DNA from: an uncultured Elusimicrobia bacterium
GTDB lineage: Bacteria > Elusimicrobiota > Elusimicrobia > Elusimicrobiales > UBA9959
Direction of reading: 5' to 3'
DNA: 56,809 nt
NCBI GenBank assembly: GCA_903889965.1
Contig: CAISZM010000049.1
Span: 1 to 56,809, forward strand
In this document: positions 1 to 56,809 of the stretch, piece by piece
How positions within the stretch are numbered: position 1 is the first letter of the stretch
Layout of the letters: each line of letters begins with the position of its first letter
Made by a program: the position numbers and the translations under genes
Notes under the pieces: model-generated
Databases searched by the model: none
The model's input: the letters and a program-made list of their open reading frames with translations, nothing else
Told to the model about the DNA's origin: nothing

Positions 1-333
1 CAGCGCTGGTGGCGCTCGCTCCTGAACGTAATAGTGCCGGCGGCCAATTATGTGATAGTCGTGGACGAGAACAATAATATCCTCTACGCCAATTTTGAAC
101 TGGCCTCAGGAATTGACGCCAAGAATATCCACCTGCTGGACGTGGTGGACAGCCAGCAGCAGACGCTTCTGCGCCTCGTGGGGCAGGCTTTCGAGACCCC
201 CGACCGGCAAGTGGAGGGGGAAACGGTATTCAAGAACCAGAACTTCAACGTTAAAGTCCTGCACGTAGGGCAGACCGCCGAGACCAACCGTACTTTAATC
301 GTTTTCTATCCGAAATCGTCCGTCAGCATGTAG
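1..333 (+). CDS. C-terminal part of a PAS-like sensor protein (5' truncated)
   Basis: The frame is open from the first base, so the gene starts upstream of the window. The visible part reads like a PAS sensory fold: a run of hydrophobic strand (NYVIVVDENNNILYAN) typical of the first PAS strands, then a helix-rich part and a final strand ending in LIVFYP. It finishes with a short polar tail and a TAG at 331-333. No kinase or output domain follows the PAS fold, so this domain is C-terminal. The partner output domain is outside the window. It lies at the head of a signalling cluster, which fits a sensor role, but that is inference. Confidence 0.55.
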   Translation, partial: QRWWRSLLNVIVPAANYVIVVDENNNILYANFELASGIDAKNIHLLDVVDSQQQTLLRLVGQAFETPDRQVEGETVFKNQNFNVKVLHVGQTAETNRTLIVFYPKSSVSM

Positions 334-467
334 CGCCCCGCGGCGGGAGGCCGGCTTATCCCCGAAAGGCCGCGTTCCCCTTGTTCCCCGGAGTCAATAA
401 TAATGTATTATATTACCATCAGGACGCGTTCTGCGCGTCCCGCTGTTACTTTTGACGGGAGGGAACA

Positions 468-764
468 ATGAAACTCGAAGTTCGCAATGTAAGCGTGGAA
501 TCAATGGTGCTTTCTTCCATACCCCTGGTGGTTTTCTTCCTGGCCCTGCTCGGCGGAGTGATCGTCTTCATGGTGGTCCCGAACCCGCAGCTGGCCCCTA
601 TGAAGTTTTATCAGAAGATCATCAGTTCGGGCACTTTCGCCCTGCTTTACACGGTCTTAACCACAGCTTTGCTGGTCTTTGCCGTTTTTATCTACAACGT
701 TTTTACGGGCGTCCTGGGATTGCGCGGAGTGACCCTGGATGTTGAAGAAATACACCACGATTAG
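468..764 (+). CDS. small two-helix membrane protein
   Basis: 98 residues with two clear transmembrane stretches (about residues 15-36, VLSSIPLVVFFLALLGGVIV, and about 54-78, FALLYTVLTTALLVFAVFIY). The N-terminus MKLEVRNVSVESMVLSS and the overall plan recall small DUF3566-type membrane proteins, but the match is only by eye. A good ribosome site (GGGAGGGA) sits before the ATG. The gene is isolated: upstream lies an AT-rich stretch (about 395-420) that may hold the promoter, and a strong terminator follows directly. Function unknown. Confidence 0.7.
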   Translation: MKLEVRNVSVESMVLSSIPLVVFFLALLGGVIVFMVVPNPQLAPMKFYQKIISSGTFALLYTVLTTALLVFAVFIYNVFTGVLGLRGVTLDVEEIHHD

Positions 765-772
765 GAACTGAA

Positions 773-841
773 GGGCGGCGGCGCGGGTTTTTCGTCCGGT
801 CTTTTCCGGACCAGCCCGTTCGCGTCCGCCGCCCGTTTTTA
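773..841 (+). terminator. intrinsic terminator
   Basis: A GGGCGGCGG arm at 773 pairs with CCGCCGCCC ending at 834, a second smaller hairpin (GTCCGG/CCGGAC) lies in the loop, and GTTTTTA follows. It ends the gene at 468-764. Confidence 0.8.
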
Positions 842-853
842 TTAGGAGACGCC

Positions 854-1615
854 GTGAAAATAAACATAATTTTTGCCTCAAAGGACATCTCCAAGGCCTC
901 GCTGATGCTGGAGATGCTCGCCAGGCAGGGCTATTCGGTGGCCACCGCCCAAAGGTCGCGCGAAGTGATGGGCATGCTGTCCGAAAAATCTTTCGACATG
1001 GTAATGGTGGGGCAGAACCTCGCCGACGAGGAAGGCCTGACCTTCCTCCGCAATCTGCGGGCAAAGAACAAAAATATCCCCGTGATAGCCGTGCTGGAAT
1101 CCCCCGACGCCTGCCTCGACCACATGCCTTCGGGACTCACCGCCGAAACGCTGCTGCCGCACAGGTCCGCCGGACGCGACGCGCCCAGGATATCGTATAA
1201 GCTGGCGTTCTTCCAGCTGGGGGCCGACGAGTGCCTCGGCTTCAGCCAGGACATGCACGAGAGCGTGGCCCGCATACGGGCCGTGATGCGCCGCGCCGTC
1301 AACGTGCAGCCCGATGAGGTGCTGAAGCTGAACGAGGTGGAGCTTAATATGGCCAGCTACACCGTTCGCATCAGCGGCAAAGAAATAACTGTTACCTCCA
1401 AGGAATTCGACCTGCTCTATGTCTTTCTCAGCTCCCCCAACCGCGTATTGTCCAGGCCCTACCTGATAGAACGGGTCTGGGGGTATAATTATTTCGGTTC
1501 GCCCCGCACCGTTGACGTGCATGTCCGCCGGCTCAGGTCCAAGATGGGCAAAGCCGCCAGGTATGTGCATACCGTTCCCTGCGTAGGCTACAAACTGGTG
1601 CCGAGCGTAAAATAG
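854..1615 (+). CDS. OmpR-type response regulator with a degenerate receiver domain
   Basis: 253 residues. The C-terminal half (about 155-250) is a canonical winged-helix OmpR/PhoB DNA-binding domain: SKEFDLLYVFLSSPNRVLSR, ERVWGY, then RTVDVHVRRLRSKMG and a final GYKL wing. The N-terminal half has the receiver fold, but its active site is lost: the usual DD pair after strand 1 is replaced by IFASKD, and the phosphoacceptor position reads MVMVGQNL, with Gly where Asp is expected. About 30 extra residues (around 88-118, Arg/Ser/Pro-rich) are inserted in the domain. A phosphorylation-independent, orphan regulator is the likely reading. The next gene encodes an intact stand-alone receiver 40 bases downstream, which could supply the missing phosphate input. 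Confidence 0.85.
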   Translation: MKINIIFASKDISKASLMLEMLARQGYSVATAQRSREVMGMLSEKSFDMVMVGQNLADEEGLTFLRNLRAKNKNIPVIAVLESPDACLDHMPSGLTAETLLPHRSAGRDAPRISYKLAFFQLGADECLGFSQDMHESVARIRAVMRRAVNVQPDEVLKLNEVELNMASYTVRISGKEITVTSKEFDLLYVFLSSPNRVLSRPYLIERVWGYNYFGSPRTVDVHVRRLRSKMGKAARYVHTVPCVGYKLVPSVK

Positions 1616-1655
1616 CCCGGCTGGTCCATTTAAAACAGTACGGAGGTTTTAAAAT

Positions 1656-2033
1656 ATGGCTGTGCAGAAAATACTGGTTATTGACGACGACGCGCATCTG
1701 CGCGAGAGCCTGGCCGAGGTCCTGGACCTCGAGGGTTTCAGCTGCATCGAGGCGGGGACCGCCAAGGCCGGTATAGAGGCCGCGAAGAAGAACATCCCCG
1801 ACGTGGTGATAATGGACATACAGCTGCCCGACTTCTCCGGTTTCCAGATCTGCCAGGAACTGCGCAAATTCTCCAAGGATTTCATACTGATAATGATGAC
1901 AGGGCGCTTTCTCTCCGCCGAGGAAAAAACGCAGGGTTTCTCGCTGGGGGCTGACGAGTACATCACCAAGCCCTTCGACATACCCGAACTCTGCATACGT
2001 ATCCGCCAGCTGCTCACCAGGAAGGGGAAATAA
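1656..2033 (+). CDS. stand-alone CheY-like receiver protein
   Basis: 125 residues, one complete receiver domain and nothing else. The acidic pair is D10-D11(-D12), the phosphoacceptor is D54 in VVIMDIQLP, the switch Thr is T82 (MMTG) and the conserved Lys is K105 (KPF). All catalytic positions are therefore present. A strong GGAGG ribosome site precedes the ATG. The stop codon abuts the ATG of the next gene (TAAATG), so the two are co-transcribed. The N-terminus (ILVIDDDAHLRESL) closely resembles the receiver of the hybrid kinase at 7909, suggesting both came from one duplication. With no output domain it must act by protein contact or within a phosphorelay. Confidence 0.9.
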   Translation: MAVQKILVIDDDAHLRESLAEVLDLEGFSCIEAGTAKAGIEAAKKNIPDVVIMDIQLPDFSGFQICQELRKFSKDFILIMMTGRFLSAEEKTQGFSLGADEYITKPFDIPELCIRIRQLLTRKGK

Positions 2034-3482
2034 ATGAAAACTATAGCTTTTGTAATTCTTGCGGCATGCATGGTCCTGCCCGCTGCGGCGCAGCAACCCG
2101 AGGGCGCGGCGAAACCCGCGGCTGCGGTGAAACCCGCCGTCTCCTCCGGGCGTATGACCCTGTACCTCGAGCCGATGGACGGCCAGGGCTGGCAATGGTT
2201 TTTCCTTGCGGATACCGTGAGGCGGCGTCTGGCGGCCTCGGAGCTAAAGATATACCCTCTGGTTTCCAAGGGGCAGGACGGATCTTTTTCGGCGCGCAGG
2301 GGCGAGGCGGAACTGGCCGAGGCGGTAAGGGTGGCCGTGCTCTCCCGCGAGTATCCCGGGAAGCTTATAAACTATCTTAACGCGCGGGCGCTCAGCCCCT
2401 CGGCGGAAGGCTGGCGCGACGCCGCGGTCTTCGCCGGTATCAACCCCGCGGAGCTGGAAAAGCGCTCCGCGGCCGCTGGCCAAAAGGCGCTTGCCGACGC
2501 GTACAAAACTTCCGCCGCCGCGGGCGTCTCCGAGACCACGCTGCTCCTGGACGGCAAGCCGTACAAGGGCGCGCAGCGCCTGATGCCGCTCTTTACAGCG
2601 GTTAACTCCGCGCTCCCGGCTTCGAGCCGCGCCGCGCTCCCGGGCTACACGCGGCCCGTCCCTCCCGGGTTCTGGGTCGTGCTGAGTTCCGGGGCTGCCA
2701 AAAACGAAGCCCTGGTCAGCGCTTTCGATAACTATTTCGACGGCGTAAAGCCGGTGATACTGGATTATTCCGACGCGGAACGCGCGAGCCGCTTTCCCGA
2801 TATCGCGTTCGTGCCCTCCTACGTGCTGGCCGGCACACCCGAGGTCAAAAGCCGGCTGGACAGGGAAATAAAGGCCGGAATGTTCAAAGAGAGCGGCAGC
2901 TACCTGGTTTATGAAGACAGGCAGGGACGGGGCCTCTATGCCTCGCGCCCGGTGAAAAAGAACACCGTGGAGCTGTTCGTGATGAGCCACTGTCCGTTCG
3001 GCGTCCTCGCCGAGAACGCGGTGTTCGGGGCGGAGACGAGCGCCCTGCTGCCTGCGGGAGTGGCGCTGGAGGTCCATTATATAGGCGAGGCCGGGGGTAA
3101 GAAAGGCGCCTGGGAATTATCGAGCATGCACGGCCCGGCCGAATGGGAGGAGGATGCGCGGCAGATATTCATAGAGCGCCGCTTCCCGGACAAGTTTAAG
3201 GCGTATCTGCTGGAGCGCAACAAGGACGTTAACTCCGACGACTGGCAGGCGGCCGCCAAGTCCGCGGGGATAGACGCGGACGCCGTAGCGGCGGGTTCGG
3301 AAGAGGCAAAAGACATGCTGGCCGAGGATTTCGCCGCGAGCAACGCGCTGGGTATAAGCACTTCCCCGTCTTTTGTGGTGGACGGAAGGCAGTTCATGGT
3401 CGGGCTGGGCGAGCTGGCCGGCACCCCCGGTTTCAAAAAGATACCGCTCCCCGGCCAGACAGGCGCAGGGTGCGCCAAGTAG
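2034..3482 (+). CDS. exported protein with C-terminal thioredoxin-fold (DsbA/FrnE-like) domain
   Basis: 482 residues with a signal peptide (MKTIAFVILAACMVLPAAA followed by Q), so it acts outside the inner membrane. The C-terminal third (from about residue 312) has a thioredoxin/DsbA-like plan: strand VELFVMSH, then C320-P-F-G at the helix start and a cis-Pro loop STSPSF with P445. The active site is CPFG, so the second Cys of a CXXC pair is missing; the only other late Cys is C480 near the C-terminus. The N-terminal region (about 40-300) is unassigned. Translation is coupled to the receiver gene by a start directly after its stop. A reductase, peroxidase or redox sensor role is possible. Confidence 0.6.
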   Translation: MKTIAFVILAACMVLPAAAQQPEGAAKPAAAVKPAVSSGRMTLYLEPMDGQGWQWFFLADTVRRRLAASELKIYPLVSKGQDGSFSARRGEAELAEAVRVAVLSREYPGKLINYLNARALSPSAEGWRDAAVFAGINPAELEKRSAAAGQKALADAYKTSAAAGVSETTLLLDGKPYKGAQRLMPLFTAVNSALPASSRAALPGYTRPVPPGFWVVLSSGAAKNEALVSAFDNYFDGVKPVILDYSDAERASRFPDIAFVPSYVLAGTPEVKSRLDREIKAGMFKESGSYLVYEDRQGRGLYASRPVKKNTVELFVMSHCPFGVLAENAVFGAETSALLPAGVALEVHYIGEAGGKKGAWELSSMHGPAEWEEDARQIFIERRFPDKFKAYLLERNKDVNSDDWQAAAKSAGIDADAVAAGSEEAKDMLAEDFAASNALGISTSPSFVVDGRQFMVGLGELAGTPGFKKIPLPGQTGAGCAK

Positions 3483-3594
3483 GTCCGGAGTCCCGAAAGA
3501 CGGCCTTTCCCCCGCTTTACCGGCCGCAATATTTACGTAACAGCTTGTTGCGATAATATAAGCGCGGGGAAATACGGGCTGCGCGGATTTTATT

Positions 3595-5490
3595 ATGACC
3601 GAAGTTCCTAAGAGGCGGGGAAAGCTGTTCTACAAGTTCCTCATCATCTTCCTTATCGTTTCGCTGGTGCCGCTCGGCATAGTCGGCTACTACCTGGTTA
3701 ACCTCAGCCAGATAACGCTGAACAAGGCTATCTCGCGCGACCAGGAAGCGCTCGCGGTCGGCTTCGCCGACACGGTCTCCAGTTACATCATAAATTTCAG
3801 GAACGTCCTGTTCGACGCGGCGCACCTCGAGGATTTCGCCTCGATGAACACCCCGAAGCAGCAGGCGCTGGTAAGCCACATAATGCAGCTGCACGCGGCT
3901 TTCCTGGAGATATCCGTAGTCGACGCCGCCGGTCAGGAAACCGTGCGGCTTGGCCGCTTCGTGCACGATACCAGCATGCGCGATTTCTCGAACGACGCCC
4001 TTTTCGCGAAGGTGATGCGCTCTGGGGAATTCGTCGGCGGGCTTGAGAAATACATGGGCTCCTACCCGGCCATCACGATGGGAGTGCAGATAGTCAACCC
4101 TGTCACCAACCAGGCGATGGGCGTGCTGCTCGCCAAGATGAGCCTGACCGCCCTTTCCAGCCTCCTTAAGACCGGTTTTCCCGAGGCCACGCACACGCAG
4201 GCCGCCGTCATAGATTCCAACGGCTTTCTGATAGCCCACTCCAATTCCAAGGAGATCTATAAGCCCGACGCCAAGCTCCCTGACGACGTGCTGAAGGTGC
4301 TGCTGCAGAACGACGCCAGGACCGGGGGGGGCGAGCTGATACTGGAGTCCACCGGCGAGCGCGTGCTGGGCGCTTTCGCGGAGGTGACCGAACTCGGGTG
4401 GGTGGTGTATATACAGCGTTCCGTTTCCGTGGCCTACCAGGCCTCGGACGACATGCTTAAACGCACCTGGCGCATGATGCTGGTGGTCACGGTCTTCGTG
4501 CTGTTCCTGGGCTACGCGGTCTCGCTGGTCATCACGCAGCCTATACTGGCGCTGCGCGAGGCGGCGATAAAACTGGGCGAGGGGGACTTCGACTACCTGC
4601 CCGATCTCAGCATGCCGAACGACGAGATAGGGGAGCTCGCGCACACTTTCATGCAGATGAGCGAGTCGCTTAAGGTGAAGACGGCCGAAATAATGTCCGC
4701 CAAGACCGAGCTGGAGCGCCTCAACCGCAGCCTCGAGAACCGCGTGGAGGCCCGCACGCGCGAGCTGAGGTCCGCTCAGGACGAATTGATAAAGAAGGAG
4801 CGCCTGGCCGCGATAGGCCAGATGGCTTCCGTGGTGGGACACGAGATACGCAACCCGCTGGCCGTCATTAATAATTCCATCTATTACATAAAGACCAAGA
4901 CCGCCGCCCAGCCGAATCAGGAGCCGAAGGTCATAAAGCATATAGCCATAATAGAGTCCGAGATACGGCAGGCGAACGGCATCATAGACGAGATCCTGGG
5001 CTTCGCAAGGACGCGGGAGCTGAACCCGAAGCTGGTGCACCTGAACGCCTACCTTGACGACCTGACGATGTCGTTCCCGGTGCCGCCTCATATCGAACTT
5101 GTAAAGCATTTAGCCCCGGAAAACCCCACGGTGAACATAGACTCGGACGAAATGGCGCAGGCCCTCAGGAACCTTATAAAGAACGGCATAGAGGTTATGC
5201 CGGAGCGGGGCAAAATTTTCGTGCGCAGCGAGATGTCCGCCCAGGACATGGTGCGCATAGACGTCGAGGATACCGGTCCCGGCATACCTAAGGAAACGCT
5301 GGAAAAGATATTCGCGCCGTTCTTTACCACCAAGGCACGCGGCACCGGCCTGGGGCTCGCCGTGGTAAAAAAGGTCGCGGACCGCCACAAGGGCCGCGTC
5401 GAGGTCACTAGCGTCGTCGGGCAGGGAACCTGCTTCAGGATCTTCATCCCGGTGGTCCAGAACCCGCCGCCGCCGGCCCCGCGCAGGTAG
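3595..5490 (+). CDS. membrane sensor histidine kinase (Cache-like, HAMP, HisKA, HATPase)
   Basis: 631 residues. TM1 is near 14-36, followed by a periplasmic region of about 260 residues with Cache-type features, and TM2 near 296-318 (VVTVFVLFLGYAVSLV). A HAMP segment (QPILALREAAIKLGEGDF) leads into a coiled coil around 365-400. The phosphoacceptor is H416 in GHEIRNPL. The ATPase domain follows with N box (NLIKNGIEVM), G1 (DTGPGIP), F box (FAPFFTTKARGTGLGL) and G2. A Pro-rich tail ends the protein. No cognate regulator overlaps it; the intact receivers nearby (1656, 9086) are candidates. Confidence 0.93.
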   Translation: MTEVPKRRGKLFYKFLIIFLIVSLVPLGIVGYYLVNLSQITLNKAISRDQEALAVGFADTVSSYIINFRNVLFDAAHLEDFASMNTPKQQALVSHIMQLHAAFLEISVVDAAGQETVRLGRFVHDTSMRDFSNDALFAKVMRSGEFVGGLEKYMGSYPAITMGVQIVNPVTNQAMGVLLAKMSLTALSSLLKTGFPEATHTQAAVIDSNGFLIAHSNSKEIYKPDAKLPDDVLKVLLQNDARTGGGELILESTGERVLGAFAEVTELGWVVYIQRSVSVAYQASDDMLKRTWRMMLVVTVFVLFLGYAVSLVITQPILALREAAIKLGEGDFDYLPDLSMPNDEIGELAHTFMQMSESLKVKTAEIMSAKTELERLNRSLENRVEARTRELRSAQDELIKKERLAAIGQMASVVGHEIRNPLAVINNSIYYIKTKTAAQPNQEPKVIKHIAIIESEIRQANGIIDEILGFARTRELNPKLVHLNAYLDDLTMSFPVPPHIELVKHLAPENPTVNIDSDEMAQALRNLIKNGIEVMPERGKIFVRSEMSAQDMVRIDVEDTGPGIPKETLEKIFAPFFTTKARGTGLGLAVVKKVADRHKGRVEVTSVVGQGTCFRIFIPVVQNPPPPAPRR

Positions 5491-5525
5491 CCGGGCCGCG
5501 AAAGTGCCGGGGCCTGAGTCTGACC

Positions 5526-5551
5526 ACCGCGCGTACGCCGCGGTTTTTTTG
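5526..5551 (+). terminator. intrinsic terminator after the histidine kinase
   Basis: ACCGCG pairs with CGCGGT around a 7-base loop and is followed by seven T. It separates the kinase from the AT-rich glycosyltransferase pair. Confidence 0.8.
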
Positions 5552-5701
5552 CGTTCTCCGTCCGGCGCCGGGCGGTTTCACCTCCCCGGAAACCGGGGGC
5601 TGCGGGAGAAAGCCGCGGAATGGATCTCTCCTGAAAAAGGTGAATAAGAACACTCAAAGGCCTGGGGCCGGGTGCGTACAAAGATGATAGAGGATAATGC
5701 G

Positions 5702-6859
5702 ATGAAGCGAAAAATAGCCTACTGCACCCCGTCTCTTTACATCCCCGGCGGGATAGAAAGGGTTTTGACCGTCAAAGCCAATTACCTTGCGGATGTCATG
5801 GGTTATGATGTTTACATGGTCTTGACGGATGGTAAGGGGAAAGAGCCCTATTATCCGCTATCGCCCAAGGTCCATTTGATTCAATTAAACATTAATTTCG
5901 ATGAACTATGGCGACTTTCTTTCGTTCAAAAGATACCTGTTTATTTAAAAAAGCAGCGCGTGTTCAAAAAGAAGCTGAAAGAATTTTTATTTGAAATACG
6001 CCCCGACATTACGGTGTCTGTGATGAGAAGGGAGATTAACTTTATTACTTCCATCAAAGATGGCAGCGTGAAGTTGGGGGAATTGCAGGTTAACCGGCTG
6101 AACTACCGTAATTTTGAAGCCAACAATACAAATTTTCTAACGGAGATTTTTTCTAAATTCTGGATGCAAAATTTAGTGCGGAAACTGAAAGCGCTGGATC
6201 GTTTCATTGTGTTGACCCATGAGGACAAGGACAGATGGGTGGAGTTGAACGATGTACGCGTAATTCCTAATTTGCTTTTCTCCTATCCCGACAAACAGAG
6301 CGATTTGTCTGCTAAGAAAGTAATTGCGGCGGGGAGGTATGTCTATCAAAAAGGTTTTGATCTGTTACTTAAGGCCTGGGTAGTTGTAGCCGCCAGGCAT
6401 CCCGATTGGACACTCTGTATTTATGGCGGTGGTGAGCCAGACGCTTACATCCAACAGGCAGCGGAATTGAATATTAAGGGGTGTTGTCACATTGAAAAAG
6501 CGGTTCAAAATATTGTGGATAAACATCTGGAAAGCTCTGTCTTTGTATTGAGTTCGCGTTTCGAGGGGTTGCCGCTGGCCCTCATTGAGGCCATGGCGTG
6601 TGGCCTTCCGGTTGTTTCGTTTGCCTGTCCCTGCGGCCCTAGAGATGTTATTAAAGATGGGGTTGATGGTTTTTTGGTGGAAAAAGATAATGTGAAGAAG
6701 CTTGCCGAAAAAATATGTTATCTGATAGAGAATGAGGCGGTCCGGAAGGAAATGGGCAGAAAGGCTAGGGTAAACGCGGAACGATTTAAAATAGAAAGCG
6801 TGATGAAACAGTGGACAGCGTTATTTGATGAAGTATTGCGCGAGAGGGAGGTTTTGTGA
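5702..6859 (+). CDS. GT4-family glycosyltransferase
   Basis: About 385 residues from the ATG at 5702 (KRKIAYCTPSLYIPGGIERV). In-frame starts also exist at 5672 (GTG) and 5684 (ATG); 5702 is preferred because the protein begins at the first Rossmann strand and AGAGG lies about 8 bases upstream. Retaining GT-B plan: N-terminal donor loop PGGIERV, and a C-terminal domain with RYVYQKGFDLLLKAW, FVLSSRFEGLPLALIEAMACG (the E-x7-E signature) and GPRDVIKDGVDGFLV. It probably adds a sugar from a nucleotide donor to a surface glycan. Base use is clearly richer in A/T than both flanks, which with the next gene points to recent acquisition. It overlaps the next gene by four bases. Confidence 0.88.
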   Translation: MKRKIAYCTPSLYIPGGIERVLTVKANYLADVMGYDVYMVLTDGKGKEPYYPLSPKVHLIQLNINFDELWRLSFVQKIPVYLKKQRVFKKKLKEFLFEIRPDITVSVMRREINFITSIKDGSVKLGELQVNRLNYRNFEANNTNFLTEIFSKFWMQNLVRKLKALDRFIVLTHEDKDRWVELNDVRVIPNLLFSYPDKQSDLSAKKVIAAGRYVYQKGFDLLLKAWVVVAARHPDWTLCIYGGGEPDAYIQQAAELNIKGCCHIEKAVQNIVDKHLESSVFVLSSRFEGLPLALIEAMACGLPVVSFACPCGPRDVIKDGVDGFLVEKDNVKKLAEKICYLIENEAVRKEMGRKARVNAERFKIESVMKQWTALFDEVLREREVL

Positions 6860-7704
6860 GCTGGTACCGCAAGTATCTCTCTGTTTATCAAAAACCGTTC
6901 GCTGAGGTGCCGGTCGAGGCTATTGCCGAGGTCAGGGAAAAACTAAAAAAACAGCAGAGCGAAGCCCCGCTTGTTTCTGTGGTGTTGATCGCTCATAACG
7001 AGGAAAAGCGGCTGTTGAGCTGTCTTTGGTCGCTCTCAGAGAACCAATGTAAATATCCGATGGAGATCATTGGAGTCGATAACGATTCAACAGACAGAAC
7101 CTCGGATGTCTATACGGCACTGGAGCTTCCGCACTATAGCGAACCTAATCGTGGCCTCGGCTATGCGCGCCGGTGCGGTCTGCAACACGCAAAAGGGAAA
7201 TATCTTGTTTGTATCGATTCGGACACCATGTATCCCGCAAAGTATGTGGAAATAATGGTGGATGAATTGGAAAAACCCGGAGTCGTGGGTGTTTCGTCGC
7301 TTCATGGTTATTTCCCGGATGCGGAGCACTCGTGGCTGGGACTGAAAATCTATGAGTTTATTCGGGATATACATCTTTTGATCCAGTCGATCAATCGTCC
7401 TGAAATGAGTGTGCGCTCAATGGTGTTTGCCCATAATACTGAATACGCCCGTAAAGTCGGTTACCGCGTGGACATTATCCGGGGGGAGGATGGCACGATG
7501 GCGCTCGGTTTGAAGAACTACGGTAAGCTTGTTTTTATAAGAAACCGCCGGGCCAGAGCCGTTACTGGGTACGGCACATTGAACGCCGACGGCTCGTTCT
7601 TTAATGCTTTTAAGGCCCGGGCGGTGAAATATTTAAAGAGGGCCAGGAATTATTTCTCCGAGAAAAAGGAATATAAGGATGAGAAAAGCAATTTAATAAA
7701 ATGA
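6856..7704 (+). CDS. GT2-family glycosyltransferase
   Basis: 282 residues from a GTG that overlaps the TGA of the upstream gene (GTGA), with a strong GAGAGGGAGG site. The GT-A fold shows VSVVLIAHNEEKRLLSCLWSL, then VDNDSTDRTS, GLGYARRCGLQHAKGKYLV and the metal-binding D-S-D motif (VCIDSDTMYP). An ED pair (RGEDGTMAL) stands where the catalytic base of GT2 enzymes is expected. No transmembrane helices are evident. The coupled GT4-GT2 pair probably acts on the same glycan. It shares the AT-richer composition of its partner and ends with a Lys-rich tail. Confidence 0.88.
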   Translation: MSWYRKYLSVYQKPFAEVPVEAIAEVREKLKKQQSEAPLVSVVLIAHNEEKRLLSCLWSLSENQCKYPMEIIGVDNDSTDRTSDVYTALELPHYSEPNRGLGYARRCGLQHAKGKYLVCIDSDTMYPAKYVEIMVDELEKPGVVGVSSLHGYFPDAEHSWLGLKIYEFIRDIHLLIQSINRPEMSVRSMVFAHNTEYARKVGYRVDIIRGEDGTMALGLKNYGKLVFIRNRRARAVTGYGTLNADGSFFNAFKARAVKYLKRARNYFSEKKEYKDEKSNLIK

Positions 7705-7908
7705 TCCCGTCAGAAGCGGGTCGGCAGCTGGTTGGATACTGTCTGATTTTCCCTTTCAGCCCGCCAGTGCATGTCTTTTGACCTTTTGCGGACCGTTTTG
7801 CCGCACTAGCGCCCTGAATGTGCCTATTCTACGCCGGGCTTGTATGCCATTGGTAAATTAAGTATAAATATAGATGGTGTACGGCGGGACGCACGGGCGT
7901 AAACACAT

Positions 7909-9054
7909 ATGGAAAGCAAAATTTTAGTGGTAGACGACGACGCGCACCTGCGCGAGACGCTTCGCGACCTCCTGGAGATGGAGGGTTACAAGGTTTTCGA
8001 GGCCGGTTCCGGGGCCGAGGCCATGCGGATGGTGGTCTCGGATTTTTTTCACGTCATATTGATGGATTTTAACCTTACCGACAAGACCGGCATAGAGGTC
8101 ATCAAGGATATCCGCAAGCTGAACACCGACAGCCAGATACTGATGATGACCGCCCACGCTTCGCTCGATACGGCGGTGAAGGCCATACAGGAGTCCGTCT
8201 ACGACTTCCTGATAAAACCCGTGGATTTCAACTACCTGCGCCGGGCCATCAAGAAGGCCGAAGAGAAGCTTTACCTCGAGCAGGAAAATAAGCGCCTCAT
8301 AGACATGCTGAAGCACAATAACGAGGAGCTGGACCGCCTGAACGGCATGAAATCCAAGTTCATGTCCATGGCTTCGCACGACCTGTCCAACTCTCTGATG
8401 ACGCTGCAGATAAGTTTCGAGATGCTGTCCGCCACCCTGAAGCCCTCCGACGATCAGAAGAAAAAGATGGACTTCATCAACGCCAGCATAAACCAGATCT
8501 CCCGGCTCATAGGCGACCTTGTGGACTGGGCGTCCATAGAGCAGGGCAAGTTCCGCCTCGAGAAGAACCACTTCGAGATGGATAAGATGGTGGAGGAGAT
8601 ACTGGTGGGGCCCAGGGCCCGCGCGCAGCAGAAGAACATAGAGATCTCCGCCCAGTTCGCGCCCGGCCTCAAGATGGTCTGCGCCGACAAGCGCCGCATC
8701 GGCCAGGTCCTTATGAACCTGCTCGAGAACGCCATACGCCACACTCAGCGCGGCGGCAAGATAACTATTTTCGTAAGCCCGGTGGAGGACTCGGTCTGCG
8801 TGTCCGTCAAGGACAACGGCGAAGGTATAGACCCGGAAGTCCTTCCTAAGCTCGGCCAGAGCTTCTACCAGCCCGTAGGCGGTAAGGCGCCTCACGGCCG
8901 CCTGGGCCTGGGCCTGTCCATTTCCAAGGAGATCGTGCAGAGTCACGACGGTAAGATAATAGTTGAGAGCGAAGGCGTGGGCAAGGGTTCAGCCTTCAAG
9001 TTCGTGATCCCCTTCGCCAAGGAACCGCCCCCGCCGGCGGCGCCGAAGGGCTGA
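7909..9054 (+). CDS. cytosolic receiver-histidine kinase hybrid
   Basis: 381 residues, no membrane segment. N-terminal receiver: acidic residues D9-D11, phosphoacceptor D53 (VILMDFNLT), switch T81 and K103 (IKPVDF). A coiled-coil linker (about 112-150) leads to a HisKA domain with H157 in MASHDLSNSL, then an ATPase domain with N box LLENAIRHTQ, G1 DNGEGIDP, and G2 GRLGLGLSI. A Pro/Ala tail closes it. The receiver-first order means the kinase is probably controlled by phosphorylation or by an upstream kinase. No Shine-Dalgarno is visible before the ATG. The NarL regulator 31 bases downstream is its likely partner. Confidence 0.93.
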   Translation: MESKILVVDDDAHLRETLRDLLEMEGYKVFEAGSGAEAMRMVVSDFFHVILMDFNLTDKTGIEVIKDIRKLNTDSQILMMTAHASLDTAVKAIQESVYDFLIKPVDFNYLRRAIKKAEEKLYLEQENKRLIDMLKHNNEELDRLNGMKSKFMSMASHDLSNSLMTLQISFEMLSATLKPSDDQKKKMDFINASINQISRLIGDLVDWASIEQGKFRLEKNHFEMDKMVEEILVGPRARAQQKNIEISAQFAPGLKMVCADKRRIGQVLMNLLENAIRHTQRGGKITIFVSPVEDSVCVSVKDNGEGIDPEVLPKLGQSFYQPVGGKAPHGRLGLGLSISKEIVQSHDGKIIVESEGVGKGSAFKFVIPFAKEPPPPAAPKG

Positions 9055-9085
9055 GAAAGACCGACAGTAATAAGGAGCTTGAATT

Positions 9086-9760
9086 ATGGCCGTTGCCAAA
9101 AAAAACGTTACAGTGCTGATAGCTGACGACCAGACCCTTTTCAGAGAGGGCATTAAGGATCTTCTCGAGGACGAAAAAGGCATAACCGTGGTGGGAGAGG
9201 CCTCCAACGGCCCGGAAGTGGTAGCCATGGCCAAAAAACTGAAGCCGGATGTCATCCTGATGGACATAAAGCTCCCTCAGATGGACGGCGTTTCCGCGAC
9301 CCGCGTTATCCGCAAAGAATGTCCCCAGACCAATGTGCTGATCCTCTCCAGCTATGAGGACGAGGCGCATGTTACCGAGGCCATACAGGCCGGGGCCAAC
9401 GGCTACCTCTCCAAGATGCTCCCGGCGTCCGAACTTGTGCACGCGCTTAAGACCTTCACCAGCGAGGGCGTGATGATACCCCAGCCGATAATGGGCAAAC
9501 TGATACAGGGCCTTCGCCAGATGGGTACGCCCGGCTATGACAGCTCTCCCGATTCCCTGACCGCCACCGAGATGAAGGTTATGGCCCTGCTCGGCAAGGG
9601 CAAGAGCAACAAGGAGATCGCGGCCGAACTCGACTGCAGCGTAAAGACCGTGAAGAACCACCTTAACAGCATCTTCCAGAAGCTTGGCGTCAACAACCGG
9701 ACCGAAGCGGTGGTGAGGGCCATGGAAAAGGGCCTTATCTCCGCGGAGGACGGAAGATAA
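9086..9760 (+). CDS. NarL/FixJ-type response regulator
   Basis: 224 residues. The receiver has D14-D15 (LIADDQTLFREGI), phosphoacceptor D60 in VILMDIKLPQMDG and the usual SSYEDEA loop. The conserved Lys position is in YLSKMLPASEL. The LuxR-type helix-turn-helix is complete: TATEMKVMALLGKGKSNKEI, AAELDCSVKTVKNHLNSIFQ, KLGVNNRTEAV. An AAGGAG site lies before the ATG. It follows the hybrid kinase closely and is very likely the output of that pair. A terminator follows. Confidence 0.95.
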   Translation: MAVAKKNVTVLIADDQTLFREGIKDLLEDEKGITVVGEASNGPEVVAMAKKLKPDVILMDIKLPQMDGVSATRVIRKECPQTNVLILSSYEDEAHVTEAIQAGANGYLSKMLPASELVHALKTFTSEGVMIPQPIMGKLIQGLRQMGTPGYDSSPDSLTATEMKVMALLGKGKSNKEIAAELDCSVKTVKNHLNSIFQKLGVNNRTEAVVRAMEKGLISAEDGR

Positions 9761-9824
9761 AGATCAGCGCCGCAAAATGCCGGAGGCGAAAGTAAGGTTC
9801 GCGAGGCTTTTGCTTTTCCGCGGG

Positions 9825-9859
9825 AGTGGCCGGTCCAGATGGCCGGCCGCTCTTTTTTT
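9825..9859 (+). terminator. intrinsic terminator after the NarL regulator
   Basis: AGTGGCCGG pairs with CCGGCCGCT (one G-T pair) around a short loop and is followed by CTTTTTTT. Confidence 0.8.
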
Positions 9860-9906
9860 GGGGGCGGTTCCCGCAAGTCCAATGTCCCGCAATGTTTCCC
9901 GGGGCC

Positions 9907-9935
9907 TTGAAAAACGTCAGGGTTGGTGGTATAAC
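9907..9935 (+). promoter_or_regulatory. sigma70-type promoter of the pseudopilus operon
   Basis: TTGAAA at 9907-9912 and TATAAC at 9930-9935 are separated by exactly 17 bases. Transcription would start near 9942, about 30 bases before the ATG at 9972. This argues against longer upstream starts for that gene. Confidence 0.7.
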
Positions 9936-9971
9936 ATAGGCTGGAGCGGTGTATTGAGGCTTGGGAGAGGG

Positions 9972-10235
9972 ATGATTAAAAAGGATCTGCTGAACGGGGT
10001 GAAAAAACGACTGCCGGACCTGCGCCGCTGGCGGGCGGCCCTGTTGTGTTCCCTGCCTTACCCCGGAGTTCCGTGGCGCGTTGAACGGCGCGGGCAGACC
10101 ACGGTGGAATACCTTATGATGCTGGTCCTGGTCGCCAGCGTGGCGGTGATATTGTTCCTGGCCTTCTACAAGCGGATCCTGGGGGGCATATTCACCGTGG
10201 TCGGGCTGATACTGGGCGCCGGGACGCCCTCGTAG
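9972..10235 (+). CDS. Flp-type pilin-like protein
   Basis: 87 residues from the ATG at 9972, downstream of the promoter and a GGGAGAGGG site. A basic leader of about 40 residues ends in RRGQTTVEYLMMLVLVASVA: cleavage between G and Q would leave a mature protein with Glu at position 5, the hallmark of type IV and Flp pilins, followed by one hydrophobic helix (VEYLMMLVLVASVAVILFLA). The mature part is only about 45 residues, as in Flp pilins. The long leader is unusual. It heads an operon of proteins with similar G|Q sites, so it may be the major subunit of a Tad-like pilus or pseudopilus. No ATPase or secretin gene is in the window. Confidence 0.7.
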   Translation: MIKKDLLNGVKKRLPDLRRWRAALLCSLPYPGVPWRVERRGQTTVEYLMMLVLVASVAVILFLAFYKRILGGIFTVVGLILGAGTPS

Positions 10236-10264
10236 CCGGGCGCAGAGGCAGGAAGGTCGGGAAT

Positions 10265-11410
10265 ATGAGCGTTAAATCTTCAAAACACGGCTTTTTGCCG
10301 TTCACGCCCCGCGCTTTACGCCTGGCCGTCCGGGGGGGGCAGATCCTCATTCCCTCGCTGCTGGTGGTCCCGTCTTTGCTCATATTCGTCTACCTGCTTT
10401 TTGAGACCACCAAGCTGTCCCGCGAAAAGATACGCCAGCAGTTCGCCGTGGACTCCGCGGCTTTCATACAGATGGGTGACTACACCAACCTGCTTAACCG
10501 CACGGCCTATGTGGACGGGGCCTTCCCCTACCGTATTTTCAAGGAAGCTTACGATTGCCCTCCGGAGAAAAAACTGCAGGCGGCGCGGGACGGCGACCCG
10601 GAGGTCTGCCCTTATCAAATGCTTTACGACGCCGGAGCTATCCCCAAATACACCGGCGACACCGAAGGTTCCCCTCCGACTCCGCTCGACGATAAGGCCA
10701 AGTGGACCATACAGTTCAGCGACGCCAGGCCGGATTACGCGGGCAACCCTAGCTCCAAAATACCCACGCCCCTCTTCGATCTCATAACCAAGAAGCAGGC
10801 TATAGAGCTGTATATAGGCTTCAAAGGCGAGGCCACGGGTATTTATAAGTTTTATGCCCAGGTCTACAGCCTCCTCGGTTCCGTGGAGGCGTCGCAGTGG
10901 ACGGTTTTCGATCGGCTTACGAAGACTTTCAATTTCTACCGCAAATCCTACACACTTAATACGAACAGCCAGGAGTGCGTAACCGGCGCCTGCGAGGGTC
11001 TTAGCGCCGGATTTATAGGCAGCAGGCTTGAGAAAGACCACAACTTTTTCATGCATTACATCAGCAGTATTGAGTTCTACGCGAAGGTCTACACAGGCGC
11101 CACCCTGCCGCCCTACTACATAGGCAGGACCAACCCGCCTATGGATATGACGGTCATTACTCCGGACGGCCTTTTCCAGCTTGCCACGGTCACGGACGGG
11201 ATCCTCGACAAGCTCGGCGGCGGGTTGGACGTATACCAGGGCTGGACCCCGCCCAAGAACTTTTTCAACGTTAACTTCGGGGGAGGGTGCTCAATGGGCC
11301 GCCCGTGCGTGCACACCCTGATAGCTACGCAGTGCCCGCAGCTCGGCAGCGGCAATAACTGCGTCTGGCCCTCGCCTACCCCGAAATACCAGACCAGGCA
11401 GTACCCCTGA
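10265..11410 (+). CDS. TadG-like pilus-associated protein
   Basis: 381 residues. After a basic N-terminus, RGGQILIPSLLVVPSLLIFV forms a single membrane helix resembling the processed N-terminus of TadE/TadG proteins (G|Q), but position 5 is Pro instead of Glu, so processing is uncertain. The rest (about 70-381) is a polar exported domain rich in Tyr, Pro and Gly with several Cys (CPPE, CPYQ, ECVTGAC, CSMGRPC, QCPQL, NNC), suggesting disulfides. I recognise no catalytic motif. It lies 29 bases after the pilin gene and probably belongs to the same transcript. Confidence 0.55.
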   Translation: MSVKSSKHGFLPFTPRALRLAVRGGQILIPSLLVVPSLLIFVYLLFETTKLSREKIRQQFAVDSAAFIQMGDYTNLLNRTAYVDGAFPYRIFKEAYDCPPEKKLQAARDGDPEVCPYQMLYDAGAIPKYTGDTEGSPPTPLDDKAKWTIQFSDARPDYAGNPSSKIPTPLFDLITKKQAIELYIGFKGEATGIYKFYAQVYSLLGSVEASQWTVFDRLTKTFNFYRKSYTLNTNSQECVTGACEGLSAGFIGSRLEKDHNFFMHYISSIEFYAKVYTGATLPPYYIGRTNPPMDMTVITPDGLFQLATVTDGILDKLGGGLDVYQGWTPPKNFFNVNFGGGCSMGRPCVHTLIATQCPQLGSGNNCVWPSPTPKYQTRQYP

Positions 11411-11457
11411 CGCCGTCCGTCCGGGCCGCGCCAGGGGGCGGTAACGCGGTTAAAATT

Positions 11458-12051
11458 ATGGGAAAGAACATCAAAGAAAATTTACGGTTCATGGCCGGAA
11501 GCCTGCTTCGTCCCTTGCGCCGCGGGCGCAAGGGACAGGCGATGACCGAATTGGTCCTGCTTTTCCCTATGTTCCTGATAATATTCTTCCTGACAAGCCA
11601 GATATTCGCGCTGCTGGTCCTCGTGCAGAAGCTCGAGATAGGGTCATACTACGCGGCAAGGCGCTGGCAGCTTGAATCGCACCTGAGCGCTGACCACATG
11701 ACCTGGGACGACAACTCGCTCCTTCCCGATATAAAAAAGAACGTCAGCCGCTACCTGGGCTTCGACAACCAGGTCGTTAGAGATTTTCTCGGCCTTAGCA
11801 GCCTCGATATTAAGGTCGTGCGCACGCAGGTCTGGAACATCGTCACCGTGACGGTGGGTACCAAACGCACGTCGACCGGGACAAAGCTGCTTTGTAAATT
11901 CCCCAAGCAGGCGGTATGCACTTCCCCATACGGCGCGGCCTGCATGAGCGGCCACGATTATATCTGCGGAGGCGGCAGACAGTTGCAGGTAATAAAGTAC
12001 GTTCCCAACCGCGACAGGCCGGTGCAGTTCGTCCTTCCTGGGATAAAATAA
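11458..12051 (+). CDS. TadE-like pseudopilin
   Basis: 197 residues. The N-terminus is basic (RPLRRGRKGQAMTEL) and a G|Q cleavage would leave Glu at position 5 (QAMTE), followed by a strong helix LVLLFPMFLIIFFLTSQIFA. This is the TadE-like prepilin arrangement. The exported part carries four Cys in its second half (CKF, CTS, CMSG, CGGG) and a basic region. No strong ribosome site is visible before the ATG. Same strand and close spacing to the previous two genes; a minor pilin or assembly role is inferred. Confidence 0.65.
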   Translation: MGKNIKENLRFMAGSLLRPLRRGRKGQAMTELVLLFPMFLIIFFLTSQIFALLVLVQKLEIGSYYAARRWQLESHLSADHMTWDDNSLLPDIKKNVSRYLGFDNQVVRDFLGLSSLDIKVVRTQVWNIVTVTVGTKRTSTGTKLLCKFPKQAVCTSPYGAACMSGHDYICGGGRQLQVIKYVPNRDRPVQFVLPGIK

Positions 12052-12220
12052 GGCGCCAGTGGCGTAAAAATAAAATTTCCGCGCCGGGACGCTGCGGCTG
12101 CGCCCCCGCTCTTGAAGTCCGCCGTTTACTCTGCTATAACATCCCTGTTGCGGGTAAGGGCCCTGGTGATGGTGAAGAACCAGTCTCCAGGCCCGCGTTT
12201 TTTTGTGTGGAGGAAAGCTT

Positions 12221-13454
12221 ATGCCTTCCGGCGAAGAACAAGAGGAAAGCCGCGGATCCGTCTCCCCGGAGGGAGGGGGGGACGCGAGGCGCCTGTGGCC
12301 TCTCGCTTTCCTTCTTACGGTTTTTTTCCTGGCCGGCGGCTACATCGCGGTGAATATGATGCGCGACTCCGCGCACAAGCTCGCCGGCGGGGACGACTAT
12401 AGGCGGCTCTCCGCCGACAGCGCCGTCTACGATGCCGGCCGGCCTCTGCCCGGGAACGTGAATATTTTTTCTTACGAGGAGCCGCGGCCCGAAGGCCCGG
12501 CGGCCCGGCCCGCCCCGGCGGATAATAAAAGATACGCGCCCGCCGCGCGTCAGCAGGGAGACTTAACTCCGTCCGCGCCTTCCGCGCCGTCACAGGCGGG
12601 GGGGCAGTGGGCCGGTGTGCCGGGAGAAACGGGCAGGAGCGGCTTATATCCCGGTGCGCAGTCCGCTTTCGCGAGGATGCAGGTGAAGGGGACGTTCATT
12701 ACGGGGGGTCACGGCGTCGATCCCCCTAAAACCTCCGGCGCGGCGGCGGATCCCCAGGCGGCCGTCTCCCCCGGCGGCGGCCGGCGCGGCGCGGAAGGAT
12801 GCCGGCGCGGGCGCGCCCGCGAAAAGCGCCGGGACCTCGGTGCTTTCCTCCCTGAAGGGCGTGTTTTTCGCATCGCTGCACGGAGCCAGGATAGCGTCGC
12901 AAGACTCGGCCAAAACCTGGATAGCCAAAAATTTCGATAATGTCCCGGAGTACGATACCGCTCTTCAATACGACGAAAATGTCCGCGCCAAGCTTGATAA
13001 GATAAATCCCAATTCTATTCCCAAGTTCCTTCGCGACCAGACCGTGACCGCGGACGACGCTAAACGGCTTTATGCCTCCGATGTTAACGAGCCTGAGGTC
13101 GACAAGCCTGACACGAAAGAGGCCCTTAAAGAGGACACTGCCTACCAGCGAAAGAAGGCGTTCAGCGATATGGCCGGCGGCATGCTCAACGGAATGTACG
13201 CCGGGCTGGGCACCGGGGGCGGGAGCGGGGTGGCACGCGGCGAGGACGGAGAAACCTCGTCCGCCGAGGACCCGTCGGGCGACCCGGATCTGGGGAATGT
13301 GGACGAGTTCGGGAATACCACTCTGGACGGGGGGGGCGGCCTCCGGTACATCTTCAGTCCCGAAGGCGAGATACTGGGTTGCGATAGTCAGGACGCGCAG
13401 ATGTGCCTGTTGCCCGGCAACGGCGGCTGCCCCGCAGGCCTGGTGTTGAATTGA
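12221..13454 (+). pseudogene. membrane-anchored envelope protein with a broken reading frame
   Basis: A GGAGG site precedes the ATG at 12221. The first frame encodes a polar start, one transmembrane helix (RLWPLAFLLTVFFLAGGYIA, about 26-45) and a Pro/Ala/Gly-rich linker. Near 12765-12800, in a GGCGGCGGCC tract, this frame turns into an Arg-rich string and stops at 12940. The frame one base later continues naturally as GAGAPAKSAGTSVLSSLKGV and runs to 13454 with a helix-rich then Gly/Asp-rich domain ending GCPAGLVLN. A single-base insertion (or a two-base loss) best explains this. Alternatives are a sequencing error, programmed +1 frameshifting, or two overlapping genes, the second from a GTG at 12840. 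Operon position suggests an envelope role; function unknown. Confidence 0.6.
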
Positions 13455-13504
13455 GCTCCGCTTAAACCCGCCTGACGGGCCTGAAGGCGGTTCGAGGAGG
13501 AAAG

Positions 13505-14623
13505 ATGCGCCGACTTTTGCCGTTTATCCTTTTTCTTGTCTCGGGCTGCGGCGGGAATTCGGCGGACCCGCGGGAAATCGAGAATATATTCAACAAACAC
13601 GGCTGGTCGGCGTCCCCCGGGCCGGTGGCCCGGGTTTTTTCCGGGACGGGCTCACTTCGCTCCATTGACGCCTATGCGGTAGTGTCGGGCCCCGGCCTAC
13701 GCCCGGAACGCGATTACCCGGCGCCCCTCAAGGCCGGGGCCGGCTTAACCCTGTGGGAAACCGCCGGAGGTTTTGCCGTTGTGAAGGTGTTCCCCGGCTC
13801 GCCAGCGGCGGCCGCCGGGCTTAAGGCCGGGGATATACTGACTAAAGTGGACGGCAAGCCGGCGGCGGGGATCACTGCCGCCGCCCGGAACGCTTTTTTT
13901 TACGGGCAGAAAGGAGGAGAGTTCTCGTTCACGGGCAGCAGGAAGGACGGTTCCGCTATTTCAGGTTTTCTTAAACGGGATTTAGGGGCTATGCCCGCTG
14001 TATGGGGTTTCCTTGTCCCGGGGGAAAGGACGGCCTACCTGCGCATAGCCTCTTTTTCGGATAAAACAGCGGAGGCCGTTAAAGCGGAGCTCACGGATCT
14101 GGCGGCCTCGGGCGCCGCCGCAGTCATACTGGACCTGCGCCATAATTACGGCGGTTCGCTGGACGGGGCGGCCGGAACACTGGGGCTGTTCTCCCCGGGG
14201 CCCGGGGCGCTCTTCAGGACGGTATCTGCGCGGGCGGGTTACGTCAGGGAGTACTCAGCCAAAAAAACGGGCCCTTACCCGGGTATTAAGCTGGCGGTGC
14301 TCATCGATCACGGTTCCGTCTCAAGGGCCGAAATTTTCGCGGCGTCCCTGCGCGAGGCGGGCCGCGCGTTCACCGCCGGCGGTCCTACCGCGGGGAATGT
14401 CTCCATTACTAAGACCTTCAGGCTCACAAAAGGCGGAACCCTGCGTCTTACCGTGGCCAGGCTTGTAACCCCGGCAGGGAAAGACCTGGACGGGAGAGGC
14501 CTCGCTCCTGACCTGCCCGTTAAGGACCTGCCTGGGGGGAGATACGCCTTCTCCAACGATTTCCCTCCGCCGCTGGCGAGCGGGGACCCCGTTATAGGCG
14601 CGGCGCTGGCAAAGCTGCGGTAG
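13505..14623 (+). CDS. lipoprotein PDZ-S41-type protease homologue, catalytic Lys missing
   Basis: 372 residues from an ATG with a GAGGAGG site. The signal ends in a lipobox (LVSGC), so the protein should be lipid-anchored. A PDZ domain is near 85-155 (GGFAVVKVFPGSPAAAAGLK, GDILTKVDGKP). The S41/C-terminal-processing-protease core follows: TAYLRIASF, VILDLRHNYGGS, and DHGSVSRAEIFAAS with the nucleophile at S273. In this family the general-base Lys lies 25 residues later in a GKG motif; here that position is N298 in GGPTAGNVSITK. Activity may be lost or use another residue. It is the last gene of the pseudopilus cluster and could process or bind its products. Confidence 0.8.
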   Translation: MRRLLPFILFLVSGCGGNSADPREIENIFNKHGWSASPGPVARVFSGTGSLRSIDAYAVVSGPGLRPERDYPAPLKAGAGLTLWETAGGFAVVKVFPGSPAAAAGLKAGDILTKVDGKPAAGITAAARNAFFYGQKGGEFSFTGSRKDGSAISGFLKRDLGAMPAVWGFLVPGERTAYLRIASFSDKTAEAVKAELTDLAASGAAAVILDLRHNYGGSLDGAAGTLGLFSPGPGALFRTVSARAGYVREYSAKKTGPYPGIKLAVLIDHGSVSRAEIFAASLREAGRAFTAGGPTAGNVSITKTFRLTKGGTLRLTVARLVTPAGKDLDGRGLAPDLPVKDLPGGRYAFSNDFPPPLASGDPVIGAALAKLR

Positions 14624-14840
14624 GGCCGCGCTGCCTGGATCCCGCCGGCTCTTTTGTAACCCGAAAAATCCCTTTTCACCTTTATCCTGCCCCGCGGTCC
14701 CGGTCCCCGCGTCCGCGGGCTTAAATAGCCTGTTAACATTTGTGTAACTAAATGGAAACGGGGTTTTCCTAGAATATAGAAGGCAGAGAACAGCATAAAG
14801 CTGCCCTGAGAGACAGAAAGCACGAGACCGGGTGAACTAT

Positions 14841-17006
14841 ATGGACGAAATGGATAATAAGAACGTACAGCAGGGCATGCCGCCCGCGCCGCCCGCCATA
14901 TTCAGGCCCAGCCCGCCTCAGCAGGTCCAGCCGGCAGCGGATATCGCCGCCGAGGAGGCCGTCAGGATCAAAGAGGAAAAGGGCAGGCTGGAAAATAAAA
15001 TTTCGGATATGGAGAAGCTTCTGTCGCAGGAGAAGGAACGCGCACTGCTCGCGACTCTCAAAAATCAGCAGGACGAGGCCCTTTCGTCCCGCGTCGAATC
15101 CTCTCTGAAGGACATACAGGACAAGATGCGTCGCGACAGGCGCGACCACGAGGTTGAGGAAGAGAGGCTCCTGCTTAAAGGCAAGATAAAGGAACTCGAA
15201 ACCCGCCTGGCCCAGGAACGCGAAACCTGGATGCAGACGCTCAAGGAACAGATGTCGGATCGCGAGACCCAGGGGCGCGACGTGGAGGGGCATTTTGTCC
15301 ACCGCCTCCAGGAAATGGAGCGCCGCTGGCTCGACGAAAAGGCCCAGTGGCAGAAAGAGATCTCCTCGCGGGAGGACACAATCCGCTCGCTCCAATCGAC
15401 CGCCGAAAAGCTGCGTGAACTGGAAGACGAATTCCGCAGGGTCTCCCTCGAAAAAGCCATGATGGAAAGGGATGCCTCGAAGCTTAAGGACGAGGTGGCC
15501 CGCGCCGAGCGCGAAAAAGCCTCCATAGAGTCCTATATAAAGATAATCCCCGATAAGGAGCGCGAACTCGCAGGCCTGAAAGCCGATAACGCGATGCTGC
15601 GCGGCCGCGAGGAGATGGCCCGCGCGGAGGCCCGGCACCAGGAGGAAAAGAGCAATTATGAGCAGGAAAAGCTGCAGAAAGAGATAGGGCGGCTGCAGGC
15701 GGAGATCGGCAGCATTGCCGACCGCAAGAATACCGAGAAGAGCGAGGAGGTCCGGAGACTCCAGCACGGTTTTGACATCCAGATGCAGGATAAGGAAAAG
15801 GCCATAGCCGACCTTTCCGGGGAAAAAGTGCGCGCCATTTCGGAACTGATAAAGGTAAGGAGCTTCGTTTCCAGGGTGCAGGCTATCAACGCCGCGCTGG
15901 ACAAAGAGCGCGGGCAGCTGCGCCTTGAGAAAATGCAGCTGGCCCAGAACATGGCGGCGCAGCTGGAGGAAATGCGCCGCCTGAAGCAGGAGATGGACGG
16001 TCTGAAGGCGGTCCACCAGGCGGAACTGACCAGGATAAAGAACGGTTACGGAGCGGAGGTGGCCCGCAAGCACGCCGAAGAGGTGGCGGAGATGGTGCGC
16101 TCGCACCAGGAAGAGCTCTCGAGCCTGTCTATCACCCATCAGCAGGATCTCGCTAACTCCACATCCGTCCACCAGGCCGAAGTGGCGCGGCTGCTCAGGC
16201 TGCGCCAGGAAGACGCCGCAAGGTCCGCCGCGGCACTGCAGGGGGAGATAGCCAAGATAGCGGCCGAACGCCAGGCCGAGTTCGACGAAAAAGCTTCGCA
16301 GCTGCGTGCCAAGCTGGAGGCCGAGGTCGAAGCGGAAAAGAACGCGATGCGCGGCCAGTTGGAAGAGGAATACGAACGCCGCCTCAAGACTTCCGGCGCG
16401 GATAAAGACGCCATGCAGGAAGCCTCAGCAGCGTTCGAGCGCGAGAAGCTGAAGATCACCGCGGCCGCCGCGGCCGAAAGGTCCGAAATGGCGGCCAGGA
16501 TAAAAGAATACGAGGCCCGCCTGGATAAAGCTGAAAACGAGGCCAAGAGGCAGGAACTGATGGCCGCAGCGATAGCTTCCCAGAAAGAGGACGCGGAGAG
16601 GGCAGCCGCGGCCGCCGCGGCGGACGCGGCCGGAGCGCGCGGCCAGCACGCCGCCTTCGAGGCCCGGAAAACTGCGCTGGAAGGCGAGCTCTCGATGCTG
16701 GCCAAGGACTTCAAGGAAGAAAGCGCGAACCGCGCCCGGTTCGAGTCGGAGCAGCAGTTCCTCAAGCAGGCTATACAGAAGATGGAAGAGCAGGCCAAGG
16801 CGACGGCCGAGGCGCTGGAAGCCGAACGCATCAACCTGGCGAGCCTTCAGGCGGCCTCCGAAGAGCAGCGCGCCATGGATTCGTCCCGCATAGCCGAAAT
16901 AAGCGCCGAGCTGGACAGCTATAAAGCCATAGAGAAGTCCTTCACCGACAGGCTCAAGTGGGCTATAACGGGCAAAAAGGATGAAAACTCCGAGGACAAC
17001 CCTTAA
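14841..17006 (+). CDS. long coiled-coil protein
   Basis: About 721 residues. Start options are the GTG at 14832, ATG 14841 and ATG 14850; 14841 is chosen without a decisive ribosome site. After a Pro/Gln-rich head (about 10-45: PPAPPAIFRPSPPQQ) the protein is almost entirely charged heptad-type helix, rich in Glu, Lys, Arg, Ala and Gln, from about 45 to 700. The Ala-rich part (about 530-610) includes AAAAERSE and AAAAAADAAG runs. No enzyme motif or membrane segment is seen. A structural, scaffold or chromosome/cell-pole role is possible. The FlbD/SwrD-like gene follows 57 bases later on the same strand. Confidence 0.75.
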   Translation: MDEMDNKNVQQGMPPAPPAIFRPSPPQQVQPAADIAAEEAVRIKEEKGRLENKISDMEKLLSQEKERALLATLKNQQDEALSSRVESSLKDIQDKMRRDRRDHEVEEERLLLKGKIKELETRLAQERETWMQTLKEQMSDRETQGRDVEGHFVHRLQEMERRWLDEKAQWQKEISSREDTIRSLQSTAEKLRELEDEFRRVSLEKAMMERDASKLKDEVARAEREKASIESYIKIIPDKERELAGLKADNAMLRGREEMARAEARHQEEKSNYEQEKLQKEIGRLQAEIGSIADRKNTEKSEEVRRLQHGFDIQMQDKEKAIADLSGEKVRAISELIKVRSFVSRVQAINAALDKERGQLRLEKMQLAQNMAAQLEEMRRLKQEMDGLKAVHQAELTRIKNGYGAEVARKHAEEVAEMVRSHQEELSSLSITHQQDLANSTSVHQAEVARLLRLRQEDAARSAAALQGEIAKIAAERQAEFDEKASQLRAKLEAEVEAEKNAMRGQLEEEYERRLKTSGADKDAMQEASAAFEREKLKITAAAAAERSEMAARIKEYEARLDKAENEAKRQELMAAAIASQKEDAERAAAAAAADAAGARGQHAAFEARKTALEGELSMLAKDFKEESANRARFESEQQFLKQAIQKMEEQAKATAEALEAERINLASLQAASEEQRAMDSSRIAEISAELDSYKAIEKSFTDRLKWAITGKKDENSEDNP

Positions 17007-17063
17007 GGGTTTACCCCGAGGCATAATTGCCGCCGGGGCCTTCCCCCGGCGCGGGACGGACAA

Positions 17064-17294
17064 ATGATAAAACTTGAAAAACTCAACGGGTCTATGGTCG
17101 TGGTGAACGCCGAGCTTATAGAAAGCCTGGAGGCTGCCCCGGACACGGTTATCAACCTGGCAACGGGAAACCAGGTAGTGGTCAGGGACAGCGTGGACGC
17201 CGTTATCGCTAAGGTGGTGGCGTATAAAAAGCAGGTTTACGCGGAGCGCAGGTGCGTAAATCCGATAGAAGGACTGGGAAATAAGCCGGGGTGA
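17064..17294 (+). CDS. swrD: FlbD/SwrD-family small protein
   Basis: 76 residues matching the family pattern: MIKLEKLNGSMVVVNAELIE, then APDTVINLATGNQVVVRDSV with the conserved PDT, and an amphipathic helix (DAVIAKVVAYKKQV). In Bacillus this protein raises flagellar motor torque, and its gene normally lies between flagellar genes (flgE-fliL region). Here no flagellar gene is in sight; the partner is the coiled-coil gene upstream. It may be a remnant or work with another motility or envelope machine. A terminator follows within 55 bases. Confidence 0.85.
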   Translation: MIKLEKLNGSMVVVNAELIESLEAAPDTVINLATGNQVVVRDSVDAVIAKVVAYKKQVYAERRCVNPIEGLGNKPG

Positions 17295-17344
17295 CGGGCG
17301 CGCCTGATACAGGCCTGTGCGGCGCAATGGCCGCGTTGTTGTTT

Positions 17345-17374
17345 CGGACCGGGAAACCGGTCCGTTGTTTTATT
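17345..17374 (+). terminator. intrinsic terminator with GAAA tetraloop
   Basis: CGGACCGG, loop GAAA, CCGGTCCG: a perfect 8-bp stem followed by TTGTTTTATTTT. Confidence 0.9.
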
Positions 17375-17407
17375 TTCCGCCGCCCCGCCGGCTTCCGCCA
17401 AAAATAC

Positions 17408-17413
17408 TAAAAT
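17408..17413 (+). promoter_or_regulatory. -10 element giving a leaderless mnmA mRNA
   Basis: TAAAAT ends six bases before the ATG at 17420, which places the expected transcription start on the A of ATG. No Shine-Dalgarno is present and the strong terminator lies just upstream. Confidence 0.5.
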
Positions 17414-17419
17414 GTATCC

Positions 17420-18490
17420 ATGAGGAAAGTCGTTGTCGCGATGTCCGGCGGCGTTGATTCGTCGGTAACCGCCGCCCTGCTGAAAAACGAGGGTTTCGAA
17501 GTGATCGGCGTAACCCTGCGTCTTTTTTCCGAGCGTAAGGGCGCCGTAAAGTGCTGCGGAGGCGACGACAGCGCCGCCAAAGCCCGGGCCTCCGCCCAGG
17601 CCTTGGGCATACGCCACTATTTCAAGAGCGCGCAAGGGCTCTTCTCCAAAACCGTGATAGACAATTTCGTCGGCGGATACCTGGCCGGCTCCACCCCGAA
17701 CCCTTGCGTGGAATGCAACCGGCACCTGAAGTTCTCCTATCTTTTCGATCTTGCTCTTTCGCTGGGCGCTGAAGCCCTGGCTACGGGTCATTATGCCGTC
17801 ATTAAAAAAAGCGCCGGGGAGTACGGGCTTTACCGGGGCGTCGACCCGCTGAAAGATCAGAGCTATTTCCTGTACTGCCTCAAAAAAGAGCAGCTGGGCC
17901 GCGTGCTCTTCCCGCTTGGCGGGCTGACCAAGAAAGAGGTGCGCCGCCTGGCCGCGGAATTTTCCCTTCCCTCCGCCAGCGAGCCGGAATCGAACGATAT
18001 CTGTTTTGTCACCGAGGGGAATTACGGCTCCTATCTTAAAAAATCGGCCGGCATAAAACCGCGGCCGGGTTATATAGTGGACGCCTCCGGCAAAAGGATA
18101 GGACGCCACGAGGGTTTTTTTAACTTCACGGTGGGCCAGCGCCGCGGCACCGGGGTTTACGGCGGCGCGAGGCTCTACGTCACGGAGATAAGGCCGGCAT
18201 CGAACGAAGTGGTGCTGGGACCGCTGGCCGCGGCCCAGTGCGGGGGGTTCGGCGTAAGCGGGCTTAACTGGCTCGTCGAGCCCCCGCGCGGTTTATTCGA
18301 CTCCGCGGTCCAGATACGTTATCACCACAAGCCGGCGGCTTGCCGCGTGGAAGCCATGCCGGGCGGCCGCGCGGCAGTGACGCTTAATGCGCCGCAATTC
18401 GCCGTTGCGCCCGGGCAGTCGGCCGTGTTCTTCGCCGGGGACAGGGTGCTGGGCGGCGGCATCATCGAAAATGTAAAGCGTAAAACGTAA
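17420..18490 (+). CDS. mnmA: tRNA-specific 2-thiouridylase MnmA
   Basis: 356 residues, normal for the family. It adds sulfur to U34 of tRNA-Lys, -Glu and -Gln, using ATP to activate the base and persulfide sulfur. The PP-loop is MSGGVDSSV (8-16). The catalytic Cys pair is C96 (NPCVECN, with C99) and C195 (SNDICF). The GHYA motif, KDQSYFLY, and the C-terminal barrel (FTVGQRRGTGV) are all present. An extra CC pair at 45-46 lies in a short loop. It is followed 78 bases later by ddl on the same strand. Confidence 0.97.
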   Translation: MRKVVVAMSGGVDSSVTAALLKNEGFEVIGVTLRLFSERKGAVKCCGGDDSAAKARASAQALGIRHYFKSAQGLFSKTVIDNFVGGYLAGSTPNPCVECNRHLKFSYLFDLALSLGAEALATGHYAVIKKSAGEYGLYRGVDPLKDQSYFLYCLKKEQLGRVLFPLGGLTKKEVRRLAAEFSLPSASEPESNDICFVTEGNYGSYLKKSAGIKPRPGYIVDASGKRIGRHEGFFNFTVGQRRGTGVYGGARLYVTEIRPASNEVVLGPLAAAQCGGFGVSGLNWLVEPPRGLFDSAVQIRYHHKPAACRVEAMPGGRAAVTLNAPQFAVAPGQSAVFFAGDRVLGGGIIENVKRKT

Positions 18491-18568
18491 AGCTGGAGGC
18501 GTGCGGGGTATTCATGCCCCGCATCAGGCTGTTCGCTCCGCGCGGTTTACGGAAGGAAAAGTCCGTTT

Positions 18569-19648
18569 ATGAATAAAAAAATAGGGGTAATCTTCGGAGG
18601 CAAATCTCCGGAGCATGAGGTTTCCATAGAGTCGGCCAAAACCGTTTGTTCCGTGCTTGCCGGATCAGGTTTTGAGATCCTGCCCATTTACGTCCCCCGC
18701 TCGGGGGGCTGGCGGCTTGTGCCGCTTAAGGCCTTATTATCCGGTTCCGCCCTGGCCGGGCCGGTGATCGAGCCTTCCTTCGCCGGCGCCTGCTTCGTCA
18801 AAAAGAACGGCGCTTGCGTGCGTCCGGACGCCATTTTCCCCATCATACACGGTTCCACCGGAGAAGACGGGGCGCTGCAGGGCCTTCTTGAACTCCTGGA
18901 AATACCCTATGTCGGGTGCGGCGTGGCGGCCTCGGCAGTGGGCATGGATAAGGTGATCTCTAAGGACCTGGCCGCCTTGGACGGCTTGCCGGTGCTGCCG
19001 CACGTAGTGGTGCGGGCACACCAGCGCGCCTCAATGGGCCCGCTGTTGACGGAGGCGGGGAGGCTGGGTTTTCCGCTTTTCGTGAAACCGGTCGGACAGG
19101 GATCCTCGGTGGGCGTCTCCAAAGTTAAGAACTTGTCCGCCCTGCGCCCGGCCGTGCTCAACGCCTTCCGTTTTGACACCACCGTGATGATCGAGAAGGG
19201 CGTGGACAGGGCGCGCGAGATCGTGTGCGGCGTGCTGGGCTCCCGCGAGGGAGCGGAGGCCAGCGTGTGCGGCGAGGTGGTGCCCAAGGGTAAGCATGAA
19301 TTCTTTGACTACGACGCCAAATATCTCGACAATGACGGTATGCAATTCCTTCTGCCGGCTCCCCTTTCGGCCGGCATCTCGGCCCGGATCCGGAAACTTT
19401 CCGTCAGGATCTTCTTCGCCCTCGGCTGCTCGGGTATGGCGCGCGTCGACTTCCTCGTGGACCCGAAGGATGAGAAAAAAGTGTATTTCTGCGAGATAAA
19501 CAGCCTGCCTGGTTTTACTTCTCACAGCCTTTACCCGCGGCTATGGGAGAAAACCGGGCTGAAACCGGAGCGTGTCCTTAGGAAATTGGTGGCTATAGGG
19601 GACCGTTCTATGTCCGCCCGCCGCCGGCTGAACACCGCCAGAAAATAG
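18569..19648 (+). CDS. ddl: D-alanine-D-alanine ligase
   Basis: 359 residues, ATP-grasp enzyme joining two D-Ala for peptidoglycan. N-terminal GVIFGGKSPEHEVSIESAKT, HGSTGEDGALQGLLELL, then GCGVAASAVGMDK, FPLFVKPVGQGSSVGVSKV and the metal-site end CEINSLPGFTSHSLYPRL. The C-terminal tail (SARRRLNTARK) is basic. GGAAGGAAAA before the ATG provides a ribosome site. With alr and the PBP1A gene 6-9 kb away it gives this window three steps of wall synthesis. Confidence 0.97.
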   Translation: MNKKIGVIFGGKSPEHEVSIESAKTVCSVLAGSGFEILPIYVPRSGGWRLVPLKALLSGSALAGPVIEPSFAGACFVKKNGACVRPDAIFPIIHGSTGEDGALQGLLELLEIPYVGCGVAASAVGMDKVISKDLAALDGLPVLPHVVVRAHQRASMGPLLTEAGRLGFPLFVKPVGQGSSVGVSKVKNLSALRPAVLNAFRFDTTVMIEKGVDRAREIVCGVLGSREGAEASVCGEVVPKGKHEFFDYDAKYLDNDGMQFLLPAPLSAGISARIRKLSVRIFFALGCSGMARVDFLVDPKDEKKVYFCEINSLPGFTSHSLYPRLWEKTGLKPERVLRKLVAIGDRSMSARRRLNTARK

Positions 19649-19674
19649 GCAAGCCCTCTCCTGGAGGGCTTGCC
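19643..19674 (-). terminator. terminator of the minus-strand GYF-like gene
   Basis: GGCAAGCCCTC pairs with GAGGGCTTGCC (11 bp, 5-base loop). On the minus strand it is followed by TATTTTC, so it serves the gene ending at 19729; the plus side has no T run. It overlaps the end of ddl. Confidence 0.7.
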
Positions 19675-19728
19675 GGAAGCTGTCGCGGCGGGGCGCGGAC
19701 CCCTTATAAACCGTCCTTAGTCAGTACT

Positions 19729-21342
19729 TTATTTGCCTGTCCCGTCGTCGTCCTCATAAACGTATTCATATTCGTCATCCGACTTGGGTTTGGCGGCCGC
19801 GGCCGGTTTAAGGGCTTTTTTTGCCGCGCGCTTTGCGGCAGGCCTCGCCGACGGCTTCGCTGCCGATGATTCCCGGGTAAAGGTCGCCGCCGGGGAGGTT
19901 ATGGTCCTTTTCCTGGCCGCGGCCGGAGCGCCGGTAAACGCGGCGAAAGCTGCCTTGCCTGTTTCATCCACGGGCTCGATGGTCTTCCTGTTGTAGTCAA
20001 CAGTGTAGGTGTAGGCCGTATTGCCGCCATTCGAAGGTATCAGGGCCGCTGCCTCGTATATCCCGTCGCCGGTCTGTTTGACCTGCCAGTTGGCGCGGCT
20101 ATCATTGCCGCCGGACTTGGCCGCCGCCGCGAAGATATTTTCCTCAAGAGTGGGTCCGTCCGACTTTACCCTGTAGGTGCGTACGAAATATATTATCTCC
20201 GGGGTGAGGTCGGGAGCCTTGTTTTCTTCAGGCAGGGCGGCCGTGTGCTGCGGCAGGGCGGGGGTTTCCTGGGGCAGGGCTGCTGTCTGCCCGGGAGCCT
20301 GACCGCCTGCGGTCAGGAAAGGCACCGGGAACGGTATGTACCTGGTGGCGTCGAAGATGCCCGCCCTTTTGAGGCCTATCACCGCGACCAGCAGCAAAGC
20401 CGCCAGCAGCGCTACGGTCAACACCAGGCTGACTAATTTCTTCAGCGCGGAGCCTATGCCGGACCTTTTGCTGCCTTGATCGTAAACTCCGGCGGATTTT
20501 TTCTCGGCGGCCGGGGCCGGGGCGGCCTGCGCGGGCGCCGATCTCATGGCGGCCTTAAGTTCGCTCACGGCGTTTTCAAGAGATGACAGTTTTTCCGTCA
20601 TTTCGCGCTGGAACATGGAATTTTTGGCGGGGGACGATATTTCCCCGTTCTGCTCGAGCTTCGCGTGGAACTGGTCGAACGCCGAGGAAAATTCCTGGCG
20701 GCTGACGGAGTTCTTCGCCACGTCATCCAGTTTCCGGGTAAGGGCTTCGAGCGCCGTTCCGTCAATGGCCGGGGCCGGCGCGGCGTACGACGGAGCTTCC
20801 GCAATCGGCGGCTGCTGCGCCGGCGCGAGTTCAAGGGTCGGATTCCCCGCGGTCTCCCGGGAGGCGATATAGTTGCCCCTTCGTTCTATATTCGAGAGGC
20901 TGATCGGGTCAAAAGCCGCCGCGCGCGCCGCCGGCGAGGATTGCTGCTGCGCCGGAGACACGCCTGACTTGCCGAGCTGGTTTATAGTTATGTTTATCCC
21001 GGAGTCATTGCGTGCGGAGGGCGGGGTCTGTTCTATGGGGGACGCGGTGAGCGGTTTAAGACCTGAGGTGCGGGCCGGCTCGGGGATGAACGTCGGGGAC
21101 GGCGCCGGGGCCGGAGAGGGGGATACTGTCTCGGGCGAAGGCGCGGATGAAAGGGCGGCTCCGGAGCCCAGCAGCGCTGAAATTTCAGGGTAGGCCGAAG
21201 CTTCTTTCCAGTCTTCCGTTTTTTCTCCCACTGGAGTCTGGGGACAGACAAGCAGCAGCGGGGAAAAAGACGGGATCTCCAGGAGCTTCTCTTTATCGAA
21301 GGGGCCAAGTATTTCGTTATTAACGTATGCCCAGTATTTCAT
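19729..21342 (-). CDS. GYF-like domain membrane protein of unknown function
   Basis: 537 residues. The N-terminus (MKYWAYVNNEILGPFDKEKL) looks like a GYF_2 domain, which binds proline-rich partners. A Pro/Ala/Ser-rich low-complexity stretch (about 60-135) and a helical region (about 185-265) follow. One transmembrane helix (LVSLVLTVALLAALLLVAVI, about 298-318) is central, and a small exported domain (about 375-455: IIYFVRTYRVKSDGPTLEEN, YTYTVDYNRKTIEPV) leads to an Ala/Lys tail and an acidic end (EYEYVYEDDDG). A tail of this kind is common in adaptor proteins. GGAG lies before the ATG. The next gene, 174 bases away, is divergent. Confidence 0.65.
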   Translation of the reverse strand: MKYWAYVNNEILGPFDKEKLLEIPSFSPLLLVCPQTPVGEKTEDWKEASAYPEISALLGSGAALSSAPSPETVSPSPAPAPSPTFIPEPARTSGLKPLTASPIEQTPPSARNDSGINITINQLGKSGVSPAQQQSSPAARAAAFDPISLSNIERRGNYIASRETAGNPTLELAPAQQPPIAEAPSYAAPAPAIDGTALEALTRKLDDVAKNSVSRQEFSSAFDQFHAKLEQNGEISSPAKNSMFQREMTEKLSSLENAVSELKAAMRSAPAQAAPAPAAEKKSAGVYDQGSKRSGIGSALKKLVSLVLTVALLAALLLVAVIGLKRAGIFDATRYIPFPVPFLTAGGQAPGQTAALPQETPALPQHTAALPEENKAPDLTPEIIYFVRTYRVKSDGPTLEENIFAAAAKSGGNDSRANWQVKQTGDGIYEAAALIPSNGGNTAYTYTVDYNRKTIEPVDETGKAAFAAFTGAPAAARKRTITSPAATFTRESSAAKPSARPAAKRAAKKALKPAAAAKPKSDDEYEYVYEDDDGTGK

Positions 21343-21503
21343 AGCGCCGTCTCCATTAAAACCAAGAATTACTGCCGGGGCACTTGAAGGGAATCATGCC
21401 CTCACAGACTATATAAATTCTAAGGGTTCCATGTTACAAAAATAATAACTAATAATTGAATGGTTTATCTCTTTTTACGGAATTCGCGGACGGGCAATTA
21501 TTG

Positions 21504-21509
21504 TACAAT
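21504..21509 (+). promoter_or_regulatory. -10 element giving a leaderless mRNA
   Basis: TACAAT is followed by exactly six bases and the ATG at 21516; no Shine-Dalgarno is visible. Confidence 0.5.
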
Positions 21510-21515
21510 TGGCCT

Positions 21516-22340
21516 ATGAGCGAAAAAATAATGCGTTCGCTGATTTACCTTTTTTCCGGCCTCATAGTGCTTTTCATACTGCTGATCCTGATAAACCGTC
21601 TTGGAAGCCTCGCCGGCGCGCGGACCGAATCCGCGGTGCCGGGGAAAAGCGATGCGCCCAGGCCCGGAGAGGCGGGCGCGATGGCCCAGCAGGCGCTGGC
21701 CGCCGCCAGATATAACTCGTCCGGCATGGGTTCCTTTATCCCGGCCTTCCGGCAGGGGTTGTCCTCCTCCAGCGTCAGGTCTGACGGCTCCATAATGCTG
21801 GTAAAGGAAAAAGATTTCGGCGGCGTGGCCGAGCCGCCCGTGGACATGCTGACGGCGCTCAATGAACTCGGCGGCGGAAATAAAAACAAACCTTCTCCGG
21901 TAGTTATCGACCAGAACGATATGAAAAAGAAGATCTACCTGCCGCCCTCACCCGGGAAAGCTCCCCGCCTGGACGGTGCCGCTATGCCGGAGCTCGGCCG
22001 CGGCCCGGGACAGGAAGGGACTACGATGATCCACGCGCCTGTGGATTACAAGGTCTTTACCAGTTCTGAAACCTGGTGGGCTTTCGCCAATTCGCGCAAG
22101 CTTAAGTGCGGGCCGCACGACTTCTCGTCGTCAAACCTTGTAATACTCATATCCCTTTCCGATTTCCCGAGCGGTATATTTGTCGTGACCAGCGTCAAAC
22201 CTGGTAAAAACGAGACGGTGGTCAGTTACAGGATCAACCCTCTTGCCATGGCGTCAGGGGCTACGGACGACCAGCGCGCAGCCTACGCGCGCGCGCCTGT
22301 CCCGAAAGGCCCTCCGATAAGGCTCTTGCAGGTGCCTTAA
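21516..22340 (+). CDS. membrane-anchored exported protein, unknown
   Basis: 274 residues from the ATG at 21516, six bases after a -10 hexamer. One N-terminal helix (SLIYLFSGLIVLFILLILIN) anchors a polar exported domain. A Pro/Gly-rich part (about 145-180) precedes a C-terminal region with TSSETWWAFANSRKLKCGPH and repeated beta-type segments (FVVTSVKPGKNETVVSYRIN). I do not recognise the family. The gene diverges from the GYF-like gene, so a joint envelope role is possible. Confidence 0.65.
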   Translation: MSEKIMRSLIYLFSGLIVLFILLILINRLGSLAGARTESAVPGKSDAPRPGEAGAMAQQALAAARYNSSGMGSFIPAFRQGLSSSSVRSDGSIMLVKEKDFGGVAEPPVDMLTALNELGGGNKNKPSPVVIDQNDMKKKIYLPPSPGKAPRLDGAAMPELGRGPGQEGTTMIHAPVDYKVFTSSETWWAFANSRKLKCGPHDFSSSNLVILISLSDFPSGIFVVTSVKPGKNETVVSYRINPLAMASGATDDQRAAYARAPVPKGPPIRLLQVP

Positions 22341-22436
22341 AAGCGCTCCTGCCTCCGGGCAAGTCATCTCAAGCCTCTTGTGCGAGTGAATCTTCCGAAC
22401 CCCGCGAAAGGCGGGGCTCCGGGGCGGCCGCCTGTT

Positions 22437-23372
22437 TCAATCGCGGTATTTTTTTGCGAGCTTTGCGGCGAACAATATAGCTTCCCGCATACCGGCGGGA
22501 TCGGCCGCGCCGCGCCAGGCTATGTCGAAAGCCGTGCCATGGGCGGGAGATGTGCGTGGAAAAGAGAGGCCCCAGGTCCAGTGTACTGCCGGAGCCGCGC
22601 CCGGAGCGACTTTTAGCGGAGCCAGCGCCTGGTCATGGTACAGGCAGAGCAGCCCGTCGCTTTTGCCGGCCAGGTGAGAGGCCCACGCCGCGTCAGAGGG
22701 TGCCGGCCCGGTAATCCTCATGCCTTCCTTCCGCAGTTCGGCCAGGGCCGGGGCCAGCCGGTCTCTTTCCTCCCTGCCTATCAATCCGCCGTCTCCCGCG
22801 TGCGGGTTGAGGGCGCAGAGCGCGATAGACGGTCTTTTCGATCCCAACGCTTTCAGCGCTCCCGAGAAAAGCCTGGCTTTATGTTTTACCAGCCTACCGG
22901 TGATAAGGCGCGCCAGGTCTTTGAGAGGGACATGCTCGGTGACCAGGGCGGCATTTATCCCGCCGCGCGTGAATAGCATAAGAAGTTCTCCGGCCCCAAG
23001 TACGCGGAACAGATCGGTGTGGGAGCGGGCGGGAGCTCCCGCCAGCGCCCAGGCCTCCTTTGACACTGGTGCCGTTACCAGCGCGTCGAAAAAACCGTGT
23101 TTAACAAGCCCGTAGGCCGCCAGCACCGCGTCAAGGGAGGCGCGGCCTCCGGAGGCCGTGGGCCCGGGTTTTGAGAAATTGAGGCCGTTCGCGTCGATAG
23201 GCAGCAGCGGGCAGAGGCGGGGGGTCCAGCCGGCCCGCCTTAACGCAGACGTGTCGCCGGCCACGGCGGGTCGGCAGGCCCGCCGCACGGCCGGGTTCCT
23301 GAGAGCTTTAACGGTGATTTCCGGGCCCACTCCAAGCGGGTCTCCGGCCGTGATCAATATGTTCGGTTTCAC
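22437..23372 (-). CDS. pdxA: 4-hydroxythreonine-4-phosphate dehydrogenase PdxA
   Basis: 312 residues from the GTG at 23372. It oxidises 4-phosphohydroxy-threonine in pyridoxal phosphate synthesis. Conserved parts: ILITAGDPLGVGPEI, VTAPVSKEA, HTDLF (metal His), LNPHAGDGGLIGREE (second metal His), SDGLLCLYHDQAL with the third metal His, and SPAHGTAFDIAW. An upstream TTG at 23408 would lie inside the terminator of the neighbouring gene, so the GTG is better. The order foldase-pdxA recalls surA-pdxA of Proteobacteria, although a terminator sits between them here. Confidence 0.95.
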   Translation of the reverse strand: MKPNILITAGDPLGVGPEITVKALRNPAVRRACRPAVAGDTSALRRAGWTPRLCPLLPIDANGLNFSKPGPTASGGRASLDAVLAAYGLVKHGFFDALVTAPVSKEAWALAGAPARSHTDLFRVLGAGELLMLFTRGGINAALVTEHVPLKDLARLITGRLVKHKARLFSGALKALGSKRPSIALCALNPHAGDGGLIGREERDRLAPALAELRKEGMRITGPAPSDAAWASHLAGKSDGLLCLYHDQALAPLKVAPGAAPAVHWTWGLSFPRTSPAHGTAFDIAWRGAADPAGMREAILFAAKLAKKYRD

Positions 23373-23397
23373 TGTAATTGGATTTACTGCTCCGGCC

Positions 23398-23443
23398 GCG
23401 GAAAGCAAAAGAAAGCCACGGAAACAGTCCCTTCCGTGGCTTT
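23398..23443 (-). terminator. terminator after the SurA-like gene
   Basis: AAAGCCACGGAA at 23412-23423 pairs perfectly with TTCCGTGGCTTT at 23432-23443. On the minus strand it is followed by CTTTTGCTTT. It probably allows partial read-through into pdxA. Confidence 0.75.
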
Positions 23444-23461
23444 CCGCGGCTTTATTCGCCG

Positions 23462-24565
23462 TCAGTTCTTGGGCTCGCCCACAAAAACCTGAATTTTGGC
23501 TTCCTTGCGGAGGTCTTTCAGGTAAGAAGCGAGTTCAGCCGCAAAAGCGTTCTGCGAGAGCACCTGTTCAAGGTCGTCTTTGACGGCCTCGTAGCGCAGC
23601 TTCTGCGCGGCGCGCTTCTCTTCCAGCCTCAGCAGGTGCCAGCCGAATTTGCTTTGCACCGGGGCCGAATTCTCTCCGACCTCCATCTTGAAGGCGGCGG
23701 CTTCAACTTCGGGAGGCAGCATGCCCCTTACCACGTAGCCCAGGTCTCCGCCGCGCTTGGCGCTATCCTGGTCTTCGGAATTCTTCGCGGCGGCTTCGTC
23801 AAAGTCCAGCCCGCCGTCTATCTCTTTTTTCAGGGCCAGGGCCTTAGCCTGCGCGGATTTGATCTCTTCCGCGGAGGCGCCCTCCTTTACCTTGAATATT
23901 ATGTGGCGCAGGCGCAAGCGCTCGGCGGTGGCTTCTTTGAAGCGGCCGGCAACCGCCATAAGGTCCTGCATCGCTTCCTCATCCAGGCCCTTAATGGAGG
24001 CCTCCTGCCCGTTGACGGCCAGGCTCATGTTGTCAAAATACGCTTTGATCTCGTCGTCGCCCGGCATTTTGGCGCGGGTTTTTATGGTGTCCTGCACCAG
24101 TTTCTGCACCATCAGCTGCTTGCGGATGCGCTCCCGGAATTCCTCCATGGTCACGCCTTCTTTCTTCAGCTCGTCGTTGAACGCCGCTTCGGCCTTTTCC
24201 GGGGTCAGTGTTTCTCCCTCGGGAGAGCGCGTGAAACGCTTGCGTATTTCGGTCACGCCGGTCTCAAGCTCCCTTTCGTAAACCTTTATCTTCATCGCTT
24301 CGGCTTTCTGCCTGAGCAGAGCCTCGTCCACCAGTTTATCCAGGGCCGCCTTTTCTATCTGCTCACCGGCGTTCTTCTGCTTGAAGAAATCCGGCATGGC
24401 AGCCGTGTACTGCTCGGTCAGCGCCTCTTTGGCCCGGTTATAGTCGGAAATCGTCACGGGTTCGTCGTTCACCCTGGCGGCAAGCCCTTCCACGACCGTG
24501 GCAGCCGCGGGAGCCGCCAGCGAGAATGCCGCCGCCGCCATGAGCAGTCTATTTGTAATTTTCAT
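23462..24565 (-). CDS. periplasmic peptidyl-prolyl isomerase, SurA/PrsA type
   Basis: 367 residues with a signal peptide (MKITNRLLMAAAAFSLAAPAAA). A SurA-N-like helical domain (about 25-215: ARVNDEPVTISDYNRAKEAL) precedes one parvulin domain (about 218-320: RLRHIIFKVKEGASAEEIKS, AKRGGDLGYVVRGMLPPEVE, SKFGWHLLRLEE). It likely assists outer-membrane protein folding. Its start overlaps the end of the upstream lipoprotein isomerase by 17 bases, so the two are translationally coupled and may act as a pair. Confidence 0.92.
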   Translation of the reverse strand: MKITNRLLMAAAAFSLAAPAAATVVEGLAARVNDEPVTISDYNRAKEALTEQYTAAMPDFFKQKNAGEQIEKAALDKLVDEALLRQKAEAMKIKVYERELETGVTEIRKRFTRSPEGETLTPEKAEAAFNDELKKEGVTMEEFRERIRKQLMVQKLVQDTIKTRAKMPGDDEIKAYFDNMSLAVNGQEASIKGLDEEAMQDLMAVAGRFKEATAERLRLRHIIFKVKEGASAEEIKSAQAKALALKKEIDGGLDFDEAAAKNSEDQDSAKRGGDLGYVVRGMLPPEVEAAAFKMEVGENSAPVQSKFGWHLLRLEEKRAAQKLRYEAVKDDLEQVLSQNAFAAELASYLKDLRKEAKIQVFVGEPKN

Positions 24566-25352
24566 CTAGGACCTCCACTTTCATTTTTTCCTGGAAATTG
24601 GCCAGGTAAGCGTCGAATTTCTTCTTCTCCAGGATCTTGCGCACCCTTTCAAGGGCGGAGGCCGGATCGGCCTTGTCCTGCGCCAGTTTCTTTATGATAT
24701 GGAAGCCGAGTGGCGTTTTGACTATGCCCTGCGTCTCACCGACGCGCATCTTGAAGGCCATATCCTCCAGTTCCGGCATGAACTCTCCGTACATGATAGG
24801 CGGCAGCCGCACGGTTTCCTTGTCCAGCGAATACTCCCTGGCCGTTCTTTCAAAGTCGGCCCCGGACTTTATCTTCCTCATCACCTTCTCGGCTTCCTCG
24901 TAGCTGGGCAGCAGTATGTGCGAAAGCGTTACCCGGTACGGGTATTTCTGGTAATATTCCCTGACCTCATCGTCGGTGACCTTAAGTTCCCCGGAGCGCA
25001 TATCTTCCACCCACATCTGGATAAGCATGAAATCTTTGTACGCCGCCAGGGTTTGCTTCATCTCGGTCTCTCTCTGCTTAAGCCTGGCCTTGTAGTCCTC
25101 CCCGGATGCCACGCGGCTCTTCCGCGCGGCCTCGAGCATTACCTTTTCGTGTATGAGCACGTCCAGGAACTGCCTGCGGCCGGGCTTCGAGGACAGGTAT
25201 TCCTGCGCGGCCGGGCTTATCTCCAGGAATTTTTCCTGCAGGTAGTTTTCCGTGATCCTTTCCGACCCCACGCGGGCGATAACTTTGCCATCCTGCTTCG
25301 AACAGGCGGAAATCAGTATAACGGTTCCCAGGATCGTCAGGAGTCTTTTCAT
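24549..25352 (-). CDS. lipoprotein peptidyl-prolyl isomerase
   Basis: 267 residues. The signal ends in a lipobox (ILISAC, Cys at 17), so it is lipid-anchored like PrsA. The helical N-part (VGSERITENYLQEKFLEI) is SurA-like; a parvulin domain spans about 135-235 (YRVTLSHILLPSYEEAEKVM, GEFMPELEDMAFKMRVGE, TPLGFHIIKKL). The region before GEFMPEL is short: the usual GGDLG loop is replaced by LPPIMYGEF. First gene of the minus-strand group; transcription starts in the repeat-rich gap towards the PBP1A gene. Confidence 0.92.
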   Translation of the reverse strand: MKRLLTILGTVILISACSKQDGKVIARVGSERITENYLQEKFLEISPAAQEYLSSKPGRRQFLDVLIHEKVMLEAARKSRVASGEDYKARLKQRETEMKQTLAAYKDFMLIQMWVEDMRSGELKVTDDEVREYYQKYPYRVTLSHILLPSYEEAEKVMRKIKSGADFERTAREYSLDKETVRLPPIMYGEFMPELEDMAFKMRVGETQGIVKTPLGFHIIKKLAQDKADPASALERVRKILEKKKFDAYLANFQEKMKVEVLDENYK

Positions 25353-25465
25353 GATAGGCTAAATGTATCATTTTCAGCCCGTGCCGGGCAATTCGCGCGC
25401 CAGCGGAGGCCCCGTACGTGTGCCGGGCGGCGGGAGGCCATGGAATACCGCCGGCTCCGCACCGG

Positions 25466-25567
25466 ACGGCCAATACCTGCGTAGGTGCCGTATTAAAGCG
25501 CTATGCGCATCAGACGGCCAATACCTGCGTAGGTGCCGTATTAAAGCGCTATGCGCATCAGACGGCC
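25466..25567. repeat. 48-bp tandem repeat, two copies plus six bases
   Basis: Copies at 25466-25513 and 25514-25561 look identical, followed by ACGGCC of a third. Each contains ACCTGCGTAGGTGC (ACCTGC...GTAGGT inverted) and AAGCGCTATGCGC. A diverged inverted relative lies at 44885-44924, upstream of alaS. It sits directly before the PBP1A -10 element. Confidence 0.9.
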
Positions 25568-25573
25568 TTATTA

Positions 25574-25579
25574 TATAAT
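25574..25579 (+). promoter_or_regulatory. -10 element of the PBP1A gene (leaderless)
   Basis: A perfect TATAAT ends six bases before the ATG at 25586, with no Shine-Dalgarno. The upstream 48-bp repeats occupy the -35 position. Confidence 0.65.
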
Positions 25580-25585
25580 CAGGCT

Positions 25586-27727
25586 ATGGATTCCGTACGC
25601 AGATTTTTTGACTACATTGACGGCCTTTCGGCCCGGGAACTGTTGCTGAAGACGGTTTACTTTATAGGCATAACTTCGGCGGTAGCCATACTTTGCGCCT
25701 CCCTCCTGATGCGCAAAATACTGTCCGACATACCCTCCGTGGACAAGCTCGATGAATACACCCCCTCCCTGACCACCTATATTTACGACATCAATAACCA
25801 GGTGATAAAGGAATATTCCGTGGAGAAGCGGGCTATACTGCCGCTCAATAAGATCCCGGTGGATATGCAGAACGCGGTGATAGCCATGGAGGACCAGAAT
25901 TTCTTCCGCCACTGGGGGGTATCTCCGCGCGGAATAGTGCGCGCGCTGCTGCGCGATGTCCTGCACCGGCGCAGCGCGCAGGGGGGGTCCACGCTCACCC
26001 AGCAGCTTTCAAAGCTTATTTTCCTCAAGCCGGAAAAAACGATCGGCCGAAAAATAAAGGAAATGGTGCTGGCCCTGCAGATAGAGCGCAACTTCTCCAA
26101 GCCGGAGATCCTGGCGCTCTACCTTAACCAGATATATTTCGGCAACGGCGTCTACGGCGTGCAGTCCGCGGCCAGGCTTTATTTCGGGAAGGACGTTTCG
26201 GAAATGACGCTCGGGGAATGCGCCCTGCTCACCGGCCTTATCCCTTCCCCGGAGCGCTATTCTCCCTTCAGCAGCCAGGAAAGAGCCGCTCAGCGCCGCC
26301 ACCTCGTGCTGCAGCGGATGGTGGCGGAGAAGTATGTGACCTCCGCGGAGGCGCAGGCGGCCGAGGCCGAGAAAATTCCCACCGAACGCTCCACCCTGCT
26401 CTCCAGCCATGCCGCGTATTTTGTCGAATCCATACGCCAGCAGCTTGAGCCCAAGTACGGCGTGTCCCAGTTCTGGAAAGGCGGCCTGAAGATATACACG
26501 ACGCTTGACCTGTCCATGCAGATCCCCGCGGAGGACGTGATGGAGAAGTACCTGGCCAAATACGACCAGGACGCCGCCAAGGACAGGGCCGTCCCCGCCG
26601 CCGACGCCGATAAGGACAATTCTTCCGAAACCGCGGCCTCTTCAGCCACCTTGCAGGGAGCCTTCGTGATACTGGATACGAAGACCGGCGCCGTAAAAGC
26701 CATGGTGGGCGGAAGAAATTACGAAACCAGCAAATTCAACCGCGTTACGCAGGCCGCCCGCCAGGCCGGTTCCACTTTCAAGCCTATGGTGTGGATGTCG
26801 GCGCTGATGAACGGCTATACGCCGGCCAGCATCATAGAAGATTCCCCGATGGCCTACTATTACGACGGTAAAGACTGGCGTCTCCTCGAAGGGGCCACCG
26901 ATCAGTACGCCATAGACCTGGCCATACAGCCTTTCGTCGGGAATAAGGATTTTAAAATATGGGTGCCCAATGATTTCGACGGCAAGACCCAGGGCCGCAT
27001 AACTCTCCGGCGCGGGCTGGAAATGTCCCGGAATCTGGCCTCGATATACCTGGTCACACGCGTGGGTCCCACGCTGGTGGCGGACGTAGCCCACCGCGCG
27101 GGTATTAAGCGGAACCTCGAAGCGGTCCCCTCCATAGGCCTCGGCACTTCGCTCGTGAACCCGCTCGAAATGGCAAGCGCTTTCTCGACTTTCGCTAACG
27201 GCGGCATACATGTGGCGCCCTTCAGCGTGCTTAAGGTTACGGATAACCAGGGACGCGTCCTTGAGGAGGCCGTGCCGGAGGAGTCGGAAAGCTTCTCCCC
27301 GCAGCTTTCATATGTCCTGGTGAACATGATGAAAGGGGTGGTGCAGCGCGGTACCGGAGTTTATGCCTCACGGCTGAAGCGCCCCATAGCCGGCAAGACC
27401 GGCACCAGCCAGGACTCGAAGGATATGTGGTTCATCGGCATGACGCCAGACCTGACCGCGGCGGCCTGGATGGGTTACGACGATTTTCTTTCGCTCCCTA
27501 TGAAGGACTGGACCGGAGGCGGGACCGTGCTGCCGTGGTGGACGGAAATAATGGAAACGGTGCTTAAAGACCAGCCCGTGCGCGATTTCCCTGTCCCGGA
27601 GGGCGTAGTTTTTGTCACCATCGACCAGGAGACCGGGAAGCTGGCCCTGCCCACCTGCAAAAAAAAGATCCTCGAGTCGTTCATCAAAGGAACCGAACCC
27701 AAGGAATTCTGCGACGCTCAGCATTAA
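25586..27727 (+). CDS. mrcA: class A penicillin-binding protein 1A
   Basis: 713 residues from the ATG at 25586; the frame extends further upstream through the repeats, but the -10 element shows those codons are not translated. It polymerises and cross-links peptidoglycan from the outer face of the inner membrane. One TM helix (about 25-43) is followed by a GT51 transglycosylase (AVIAMEDQNFFRHWG, AQGGSTLTQQLSK, NQIYFGNGVYGVQSAARLYF) and a transpeptidase with S396-T-F-K399, the SRN motif (MSRNLAS) and K604-T-G-T. A short OB-like region separates the two. It ends with a Cys-containing tail (PTCKKKILES). Confidence 0.96.
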   Translation: MDSVRRFFDYIDGLSARELLLKTVYFIGITSAVAILCASLLMRKILSDIPSVDKLDEYTPSLTTYIYDINNQVIKEYSVEKRAILPLNKIPVDMQNAVIAMEDQNFFRHWGVSPRGIVRALLRDVLHRRSAQGGSTLTQQLSKLIFLKPEKTIGRKIKEMVLALQIERNFSKPEILALYLNQIYFGNGVYGVQSAARLYFGKDVSEMTLGECALLTGLIPSPERYSPFSSQERAAQRRHLVLQRMVAEKYVTSAEAQAAEAEKIPTERSTLLSSHAAYFVESIRQQLEPKYGVSQFWKGGLKIYTTLDLSMQIPAEDVMEKYLAKYDQDAAKDRAVPAADADKDNSSETAASSATLQGAFVILDTKTGAVKAMVGGRNYETSKFNRVTQAARQAGSTFKPMVWMSALMNGYTPASIIEDSPMAYYYDGKDWRLLEGATDQYAIDLAIQPFVGNKDFKIWVPNDFDGKTQGRITLRRGLEMSRNLASIYLVTRVGPTLVADVAHRAGIKRNLEAVPSIGLGTSLVNPLEMASAFSTFANGGIHVAPFSVLKVTDNQGRVLEEAVPEESESFSPQLSYVLVNMMKGVVQRGTGVYASRLKRPIAGKTGTSQDSKDMWFIGMTPDLTAAAWMGYDDFLSLPMKDWTGGGTVLPWWTEIMETVLKDQPVRDFPVPEGVVFVTIDQETGKLALPTCKKKILESFIKGTEPKEFCDAQH

Positions 27728-27734
27728 GGAATTC

Positions 27735-27824
27735 AAGATTGAAGATTTAAGTCGTAATCTGCAATCTTATTCTTCAATATTCTTGTTCTCTGTCCCAATC
27801 TCGAATCCGATAATCTTCAATCTT
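27735..27824. repeat. AT-rich inverted repeat between convergent genes
   Basis: AAGATTGAAGATT at 27735-27747 and AATCTTCAATCTT at 27812-27824 are perfect 13-bp inverted arms around a 64-base AT-rich loop holding more CAATCTT/TTCAAT words. The right arm overlaps the alr stop codon. It may act as a two-way terminator. Confidence 0.7.
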
Positions 27825-28893
27825 TGTATATCCTGGTAATTTTCGCGTTGGCCGCAGTACGGCGCACGTGCAGGGCCACGGGCGTGCCCGGTTTTGCCTC
27901 GGGTATGGCCGTCACGTCCAGCATGGTGTGGGCAATGCCGGTCCTGCCGGTGAAGAAAGCTTTTTTGCCGTTGATGACGCCCCAGTACCTGAAGCCGGAG
28001 GTTATGCGTATGTGGTTCTCGGAGGGCTCCATGGTCAGGCCGTCGGAATAGCCGGCCGGTATTGTGGCCAGGCGCATAGCCCGGGTGGCGGTGAATTCGC
28101 CGGAGTATCCCAGCGATTCACCCTTCTTCACGTTCCTTACCGAGATTATCCTGGCGTAGAACTGCCACGGCCTGCCGAGCCCGGGCAGCGGCGGCCCCTG
28201 TTTTTTCTTTTTGTAAACGTCCGTGGGGTAGATACCGTACATCAGGTTACCCAGCCTCACCATGTTCAGCTGCCAATGAGGGAAATCGCAGAAGATCGAA
28301 CTGTTCGCCGCGTGCGCCTTCAGGCCCGGGGTCAGCGAACGCAGCCCGGCAGCAAGGGCGCTGAAAGAAGAAAGTTTTTCCTCGGCCTCTATCATGTTCT
28401 GCGCCGGCCGGTAAGCCAGGTGGGCGGACAGGCCGAAGGGCCTTGCTTTCCTGAACCCCAGGGCTTTTTCAAGGAGAGGCCCCGCGGCCTCCGGCTTCAC
28501 TCCCCAGCGCCCCAAACCCAGGTCTATGTCCAGGTTGTATAGAACAGGGCCCGCGGCCGCGCGGTCCAGCGTCTTTATGAAATCCAGCGAATCGGCCGTA
28601 GGTATGAGCCTGTTCTTCACTATAAGTGGCGCCTCTTCCGGAAGCGAGGGCGCGAGCAGGTGTATCGGGGTGGTCCGGAAAATCGCACGCAGCGAGGCGC
28701 CCTCTTCCGCAGTGAGCGCCCCCAGGCAGGCCGCGCCGTTGGCCAGCGCGGTTTTGGCCGCGGCGGCGGCGCCGTGGCCGTAGCCGTCGGCCTTTACCAC
28801 GGCCATAAAGGATACGCCTGGCTTAAGCGCCTTCTTTATGGCCCTGACATTGCCGGCCATCGTTTTAAGGTCTATTTCGATCCATTTCAGCAC
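27817..28893 (-). CDS. alr: alanine racemase
   Basis: 358 residues from a GTG at 28893. It makes D-Ala for ddl and uses PLP bound to K34 in VVKADGYGHG. Further motifs: LVKNRL-type region replaced by IVKNRLIPTADS, YNLDIDLGLGRWGV, SAHLAYRPAQ, ANSSIFCDFPHWQLNMVRLG, and the catalytic Tyr in IPAGYSDGL. The C-terminal beta domain is complete (GYSGEFTATRAMRLATIPAG, AHTMLDVTAI). The usual HF(A/S) segment reads HLA. No Shine-Dalgarno precedes the GTG; a TATAAT ends six bases upstream. Confidence 0.95.
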   Translation of the reverse strand: MLKWIEIDLKTMAGNVRAIKKALKPGVSFMAVVKADGYGHGAAAAAKTALANGAACLGALTAEEGASLRAIFRTTPIHLLAPSLPEEAPLIVKNRLIPTADSLDFIKTLDRAAAGPVLYNLDIDLGLGRWGVKPEAAGPLLEKALGFRKARPFGLSAHLAYRPAQNMIEAEEKLSSFSALAAGLRSLTPGLKAHAANSSIFCDFPHWQLNMVRLGNLMYGIYPTDVYKKKKQGPPLPGLGRPWQFYARIISVRNVKKGESLGYSGEFTATRAMRLATIPAGYSDGLTMEPSENHIRITSGFRYWGVINGKKAFFTGRTGIAHTMLDVTAIPEAKPGTPVALHVRRTAANAKITRIYKD

Positions 28894-28899
28894 GACAAA

Positions 28900-28909
28900 A
28901 TTATATCAT
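28900..28909. promoter_or_regulatory. overlapping divergent -10 elements for alr and mfd
   Basis: On the minus strand, TGATATAAT (extended -10) covers 28900-28905 plus its TG and ends six bases before the alr GTG. On the plus strand TATCAT (28904-28909) ends seven bases before the mfd ATG. The two start codons are only 23 bases apart. Confidence 0.6.
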
Positions 28910-28916
28910 TAACTCA

Positions 28917-31900
28917 ATGGCCGTAAAATTCATCAAGGGAGCGCCCAATATTAGCGCCAAGGCGTGGTTCGCGCTTAAGGCCTACGAGGCTGCCCCTTCC
29001 AGCATGCTGGTGGCCGCTTCGGGGGAGGAGGCGCTTACTTCCTGGCTGCACGCTTTCAATTCACTCTCCGGCCTGCTTAAAGGGCTGCCGCCTTTCGAGG
29101 TCTGTCTCTGGGGCGGCGACACTTCCGAGCGCGCCAGGGCCATGCGCGCCCTTTACGCGCCGGAGCCCGGAAAGAATTATATACACGCGGCTTCGCCCGA
29201 GGCGATAACCGAGCCGCTGATGCCCGGCGGGGACTACGCGGCGCTGCGCTTTTATTTCAGGCAGGGCCATTCCTACGAAAGGAACGCCTCACTCGACCTG
29301 TTCATCAAAGCCGGGTATGAGCGTACCTCGTTCGTCGAGGAGCGGGGGCAGTTCGCGGCGCGCGGCTCGGTGGTGGATTTCTACGCCCCCGGCTTTGAAA
29401 AGCCCCTGCGGCTTTTCTTTTCCGATAAAAAACTGGAGAGCATACGCTATTTCGAGATAGATACGCAGCATACCTCCGGTTTCCTCGAAAGCGTGGACGT
29501 GCCGCCGAATATCTTCGGCGGCGCCGGCGTTCCGCTGGCGGCCTCGGCCGGTCCGGACTGGAAAGTATTCCTGGACGCCGGCCCCGCTGAAAATATGGGG
29601 TTCGTGGCCGGGGAGATATACTGTTTCGGGGCGGCCGGCGAAGTCTCCTCGTCGGACTTCGGCGCGGTTTCAAACCTCAACTTCAATTCCGACATAAAAC
29701 TCCTGGCCGGGGAACTCCGCCGCCTCAGGAAGGCCGGCATCAGCTCTAAAATATTCTGTATAAACCGCGGCGAGGCCGAGCGCCTGGCGGAGTCTCTCGC
29801 CGAGGACGGCGCCGGGGGTCAGGTTTCCATTTCCACCGGGTACATAGAAGAGGGCTTCGTGCACGCGCCGTCCGGGACCGCGGTCATCACCTCCTCCGAA
29901 CTTTTCCGCCGCCGCTACCGCTTCGATCCGGCTTCCATAAAGCCGAAAAACAAGTTCTTCAAATGGACCGACCTGAAGACCGGGGATTTTATTGTTCACG
30001 AGGATTACGGCGTGGGCCGCTACCTGGGAATAAAAAAGGCTTACTTCCGCGACTCGGGCGGCGTGCAGGTGGAGGACTCGGACTGCCTGTGCCTTGAATA
30101 CGCCCGCGGGGACCGCCTGCTGGTCCCGCTGCACGACTTCAGCCGCGTGCAGAAATACATAAGCTCCGAAGGCAAGGTGCCGCGCCTGTCCCACATGGAC
30201 ACCAAGACCTGGACCGAGATGAAGGGGCGGGTAAAGAAGGAGGTGGAGGCGCTTGCGCTGGACATCCTGAAACTGGAGGCGGAGCGCGCGGCGGTGAAAA
30301 CCGCGGCCCTCCCCCACGGCGGCCACCTGGAGGACGAGTTCGCCGCCTCGTTCCCCTTTGAAGAGACCCCTGATCAGTCGCGCGCGATCGCCGAGGTGCT
30401 CGGCGATATGTCCGGCGAGCTTCCTATGAACCGGCTGGTGGCCGGAGACGTAGGCTTTGGCAAGACCGAGGTCGCCATGCGCGCCGCGATGCGCGCGGTG
30501 GCCAACGGCCGGCAGGCCGCCATACTCGTGCCCACCACCATACTCGCGGACCAGCATTGGCGTAATTTTACCAGGCGCTTCGCCGGCTTCCCGGTTAATA
30601 TCAAGGTCATCTCGCGTTTCGTGCCTCCGGCGGAGCGGAAAAAAATACTGGCCGAGCTGGCGCTGGGCAGGGTAGATATAATAGTAGGCACCCACCGCCT
30701 GCTGCAGAAGGACGTGGAGTTCGCGGGCCTCGGCCTTATGGCGGTGGACGAGGAACACCGCTTCGGCGTAAAGGACAAGGACCGGATAAAGGCGGCTGCC
30801 AAGGGCGTGCACTGCCTGCTTATGAGTGCGACTCCCATCCCGCGCACGCTGTATCAGTCCCTCTCTTCGCTGAAGTCCATGTCAGTGATAGAAAGCGCGC
30901 CGGTAGGGCGGCAGGCCATTTCCACCTTCGTGCGGCCGTTCACGGAGAAAAGCGCGGCCGAGGCTATCACCTACGAACTGGCCCGCGGCGGCCAGGTTTA
31001 CTACGTGCACAACCGCGTTCAGACCATAGACAGCCGGCGGGCCTACCTTAAAAAACTGATGCCCGAACTGCGCATAGCGGTGGTGCACGGCCAGATGCGC
31101 GCCGACGCGGTTGAAAAGCAAATGTGGGATTTTCTCAACCGTAAATACGACGTGCTGATGGCCACCACCATCATAGAGTCCGGCCTGGACATCCCCAGCG
31201 TTAACACGCTGCTGGTGGAGAACGCCCACGAGATGGGTCTGGCCCAGCTTTACCAGCTTCGCGGGCGCATAGGCCGCGAAAAACAGAAGGCCTACTGCTA
31301 TCTTTACTATCCCGGCTGGATGAAGACCGGCGCCGGGCGGCTGAAGCAGAAGGCGGAACTGCTGGCCTCCAGGGCGGAGGGCAACGACGAACCCGCGCCC
31401 ATAAGCGAGGAGGCTGTGCGCCGCCTGAGCGCGCTGGAGGAATTTACGGAGCTCGGTTCGGGCTTCCGCCTGGCCATGCGCGACCTTGAAATACGCGGCG
31501 CGGGGGAACTGCTGGGACTGCGCCAGCACGGTTTTATAAACTCCATCGGCCTGGAGATGTACATAAAACTTCTGAACGGAGAGATAGACCGCATAAAAGG
31601 GCGGGCCGGGGCGCGGGAACTCCCGGAACCCTCGGTGGACGTGCTGGTGCAGGCTTTTATACCCGAAGACTACGTCGGCGACGACATGGAACGCCTCAAT
31701 TTCTACAAGAAGCTTCTGAACGCCAGGGAACAGGACCTGGACGGCCTGCTCAAGGATTTCGAGGACATCTCCGGGCCCGCGCCCGTGCCGCTCATTAACC
31801 TGGTGGAGCTGATGCGCCTGAAAAAAAAACTGGCCAAAAGATCGGTCAGGTCCGTCACGCAGCGCGGCGACACACTGGAGATCTTCTTCCAGCCCGGAGC

Positions 31901-32054
31901 GGGGGTTCCCCCGGCGGCCATAAGCGGCTGGCGCAAAGCCTTCGGCGCGCGCCTGTCATTCCTCCCCTCCAAAGCGGGCGACGGCATAAAGATATCTTCG
32001 GTCGACGCACCGCTCTCGGACATAGCCGTGACGGCCGATATCCTGAACGGGTGA
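28917..32054 (+). CDS. mfd: transcription-repair coupling factor Mfd
   Basis: 1045 residues, shorter than the roughly 1150 of the E. coli protein, mainly at the N-terminus. It displaces RNA polymerase stalled at lesions and recruits UvrA. UvrB-like N-terminal region, then the polymerase-interacting domain (DFIVHEDYGVGRYLGIKK, LEYARGDRLLVPLHDF), and a RecG-type translocase: Walker A GDVGFGKTEVAMR, GTHRLLQKDV, DEEHRFGVKDKDRIK, SATPIPRTLYQSL, IIESGLDIPSVNTL, and QLRGRIGREKQKAYCYL. A C-terminal TRCF domain follows (about 920-1010). The start codon lies 23 bases from that of alr. Confidence 0.96.
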   Translation: MAVKFIKGAPNISAKAWFALKAYEAAPSSMLVAASGEEALTSWLHAFNSLSGLLKGLPPFEVCLWGGDTSERARAMRALYAPEPGKNYIHAASPEAITEPLMPGGDYAALRFYFRQGHSYERNASLDLFIKAGYERTSFVEERGQFAARGSVVDFYAPGFEKPLRLFFSDKKLESIRYFEIDTQHTSGFLESVDVPPNIFGGAGVPLAASAGPDWKVFLDAGPAENMGFVAGEIYCFGAAGEVSSSDFGAVSNLNFNSDIKLLAGELRRLRKAGISSKIFCINRGEAERLAESLAEDGAGGQVSISTGYIEEGFVHAPSGTAVITSSELFRRRYRFDPASIKPKNKFFKWTDLKTGDFIVHEDYGVGRYLGIKKAYFRDSGGVQVEDSDCLCLEYARGDRLLVPLHDFSRVQKYISSEGKVPRLSHMDTKTWTEMKGRVKKEVEALALDILKLEAERAAVKTAALPHGGHLEDEFAASFPFEETPDQSRAIAEVLGDMSGELPMNRLVAGDVGFGKTEVAMRAAMRAVANGRQAAILVPTTILADQHWRNFTRRFAGFPVNIKVISRFVPPAERKKILAELALGRVDIIVGTHRLLQKDVEFAGLGLMAVDEEHRFGVKDKDRIKAAAKGVHCLLMSATPIPRTLYQSLSSLKSMSVIESAPVGRQAISTFVRPFTEKSAAEAITYELARGGQVYYVHNRVQTIDSRRAYLKKLMPELRIAVVHGQMRADAVEKQMWDFLNRKYDVLMATTIIESGLDIPSVNTLLVENAHEMGLAQLYQLRGRIGREKQKAYCYLYYPGWMKTGAGRLKQKAELLASRAEGNDEPAPISEEAVRRLSALEEFTELGSGFRLAMRDLEIRGAGELLGLRQHGFINSIGLEMYIKLLNGEIDRIKGRAGARELPEPSVDVLVQAFIPEDYVGDDMERLNFYKKLLNAREQDLDGLLKDFEDISGPAPVPLINLVELMRLKKKLAKRSVRSVTQRGDTLEIFFQPGAGVPPAAISGWRKAFGARLSFLPSKAGDGIKISSVDAPLSDIAVTADILNG

Positions 32055-32067
32055 GCGGCCGCGCCCC

Positions 32068-32107
32068 GCGGGCAAAAAACGAACCGGGAAAATGCCCCGA
32101 TTTTTTG
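32068..32107 (+). terminator. probable terminator after mfd
   Basis: CGGGCA pairs with TGCCC(C)G across an A-rich loop and is followed by ATTTTTTG. The loop is long, so strength is uncertain. Confidence 0.5.
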
Positions 32108-32260
32108 TACTATAGCCAAAATAGAAAGCCGGGAATAGTTTTCTTGAACATTTCAGGCGGCGGGAAGGGCTGGATCCCGGATTCTGCCGCGGTTCTGCCT
32201 GTCCGGGACGGCAATATATAGAGGGCGACTTAAATAGCAACTTCCAGATCTATAGACCGG

Positions 32261-34090
32261 TTGACCGCGGGATTTAACTGGCGGCGGGCTTTGCCTCCGG
32301 CGGTTTTCCTGCTGGCCTTCGCGATCCGCGCCGTTTTCCTGCTCGAATGGCGGCACCTTCCTTACATTGATTCCCTTTGCTCAGACGCCTGGGCTAACGA
32401 CAGGTGGGCACTGGATATCCTGAACGACGGGCTTATCCGTCACCGCGCTTTCTATCAGTCGCCGTTATATCCGTATTTCCTGGCCGCCTTCTACAGGATA
32501 TTCGGGCACGCGCCATACGCCGTGCTTTGGACGCAGGCCTTTGTGGATTCCTGCTCCTGCGTTCTAATAATGCGCGCCGCGAAGCGCTGTTTCGGCGCCC
32601 GCGCCGGCGCTCTGGCCGGGCTGGCCGCGGCTTTTTACCGGCCGTTCATTTTCAGCGCGGCGCTGCTCACAAAGGAGACATTCGCAGTTTTCGGCGCGGC
32701 GCTTTTCCTGTCGCTCTGCCTGCGCGCCGCCGACAGGGGGCGGCGCCGGGACTATTTCTTTTGCGGCCTGGCGGGGGGCGCGGCGGTGCTTTTACGGAGC
32801 AATATGGCGCTCCTGATCCCGGCGGCTTTATTCTGGCTTTGGTCACGGCGGCCCGGTCCGGGTGGCCATGGCAGTGCAGCCGCCGGCCCGGCCCTCGCGC
32901 TGCTTGCCGGCGCGGCGCTCGCGGTCCTGCCGGCTACCGTTCATAACTTCGCGGCAAGCCGCGACCTGGTCCCGGTAAATTACACCGGGGGGTTCACTTT
33001 CTTCATCGGGAATAATCCGGAAGCCACCGGCCTGGCCACTTATCCTTCCGGGGTGAATTCCGACCCGCTCCTGGAGGAGTCGCAATCCTCGCGGCTGGCG
33101 GAGATCAGCTCCGGCCGCGCGCTGAAACCCTCGGAGGTATCCTCTTTCTGGTTCCGTAAAGGCCTGGGATTCATCGCGGAACATCCCCTGCGCTGGTTCG
33201 GGCTGACCGGGCTAAAATTCTGGCTGTTCTGGAACAAGTACGAGATACCCGACAATTACGACACCGGCTTCGTCAGCAGGCATTTCAACACCGTCCTTAA
33301 ATGGCCGCTGGCTTCCTTCGCCCTCATAGGAAGCCTGGGCGCGGCCGGGCTTTTTATATGCCGGTTCAGGGAAGCGTCCGGGCTGCCGCTAGCGCTTTTT
33401 ACCGGTTATCTTATTTCCATCCTGCCATTCCTGATAAATGACCGCTACCGGCTGCCCGCGGTGGTTTTCCTGTTCCCTCTGGCGGCCGCGGCGTTCGAGC
33501 GCCTTGCCGCTTCGGCGGCAAAGCGCGAATGGCGGGTAATGTGGAAGCTGCTGCTGCCGGCCTCGCCTCTCATCCTTCTATGCCTGAGCCGCGCGCCTAT
33601 AAACGAGCGCTCGGACGAGGCCGCCGGCTGGGGACAGCTGGCCGCGGTTTACTCCGGGCGCGGAGAGTTCCGGCGGTCTATAGACGCTTTCAGGCGGGCG
33701 GCCGAGATATCGACGGACGGCCTGAATGAAGCGGCCCTGGACGGCGTGGCCTACTCTATGCGCCGGCTCGGGTTTATGGAAGAGGCGCTGGTATTATATA
33801 AGGAGGGAAGCTCTATGTATCCCGGCTCCCCCGTTCTTTACAATAACCAGGGCACCCTGCTGCTTGAACTGGGCAGGACGAAAGAAGGCGTCGAGGCGCT
33901 GGAAAAGTCGCTTAAAGCGGACCCGGATCCCGGTATACAGTACAAGAACCTGTTTTATGGCTGCTTAAGGCTGGGCGAAACGGAAAAAGCCATGCGTTAC
34001 GGCGCGGCTGCCGTCGTGCGATACCCGGGGGACGCGGGGCTTCAGCGCGCTGTCAGGGAGTTGAAAGAGAAACCCCGGGGAAGTAAGTGA
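32261..34090 (+). CDS. GT-C glycosyltransferase with C-terminal TPR repeats
   Basis: 609 residues from a TTG at 32261; no better ATG lies near. An Asp-containing first loop (IDSLCSDAWANDRWA) after TM1 and about ten membrane helices (to about 425) match PMT/ArnT-like GT-C enzymes that use lipid-linked sugars. PLYPYFLAAFYRIFG is typical of this group. The soluble C-terminal part (about 450-605) holds three to four TPR units (WGQLAAVYSGRGEFRRSIDA, GVAYSMRRLGFMEEALVLYK, NNQGTLLLELGRTKEGVEAL). The acceptor is unknown; protein or surface-glycan glycosylation is likely. Confidence 0.82.
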   Translation: MTAGFNWRRALPPAVFLLAFAIRAVFLLEWRHLPYIDSLCSDAWANDRWALDILNDGLIRHRAFYQSPLYPYFLAAFYRIFGHAPYAVLWTQAFVDSCSCVLIMRAAKRCFGARAGALAGLAAAFYRPFIFSAALLTKETFAVFGAALFLSLCLRAADRGRRRDYFFCGLAGGAAVLLRSNMALLIPAALFWLWSRRPGPGGHGSAAAGPALALLAGAALAVLPATVHNFAASRDLVPVNYTGGFTFFIGNNPEATGLATYPSGVNSDPLLEESQSSRLAEISSGRALKPSEVSSFWFRKGLGFIAEHPLRWFGLTGLKFWLFWNKYEIPDNYDTGFVSRHFNTVLKWPLASFALIGSLGAAGLFICRFREASGLPLALFTGYLISILPFLINDRYRLPAVVFLFPLAAAAFERLAASAAKREWRVMWKLLLPASPLILLCLSRAPINERSDEAAGWGQLAAVYSGRGEFRRSIDAFRRAAEISTDGLNEAALDGVAYSMRRLGFMEEALVLYKEGSSMYPGSPVLYNNQGTLLLELGRTKEGVEALEKSLKADPDPGIQYKNLFYGCLRLGETEKAMRYGAAAVVRYPGDAGLQRAVRELKEKPRGSK

Positions 34091-34174
34091 TGGTCGCGCG
34101 CGCCCGGGGGGATGGGCTGGAAGTTGAGGGCGGACTTCCGCTCAGGCGGCTTTTTATATCCGGTCCAGCCTGTT

Positions 34175-35182
34175 TCAGAATTCGTTGAAGTATGAAACTT
34201 TGCCGTTGCCGTCCCGGTTTATTATCCAGTGGTCTATGGTGCTGCCGTAGCTGTCGTCTTCTATGGTCACTTCGTATTTTTTAGCGGCCCGGCCTAGTAA
34301 GGCCGGGTCCAGGGGACAGGCGAAGGACCTGCTCTTATCGCGGAGCTGCCGTTCGGCCAGCGCGGCTTGGAATTTACGGAGGCTGCCTTCCGTGGCGAAT
34401 TTAGAGCAGTTCATGCTTTCCTGCATGGTAGGGTCCACGTAGGTGCGGAAATCTATCGGGCGCTCATCGTTCTTTACCCATTTCCCCGCCCGGCAGAAAA
34501 GGTAAGGGCCGGCGTTCTGTTCCGGGCCGAGTACGTCGTCGCGCTTCTGCAGCATGTGGTTCCAGAAGCGCATGCCGTTGAAGTTCGCGGAGAGGTCGCC
34601 GTAGGAGAATACCCCGGTGGCCAGGATGTTCCCTCCCAGGAACGTCTTTTCGCGGAATATCCCGCTTTTAAGTACATGCACCAGGGGGCGGTCCTCGAGA
34701 TAATGCTGTTTGAAATAGATCAATCCCTGGCCGAACATGTGCTCCAGCTTATCGGCGCCTATCATCGTGTCCCCGACTTTTATGAGGGGGAAAAGCGCAA
34801 GTGGGCTTTTCCCGGCGCCTATGCGCCCCAGCAGGAAACCGTTCCAGAGGTCCCACTCTCCGTAAACGGAGGATTTTAACGGGATAACGGTGCGTTCTAT
34901 CGTCCCGTCTATTATCGCGCGGACCAGTTCGCCTTTTTTGTGGTTGGAGAAGACGTCGGTAAGCCTGTCGTAGAGCCGTTCCTCGCTCGCTTTCGAGTCG
35001 TCGCAGTTCTCGGAGCTATTCAGCTCGTCTATAGCCGTGGAAAGGCCGTCGTTAGCCATATTGTTTAGTTCCGTCGTTATGTCGGCGACCTTAGCCGCGT
35101 CAACGGTGAAGTGGTCGGCCTCGGCCGCCCGGGAAGCGCCGCAGGTGAAACACAGCAGGGCCGCTGCAAGAAATTTGTTCAT
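34175..35182 (-). CDS. secreted protein of unknown function
   Basis: 335 residues from the ATG at 35182, chosen because GGAGG lies five bases upstream and a signal peptide starts there (MNKFLAAALLCFTCGASRAA). An upstream in-frame extension lacks both. The mature protein has a D-K-L-E-H motif (MIGADKLEHMFGQGLIY) reminiscent of DUF2279-type envelope proteins, GVFSYGDLSANFNGMRFWNH, and four Cys (ENCDD, LFCRAG, NCSKF, FACPL). It converges with the glycosyltransferase gene and nothing links it to ssrA upstream. Confidence 0.75.
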   Translation of the reverse strand: MNKFLAAALLCFTCGASRAAEADHFTVDAAKVADITTELNNMANDGLSTAIDELNSSENCDDSKASEERLYDRLTDVFSNHKKGELVRAIIDGTIERTVIPLKSSVYGEWDLWNGFLLGRIGAGKSPLALFPLIKVGDTMIGADKLEHMFGQGLIYFKQHYLEDRPLVHVLKSGIFREKTFLGGNILATGVFSYGDLSANFNGMRFWNHMLQKRDDVLGPEQNAGPYLFCRAGKWVKNDERPIDFRTYVDPTMQESMNCSKFATEGSLRKFQAALAERQLRDKSRSFACPLDPALLGRAAKKYEVTIEDDSYGSTIDHWIINRDGNGKVSYFNEF

Positions 35183-35389
35183 TGTTCCTCCGGTATCTCC
35201 GCACTTAAATACTATCAATAACCCGGCTTTCCCGATTGAGTCTTTGGACCCTTTAAAACAAGTATTGATGCCCACGCCCGGCTGGGTATTATGGCCTCGA
35301 CTACCTATGGTTTTCCCAATGAAAAACTGCTAAAATATACCTGTAGCCGTTCTTTGATAACCCTTTTGATATAAGCCGTATCTCTTTCC

Positions 35390-35540
35390 TTTTAGGAAAG
35401 GGGTTCAGCCGTCCTGGCCCTCGCGAAGCGAGCTGGCCGACGGCGACGACGAAATGGGGAAAACCTAAGGTTTTCCCCTTGTGGCGCACCGGGCGTTACC
35501 TTTAAAGCCCGGCGGCTTATCCGCCCCAAGCGCCATGCAG
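35390..35540. repeat. palindrome-rich intergenic DNA before ssrA
   Basis: No convincing gene from 35183 to 35561. It holds a 35-base palindrome (35409-35443, CCGTC...CTGGCC...GACGG), a perfect 10-bp hairpin GGGGAAAACC/GGTTTTCCCC (35456-35478) and GCCGGGC-type short stems to about 35535. The GGAAACC/GGTTTCC theme recurs in the elements near 42.3 kb. No clear ssrA promoter was seen. Confidence 0.6.
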
Positions 35541-35561
35541 TGCGATTGGGGTGCGACAATC

Positions 35562-35913
35562 GGGGGTGAATAGGTTCGACGTTAACTTGTGTTGTCAGAT
35601 CAGCAGGCCATGGTTGACCAGGCCATGTAAAACAGGGTCAAAAACATAAAAGCCAACTCCAACGAGATGGCCTGGGCGCACGCTTAAGTGTGCCTCGCTC
35701 GCAGACTGCCGCCCGCGCGGAATGTAGAGCGTTACAATGCGGGATGCTGTTTTTTGGGGCGCGCTTCGTCCCTGGAAGACAAAAGACTAAACGGAGCTTG
35801 TCCGGTACTTGTCGCCCTGAACTTAGTCCGGACGAGACACACTCGGGGCTAAGCCTGTAGCGGTTCTGCCAAGCAGTTTACGGACCCGGGTGCGAATCCC
35901 GGCACCTCCACCA
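35562..35913 (+). ncRNA. ssrA: transfer-messenger RNA (tmRNA)
   Basis: 352 nt. The 5' end GGGGGTG pairs with CACCTCC near the 3' end, which closes with CACCA; the T-arm (GGGTGCGAATCCC) and the 5' AATAGGTTCGACG match tmRNA. It rescues stalled ribosomes with SmpB. The tag frame starts at GCC 35652 after ACATAAAA and reads ANSNEMAWAHA to the TAA at 35685-35687. The usual ending is ALAA or a similar hydrophobic end, so AHA is unusual. A GAAA-loop terminator follows. Confidence 0.93.
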
Positions 35914-35919
35914 TCTAGA

Positions 35920-35948
35920 AGCCGGTCTTCGAAAGAAGGCCGGCTTTT
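35920..35948 (+). terminator. ssrA terminator
   Basis: AGCCGGTCTTC, loop GAAA, GAAGGCCGGCT (one G-T pair), then TTT. The same hairpin is repeated at 36092-36117. Confidence 0.7.
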
Positions 35949-36065
35949 AAATTTGGGGATTCGCAGCCGACTCCCGCGCTCACGGTGTGAGAAAAGCCGG
36001 CGAAGCCGGCGCCAGCGGGCGGCGGCCGGCTCCGGAGGAAGGAGCGGGAGCGACTGGGGGAGGAG

Positions 36066-36118
36066 GAATCCCGGCACCTCCACCATCTAGAAGCCGGTCT
36101 TCGAAAGAAGGCCGGCTT
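36066..36118 (+). repeat. duplicate of the ssrA 3' end and terminator
   Basis: 53 bases identical to 35894-35946: the last 20 bases of tmRNA including the CCA, and its terminator hairpin; similarity continues weakly beyond. The copies are 172 bases apart. This is the pattern left by integration and loss of an element at ssrA, or by a local duplication. Confidence 0.9.
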
Positions 36119-36168
36119 CTGAATTTGCGGGATCAAGGGTCTTCCCTTTCAAGGAAATTCCTGTGCTA

Positions 36169-36471
36169 TTAAACGCCCAGGCAATAGCCTTCTATCAGGC
36201 ACCCTGCGTTAAAGAACATCGAAAATTCCCAGAAGGTTGAAAAGGAGATGAACGCTACTATGAGCACGACAAGCAGGAACATAAAAACATTTTCCGCATT
36301 TTTAGCGCCTTTAAGCGCCTGACCGCCCTTCCACAGCGCCATTAGTCCGGCTCCGAAAGAAATAAAAAATGTCAGCGGCAAAAACCAAAAGCTGCGATGG
36401 GAAAATGACAAAGCAATACATCCTGCAAGGGATATCAATAGCGGGAACTTGCATTTTTTTAAAATAAGCAT
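36169..36471 (-). CDS. small membrane protein
   Basis: 100 residues with an AAGGAG site nine bases before the ATG. Three hydrophobic helices (KFPLLISLAGCIALSFS, FWFLPLTFFISFGAGLMA, VFMFLLVVLIVAFISFSTFW). A short polar loop (KGGQALKGAKNAE) is between the second and third. Base use is AT-richer than its surroundings, and it sits just beyond the duplicated ssrA end, so it may be foreign. Family not recognised. Confidence 0.6.
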   Translation of the reverse strand: MLILKKCKFPLLISLAGCIALSFSHRSFWFLPLTFFISFGAGLMALWKGGQALKGAKNAENVFMFLLVVLIVAFISFSTFWEFSMFFNAGCLIEGYCLGV

Positions 36472-36706
36472 GAGGGAAGGCTCCTTGATGTCCGTGTATC
36501 CGTGGATTTATATGTCCGTGACCAGACAGGCTCCGGAAATTAAATATAGCATTTTCCCTAATTGCGCGTTTATGGACCGTAATAAGCGAATAGGTAAGCG
36601 ACCTGCCGTTTTTATTGTAGAATTCTAGTGTAATTCCAGCCCGCAAGCACATGCCGGGCTGTTCGGAGTTCTACCCCGATTTACAAGACAGGCGGACGGA
36701 GGAACC

Positions 36707-37744
36707 ATGGAAGAACAAAAGAATATCAGCGCAGCGCAGGCCCAGCAACCCCAGCCGGCGCAAAAGCCGCCTTCGTGCCGCGGGGCCGGGCTCTGGCTTA
36801 AGATAGTCGCGGGGCTTTACGTCCTGTCGCTGGCCGCGGCTTTCGCGGTAATAAACCGGACAGACGCCGCGCGCAAAACGATGTCTTCGGATATGGACAT
36901 CTCCAAGATAACCGGTATAGGCCAGGTAAAGAAGAACGCCGTGGCCGTGGTGGAGCTTTACGGCGTCATTTCGCAGGGGAGCTCCTCAAGGTCCTGGGAG
37001 CGCGGCAGCCAGCAGCTTGCTGAACGCATAAAGACTCTTTCCGGGAAAAAGGAAGTAAAGGCAATAGTCCTGGATATAAACACCCCGGGAGGGTCCGTCG
37101 GCGCCGTGCAGGAAATATACTCCGCCATAAAGCGCGCCAAAGCCGAGACAAAGAAGCCTTTCATCGCCCGTTTCGGCGATGTTTCCGCCAGCGGCGGCTA
37201 CTATGTTGCGTCGGCCTGCGACCTTATTGTGGCGCACCCCGGCACCATAACCGGCTCCATCGGCGTCATTTTCAGCGTGAGCAATTTCGAGGGGCTGATG
37301 AAGAAGGTCGGCTTCAGGAACGAGGTCGTAAAATCCGGCAAATTCAAGGACATGGGCTCGCCTATGCGCGAGATGACGCAGGAGGAGCGGAAGATGCTGC
37401 AGGCCATGATAGACGATTCCTACGAGCAATTCGTGGCGGCGGTTTCCGAGGGCAGGAAGATGCCGGTCGAAAAGGTTAAACTGCTCGCCGACGGGAGAAT
37501 TTACACCGGGCGCCAGGCCAAGGATGTCGGTCTTGTGGACAGGCTGGGGGACCTCCAGGACGCGGTGGACGCGGCCGGTGAGATGTCCGGGTTAGGGCGC
37601 AACCCGCGCGTGCTTACCGATACGGACCCGCTGGACAGCCTGCTTTCCCTCATGGAGAGCAGGATAAGCCTTTTCACTTCCGTGGCGGCGGCGGCCTCGC
37701 TTGAGATCGGCCCGCGGCTTGAATACCGCTGGTACGGGCACTGA
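36707..37744 (+). CDS. sppA: signal peptide peptidase SppA
   Basis: 345 residues, the short single-domain form. A Gln/Pro-rich cytosolic start precedes one TM helix (about 29-48), and the protease domain degrades cleaved signal peptides in the membrane. The nucleophile is S162 (DVSASGGYY) and the general base K212 (KSGKFKDMGSP). NTPGGSVGAVQEIYSAIK and HPGTITGSIGVI complete the family set. GGAGG lies before the ATG. First gene of a tight plus-strand run (gaps of 10-18 bases) ending with the ferritin-like gene. Confidence 0.95.
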   Translation: MEEQKNISAAQAQQPQPAQKPPSCRGAGLWLKIVAGLYVLSLAAAFAVINRTDAARKTMSSDMDISKITGIGQVKKNAVAVVELYGVISQGSSSRSWERGSQQLAERIKTLSGKKEVKAIVLDINTPGGSVGAVQEIYSAIKRAKAETKKPFIARFGDVSASGGYYVASACDLIVAHPGTITGSIGVIFSVSNFEGLMKKVGFRNEVVKSGKFKDMGSPMREMTQEERKMLQAMIDDSYEQFVAAVSEGRKMPVEKVKLLADGRIYTGRQAKDVGLVDRLGDLQDAVDAAGEMSGLGRNPRVLTDTDPLDSLLSLMESRISLFTSVAAAASLEIGPRLEYRWYGH

Positions 37745-37756
37745 GCCTGGAGGATT

Positions 37757-38302
37757 ATGAACCTTTTCAGAACGCTGGAGCTGCTGCTGGAAAACCCGGC
37801 CGCTTTTTTGTCGGGTGAGAAACCGTCCGGGCTGGGACGCGCCGGGCTTGCGGGGTATTTCGCCGGCACGCTGGGGCTGTTCGCCTACCTGCGGATATTT
37901 TCAGCCGTGCCGCCGGGTTTCGCGTCTTTTGCCGTGGTGCTGATGCTTGTGCTGGCGGCCAACTTCTGCTTCTCGGCCGTGATGCACCTGTTCCTGGATC
38001 TGACGGGGGCGCAAGGGAGCGCTTCAAGGCTTTTCCTGGTTTTCGGCGTAACCGACTTCCTCCTGGCGCTCCTGGTCCCGCTGGCTTTCTTCGCCAAGCT
38101 GGGATATATAAACGCGTTCCTCGCGCTGTGCCTGTGCCTGATCCTTGCGGTGTATTTCCGCGTTCGCGTGGTAAGGGGCCTTTACCCGGTATCCTCGAAT
38201 AAAGCGCTCCTTGCCGTCTGCCTCCCTTACGCCGGCTTCACGGCCGTGTTTTTCGCCGGCTTTATATACTCGATAGCCTGGCTGGTGTGGCTGGCGGTCT
38301 AG
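37757..38302 (+). CDS. Yip1-like membrane protein
   Basis: 181 residues with about five transmembrane helices. The start (MNLFRTLELLLENPAAFLSG) matches the amphipathic entry of Yip1-domain proteins, in which NP..FF-like words precede the helices; SAVMHLFLDLTG lies in the middle. Bacterial members are poorly characterised. It sits 12 bases after sppA in the same transcript. Confidence 0.7.
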   Translation: MNLFRTLELLLENPAAFLSGEKPSGLGRAGLAGYFAGTLGLFAYLRIFSAVPPGFASFAVVLMLVLAANFCFSAVMHLFLDLTGAQGSASRLFLVFGVTDFLLALLVPLAFFAKLGYINAFLALCLCLILAVYFRVRVVRGLYPVSSNKALLAVCLPYAGFTAVFFAGFIYSIAWLVWLAV

Positions 38303-38320
38303 CTGCGGGCCACGGAAAAT

Positions 38321-39055
38321 ATGTCCAGGACGCCGCCGGTTAAAGAGTTTGACGGCCTGCCGGTGCTTCCCGCGGAGAAAGTAAAATACCTTGATAAAAA
38401 GGCCTCGCTGGAATACGGGATCCCGGCGCATGGGCTTATGGAAAACGCCGGCCGTGCGGCCGCCGGTGAAATAATTAAATTCGCCGCCGGGGAACTCGGG
38501 AAAAAAGCATCCGGCCTCCTTGCGGTGGTCTGCTGCGGCAGGGGGAACAACGGCGGCGACGGCTTGGTGGCGGCCCGCTACCTGAAAAAGGCCGGCGCGC
38601 TGGTGAAGGTCTTCATCCTGCCCCCGACCGAGACCGGGTACGGCGAACTGGTGGCTAAAAATCTGCAGGCGCTTAAAGATGCAGGGATCGACGCCGTACA
38701 GGCGCGGGAGGACGCCATGGATACGCTCAAGGCGGCGCTCTCGTCCGCGGACCTGCTGGTGGACGCGCTGCTGGGGATAAGCGCCGAGGGCAAGCCTTCG
38801 GGCCCCGTGAGCCGCGTGATACAGTTGATGAATCAGAGCGCGCGGCCGGTAGTGGCGCTGGACCTCCCCTCCGGCCTGAGCCCGGACACCGGCCATTACG
38901 GCGGCGCCTCCGTAATCGCCCGGCTCACCCTGACTTTCGGTTTCGCCAAGCCCGGTCTGCTGGAACCCCGGGCGCGCAAGAGCGTGGGCAGGTTAAAAGT
39001 GCTTTCCATCGGGTACCCCAAAGGGCTGACGGACGAAGCGCGAAGACGGCGGTAA
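38321..39055 (+). CDS. nnrE: NAD(P)H-hydrate epimerase (YjeF N-domain)
   Basis: 244 residues. It interconverts R and S forms of hydrated NAD(P)H for repair. LDKKASLEYGIPAHGLMENA, VVCCGRGNNGGDGLVAARYL, VDALLGISAEGKPSG, VVALDLPSGLSPDTG and LTFGFAKPGL are the family motifs. The dehydratase partner domain (NnrD) that is often fused at the C-terminus is absent here, so it must be encoded elsewhere. It starts 18 bases after the Yip1-like gene. Confidence 0.93.
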   Translation: MSRTPPVKEFDGLPVLPAEKVKYLDKKASLEYGIPAHGLMENAGRAAAGEIIKFAAGELGKKASGLLAVVCCGRGNNGGDGLVAARYLKKAGALVKVFILPPTETGYGELVAKNLQALKDAGIDAVQAREDAMDTLKAALSSADLLVDALLGISAEGKPSGPVSRVIQLMNQSARPVVALDLPSGLSPDTGHYGGASVIARLTLTFGFAKPGLLEPRARKSVGRLKVLSIGYPKGLTDEARRRR

Positions 39056-39066
39056 AATGAGGAAAC

Positions 39067-40872
39067 ATGCGCCCTTTTAATGACAGCGTGATATATTTTG
39101 CGGTCGTGGACCGCTTCTCGAACGGAAATCCTTCCAACGACAACGGACGGAACCCCGAGGCTTACGACGCTTCCCGGAGCGACTGGTTCAAATACTGGGG
39201 CGGCGATCTTAACGGGGTGGTGGATAAAATAGACTATATAAAGGAGCTGGGCTGTTCCGCCTTGTGGCTGACCCCGCTTTTCGACCAGATAGACGGGCTG
39301 GTGGACGTGGAGGGACGCGGCATGGCGGGTTACCACGGCTACTGGGCGAAGGACTTTAAGCGCCTGGACGAACACCTGGCCGGCTCCCCGGAGGACGTGC
39401 GGGTTTTCGCCTCAAGCGACACCATCTTCGACCGCATGGTCGGCGAGATGCACCGCAGGGATATGCGGCTGGTGCTGGACATAGTCTGCAATCATTCAAG
39501 CCCGGCGCAGCGGCCCGACATGGGGGGGCGGCCCGTCAAAGGCGAAATTTACGACGACGGCAAGCTGCTGACCTCCTACGAAGACGACAAGCTCGGCTGG
39601 TATCACCGCAACGGCGGAGTGAGCGACTGGGGCAACAAGGCGCAGGTGGAGGGCGGGGAGCTGTGCGGCCTGGCGGATTTTAACGAGTCGCGCATAGGGT
39701 ACCGCACTTACATAAAAGACGCCATTAAATTATGGCTGGACAAGGGCGTGGACGCGCTGCGCGTGGACACGGTAAAGCATATGCCGTTCTGGTTCTGGCA
39801 GGAATTCGTTTCCGACATGCTTTTCCACAAGCCTGACCTGTTCATTTTCGGCGAATGGTTCCAGGGGGGCTGTTATGACGGCCTCTCGGTACAGTTCGCC
39901 AATAAAAGCGGGATGGGTATGCTGGATTTCGCGTTGCAGCGCGCGCTTGAGGATGCGCTTGCCCGGGGGGCCGGCGCGGGCTTCGAGCTTGTGGATAATG
40001 TTTTCGCCATGGACCCGCTCTTCGACGACTGCCGGCATCTGGTGACCTTTCTGGATAACCACGACATGCCGCGCTTCATGTCGGCGGGGGCCACTCCCGC
40101 GCGCCTTGAAATGGGCCTTGCGCTTATACTCACCTGCCGCGGCACGCCGTGCGTGTATTACGGCACCGAACAGTACCTCCACAACGACACCAACGGGGGG
40201 GGCGACCCTTACAACAGGCCGATGATGGAAAAATGGGATACCGGCACGCCGGCTTTCCTGCTTATAAAAAAACTGGCCGCCGTGCGCAAGGAGAACGCGG
40301 CGGTGCAGAGCGGCAGCCACCGTGTGAAATATCTTTCCAAGGACATCTACGCCTATACCCGCGTTTACGACGGCGACAGCTGCCTGGCGGCCTTCAACCG
40401 CGGGCCGGCGGCGGAGATAGCGCTGGAAAATGTCGAGTTCCCGGACGGGGTTTACCGGGATGTTATTTCCGGCCGGCAGATTTCCGTTAAGGGGGGGCGC
40501 ATAGAGAGCCTTCTGCTGGCGCGCGACACCTCTTTGGTTCTCTCGTACTGCGCCCCGGCGCCTGCCGGGTCCGGCCTTGAAATCTCCTTCCTTCTTAACG
40601 GCTTCCGCACCGCGTACGGGCAGCGCGTGAAGGTTACGGGCAACTGTCCTGAGCTGGGCAACTGGGACTTGTCTAAGGCCTTCCCCCTCGAGTACATAAA
40701 CGATAATCTTTGGCTCGGCCGCCTTACCCTGAAGGAGAGCGCCGGCGGAGCTATCGCGTATAAATTCATCGTGGAAAGGGACGGGGATGGCGTCCTGTAT
40801 GAAAACCGCCCCGCTCATTTTCGCCATCTGCCCGGGGACGGGCGTATGGAACTGCAGCACCGCTGGAGCTGA
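39067..40872 (+). CDS. GH13 alpha-amylase with C-terminal CBM20
   Basis: 601 residues. The (beta/alpha)8 catalytic domain shows all four regions: VLDIVCNHS, ALRVDTVKHM with nucleophile D234, IFGEWF with acid/base E263, and FLDNHDM with D330. The N-terminus begins directly with the catalytic domain (SVIYFAVVDRFSNGNPSNDN) and has no signal peptide. A starch-binding CBM20 covers about 495-600 (SFLLNGFRTAYGQRVKVTGN, CPELGNWDLSKAFPLEY). A cytosolic glycogen or maltodextrin role is more likely than secreted digestion. Its GAGGA site precedes the ATG 11 bases after nnrE. Confidence 0.93.
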   Translation: MRPFNDSVIYFAVVDRFSNGNPSNDNGRNPEAYDASRSDWFKYWGGDLNGVVDKIDYIKELGCSALWLTPLFDQIDGLVDVEGRGMAGYHGYWAKDFKRLDEHLAGSPEDVRVFASSDTIFDRMVGEMHRRDMRLVLDIVCNHSSPAQRPDMGGRPVKGEIYDDGKLLTSYEDDKLGWYHRNGGVSDWGNKAQVEGGELCGLADFNESRIGYRTYIKDAIKLWLDKGVDALRVDTVKHMPFWFWQEFVSDMLFHKPDLFIFGEWFQGGCYDGLSVQFANKSGMGMLDFALQRALEDALARGAGAGFELVDNVFAMDPLFDDCRHLVTFLDNHDMPRFMSAGATPARLEMGLALILTCRGTPCVYYGTEQYLHNDTNGGGDPYNRPMMEKWDTGTPAFLLIKKLAAVRKENAAVQSGSHRVKYLSKDIYAYTRVYDGDSCLAAFNRGPAAEIALENVEFPDGVYRDVISGRQISVKGGRIESLLLARDTSLVLSYCAPAPAGSGLEISFLLNGFRTAYGQRVKVTGNCPELGNWDLSKAFPLEYINDNLWLGRLTLKESAGGAIAYKFIVERDGDGVLYENRPAHFRHLPGDGRMELQHRWS

Positions 40873-40882
40873 GGGAGATATT

Positions 40883-41299
40883 ATGAAACTTAAAGAACTT
40901 ATGCGGGAGGTCGTACACGGGGAAATGGACGCCATTTCCATCTACGAGGAGGAGGCGGAAGTTTTCGCCTCGCATCCGAAATACGGAACCGAGATCAGCA
41001 CCCTGTTCGGCAGGCTCGCCCTGGAGAAGCGCGAGCGCCTTAAGGCGCTTGGGAGCATCCTCAGGCAGCCGACGGGCTTCAGGGAGCGGGATACCAAGGC
41101 CGCGCGGTCCATCGAGGCGTCCCTGCGGGCGCATGTTACGGCCGAGGAAATATGCGTGGCAAATTTTGCCGAACTTGTTAAACAGCTTAATAAGCCGGAA
41201 TTCAAGGAAACAATAGCCGCCATGCTCAGCGGTTCGCGCGCGCACCTGGCCGCGATACGCGGCCTCCAGAACCTCATCAAAGGCGTCCCGACGAAATAG
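40883..41299 (+). CDS. ferritin-like (rubrerythrin-type) four-helix protein
   Basis: 138 residues from the ATG at 40883; an upstream in-frame start lies within the amylase gene. The helices carry Glu/His spacing of rubrerythrin-like diiron proteins: HGEMDAISIYEEEAE, EKRERLKALGSIL, HVTAEEICVANFAELVK and SRAHLAAIRGLQ. The canonical EXXH pairs are not all obvious, so metal binding is uncertain. It ends the sppA-started run. It could act in oxidative stress. Confidence 0.7.
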   Translation: MKLKELMREVVHGEMDAISIYEEEAEVFASHPKYGTEISTLFGRLALEKRERLKALGSILRQPTGFRERDTKAARSIEASLRAHVTAEEICVANFAELVKQLNKPEFKETIAAMLSGSRAHLAAIRGLQNLIKGVPTK

Positions 41300-41349
41300 G
41301 GTCCGATGACCGGGCCCCGGCCCGGCCGCGCGGGTGCGGCCAGAAACAG

Positions 41350-42096
41350 TCAGACTTTTAAAACCGCGGAGAGTTTTTGCGAGAGTTCCGCGAGGTGTTC
41401 GCGGATGCGCGGCTGTTTCTTTTCCAGGAGGGGGAGGAGGGTTTTCCTTATCCAGTTGCGCCTGTAATGTTCGTCTTCGTTCGTGTGGTCCTTGCGCGAC
41501 CGCAGATCATTAGCTTTGATGTACGCCTCAATATCCTTGCGCGAGACCGCCAGCATAGGCCGTATCAAATCCACCTTGAACTTCCCGCGGCACAGGGGCC
41601 GCCTTACCGGGATCCCCAGCAGGCCCCTCGGTTCGGTGCCGCGCAATAAATTTAAAAGGATGGTTTCCGCGTGGTCGTCAGAATGGTGCGCCGTGGCGAC
41701 AAGCCGGCATTTGTGCTTAAGCGCAGTTTCGGCCAGCAGGCCGTAGCGGGCCCCGCGGGCCGCGTGCTCGATGCCGGTGCCGCTCTTCTTCGCCAGCCGC
41801 TTGACGTCGGCGGAAAGGATAAAGGTCTCAAGTCCGTATTCCCCTCCCAATTTCCGCACGAAAGCGGCGTCGGCGTCGGCTGCCTTGCCGCGCAGCTTAT
41901 GGTTCACGTGGCAGACGCAAAGCCTGAGCCGCATGGCGCGCGCCTGTCCCGCGAAAAAATCCAGCATCGCTACCGAGTCGGGACCGCCCGAAACCGCCAG
42001 CAGTATGGAGTCCCTGTCGGAGAACAGGCGCAGGCGGCGGGACTCCGCCGTAATGTGGTTCCACAGGCTCAGCGTAATAGATTTCCTTGAGGGCAT
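41350..42096 (-). CDS. tilS: tRNA(Ile)-lysidine synthetase TilS (short form)
   Basis: 248 residues. It converts C34 of the CAU tRNA-Ile to lysidine so that AUA is read as Ile. The PP-loop is SGGPDS (36-41); VNHKLRGKAADADAAFV, GIEHAARGARYGLL and TAHHSDDHAETILLNLLRG follow. The protein ends soon after the core domain (RRNWIRKTLLPLLE), lacking the C-terminal domains of the E. coli enzyme, as in other short TilS proteins. TATAAT ends six bases before the ATG and no Shine-Dalgarno is present. Confidence 0.95.
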   Translation of the reverse strand: MPSRKSITLSLWNHITAESRRLRLFSDRDSILLAVSGGPDSVAMLDFFAGQARAMRLRLCVCHVNHKLRGKAADADAAFVRKLGGEYGLETFILSADVKRLAKKSGTGIEHAARGARYGLLAETALKHKCRLVATAHHSDDHAETILLNLLRGTEPRGLLGIPVRRPLCRGKFKVDLIRPMLAVSRKDIEAYIKANDLRSRKDHTNEDEHYRRNWIRKTLLPLLEKKQPRIREHLAELSQKLSAVLKV

Positions 42097-42102
42097 AGTT
42101 GA

Positions 42103-42108
42103 ATTATA
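42103..42108 (-). promoter_or_regulatory. extended -10 of tilS (leaderless)
   Basis: On the minus strand TGGTATAAT (TGnTATAAT) ends exactly six bases before the tilS ATG. Confidence 0.7.
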
Positions 42109-42217
42109 CCAAACGGCGCCGGTCTGTCTGCCCCGCGACCTTCATTCGCCGTATTTTCAAGCCGTTACCTTTGTAAAAATATGATTCCTCATGAGTTTAA
42201 TGTGGGTACGGGCCAGT

Positions 42218-42326
42218 CATGGGATTGCCCTTACGCCGCGTAGGAAACCCTCCCGTGGTTTCCCCCCGCATGGGAAATGAATGCGGGGGCCCCCCATCCG
42301 CTATGCGGCTCCAGGGCAAACCCATG
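42218..42326. repeat. cloverleaf-like palindromic element, copy A
   Basis: Ends GGGATTGCCCT/AGGGCAAACCC form an outer stem. Inside are three hairpins: GGAAACC/GGTTTCC (7 bp), CCCCCGCAT/ATGCGGGGG (9 bp) and CCGC/GCGG. Its sequence is related to the reverse complement of copy B. Confidence 0.85.
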
Positions 42327-42416
42327 CCTGTCCCTCCCGTTTTCGTGTTTCCCTACCAACAACGAATCATGAAGCGATTGGTAATCAAATCGCAGTAGGT
42401 ATATCTTTAGAGGGAG

Positions 42417-42534
42417 GGTGGGTGATTACCCTGAGCGCCCGTTGCGGAAAGGGGGGCCCCGCCGTCATAGTCTGGCGGGGGGAAACCGACGCAAGGGTTT
42501 CCTCTTTCCGGGCGAGCAGGGTAATCACCCATCC
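42417..42534. repeat. cloverleaf-like palindromic element, copy B (inverted)
   Basis: Outer stem GGGTGATTACCCTG/CAGGGTAATCACCC is perfect over 14 bp. Inner stems match copy A when reverse-complemented (GGAAACC/GGTTTCC, CCCCGCC/GGCGGGG) with added compensatory arms (CGCCCG/CGGGCG). The 90 bases between A and B hold a GCGATT...AATCGC palindrome. After B, a GCTGACCG/CGGTCAGC pair (about 42549-42621) precedes GATATTTTTT. No gene is seen between 42109 and 42660. Confidence 0.85.
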
Positions 42535-42660
42535 GACCCCACGGTGTGGCTGACCGCATGCCCGACGCCTCCATACCCTCGTCAGGACCCGCAACCCCTC
42601 AGTCTTACCGGTCAGCGATATTTTTTATCTTTTCGTCCTAAAACGCAAGAGTGCATAAAA

Positions 42661-42697
42661 AAATAGGCCGCCGGAACTTCGGCGGCTTATTTTTTTA
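42661..42697. terminator. bidirectional terminator
   Basis: GCCGCCGGAACTTCGGCGGC hairpin with T runs on both strands (TTATTTTTTT plus, TATTTTTTT minus). It ends the minus-strand gene at 42711. Confidence 0.85.
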
Positions 42698-42710
42698 ACG
42701 CTAAAACAGC

Positions 42711-43610
42711 TTAATACGGCTCGCGCTGGCAGTAGGCGTGGGTGTATACCGCGTCGTTCTTCGAGGGGTAGGCTACAAGGTCGTTGCCGATCGCTACGCC
42801 CTTTTCGAACATTCCTTTTGTTTCAGCCATGTGGTAAGTGTAGGGATACTTGCTGGCGTACGGCTTGCAGAGTTCCTTCAGGAAGCCTTCCGGGCTGCTG
42901 TTGTCTATCCTGTAAGTCCTGCCTCCGGAGCGCAGGCGCAGGGATTCGAATTTGACGATAGCCGTTTCCACTACGGGGGCCCCGCCTACGATTTCGGCGT
43001 CGCTGCCGTCCTGAAGCCTGAGGCGGAGGAGAACTGTTTCCCCGCAGCTCTTATCCTGTTTCCACACGGAGCCGTTGGGGACCAGGTATTCTATTATGTA
43101 TCCCTTGGCCGGTATCAGGTCCAGCCCCACCCCGCCGCCGCCGGTCGAGGTCCGGGTCAGGCTGTAGGAAAGTATCGCGTAACCCTGGGCTTCAAGGCTC
43201 ATTATCACTTTCCTCATTTCATCTTCCGCGTTAAATACCTTTACTCCTGAGATGACGCGCGTCGCCTTGCCGTCACCGCCGCGGTAGAACAGCCGGCTGT
43301 AAAATCCGCCCGCTATTACGGTGGTGGGGTTAACATCGGTATAACCGAGCCTTACAAAGGTTTTGGCGAGGGTGTTACCGGACGCCGCAGCTTCGGCCTC
43401 GGTGCTGAAAGGACCGGCATCATGGTAATACTGCCCCGCGGGCAGGACGGCTTTCTGTTCGGCCGCCGCGGCCGCTCCGGCCTCGGGAACCGCCGCGGAA
43501 GCCGCAACCTGCGGCCCGGCGGATAAATTAAGGTCTTCCTTGGCGGACCGCGCATTGGCTGCCGCCGCTCCTGAAACCAGCAACACCGCAATGGCTAGCA
43601 AGTGTTTCAT
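42711..43610 (-). CDS. secreted protein of unknown function
   Basis: 299 residues from the ATG at 43610, where AAGGAG and a signal peptide (MKHLLAIAVLLVSGAAAANA) coincide; longer in-frame starts lack both. An Ala/Glu-rich linker (about 28-60) precedes a domain (about 65-290) with strands such as TFVRLGYTDVNPTTVIAGGF, VKVFNAEDEMRKVIMSLEAQ and VETAIVKFESLRLRSGGRTY. Two Cys near the C-terminal half (KSCGE, ELCKP) could form a disulfide and a third lies at the end (YCQRE). The family is not recognised. Confidence 0.75.
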   Translation of the reverse strand: MKHLLAIAVLLVSGAAAANARSAKEDLNLSAGPQVAASAAVPEAGAAAAAEQKAVLPAGQYYHDAGPFSTEAEAAASGNTLAKTFVRLGYTDVNPTTVIAGGFYSRLFYRGGDGKATRVISGVKVFNAEDEMRKVIMSLEAQGYAILSYSLTRTSTGGGGVGLDLIPAKGYIIEYLVPNGSVWKQDKSCGETVLLRLRLQDGSDAEIVGGAPVVETAIVKFESLRLRSGGRTYRIDNSSPEGFLKELCKPYASKYPYTYHMAETKGMFEKGVAIGNDLVAYPSKNDAVYTHAYCQREPY

Positions 43611-43810
43611 GTTTTCTCCTTGAGCCCAATTTCTATTCTCATATTTTAACAGTCTGACGCTTTGCACGTGAGAGGCCTTCGCCCCGCAGACTGGAATCTT
43701 TCGGTCTACTCCGGGTAACGACGCGAAGATGAGTGTTTGCTCATCACCTGATTACTATAGCCGCCCGCGTTATGAAACGCCCCATTTGTTGAAGCCGGCG
43801 CCCTGGCGCC

Positions 43811-43846
43811 ATAAAAAAGCCCCGGGCCATTGCGGCCCGGGGCTTC
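43811..43846 (-). terminator. terminator of the DUF4423-like gene
   Basis: AAGCCCCGGGCC/GGCCCGGGGCTT stem; minus strand continues TTTTTTATGG. Confidence 0.85.
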
Positions 43847-43865
43847 TTACAAATCCGTCGGCTTA

Positions 43866-44720
43866 TCAGAATTTCTTCAATTCCTTTATTTCGGCCCTTA
43901 CCAGGTAAAAACCGCTGCCGGTGGTGGAGGTATGGGTGGCATAGGCATGGGAAGCGTCCACGGAATAAGACAGTGCCAGTTTATAATTCGCCATAGCGCC
44001 GGGATCCGACCGCACCAGTATCTGTCTCTCGAATAATTGTTTTCCGCGGCTTTTTTCCCAAAAGCCCTTTATCGCCCCCAGGCGCTGTCCCATGCCCTCA
44101 AGCCTGCCCGGGTACATAAAGAACTTCCCTTCATGCCGGCACTGGTACTTTCCACTCCTGTCCTTTATCACAAGCCCGCATTTAACCAGGGACTCAAGGG
44201 CCTTTTCCGCTTTCGCGGAGGATATGTTCAGCTTCTGCGCCAGTTCCGGCGCTCTCCAGGCGCTATTGTCGCTGCAAAGGGCCTCCGCGCACCAGTAAGC
44301 TTCCTCACCGGCACTGACCGCCATAAATTCATCTACGCTCATATGGACAAACACGTGCTGTCGCATCCAGCGCATGTCGTCGGCCTGCGGGGCGGCTGCC
44401 TGGACGCCGGAGAGAAGCGGGTTAAGCATGTCGTCGGCCGTGCTGCCTCCTCCCAGCAGGTCCTTAAGGTAACTCCGGATAAGTTCGCGCATCTCGCCCT
44501 GGCTGGGCATAAGGCGCAGGGCTATAAGTATCGACCGCATGGACTCCGGGCCGGGCAGGGCAAGAGCTTTTTCTACCCGTGTGTAATGGAAGAACGTGAA
44601 TGGAAAATGCCTCTTTCCTCCGTTCTTGTGATAGAATTTGTAAGGGGTGTCGAATCCCGCTGATGCCCTGGCTTTCACCAGATTAGCCGCAAAAACGCCC
44701 GATATGTTCTTTTTTTTCAT
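43866..44720 (-). CDS. TIGR02147/DUF4423-like regulator-type protein
   Basis: 284 residues. The N-terminal part (about 10-75) is a helix-rich, HTH-like region. A second winged-helix-like part (about 150-200: WRAPELAQKLNISSAKAEKA, LESLVKCGLVIKDRSGKYQC) matches the DUF4423 plan known from Fibrobacter and Bdellovibrio genomes as TIGR02147 proteins. The C-terminus (about 210-284) is beta-rich. It probably binds DNA as a transcription factor. It is divergent from alaS. Confidence 0.7.
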   Translation of the reverse strand: MKKKNISGVFAANLVKARASAGFDTPYKFYHKNGGKRHFPFTFFHYTRVEKALALPGPESMRSILIALRLMPSQGEMRELIRSYLKDLLGGGSTADDMLNPLLSGVQAAAPQADDMRWMRQHVFVHMSVDEFMAVSAGEEAYWCAEALCSDNSAWRAPELAQKLNISSAKAEKALESLVKCGLVIKDRSGKYQCRHEGKFFMYPGRLEGMGQRLGAIKGFWEKSRGKQLFERQILVRSDPGAMANYKLALSYSVDASHAYATHTSTTGSGFYLVRAEIKELKKF

Positions 44721-44884
44721 AAATCATTCCCGAGCGTTCCCCTGCAGATTTCAAGACCGGTGGTTCCTGCGCGGACCGTTGACCCTGTTTAAAGTCTAAC
44801 AAACATCTTTTGGCGCAACAAGGCTTTGCCCGTGCCGGCATGGAGCTTATGGGTTTCCAGCATATGGCACGTGCGGCATGTTTT

Positions 44885-44924
44885 GGGCGTCTGATAGGCG
44901 TAGCCGATACGGCACCAACGCATG
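44885..44924. repeat. inverted relative of the 48-bp repeat
   Basis: On the minus strand it reads TGCGTTGGTGCCGTAT...GCCTATCAGACG, close to TGCGTAGGTGCCGTAT...TGCGCATCAGACG of the tandem repeat at 25466. Both lie directly upstream of TATAAT promoters. Confidence 0.7.
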
Positions 44925-44929
44925 TTTTG

Positions 44930-44942
44930 TATAATTTATAAT
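44930..44942 (+). promoter_or_regulatory. alaS promoter, two overlapping-range TATAAT
   Basis: TATAAT at 44930-44935 and again at 44937-44942. Either puts the start about 25-32 bases before the alaS ATG. No consensus -35 is evident. Confidence 0.55.
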
Positions 44943-44974
44943 CGACCTGAAGCCGTAAAAGGACGTTCCAAGCC

Positions 44975-47623
44975 ATGCAAAGCAACCAGATACGTCAAAG
45001 TTTTCTTGATTTTTTCGCCAAGCGGGGGCATCCCGTGGTAAAGTCGAGCCCGCTGATCCCGGAGGGCGACCCCACGCTGCTTTTTACCTCCGCGGGTATG
45101 GTGCAGTTCAAGCCCTATTACCTCGGCCTCAAGAACGATATGGCGCGGGCGGCCTCCTGCCAGAAGTCCTTCCGCACCACCGACATAGACAATGTCGGCA
45201 AGACCATACGCCACCTGACTTTTTTCGAGATGCTCGGCAATTTCTCTTTCGGCGACTATTTTAAGAAAGAATCCCTGGCCTGGGGCTGGGAATTCTTCAC
45301 GAAGGAACTGGGCCTGCCGGCCGACCGCTTTTACCCCTCCATCTACGGGGGAGGGCTTGCGCCCCGGGACGAGGAAGCCCGCCTCGTCTGGGAAAATATC
45401 CTGCCCAAAAAACTTCACGCGCATATACTTGAGCTGGGAGACAAAGATAACTTCTGGTCGATGGGGGATACCGGTCCCTCAGGCCCCTGTTCCGAGATCT
45501 ACTGGGACCGCGGCGAGAAATACGACCATCCGGGCTGCGCGGGGCCGGGGGCCTGCTCCTGCGACCGCTATATAGAGGTCTGGAACCACGTTTTTACGCA
45601 GTTCAACAAACAGTCCGACGGCTCCTTTCTGCCGCTGCCGCGCAAGAACATAGACACGGGCATGGGGCTCGAGCGCCTGACCTTTATAGTTGAGGGCAAG
45701 GAATCGCCTTTCGAGACCTCGCTGTTCCAGCCCATAATCGAGGCGGCTTCAAAACTGCTTAAAACCGATTACCGGTCCTCAGATGAATCCGTTTCCGCTT
45801 TCCGCATCATCGGCGAGCACCTGCGCGCCTCGTCTTTCCTCATCTCGGAAGGCGTGATACCCTCCAACGAGGGCCGCGGCTACGTGCTGCGCCGCCTGAT
45901 ACGCCGCGCCAGCCGCTACGGCCGCATAATGGGCGCGAAGGACCCGTTCCTGCACAAGCTGACCCCCGCCGTTTACGACATTTTCAGGGACGTTTACCCC
46001 GAGGTCGAGTCGGCTTCGAAGCAGATAGCCGAAACGCTGCGCTTCGAGGAGCAGGGTTTTATAGAGACCCTTGAAACCGGGGAAAAATTCCTGGCCGATC
46101 TCGAGGATAAATATCCGAAGGGCATCCCCGGCAAGGAAGCGTTCAGCCTTTACGAGACTTACGGCTTCCCTTTCGAGCTTACGCGGGAGCTGGCGCTTAA
46201 GAAAGGCGTGCCGGTCGACGAGAAGGGGTTCAACGAGGCGCGCAAGTCCGCGCAGGGCGTGGCGAAAGCCCGCTGGAAGGATTCCGGGGAAAAGAACTCC
46301 CTTATTTTCCAGACCGCCGAGGAGAAGTTGCCCGCCACTGAGTTCAGGGGTTACGACGTGACCGAGACCGAGTCCTCCGTGATCGCCCTGATGGATTCCG
46401 CGGGCGCCCCCGCTGAAAAACTGCTTCCGGGGTCGGAAGGCTACGCCGTGCTCGATGTCACGCCCTTCTACGCGCAGTCGGGCGGTCAGGCGGGGGACAC
46501 CGGCTCTTTCTTCTTTGAAGGCCAGGAGCTGGCCGCCGTTACCGACACGCAGAAGCCGGTGGCGAAGGTCTATTTTCACGCGGTGAAGGCGCACGCGCAG
46601 CTTAAGACCGGCATGCGGGTCCTGGCGCGCGTTTCCGGCGACCGGCACCGCACCGCCTGCAACCATACAGCTACGCACGTCATCAACGCCGCGCTTAAAG
46701 TAGTATTCGGCGACACCACCCGCCAGGCGGGATCCGAAGTGGATCCTACCAGGTTCCGTTTCGACTACACCATCTCAAAGACCCCCTCCAGGGAGGAACT
46801 GGCCCGCGTGGAAGATATCGCCAACGCCGCCGTGCGCGAGGATTACCGCGTTTCCAAGGCCGAGAGGCTCCTGGCGGACGCTCAGACATTCGGCGCCACC
46901 ACGCTGCTCGGCGAGAAGTACAAGGATCCCGCGCGGTTCGTGCTGATAAACCGGGGCGGTTTTGAGGCGGCCAGGGAGCGCTACAGCCTTGAGCTCTGCG
47001 GCGGCACGCACATAGACCATACTGGAGAGCTGATAGTAATAAAGATACTCAAGGATTCCTCGGTATCCCGCGGCGTGAGGCGCATAGAAGGCGTAGCCGG
47101 CCCCGCGGCCGTGAATTATCTTTCAGGGCTCGCTAAGGTGGCCGAAACCATTTCGGCGCGTCTTTCGGTTCCTCCGCAGGACCTGCCGCTGCGAGTGGAA
47201 CAGATGCTGGAAAGCATAAAAGAGCTTAAATCAGGCAAGGCCAAGGCCGCGCGCCCCGCCCCTAAGAGCGAGGGCCGCAAGCTCCTGTCGGAAGGCATAG
47301 ACGGCTCCGGCTCGAGTTTCGTGGCCTACGACGCCGGTTCTGCGGAAATGAAAGCCCTGCGCGGGCTCGCGGACGATATAAAAAAGGACCTTAAGGCCAC
47401 CTTGCTTTTTATTTACTCGAACGCCGAGGGAAAATTCTCGTTCATAGTTACGCATACCGGGGACATAAAATCCGACTCCTCGGCCATAGCCAAGGGCGTG
47501 GCCGGGATAATAAACGGATCCGGCGGCGGCCGCAAGGATTTCGCGCAGGGGGGCGGAGAGCTTCCCGCCGATATGGCCGATTTCGAAAGGCAGCTTGTAG
47601 AGCTTGCCAAGAAACATACTTAG
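44975..47623 (+). CDS. alaS: alanyl-tRNA synthetase
   Basis: 882 residues, full length. Class II core: RQSFLDFFAKRGHPVVKSSP, FTSAGMVQFKPYYLG, GNFSFGDYFK and GMGLERLTFI. The editing domain binds zinc through H564 and H568 (NHTATH) with C675 and H679 (CGGTH). A C-terminal C-Ala domain includes GGGRKDFAQGGG. The protein charges tRNA-Ala and hydrolyses Ser- and Gly-tRNA-Ala. Expressed alone; a palindrome-rich gap follows. Confidence 0.97.
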   Translation: MQSNQIRQSFLDFFAKRGHPVVKSSPLIPEGDPTLLFTSAGMVQFKPYYLGLKNDMARAASCQKSFRTTDIDNVGKTIRHLTFFEMLGNFSFGDYFKKESLAWGWEFFTKELGLPADRFYPSIYGGGLAPRDEEARLVWENILPKKLHAHILELGDKDNFWSMGDTGPSGPCSEIYWDRGEKYDHPGCAGPGACSCDRYIEVWNHVFTQFNKQSDGSFLPLPRKNIDTGMGLERLTFIVEGKESPFETSLFQPIIEAASKLLKTDYRSSDESVSAFRIIGEHLRASSFLISEGVIPSNEGRGYVLRRLIRRASRYGRIMGAKDPFLHKLTPAVYDIFRDVYPEVESASKQIAETLRFEEQGFIETLETGEKFLADLEDKYPKGIPGKEAFSLYETYGFPFELTRELALKKGVPVDEKGFNEARKSAQGVAKARWKDSGEKNSLIFQTAEEKLPATEFRGYDVTETESSVIALMDSAGAPAEKLLPGSEGYAVLDVTPFYAQSGGQAGDTGSFFFEGQELAAVTDTQKPVAKVYFHAVKAHAQLKTGMRVLARVSGDRHRTACNHTATHVINAALKVVFGDTTRQAGSEVDPTRFRFDYTISKTPSREELARVEDIANAAVREDYRVSKAERLLADAQTFGATTLLGEKYKDPARFVLINRGGFEAARERYSLELCGGTHIDHTGELIVIKILKDSSVSRGVRRIEGVAGPAAVNYLSGLAKVAETISARLSVPPQDLPLRVEQMLESIKELKSGKAKAARPAPKSEGRKLLSEGIDGSGSSFVAYDAGSAEMKALRGLADDIKKDLKATLLFIYSNAEGKFSFIVTHTGDIKSDSSAIAKGVAGIINGSGGGRKDFAQGGGELPADMADFERQLVELAKKHT

Positions 47624-47665
47624 CCTGAATCATGCAGTTTGAGTGGATTTCATCGGTGAAATCGG

Positions 47666-47812
47666 GGAATAGGATTATTCTGCAGGATTCCCCGTCCGCC
47701 TGAGGCGGACGGGTGGAGGGCCAAGCGCTATGCGCGACAGGCCCGACAAGGTGTATGCCTCCCGAAGGGCGTCCGCTATGCGGGCGGAAAGTTGCAACTG
47801 CAACTTTCAGGC
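47666..47812. repeat. palindrome cluster between alaS and the tRNA
   Basis: CCGTCCGCC/GGCGGACGG (47692-47712), AAGCGCTATGCGC (same word as in the 48-bp repeat), CCGCTATGCGG and GAAAGTTGCA/TGCAACTTTC (47787-47808) follow each other. No coding sequence is seen from 47624 to 48045. Confidence 0.7.
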
Positions 47813-47833
47813 TAGCCGGCAGCCGCTTTTGGG

Positions 47834-47839
47834 TATAAT
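47834..47839 (+). promoter_or_regulatory. -10 element of tRNA-Arg(CCG)
   Basis: TATAAT 17 bases before the tRNA 5' end. It is on the chromosomal side of the element. Confidence 0.5.
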
Positions 47840-47856
47840 GTAAGTCGTGGTTCAGC

Positions 47857-47925
47857 GCGCCCGTGGTGAAATGGATATCACAGGAGCCTCCGAAGCTTCT
47901 AGTGCAGGTTCGATTCCTGCCGGGC
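47857..47925 (+). tRNA. tRNA-Arg(CCG), left copy with disrupted 3' end (attL)
   Basis: Identical to the complete copy at 56716 up to CGGGC, then AAGACC instead of GCACCA. The first two acceptor pairs and the CCA are lost, so it is probably not functional. Anticodon loop CTCCGAA gives anticodon CCG. Confidence 0.8.
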
Positions 47926-47936
47926 AAGACCGTTAC

Positions 47937-47973
47937 ACGTCGAGAAAACCTCAAAAATCCACACTTTAAAAGG
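47937..47973. repeat. integrase arm-type inverted repeat, left
   Basis: ACGTCGAGAAAACCTCAAAA and following bases match, inverted, the region 56672-56707 (ACGTCGAGAAACCACAAAAA on its minus strand, continuing to CTTTAAAA). Each lies just inside one att repeat. Confidence 0.7.
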
Positions 47974-48045
47974 CACTGTTAAAGCCCGAAAACGGCTTGC
48001 AATAACAGGAGCCTTGCGAATTTCCGCTTCATGGAAGGTTTTTCC

Positions 48046-49011
48046 ATGGGCGCCGTAACAATTCAAAGCTTAAAGCCTGAGGCGCTGTCCTGGGAGACAG
48101 CCTTCCGGCTCTTTAATTTGCGCTGCAGGGCGCAGAACCTCAGCGCCGGTACGTGCAGGAACTACGAGCAGACCTTCCGCCTGTTATTGCACGCCCTGGC
48201 CGCGCTGGACAGCCCCAGGCCGGCCGAGCTGACCGTCCACCACCTGCGGGCCTGTATGGAGGGCTGGAAGGCCTCCGGGCTGGCCTCAGAGACGCTGGAT
48301 AACCGCTTCCGCAACCTCCGGGCCTTCTTTAACTTCCTGCTGAAGGACGGGCTTATAATCGCAAACCCGGCCGCCGGGCTGGAACGGCCCCGGGTTGAGC
48401 GCCGGCTTATCAGGCCCTTTACCAAGGAACAGTTTGCCGCCACAATCGCGCAGATCCGCGCGAACCCGCTGGGCCTGCGGGACAAGGCCCTGCTGCTCCT
48501 GCTGGCTGATACCGGCCTCCGCATAAGCGAGGCGCTAGGGCTTAATGTGGGCGACCTCGACCTGGCCGGCAATACTGCGATAGTCATGGGCAAGGGCCGC
48601 AAGGAGCGCCGGACCTTCTGGGGGGAGACCGCGCGCCGCGCCCTGCTGGCCTGGCTGAAGGTGCGCCCGGAGGCGAAGGCCGGAGATCCTGTTTTTTGTA
48701 ACCAGTTTGGCGGCCGGCTTGTGGCGGAGGTTTTTAGCCACCGCGTAAAAGAATACACGCGGCGCGCCGGCATAGCGGCCAACCGCCTCAGCTGCCATGC
48801 CTTGCGCCATTTCTGGGCCTGCCAGTTCCTGAAGAACACTGGCGACATCGTGACGCTCTCCCGCCTACTAGGGCACACCACGCTCGCCATGTCGAAGCGC
48901 TACCTAAACCTGACGGATGATGAGGTTCTGGCGAAAGCCCGGCAGGTCGGCAGCGTGTTGGACCGCATGGGCCCACTACCGGGGGAGCGCCGGCGCGTCC
49001 GCCTTAAGTAA
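48046..49011 (+). CDS. tyrosine recombinase (integrase)
   Basis: 321 residues from the ATG at 48046, where AAGG lies about 9 bases upstream; an ATG at 48031 adds five residues without a good site. A SAM-like core-binding domain (about 15-95) precedes the catalytic domain with Arg (DTGLRISEALGL), H-x-x-R (CHALRHFWA), the later His (LLGHTTLAMSKRYL) and the nucleophile Tyr in RYLNL. All active-site residues are present. Its position beside attL and its XerC/D-like size indicate it catalyses integration at the tRNA-Arg gene. Confidence 0.95.
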   Translation: MGAVTIQSLKPEALSWETAFRLFNLRCRAQNLSAGTCRNYEQTFRLLLHALAALDSPRPAELTVHHLRACMEGWKASGLASETLDNRFRNLRAFFNFLLKDGLIIANPAAGLERPRVERRLIRPFTKEQFAATIAQIRANPLGLRDKALLLLLADTGLRISEALGLNVGDLDLAGNTAIVMGKGRKERRTFWGETARRALLAWLKVRPEAKAGDPVFCNQFGGRLVAEVFSHRVKEYTRRAGIAANRLSCHALRHFWACQFLKNTGDIVTLSRLLGHTTLAMSKRYLNLTDDEVLAKARQVGSVLDRMGPLPGERRRVRLK

Positions 49012-49138
49012 CCGCCATCCTCGACGATGCACAACTTACCCTTGGCCTCATCTGTTTATTAAGGTATAATTAAGTATAGATAAGTATATACAAGCAACAA
49101 TGCTATTTAGGACAGGGCAGGGCAAGGAGAGGATAGTT

Positions 49139-49321
49139 ATGACACCATTGCATAAGGAGTTCTATAACGTAAAGGAGCTGGCCGAAGTACTCGGGGTAAA
49201 CCCCATGACCATTCGGCGCCTGGAGCAGCGCGGGGAGTTGAAGTCTCACAGTATAGGCCGGGTCAAAAGATTCCGTCGCGAGGACATTGAGGCGTATTTG
49301 AGTAAAGCCAAGGAAAAGTAG
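49139..49321 (+). CDS. excisionase-like HTH protein
   Basis: 60 residues from the ATG at 49139 with AAGGAGAGG upstream. A MerR/excisionase-type winged helix is evident: YNVKELAEVLGVNPMTIRRL, EQRGELKSHSIGRVKRFRRE, DIEAYL. Such HTH_17 proteins act as recombination directionality factors or repressors. It is adjacent to the integrase, as usual for this role. Confidence 0.88.
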   Translation: MTPLHKEFYNVKELAEVLGVNPMTIRRLEQRGELKSHSIGRVKRFRREDIEAYLSKAKEK

Positions 49322-49365
49322 TGTTATGAAGAATGAATAAATAAGCGGGTTACGGAGGGAAAACC

Positions 49366-49788
49366 ATGAACACCACAATAACAAAAAGCAAAACGCAGAC
49401 GAGATCAAAGACGGAAAAGCGCCTGGCAATAGAGCGCGTGGTCAAGTTGTCTCAGGACGGCAACCCTGCCATTGATTATGTGATAGCGGGCAGGCTAAAT
49501 CAGCAGGTCCCACTGGAGACACATCATGGCTGCGATTACTACATAGTGAACAACAACGATTTTGCACCTTTGGTCGCAAAGGATAGCCTGCTGCGCGTTT
49601 ACACGAACATAAGTGGAGATTGTAACGATGGATATCCGCAATGCCCCCGCCTTGTGGCCCGCAACAGCCGGCTGGAGATTTGCACTTATGAGGCCAGCAA
49701 GGGCGCACAGGTTGTTGGCATGGTGGAGGAAATCAGGCGCTGGACAGTTGGGAATCCAATTATCCCGTCCTATAACCGGGAATCATAG
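49366..49788 (+). CDS. unknown element protein, weakly S24-like
   Basis: 140 residues with a CGGAGG site. The basic start (KSKTQTRSKTEKRLAIERVV) precedes a beta-rich part with NNDFAPLVAKDSLLRVYTN and a final QVVGMVEEIRRW, which loosely recall the fold of LexA-type S24 peptidases without a clear Ser/Lys dyad. A terminator follows at 49830. A regulator role is possible but the resemblance is weak. Confidence 0.5.
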   Translation: MNTTITKSKTQTRSKTEKRLAIERVVKLSQDGNPAIDYVIAGRLNQQVPLETHHGCDYYIVNNNDFAPLVAKDSLLRVYTNISGDCNDGYPQCPRLVARNSRLEICTYEASKGAQVVGMVEEIRRWTVGNPIIPSYNRES

Positions 49789-49829
49789 TAGAATATCGCC
49801 AACACAGCGTCCGCCAGCGCTTACAGATC

Positions 49830-49866
49830 GGGCCGTTCTCCTGGCGGAGGGCGGCCCCCTGTTTTT
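49830..49866 (+). terminator. intrinsic terminator
   Basis: GGGCCG/CGGCCC stem followed by CCTGTTTTT; it ends the integrase-side transcription unit. Confidence 0.7.
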
Positions 49867-49969
49867 AGATAACTGGGGGGGATATGGGGTGTGTTTTCTA
49901 CAGTAAAAACATATCAAGACCGCACCCCGGCTCTGTACATGCGGTGCCAGAATAAACATAAGGGGTTTT

Positions 49970-50713
49970 ATGAAGCAAAGTGAAACGGAAAGAAAACATG
50001 CCCCGATTGCCAACGGGCTTTATCAGCGGCATGCAGAGGTCTATCTAGCCCCCGTGAAAGCTCCCGACCGCAAGTTGACATATATAATGAATGTTGCGGC
50101 GTTCGAGAAGTTTGTTGAAGAGATAAAAAAAATAGCTACCCGCGCCGAAATAGTTTTTAAATATTGTTCCCATCGTGAGCTGAATACTTCCATGGGCGCG
50201 AAAGTGAAATATAAATATGAGATCGGGCTGGGTTACAATGAACAGGGGCGGATAAACTTTGCTGAATTTGCGCATGCAGTTGACCCTAAAAACACGGCAG
50301 CCCGCTTAGCATTTATTCAAGATTATGAGGAACTACGTGAGCGTTATAGGCATTTTTTTAGTCTTGTGACAATACAGCACGACGGGCACGAATATTTTAA
50401 CCTCGAATTTTATCCTCGCAAGAAAGGCCCTCGGCAACAGCTTTTTACCTCTTTTGTAAATGCTCTGTTCACTATACATGGGATAGTGCGTCTTAAAATA
50501 GGCAGGGATACAAAGACTGCCGCTTTAAGCCCGGAAGAGTGGGAGATAATAAAGAAACTGCGTAGTAAGAGTAGAGGTACTGAGAGTGGCAGCAATAGGT
50601 TTTGTGCTGAGGAAATCCGCCTGCGCAGGAAAACCGGCCCAAAGAAAGAGCCCGCCCTGCGGCAGGCCATTTACCGGGAAGAACGCCGCAGAAAAAAAAC
50701 CAGCCAGTTTTAG
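49970..50713 (+). CDS. unknown basic element protein
   Basis: 247 residues, AAGGGG site before the ATG. The N-terminal part (about 10-170) is a mixed alpha/beta region (YLAPVKAPDRKLTYIMNVAA, YEIGLGYNEQGRINFAEFAH). The C-terminal 60 residues are strongly basic (RLRRKTGPKKEPALRQAIYR), suggesting nucleic-acid binding. No family recognised. AT-richer than the integrase. A GGGGCC hairpin follows near 50743-50767 but with few T. Confidence 0.55.
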   Translation: MKQSETERKHAPIANGLYQRHAEVYLAPVKAPDRKLTYIMNVAAFEKFVEEIKKIATRAEIVFKYCSHRELNTSMGAKVKYKYEIGLGYNEQGRINFAEFAHAVDPKNTAARLAFIQDYEELRERYRHFFSLVTIQHDGHEYFNLEFYPRKKGPRQQLFTSFVNALFTIHGIVRLKIGRDTKTAALSPEEWEIIKKLRSKSRGTESGSNRFCAEEIRLRRKTGPKKEPALRQAIYREERRRKKTSQF

Positions 50714-50847
50714 TCATCCTCAAGGAAAAATAAAACATATTTAGGGGCCTCTGTTATAGGGGCCCCTTATCTGTCAGAGGGGCATAATGGCCCTTCATGT
50801 AGACTGTTTCTGTAGCCAGGGAAAATACTTGGCAAGGAGGCAGAAAA

Positions 50848-51045
50848 ATGAAGGTTTCTATTCGTATAGCAGCGCAGGAGTTTGATATATCTGAGCGCAC
50901 GCTAGACAAGTGGGCTAAGAGTGGCCGTATTAAGTTTGAACGGAGCGCCGGCGGATGGCGGCTCTTTGATGTTGCCGAGATATCCAGAGTTAAAGCACAA
51001 GCAGCTGTCGCGCACGCGACCTGTCAAAACAAGACAAAACAATAA
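50848..51045 (+). CDS. small MerR-like HTH protein
   Basis: 65 residues with a strong AAGGAGG site. One helix-turn-helix (IRIAAQEFDISERTLDKWAK, SGRIKFERSAGGWRLFDVAE) is followed by a polar tail ending KTKQ. It is the first gene of the tape-measure unit and the likely local regulator. It starts 12 bases before the next gene. Confidence 0.75.
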   Translation: MKVSIRIAAQEFDISERTLDKWAKSGRIKFERSAGGWRLFDVAEISRVKAQAAVAHATCQNKTKQ

Positions 51046-51057
51046 CGGAGGAAAAAA

Positions 51058-51456
51058 ATGAACGACATAGAAACTATTAAAGCAATAAATCAGGACGCGA
51101 TTCTGGTAAAGCTGTCTGCAGGGGACTACACAGTAAACCCCCTCACTGTGCGGCGCTGTTCTTCGCTGGTCGTATTACTTAAAGAGGTTCAGGGAGACCT
51201 GGCGAAGCTTAGTGACATTGGCAGCCCCGACTTCCAGCAGGCCGCAACGAATGCGCTGATGGCCGCGGGCGAGAACATGCCGCGCGCCCTCGCCCTGTTT
51301 GCAGGAAATGAAGAGTTAGGCAAACTCGAAGACATCAGCCTGCTAGACCTATCGGCCGTCGTGTTGGCCGGAGCGAAAGTGAACAAGGCCTCTTCTTTGT
51401 TTTCAAGTTTTCGCCAGGCGATGGAAACATATAACGGGAAAGCGGACCAGAAATAG
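51058..51456 (+). CDS. small protein upstream of the tape measure, possible tail chaperone
   Basis: 132 residues with a GGAGG site. Helical protein: TIKAINQDAILVKLSAGDYT, RRCSSLVVLLKEVQGDLAKL, QQAATNALMAAGENMPRALA. Phage tail assembly chaperones lie just before the tape-measure gene and have this size, which is the only ground for the suggestion. No frameshift extension is obvious. Confidence 0.5.
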   Translation: MNDIETIKAINQDAILVKLSAGDYTVNPLTVRRCSSLVVLLKEVQGDLAKLSDIGSPDFQQAATNALMAAGENMPRALALFAGNEELGKLEDISLLDLSAVVLAGAKVNKASSLFSSFRQAMETYNGKADQK

Positions 51457-51584
51457 AAGACGCGCGCCCTCGCTTGGGTAAACTAGACGCAACTGCGGGC
51501 TGTGAGCTTTCAGTCGCCTTAAGCCCCAAGCCGAGGGATGCGCGGACTGAGGAGAATGGGTTTAAAACCCGGAGGTAAATAAAA

Positions 51585-53471
51585 ATGTCTGAGCCGTTAT
51601 CTTTCTTAATCCGCAGTGCCTTCGATGCCTCGGGTATAAACGCAGCAGCGGCCAGCGTCAAAAACATCGACGCCCAGATAAATAAAGTTTCCCGCGGCTT
51701 CAGTCAGTTCATGTCGTTAATGGGCGCCGGGGGGATTGGGGCCTCGCTGTTCGCTTTTTCCGTTAAAGCCGTAAAAGCCTTTGCTGAGGAAGAGCGTGCC
51801 ATCGATCTGCGCAATAAAGCCCTCCAGAATCTAGGCATAACCAATAAAGCCGCAGGCAAGGAGCTGGATGATTTGGCTGAGAGCCTGGAAAAGACTACCC
51901 ACGCCCAGAAGGAGGAAATAATTACAGCAGAGACCTCACTTATACAGCGCGGTCTTTGGGGCGCAGAGTTAAAAAAAGCTATCCCCACCGTATTGGACCT
52001 CGCAACAAAAACAGGGTCGCTGTCTAGCGCCACCGAATTAGTAGGAAAAGCCTTCCAAGGCACTACCAAAGGCCTTAATACCGTCGGCGTGATGATTGCT
52101 GCCAATACACCCAAGACACAGGTATATGCCGAAACTATGCGCCAGTTGAACGATATGTTCGGCGGCGCCGCGCAGGCGGAAATGCAGAATACAGCCGGAA
52201 AAATGGAGTTGCTTAGCAAGCGCTTCGAAGACCTAACCAAACGAGCTGGAGAACTTCTCTCCGGACCCGCCACTGGGGTTATAGGTTGGTTTGAAAAACT
52301 TGCCACGGTTCTAGAGGCGTTCACAGAAGACGGGAAAGCAACAAAGATAGATTTAATGCACGAGAGCCTCGGACGGTTGGACAAGAAACTATCCGACATG
52401 TACGCCAAAAACGCTAGTGGATCCTGGTTTAAATATACGGACGTTGAAATTCAGGCCACTATCGATAAAATTAAAAGTCTTACTGCCGAGATAAATTCCC
52501 TGACCGGAAGCACCAAGTCCACGGGCAGTTCCGTAGCCACCCGCAAGCCGGTTGTTGCAGATAACGATACCGAGCGATTAAAGGCGCAGAAGCTGGCGCA
52601 ATCCGAGGCTATAAAAAAAGACAAGGAATACCTGAAGGAAAGCGAAAAGATAACCGAGCAAATTACGGAAATAGAAAGTTTTGCGCTCACTGAGCGCGGC
52701 CAGATGTACACCCGGTATTTCGGGGATTTGGAAATGCAGCGGCGTAAGAATCTGGCGCTGGAAGGCTCCACTTCGAGACAGTTGGAGACAAATAATAAAA
52801 AAATGTTAGTGGACCTTGAGCACGACTACACAGAGGCCGGGCATACATTCGCGGGAGGCTTTAAGCAAGGCCTCGATGCTATGGAACAGAGTTCCCAGGA
52901 TTGGAAAGGCGCCTGGGGAGAATGTATGAACAGCGCCATCGGTCCGGCTAAAACGGCATTTACCGATTTTTTCGCTTCCACCAGCAGCGACTTCTTAAAT
53001 ATTGAGGCGCTAGCGAAGAAGATGTTCCAAAACATTTTAAACTCTTTCCTGGACATGGTCGCGCAGATGATGGCTAAAAAGGCAGTTCTGGCGCTATTTA
53101 CCGGCGGCGGTAGCCTTCTGGGTGGGCTACTAGGCAGTTGGGCCAGTGGCGGCTACACCGGTGACGGAGACCCCAACGAGGTGGCCGGCGTGGTCCACCG
53201 CGGGGAGTTTGTTCTGAGTGCTGAGACCACGAAAGCCCTACGCTCGGGATCTTCACTATATAACGTCTCTACCACTTCTTCGGCAGTAAACAATTCCGGA
53301 GTTGATTTTACGCAAAACAATACTTTTAACATATCCGGAGATGCTGCCAATATCGGCACGCTGTGCGAGAAGATAGCGGAAGCCACGCGCAACGGACTGC
53401 GGCAGGCCGGTGAGATGGCGAATGTCATCACCAAGGTCGGCACCAAAAAAGCGGGGAATACCGCGCTATGA
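51585..53471 (+). CDS. phage tail tape-measure protein
   Basis: 628 residues, GGAGG site. N-terminal TMP start (FLIRSAFDASGINAAAASVK, IDAQINKVSRGFSQFMSLMG), a helical core with RALGITNKAAG-like words and LVGKAFQGTTKGLNTVGVMI, a coiled region (about 320-400), then the lambda-like C-terminus: FLDMVAQMMAKKAVLALF, GGGSLLGGLLGSWASGGYTG and VAGVVHRGEFVLSAETT. TMPs set tail length and aid DNA injection. At about 628 residues it would make only a short tail. No other tail gene is recognisable, which is unusual. The next gene overlaps by four bases. Confidence 0.88.
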   Translation: MSEPLSFLIRSAFDASGINAAAASVKNIDAQINKVSRGFSQFMSLMGAGGIGASLFAFSVKAVKAFAEEERAIDLRNKALQNLGITNKAAGKELDDLAESLEKTTHAQKEEIITAETSLIQRGLWGAELKKAIPTVLDLATKTGSLSSATELVGKAFQGTTKGLNTVGVMIAANTPKTQVYAETMRQLNDMFGGAAQAEMQNTAGKMELLSKRFEDLTKRAGELLSGPATGVIGWFEKLATVLEAFTEDGKATKIDLMHESLGRLDKKLSDMYAKNASGSWFKYTDVEIQATIDKIKSLTAEINSLTGSTKSTGSSVATRKPVVADNDTERLKAQKLAQSEAIKKDKEYLKESEKITEQITEIESFALTERGQMYTRYFGDLEMQRRKNLALEGSTSRQLETNNKKMLVDLEHDYTEAGHTFAGGFKQGLDAMEQSSQDWKGAWGECMNSAIGPAKTAFTDFFASTSSDFLNIEALAKKMFQNILNSFLDMVAQMMAKKAVLALFTGGGSLLGGLLGSWASGGYTGDGDPNEVAGVVHRGEFVLSAETTKALRSGSSLYNVSTTSSAVNNSGVDFTQNNTFNISGDAANIGTLCEKIAEATRNGLRQAGEMANVITKVGTKKAGNTAL

Positions 53472-54043
53472 AAAACACCCACCTACACCCCGGAGCAAGG
53501 CTAGAGGAGCGGCTGGGCATTGGCTGGACTGGTCCAGACGAAGAGCTATTCGAACGGGCCTATAGTTTTAAAGCATGGGCTGACAGATACCCGTGGGGGG
53601 CGTTTCGCTGGCGGGAGAAACTACGCCAAGCAAAATACAGCCCGCTCAGGGGGCAACTATGGGCGGCCATTAAGGATATAATGGAAGGCCGCGAAGAAAT
53701 CGCGGTGCTGGTCCACCCTGCCGCCCCTGCCCGGCCGTCCACCGCGCGCGCAGTTGCTGGCGCGCCTCCCCGCTTGATACTAAACCAGACTCCGGCCTTA
53801 AAACAGTTGCAGGCGAAGGCGTCCGAATTTCCTCGGGAATATGAGGATTGGAAAACAAAGAACATCACGGCCGCGGCGCTCGCTGAGGTGAAAACACTGG
53901 CGCCAGTCCTCGCGGATGAAGCGCTTAACCTCGAGGCCCGCGCAAAGCAAAACATCGACCCGAGCGCCGTAGACGCGCTTTTAAAACGCGCTGCCGGCAT
54001 CTGGGCCGCGCTACTCAATATCAAGGAGCCCGCGCTATGGTGA
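53468..54043 (+). CDS. unknown protein coupled to the tape measure
   Basis: 191 residues, start ATGA overlapping the tape-measure stop. N-terminal part Trp/Tyr-rich (WADRYPWGAFRWREKLRQAK), a Pro/Ala linker (HPAAPARPSTARAVAGAPPR) and a helical C-terminus (LAEVKTLAPVLADEALNLEA). Family not recognised; it overlaps the next gene by seven bases, so all three are coupled. Confidence 0.65.
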   Translation: MKNTHLHPGARLEERLGIGWTGPDEELFERAYSFKAWADRYPWGAFRWREKLRQAKYSPLRGQLWAAIKDIMEGREEIAVLVHPAAPARPSTARAVAGAPPRLILNQTPALKQLQAKASEFPREYEDWKTKNITAAALAEVKTLAPVLADEALNLEARAKQNIDPSAVDALLKRAAGIWAALLNIKEPALW

Positions 54044-55182
54044 AAATAGACGATTCCAACTTCATCGAGCGATACACCACCTGGGCGGATAGCTTCACTG
54101 ACGCTCCGGTACAGTTCCACCGCTTTGTGGGCTATTGGGCGTTGTCTACGCTACTCGGCCGCCGCGTTTATATGCACCTCGGGGATGAGTGGCTGTTCCC
54201 AAACCTTTGGCTTGTGGTCCTCGCCCCTTCCAGCTTCTTTCGGAAGAGCACAGCGCTGGGCATTGGGGCCCGCCTGGTAGAGTCAATCAATCCGGAGATT
54301 CGGCTGCCTGCTGAATGGTCCCAAGAGTGCTTCATCTCTACGATGACCAAAGAGCCGCACGGCTTCATGACCTGCTACGAGTTCAAGAGCCTGCTGGCCC
54401 AGCTGCAGAAGGATTACAATTTTGGGGCGCAAAGCCTACTGACGGAACTTTACGATTGCCCGCGCGAGTACACCCGCAAGAAAGGCACGACTGAAATAAA
54501 AGAGTTCCGCATCGAGAAGCCGTACTTGACAATCCTGGGCGCGTCGACCATCGACTGGCTTATAAGTTCTGTTCAGGGTGGAGACATCGCAGGCGGCTTC
54601 TTGGCGCGCTTCCTGTTCGTGTCGGCTGATAAGAAGGACAAAATCATGGCGATACAGCCAAAGGCGGACGAATCGGGAAAGCTTCTCGTAAAAAAGGCGC
54701 TGGAGGCCGCTCTGAATGTTGAGGGCGAGATGGAATATAGCTCGGAAGCCAGGCAGCATTATGAGGTATGGTATCACCGCTTTGTTACCGAGGCCGAGAC
54801 AGCTCCGGAAGGTGTACGAGCGTTCTTCCCGCGCCTGACCGCCTACGCGCACAAGTTCGCCATGTTGGAAGCCGTCTTAAATGGCCACCACCCGGAGGTT
54901 ACGCTGGATGACTGCAGGCGGGCCTGTATGATGGCGGATAACTTTGCGGCCGAGATTCGGAAGCTGGGCAAGGAGAGTCTTGGGAAAAGCAAGTTTGATC
55001 ACTACAGGCTCAAGATAATAAGGGCTATCACTAAGAAGCCTGGCATTGAGCACAGCCGCCTGTTGCGGAATCTCGGCCTGCCGGCAAAGGTCTTTAAGGA
55101 CGTGGTCGAAACGCTTAAACAGTCCGAGGAAATTGATATTCGGGATGGCGCTTATTACCCGGTTGAGACTGGCTCGGATTGA
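54037..55182 (+). CDS. DUF3987-like phage/plasmid ATPase-related protein
   Basis: 381 residues. VQFHRFVGYWALSTLLGRRV, WLVVLAPSSFFRKSTALGIG, TEL(Y)DCPREYTRKKGT and GGDIAGGFLARFLFV follow the plan of DUF3987 proteins, which resemble primase-helicases of phages and plasmids. The Walker A position reads APSSFFRKST, lacking the usual Gly residues, so nucleotide binding may be altered. The C-terminus (about 320-375) looks like a winged helix (IKKPGIEHSRLLRNLGLPAK-type words). A replication role is supported by the repeats just downstream. Confidence 0.75.
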   Translation: MVKIDDSNFIERYTTWADSFTDAPVQFHRFVGYWALSTLLGRRVYMHLGDEWLFPNLWLVVLAPSSFFRKSTALGIGARLVESINPEIRLPAEWSQECFISTMTKEPHGFMTCYEFKSLLAQLQKDYNFGAQSLLTELYDCPREYTRKKGTTEIKEFRIEKPYLTILGASTIDWLISSVQGGDIAGGFLARFLFVSADKKDKIMAIQPKADESGKLLVKKALEAALNVEGEMEYSSEARQHYEVWYHRFVTEAETAPEGVRAFFPRLTAYAHKFAMLEAVLNGHHPEVTLDDCRRACMMADNFAAEIRKLGKESLGKSKFDHYRLKIIRAITKKPGIEHSRLLRNLGLPAKVFKDVVETLKQSEEIDIRDGAYYPVETGSD

Positions 55183-55366
55183 TTCGGTCGTTCGGGCCGA
55201 ACTTTGGCTGGGTTTCCCTAAATTCGGCCCTAATTCGGTAGTCGTTTCCGAACGCATGTTTCCCTATGAGAAATGCTTTAAATTCGGTAATTAGTTATAT
55301 CTCTATAGAAAAAGCCCATTTTAGGGGCTTTTCCGTATACCAGGGGAGGGTACCGAATCACCGAAT
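55182..55366. repeat. ATTCGG repeat cluster, iteron-like
   Basis: ATTCGG occurs at 55182, 55222, 55233 and 55282 in direct orientation and inverted (CCGAAT) at 55353 and 55361. It follows the DUF3987-like gene directly. Together they may be a replication origin or operator. No gene is seen from 55183 to 55615. Confidence 0.6.
55309..55333 (+). terminator. intrinsic terminator inside the repeat region
   Basis: AAAAGCCC/GGGCTTTT hairpin followed by CC; bidirectional in form. Confidence 0.6.
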
Positions 55367-55580
55367 CGGGAGCTTAAAAGTGCAGCTCAGCCTTGCCGGG
55401 TTGGAGTTGGCGAAAGTGCGGCCCACATAAAGCTATGCTCCCCCCCGGGAGGGGTACCTCCAATCCCTGGGACCTATACGAATGGAAACCGCGCCCCGCC
55501 TTCGCGCGCGTGAGGGCGATATAGCAAAAAGGGGCGTCTTACATCATGACATCATATCGGAAAAAGTATTGCGAACAATA

Positions 55581-55608
55581 TTGAGGTCTTGGTATTTTTT
55601 TGTAATAT
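55581..55608 (+). promoter_or_regulatory. promoter of the exonuclease-BRCT gene
   Basis: TTGAGG at 55581-55586 and TAATAT at 55603-55608 with a 16-base spacer. The start would fall on or next to the ATG at 55616, suggesting leaderless mRNA. Confidence 0.55.
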
Positions 55609-55615
55609 GTTTGGG

Positions 55616-56479
55616 ATGACCACGCAAGAGCCCACAGATTTCACCTCAGTAGATGTAGAGACCGCCAATGCCGATTTGTCGAGTATTTGCCAGGTCGGCA
55701 TTGTGACGTTTGAGAACGGCTGCCTTAAAGAGAAATGGGAGACGTTAATAAACCCAGAAGATGAATTTGACGGAATAAATATTTCAATTCACGGTATCAC
55801 TGAAGAGAAAGTTAAGGATGCCCCGACTTTCCCGGCAATATACGCGGAAATTAATGCACGTCTCTCCGGCCGGGTTGTAGTAACCCACACGCATTTTGAT
55901 GTCAGCGCCCTTGCCATGGCGGGGGAAAAACATGGTCTGTCTCGGCTTGAGTGCACCTGGCTGGATACGGCGAAAGTTGTCCGCCGTGCATGGCCGGAGT
56001 TCGCGCAGAGCGGCTATGGGTTAAAGCCTGTGGCGAAGAAGCTGGGGATAGTTTTCGGCCATCATAACGCGGCGGAGGACGCTAGGGCGGCCGGGGAGAT
56101 ACTTCTGCGGGCCATAGCGGAGACTTCTGTTCCCCTTGGCGGCTGGCTCGAACGGATCAAGCGGCCCATCAGCCCCGCGAACATCTCCCTGGAGGGAAAC
56201 CCGGAGGGACCGTTACATGGTGAAGTAATCGTTTTCACCGGCGCCCTCGCAATAACGCGGGTAGAGGTGGCCAGGCTTGCGGCCGACGCCGGCTGTACGG
56301 TCGCCCCGGGGGTAAACAACAAGACCACCCTCCTTGTGGTAGGCGACCAGGATATCCGCGCCTTAGCCGGACATGAGAAGAGTTCTAAGCACAGGAAGGC
56401 TGAGGACCTGATTTCGAAAGGGCAGCCTATCCGGATACTGCGGGAGACCGATTTTAAGTTCCTTATTAAAAATCCATAA
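55616..56479 (+). CDS. DnaQ-type 3'-5' exonuclease with BRCT domain
   Basis: 287 residues from the ATG at 55616 (alternatives ATG 55607 and TTG 55589 lie within the promoter). The exonuclease has D-x-E (SVDVETAN), THTHFDVSALAMAG and H-N-A-A-E-D-A at the third motif (HHNAAEDARA). A BRCT domain (about 200-280) shows GEVIVFTGALAITRVEVARL, AADAGCTVAPGVNNKTTLLV. Such fusions occur as DNA polymerase III epsilon-like nucleases in phages and chromosomes. Its likely task is processing or proofreading element DNA, or acting in conflict with other phages. Confidence 0.9.
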   Translation: MTTQEPTDFTSVDVETANADLSSICQVGIVTFENGCLKEKWETLINPEDEFDGINISIHGITEEKVKDAPTFPAIYAEINARLSGRVVVTHTHFDVSALAMAGEKHGLSRLECTWLDTAKVVRRAWPEFAQSGYGLKPVAKKLGIVFGHHNAAEDARAAGEILLRAIAETSVPLGGWLERIKRPISPANISLEGNPEGPLHGEVIVFTGALAITRVEVARLAADAGCTVAPGVNNKTTLLVVGDQDIRALAGHEKSSKHRKAEDLISKGQPIRILRETDFKFLIKNP

Positions 56480-56671
56480 AGGAAACCTTGCGCCGCTCCG
56501 TGCGCCATGCTAAAATAAAAGTGCGCTCAGTTGCTTTCCCGGAGGGCTTTCTATTTAAGGGCCTTGTGCAGGAACCCTCGGGTAACTGAGCGCCACAGGG
56601 CCCTTAGCTATTTGAAGCGGAACCGCAAAAGTGCCTTTTACGATGACAGGAGCCTGTGAAAAGTTGTCGCT

Positions 56672-56707
56672 GATTTTAAAGGCATGGTTTTTGTGGTTTC
56701 TCGACGT
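56672..56707. repeat. integrase arm-type inverted repeat, right
   Basis: Inverted match to 47937-47973. The word AAAAGTGC also recurs near 56516, 56626 and 56708. A GCGCTCAGTT/AACTGAGCGC stem-loop lies at about 56523-56592. Confidence 0.65.
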
Positions 56708-56715
56708 AAAAGTGC

Positions 56716-56790
56716 GCGCCCGTGGTGAAATGGATATCACAGGAGCCTCCGAAGCTTCTAGTGCAGGTTCGATTCCTGCCGGGCGCACCA
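56716..56790 (+). tRNA. tRNA-Arg(CCG), complete copy (attR)
   Basis: Acceptor GCGCCCG/CGGGCGC, D-arm GTGA/TCAC, anticodon arm GGAGC-CTCCGAA-GCTTC, T-arm GCAGG-TTCGATT-CCTGC, discriminator A and encoded CCA. It decodes CGG. It lies on the element's far side from the native -10 element. Confidence 0.95.
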
Positions 56791-56809
56791 AATTCTGGAA
56801 ACCCGGAGC

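Follow-up and report, generated by a model that had tools for sequence, protein, structure and literature searches.

Inverted cloverleaf palindromes upstream of tilS in an Elusimicrobia genome probably belong to a MITE-like mobile family

Two cloverleaf-like palindromes, here called A and B, that lie upstream of tilS in an uncultured Elusimicrobia bacterium are probably head-to-head inverted members of a family of non-autonomous, MITE-like mobile elements, moved in trans by a putative DDE-type transposase. They were found in the window, i.e., the whole stretch of 56,809 nucleotides that was analysed (contig CAISZM010000049.1). What was observed directly is the dispersal of the copies, their presence or absence at orthologous sites, copy-specific outer stems whose arms covary and, in one species (G006), 8-bp target duplications at inverted ends. 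A unit measures ~125-170 bp, and one of its strands folds into a long outer stem (P1 and P2) around the hairpins P3 and P4; units stand alone, in head-to-head pairs or as hosts of other small palindromes in their hairpin loops. In the proposed mechanism, a DDE-type transposase would act in trans and read the element ends, while the folded strand may protect or present the element, or work in mRNA. The two-sided changes in the stems would result from selection for pairing, perhaps aided by arm-templated correction.

Both elements are flanked by minus-strand genes: on one side a gene (41350-42096) that its sequence motifs suggest to be tilS-like, on the other a predicted gene (42711-43610); genes were called with a home-made hexamer model, which missed one ORF of the window (40787-41299). 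A and B are ~75% identical over ~83 bp, in inverted orientation. As DNA, A folds with a z-score of -5.3 on both strands and B with -7.1 on the plus and -6.2 on the minus strand, none of 200 shuffles being as good; RNA folds agree (z overall -4.3 to -7.1). The preliminary description of the window had proposed a pair of related, inverted elements, each with three inner hairpins. The pair, its inversion and its folding beyond chance hold, whereas the folds show two inner hairpins per element, the GC-rich P3 and P4 (GGAAACC/GGTTTCC), and reach beyond the ends first proposed, 42218 and 42534 (Table 1). It was correct that the GGAAACC/GGTTTCC and CCCC-rich inner stems are common to both elements and that the outer stems differ yet remain paired. 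The heads (GGGAGGG..., each on its own strand) are turned towards one another, with the tails on the outer sides, as is also the case in the composites L094-L098 of G014. Relatives of A in its own genome include L003 and L008, and sequence similar to the possible tail to the right of B, itself a weak assignment, also trails B-type copies at L016 and L018. A pseudoknot between TTGCGG and the CGCAA of the P4 loop is unsupported, as these partners hardly vary together in the alignment of B copies described below. Elsewhere in the window, a strong inverted repeat with a T/A run (42656-42697) separates the pair from the gene at 42711 and resembles an intrinsic terminator, and a tmRNA gene with the tag peptide ANSNEMAWAHA is present at 35562-35913.

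Table 1. Coordinates of the A/B pair and its parts in the window
Feature	Position	Strand	Details and basis
Element A, cloverleaf palindrome, A subtype	42210-42334	minus	head 42334, tail 42210; fold and own-genome relatives
A inner hairpin P4	42243-42263	minus	arms 42243-42249 / 42257-42263; plus-strand fold
A inner hairpin P3	42264-42288	minus	arms 42264-42271 / 42281-42288; plus-strand fold
Linker joining the heads of the two elements	42335-42411		head-to-head pair
Element B, cloverleaf palindrome	42412-42539	plus	head 42412; fold and covariation, 46 copies (row L160)
B conserved TTGCGG strand, linking stem P2 to hairpin P3	42442-42447	plus	alignment A2
B inner hairpin P3	42457-42480	plus	arms 42457-42463 / 42474-42480; alignment A2 and covariation
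B inner hairpin P4	42481-42502	plus	arms 42481-42487 / 42496-42502; alignment A2 and covariation
Right of B, possibly a degenerate tail or a piece of another unit	42540-42601	plus	weak

The elements are members of a dispersed family. In the genome of origin (87 contigs, 2.24 Mb), a query of 381 bases matched 66 times at E <= 10 and marked ~30 separate places at E <= 1e-4, matches less than 1 kb apart having been merged by hand. B matches 22 of the 41 genomes compared, all of them incomplete metagenome-assembled genomes (MAGs): 22 of the 25 of the same genus, the genome of origin (G000) included, and none of the 16 of the order's other family. Among the 80 records listed of 116, the named genome records bearing the 24-base core are MAGs of Elusimicrobia, Elusimicrobiota or Elusimicrobiales, with SKS1.bin123, binned only as bacterium, as the sole exception; the core matched no viral contig. 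Beside the A/B/C type there is a second core family, the U type (GGAACGCAAAAC...GTTTTGCTAACC), which also folds as a cloverleaf and occurs singly or head to head with B or another U. The loci fetched when this type was defined gave 240 hits, corresponding to 178 distinct core copies. Only 1 of 82 B copies and 4 of 86 U copies fall within a predicted gene, the rest being intergenic. In the literature on Elusimicrobi combined with palindromic repeat or miniature inverted-repeat transposable, no title or abstract opening describes these repeats, and nothing came up on MITEs in connection with IS66.

The family is mobile, as filled and unfilled orthologous sites, together with the inverted ends and 8-bp duplications of G006, demonstrate. 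Upstream of tilS, the element is present only in its own genome, the relatives at the other 27 of the 28 loci being without it. The gap between pheS and pheT (30 loci, L190-L219) contains a U unit in 14 cases, one of them inverted, and none in 15, with a remnant in G016. Filled and empty sites are also paired at L029 (own genome) and L227 (G003, empty), and at L113 (G012) and L144 (G014, empty). Duplicated pieces were additionally seen in the pheS-pheT gap of G018 (L216) and G020 (L200).

In G006, the B core is located within an element of ~165-173 bp with inverted ends, GTAACYRCTCAGG. Such GTAAC-type ends were found 167 times, compared to 10 for a reversed control pattern (one mismatch allowed). 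They bound 35 intervals, the flanking 8 bp being identical in 10 and matching at seven positions in 4. At least four of the 35, namely L060, L062, L277 and the longer L298, are spurious or overlap. Seven of the 10 intervals with perfect duplications hold a cloverleaf and three are core-less derivatives of 58-81 bp. End types differ between species: the GTAACYRCTCAGG ends have no match in the genome of origin, and target duplications, also considered for the CTTTGGG-type ends of other species' pairs, are absent there and not recognisable at the window copy. CTTTGGG-type ends (L095, L236) frequently lie directly against a neighbouring gene's stop codon. The ends known from G006 recur in G046 (L440, L442, L443, L445; GTAACTACTCAGG), where they surround unrelated palindromes, including ones of the GTCATTCCCGC type, and for this reason the ends and cloverleaf of G006 may either descend as a single unit or have been combined. 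Altogether, the many dispersed copies in this and related genomes, the filled and empty sites and the duplications of G006 give good support to a mobile palindrome of the REP or MITE type, as suggested in the preliminary description.

The outer stems are copy-specific: their spelling differs per copy while self-complementarity is kept, and they nevertheless carry family-wide motifs. Arms are readable in 73 of 82 B and 66 of 86 U copies. Alignment A2 contains 46 hand-chosen rows from these 73 B copies, a few of them orthologous; over its 1711 cells in 38 pairs, 97.9% are paired compared to 82.7% after shuffling, and sliding the partners reduces pairing to only 39-58%. Two-sided changes are found in 24 pairs and amount to 230 cells, against 47.5 (sd 6.7) in shuffled alignments. 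Replacing a B copy's own arms by those of other copies costs ~21 kcal/mol (-57.5 versus -36.4), the own arms being in the best 5% for 64 of 73; for U the loss is ~13 kcal/mol (-41.2 versus -28.5), with 45 of 66 in the best 5%. Among 28 copies of G006, the arms have 15 two-sided and 40 one-sided changes, where 1.56 two-sided ones are expected; five of the 15 come from the divergent L070 and one change is common to three copies. A covariance model, R1, was set aside because its automatic structure was poor. These results support the selection for structure that had been deduced from the pair itself, and arm-to-arm templated correction could add to the covariation.

Wobble pairs distinguish the strands. 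B copies have 47 G-T and 13 A-C cells on one strand, whereas U copies, in the orientation used, have 49 A-C and 6 G-T, which places the bias on the opposite strand from B; for both types the favoured strand is the head-to-tail strand. Wobble and pairing cells are not independent, as related copies hold them in common. With orthologous copies kept in and the pheS-pheT loci L191-L219 left out, single copies of B are oriented sense to co-directional flanking genes in 36 cases and antisense in 9; single U copies show no such bias (13:12). At pheS-pheT, scoring was possible for 11 of 14 U copies, in which 175 of 198 cells pair, compared to a shuffled mean of 157 and maximum of 168.

Given the sense bias of its single copies, the B type may have an RNA role. 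The elements might even be, in the first place, a structured RNA family in mRNAs, processing, stabilising or attenuating transcripts between operon genes, spread by transposition and kept for its function. The strong covariation, the G-T excess and sense orientation of B, and the retention of orthologous pheS-pheT copies with stems that still pair would all be accounted for. However, U singles are unbiased and rich in wobbles on the other strand, the pheS-pheT copy is missing in half the species, the B counts take in orthologous copies, and no Rfam family reaches its gathering threshold at 42210-42539; we regard this explanation as possible but doubtful. Still, that 14 species retain U in the pheS-pheT gap and that single B copies are biased 36:9 points to more than selfish DNA.

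The search for a mobiliser covered IS66 (DDE domain and TnpB_IS66) and Y1 transposases. GTAA ends with 8-bp duplications are associated with IS66, which was therefore considered; it was dropped, as its DDE domain is absent from 32 of 32 genomes and TnpB_IS66 from five of five. Integron attC sites were considered and dropped as well. Among 112 GTAAC-type ends, 75 lie within 250 bases of a core, 14 are accompanied by a short partner and 12 run into a contig end; at the 11 others, 200 bases each were inspected and show no evident transposon. No coding element was found between GTAAC-type ends in these loci. Y1 genes (PF01797), in turn, occur in 27 of 32 genomes of the genus and are absent from the MAGs, incomplete as these are, of the genome of origin, G003 and G016, all of which are rich in copies. 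Target duplications such as those of G006 are not generally expected of Y1 enzymes. Given these absences and duplications, the RAYT mobiliser suggested in the preliminary description is not supported.

This bears on whether the elements are of the REP/REPIN type, moved by Y1 (RAYT/IS200-like) transposases via single-stranded DNA. REPs are GTAG- or CGTC-tagged palindromes of 20-40 bp, intergenic and present as singles and inverted pairs (PMC3733652). The cloverleaves are likewise palindromic, intergenic, and single or paired in inverted orientation, their wobbles are strand-specific, and most genomes of the genus encode Y1. In contrast, with ~110-170 bp the A/B family is 3-6 times the length of a REP and has two inner hairpins, so that it differs from REPs in both length and fold. 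Combined with the Y1-free, copy-rich genomes and the target duplications of G006, this makes such an origin very unlikely. Other hairpins in the genus are REP-like, namely GGGGACAG.. (L163, upstream of tilS) and GGTGCCAG.. (L283, L315), and are possibly linked to its Y1 genes.

Palindromes are frequently nested within these elements. Several own-genome copies have inserts of the type GTGGAC...GACACTGTAG in the P4 loop (L005, L010, L012, L029) or P3, and nested insertions within P3 were found at L016, L026, L283 and L315; in the two G006 copies among these (L283, L315), P3 contains a long GGTGCCAG-type hairpin. A piece of ~46 bp with GCTATGC hairpins occurs in C-type copies (L022-L025) and in G006 (L270, L283, L288, L302); it appears as a separate mobile piece that enters the cloverleaf at different points. 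One could therefore ask whether it is only the cores that enter palindromes already in place, by insertion or by gene conversion, in which case the outer stem would be part of the target and the mobile unit would lack it. Apart from the nesting, G014 has near-identical U cores inside differing, self-complementary outer stems, and at pheS-pheT the species differ in their inner cores but have orthologous outer arms. However, the empty sites (the 15 pheS-pheT loci, L227 and L144) show no simple pre-insertion palindrome, in G006 the ends, stem and core move together, and the outer stems carry family-wide motifs, which together render this explanation unlikely. A further reading, speculative and rather unlikely, is a lineage-wide system of palindromes within palindromes, in which mobile cores would repeatedly be captured in or delivered to hairpins and outer stems matched by arm-templated correction, their structure persisting as their sequence drifts freely.

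Several known systems come close to the A/B family. Like bacterial MITEs, the A/B family is short, non-coding, intergenic and dispersed in multiple copies, and in G006 it has inverted ends and target duplications; unlike these, it folds as a cloverleaf with a copy-specific covarying stem, its end types vary by species, and no parent insertion sequence was found among IS66 domains or in the loci around GTAAC-type ends of these incomplete MAGs. MITEs usually have an autonomous parent with matching ends, although it has not been identified in every case. ERIC or RU-1 sequences are 127-bp intergenic imperfect palindromes of enterobacteria, conserved at some orthologous sites. The cloverleaves resemble them in all these respects, as far as a comparison by description goes, and differ in having two hairpins within a variable outer stem and in nesting. 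Palindromes inserted within one another and spread through intergenic DNA are also reported for Volvox organelles (PMC2670323); the present ones share this habit but reside in a bacterial chromosome, as GC-rich cloverleaves with strong stem covariation and target duplications.

The cloverleaves are a new, elaborately folded form of an already known kind, the gene-less mobile palindromes. If the system of palindromes within palindromes were true, it would form a parallel, in bacteria, to the nested palindromes known from organelles. The family also counsels caution, as strong covariation alone is no proof of a functional RNA. With many copies in more than 20 species, it offers a large natural data set on whether selection or templated correction keeps the arms matched, and on how gene-less palindromes move without a transposase in sight.

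Follow-up and report, generated by a model that had tools for sequence, protein, structure and literature searches.

The element and its integration site

The window analysed here is a stretch of 56,809 nt from an uncultured Elusimicrobiota bacterium. Its right end harbors an element of ~8.9 kb (47855-56784) that is bounded by two direct repeats of 71 bp, identical at 71 of 71 positions and each located inside a predicted tRNA-Arg(CCG) gene (Table 1). The left tRNA copy retains its native upstream region and lacks two acceptor pairs and the CCA (CGGGCAAG), its 3' end now reading CGGGCAAGACC; the right copy is complete (CGGGCGCACCA). The respective Rfam scores are 48.8 bits and 65.0 bits. We note that the damaged tRNA (47855-47931) is the one on the side of the native promoter, with the intact copy (56716-56790) at the opposite end of the insert. 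In the congeners (24 of 24 loci), one unoccupied tRNA-Arg(CCG) site comes after alaS, with a single match per genome, and in the closest congeners the sequence downstream of the tRNA is CACCAAATTCTG, the same as in the window 3' of the right copy. The left flank and the letters beyond the right copy are therefore chromosome, and what lies between them is the insert. Since the congeners have identical tRNA letters, the identity of the repeats alone is uninformative on the age of the insertion. The right copy is probably the working tRNA and would be expressed from within the element, and the host may depend on element sequence for expression of tRNA-Arg(CCG) after insertion. The contig stops 25 bp past the right repeat; another contig of the same MAG (C74) begins at this tRNA, with 94 bases identical. 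The assembly branches here, as it could in a population where occupied and empty sites coexist, although this is no proof of such a mixture.

Table 1. Features of the element, with coordinates in the window.
Feature	Coordinates	Strand	Evidence or remark
attL, 71-bp repeat in tRNA-Arg(CCG)	47855..47925	+	upstream flank (alaS) native; element sequence in place of the 3' end
Tyrosine recombinase (integrase), 326 aa	48031..49011	+	PF00589 1e-33
HTH protein, excisionase/regulator-like, 73 aa	49100..49321	+	PF12728 4e-13, phrog_66 8e-11
140-aa protein	49366..49788	+	no Pfam or PHROGs family match
247-aa orphan protein	49970..50713	+	no convincing relative
MerR-like HTH protein, 65 aa	50848..51045	+	PF00376 6e-7
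Predicted tail assembly chaperone (TAC), G-type, 132 aa	51058..51456	+	homologs directly 5' of TMP
-1 frame after TAC, IEDA start, ~42 open codons, no T domain	51453..51581	+	
Tape-measure protein (TMP), full-length, 628 aa	51585..53471	+	phrog_24 8e-17; GGAGG ribosome-binding site
191-aa protein (p191)	53468..54043	+	C-terminal part similar to the end of a sister-element protein with a DnaB N domain
DUF3987 replication protein, phage primase/helicase-like	54037..55182	+	PF13148 1e-12, phrog_14296 5e-25
DnaQ-like exonuclease + BRCT	55589..56479	+	PF00929 5e-18, PF00533 2e-6, phrog_192 8e-43
attR, second 71-bp copy	56714..56784	+	in intact tRNA-Arg(CCG) 56716-56790

Ten genes lie inside the element, every frame open, and cover 83% of it; the 17% non-coding sequence includes a gap of 406 nt 5' of the exonuclease gene. 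Overlaps of 4-7 nt join the TMP gene to the p191 gene (ATGA) and the p191 gene to the DUF3987 gene, and clear GGAGG-type ribosome-binding sites are found at the TAC gene, the TMP gene and several others. The start codon of the exonuclease-BRCT gene is uncertain, with the ATG at 55616 as a possible alternative. A first-pass annotation of the locus had described perfect 71-bp att repeats and open, coupled frames, together with genes for an integrase, an excisionase-like protein, a TMP, a DUF3987-like protein and an exonuclease-BRCT protein; the repeats and frames are borne out, and the gene assignments are backed by Pfam and PHROGs. The 247-aa protein has no convincing relative in phages, in the IMG/VR scan or in the genomes of the phylum, and its single-sequence structure model is uninformative (pLDDT 37). 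For the DUF3987 protein, a single-sequence scan of IMG/VR gave no match, in contrast to profile scans, and a profile search of the PDB gave nothing relevant.

According to Pfam and PHROGs, none of the ten proteins is encoded by a capsid, terminase, tail-tube or baseplate gene, the sole head- or terminase-type matches being weak HTH cross-matches to TerS families. The set of a complete prophage (terminase, portal, capsid, tail tube and lysis genes) is likewise absent from the element in these searches. What is found, an integrated element with recombination and replication genes and an incomplete virion gene set, corresponds to the general description of phage satellites. The first-pass annotation had also considered a tail-derived injection device, a reading we dropped because the element has no tube, sheath or baseplate gene.

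Elsewhere in the window, positions 5001-8000 have a G+C content of 47-50% (vs ~60% around them) and constitute a possible second foreign region. Positions 14001-18000 show a strong AT skew (up to 0.37), possibly reflecting a long purine-rich coding stretch.

The chaperone and tape-measure pair

The 132-aa protein upstream of the TMP has homologs (E 2e-4 to 5e-10) that lie immediately 5' of a TMP gene in phage-like loci from the taxonomic order of the host. Moreover, 12 of 13 aligned members of its family match phrog_1442 (tail assembly chaperone, best 8e-8), the element's own protein having no direct match. Its neighborhood and its family thus identify it as a predicted TAC, and the element as the carrier of a two-gene TAC-TMP cassette. 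Tail assembly chaperones are not virion components. The earlier statement that the element keeps a TMP and no other virion gene is therefore literally right, yet it had missed the TAC, and the TMP is not alone. The TAC gave no match in the phage collection and nothing relevant as a profile against the PDB, and its single-sequence structure model is too poor for use (pLDDT 46). For the TMP, tblastn against the phage collection gave no match, and neither did a single-sequence scan of IMG/VR, whereas profile scans of IMG/VR did give matches; no match to it is found in other genomes of the genus.

The nearest phage is a siphophage contig of 27.7 kb from IMG/VR (IMGVR_UViG_3300031885_000088, hereafter L116). 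It consists of genes for a capsid, a protease-like protein, connectors, an Ig-domain major tail protein, a TAC, a 600-aa TMP and distal tail proteins, the protease and connector calls being made by eye. The element's TMP matches that of L116 at 30% over 9-628 (E 1e-75); the match is collinear with both ends conserved. The C terminus of the element's TMP shows conservation down to the final residue. The two TACs share about 25% (blastp). Judged by these alignments, the pair is related to an Elusimicrobiota-type siphophage lineage. TAC and TMP are the sole genes common to the element and L116, the remaining 7.9 kb of the L116 contig included, and a tblastn search of both parts of that contig (E 0.01) gave a match for the TMP and for none of the other element proteins. 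Gene content thus argues that the element is not a shrunken copy of the L116 phage. With regard to a full-length prophage from which the element might have decayed, as raised in the first-pass annotation, this comparison covers the nearest phage as a contig that may be a fragment, so that genes absent from it are no proof for the whole phage, and unsampled phages exist.

In lambda, the chaperone G acts jointly with a rarer -1 frameshift form, GT. The TMP is bound through the G part and the major tail protein through the T part, and the ratio of G to GT is crucial (PMC5009743). In 19 of 19 distinct loci used for comparison, each with a recognised TAC-TMP pair, the TAC is followed by a -1 frame in which a motif of the type ASFYGYTTEYILAQSPxWLLxA is conserved. 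The -1 frame of the element begins with IEDA, as in L116, but the spacer measures 128 nt vs 237, and a T domain is not found in the element with a profile built from twelve T sequences, filters off included. Matches of this profile in L036, L039 and L116 are not independent, as those sequences trained it; elsewhere, presence refers to the conserved motif itself. The absence of the T domain is most simply a derived loss, which can mean dependence on the GT of a helper, a dominant-negative design or decay.

A further tail locus is found in genomes of family f2 (L035-L039, L005-L021), which carry a capsid-tail cluster with very short TMPs of 218-290 aa (378-423 aa in two). Nearly every genome of genera g15-g19 has the cluster, and the same 650- and 500-aa genes flank it in L037 and L038, and at least partly in L039. 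It gives the impression of a gene-transfer-agent-like system with vertical inheritance.

Relatives in the phylum and a possible helper

The complete element, or its full gene order, is not found in any other of 341 genomes of the phylum, although parts of it recur: a clade of integrases next to tRNA genes, and the DUF3987 module in a second tRNA-flanked element. The first-pass annotation had proposed to look for the same gene order in relatives. The closest integrases (46-54%) belong to other Elusimicrobiota and each adjoins a tRNA gene, except for one at a distance of 1.5 kb (L079); integrases in IMG/VR reach 35% at most. Two of the related integrases lie in att-flanked elements of 7.8-8.7 kb with other replication or cargo genes. 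The first (L084, 2605-11406, genome G219) is an 8.7-kb tRNA-Gly element with Prim-Pol/D5, ankyrin-repeat proteins and an antirepressor-like protein called by eye, its att copies showing 96% identity over 80 bp. The second (L081, 329-8189, genome G185) is a 7.8-kb tRNA-Arg(GCG) element with a SocA/Panacea antitoxin-like gene and 50-bp identical att copies. In another family, the L079 integrase (genome G218) is accompanied by antirepressor-like and HigBA-like genes (by eye) at alaS-tRNA-Arg(CCG); the site may be an integration hotspot.

Relatives of the DUF3987 protein are found in genomes G232 (63%), G169 (38%) and G335 (34%), the conservation of 63% spanning families. In G232, one contig carries a tRNA-Gly and an integrase and another the DUF3987 gene and a tRNA-Gly (C185, C253), with an identical 85-bp repeat, from which we infer two ends of one sister element. 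It resembles the element described here in its integrase (42%), its DUF3987 protein, a p191-like C terminus and tRNA att repeats, and differs in its tRNA-Gly site and the other genes at its ends; its middle is not assembled, and a TMP is not found in the G232 genome. The C-terminal part of p191 matches the end of a G232 protein (in L031) that has a DnaB N domain (PF00772 2e-22) and is located 5' of DUF3987, hence p191 is probably a replication accessory. The last protein of the sister element (L031, 663-1388; ~192-241 aa) has no family match and resembles internal virion proteins by eye only. The G169 locus (L032, 7054-11884; L044) consists of an integrase, an excisionase-like protein, a TerL (phrog_979 2e-46), a TerS-like protein and DUF3987, and adjoins a tRNA-Ser; the terminase pair are its sole recognisable virion-related genes, and no second att copy was found there. 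Taken together, the elements in L084, L081, G232 and G169 speak for a loosely defined group of small elements in the phylum that combine a replication module with one borrowed module. At the G335 locus, no phage or satellite genes were recognised by eye. A contig of genome G089 was rejected as a second satellite: it holds a 245-aa N-terminal fragment of a TMP with tail-like neighbors, and looks like prophage debris.

A helper prophage in the host, another suggestion of the first-pass annotation, did not emerge: the host MAG (90% complete) has no match to the phrog_2 terminase or the HK97 capsid family. Outside a different family of the order, the L116-type capsid occurs in one distant genome, and in none of the host's family. 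A helper would have to come from outside the host, or be of a type that these probes miss.

Candidate roles and comparison with known systems

We put the probability at roughly 0.5 that this is a phage-satellite-like element whose own TAC-TMP pair enters or blocks the tail assembly of a helper, a takeover by analogy with PLE satellites; the element probably reshapes or sabotages the tails of another phage. A related siphophage would infect, and the element would excise and replicate. It would then make its own TMP, held soluble by its own G-type chaperone, on which the major tail protein of the helper, and probably also the helper's T-bearing chaperone, would polymerise. The product would be chimeric tails of ~90-95 nm (628 aa at ~0.15 nm per residue), which could favor tails usable by the element and either escape or impose control on the helper's tail assembly. 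For this reading speak the att repeats and the empty congener site; the TAC and full-length TMP with good ribosome-binding sites, the TMP being translationally coupled to the replication genes; a nearest phage with nothing but this pair in common; and, elsewhere in the phylum, the tRNA-associated integrase clade, the G232 sister element and the G169 element with DUF3987, integrase and excisionase-like genes. Against it stand the TAC without a T domain, the absence of helper-type genes from the host MAG with the probes used and of the L116-type capsid from the host's family, the lack of an identified packaging signal or packaging gene in the element, and the lack of a second complete element among the 341 genomes. 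A more specific version is doubtful: with a T-less chaperone and a full-length ruler, the element's TMP might be sheathed only with the helper's T-bearing chaperone, a built-in dependence that would divert helper tail protein and starve the helper's own tails.

Alternatively, the element could be what is left of a temperate phage or satellite, formerly larger, after the loss of most genes, the TAC-TMP pair being leftovers and the loss of the T domain early decay. The deleted T domain, the damaged left tRNA copy, the non-coding 17% with its 406-nt gap and the patchy distribution fit such a history. We nevertheless consider it unlikely, since 10 of 10 frames are open, the TMP and replication genes overlap in one direction, a TMP upstream of replication genes is an unusual prophage order, no further gene is shared with the nearest phage, and DUF3987 is conserved across families. 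The loss of the T domain weakens the earlier argument that simple decay would not readily leave all frames open.

Rather improbable in our estimate is a tail-assembly poison, that is, an anti-phage cargo and not a virion part, whereby the TMP and the T-less chaperone form unproductive complexes and compete with those of the helper, yielding tailless or dead-end particles. The T domain is lost here only, with TAC and TMP frames intact behind strong ribosome-binding sites, and the division of labor between G and T in lambda, with its crucial ratio (PMC5009743), is in line with such interference; satellites and prophages are known to defend by interference with tail assembly, via other proteins (PMC11364771; Rta, PMC12987554). 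However, less than a full-length TMP with a conserved C terminus would do for a poison, the pair has no match to PADLOC defence models, and none of the cited papers describes a defence by a dominant-negative TMP. An ordinary integrative element with TAC-TMP as inert cargo is very improbable: the genes that accompany related integrases do vary (L084 has Prim-Pol/D5 and ankyrin, L081 has SocA), but here the TMP is coupled to the replication operon by the ATGA overlap and has a specific chaperone.

A satellite with its own tape measure, as the first-pass annotation had proposed, hence fits best and finds an experimental precedent in PLE (PMC12987554); a satellite lifestyle, a helper and chimeric tails are what we infer from the genes. 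In 2026, the control of tail assembly by a satellite was described for the first time, on the basis of experiments confined to Vibrio: all PLE satellites carry a tac-tmp pair, PLE11 places its TMP in virions with shorter tails, and transduction of PLE1 and PLE4 without tmp is down 96-99% (PMC12987554). The element resembles PLE1, PLE4 and PLE11 in being small and integrated, and in that a tac and a tmp of its own are the only tail genes it has. Both proteins are diverged from phage copies, with 20% each to those of ICP1 in PLE (PMC12987554) and 30% (TMP) and about 25% (TAC) to L116 here. It differs in its host (Elusimicrobiota, as judged by relatives from that phylum, not Vibrio cholerae), a tyrosine integrase (PF00589) at a tRNA gene, the DUF3987 module, a siphophage-type TAC-TMP pair and the missing T domain; furthermore, no baseplate-hub gene is recognised, and its helper is putative. 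The integrase of PLE1 is a large serine recombinase, and PLE satellites also have the nicking nuclease NixI and TcaP, which remodels capsids. The cf-PICIs, for which putative tmp genes are reported (PMC12987554, Extended Data Fig. 10), are likewise integrated satellites with a predicted tmp, and the element differs from them in having no capsid or packaging genes of its own. P4-like satellites differ by a P4-type primase-helicase in place of DUF3987, and no matches to Psu, Delta or Sid are found in the element (Pfam, PHROGs). L116, finally, shares the TAC and the full-length collinear TMP, but also possesses the T domain and genes for capsid, connectors, major tail protein and distal tail, and none of the other genes of the element.

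No paper on satellites of Elusimicrobiota was found by title or abstract in the literature library searched. Finding a TAC-TMP pair in another phylum, on an element unrelated to PLE, would point to more than one origin of tail takeover. From the missing T domain follows a testable prediction on how a satellite separates ruler from recruiter. TMP-bearing satellites as such were already reported in 2026; new here are the phylum, the backbone, the siphophage type and the T-less chaperone.
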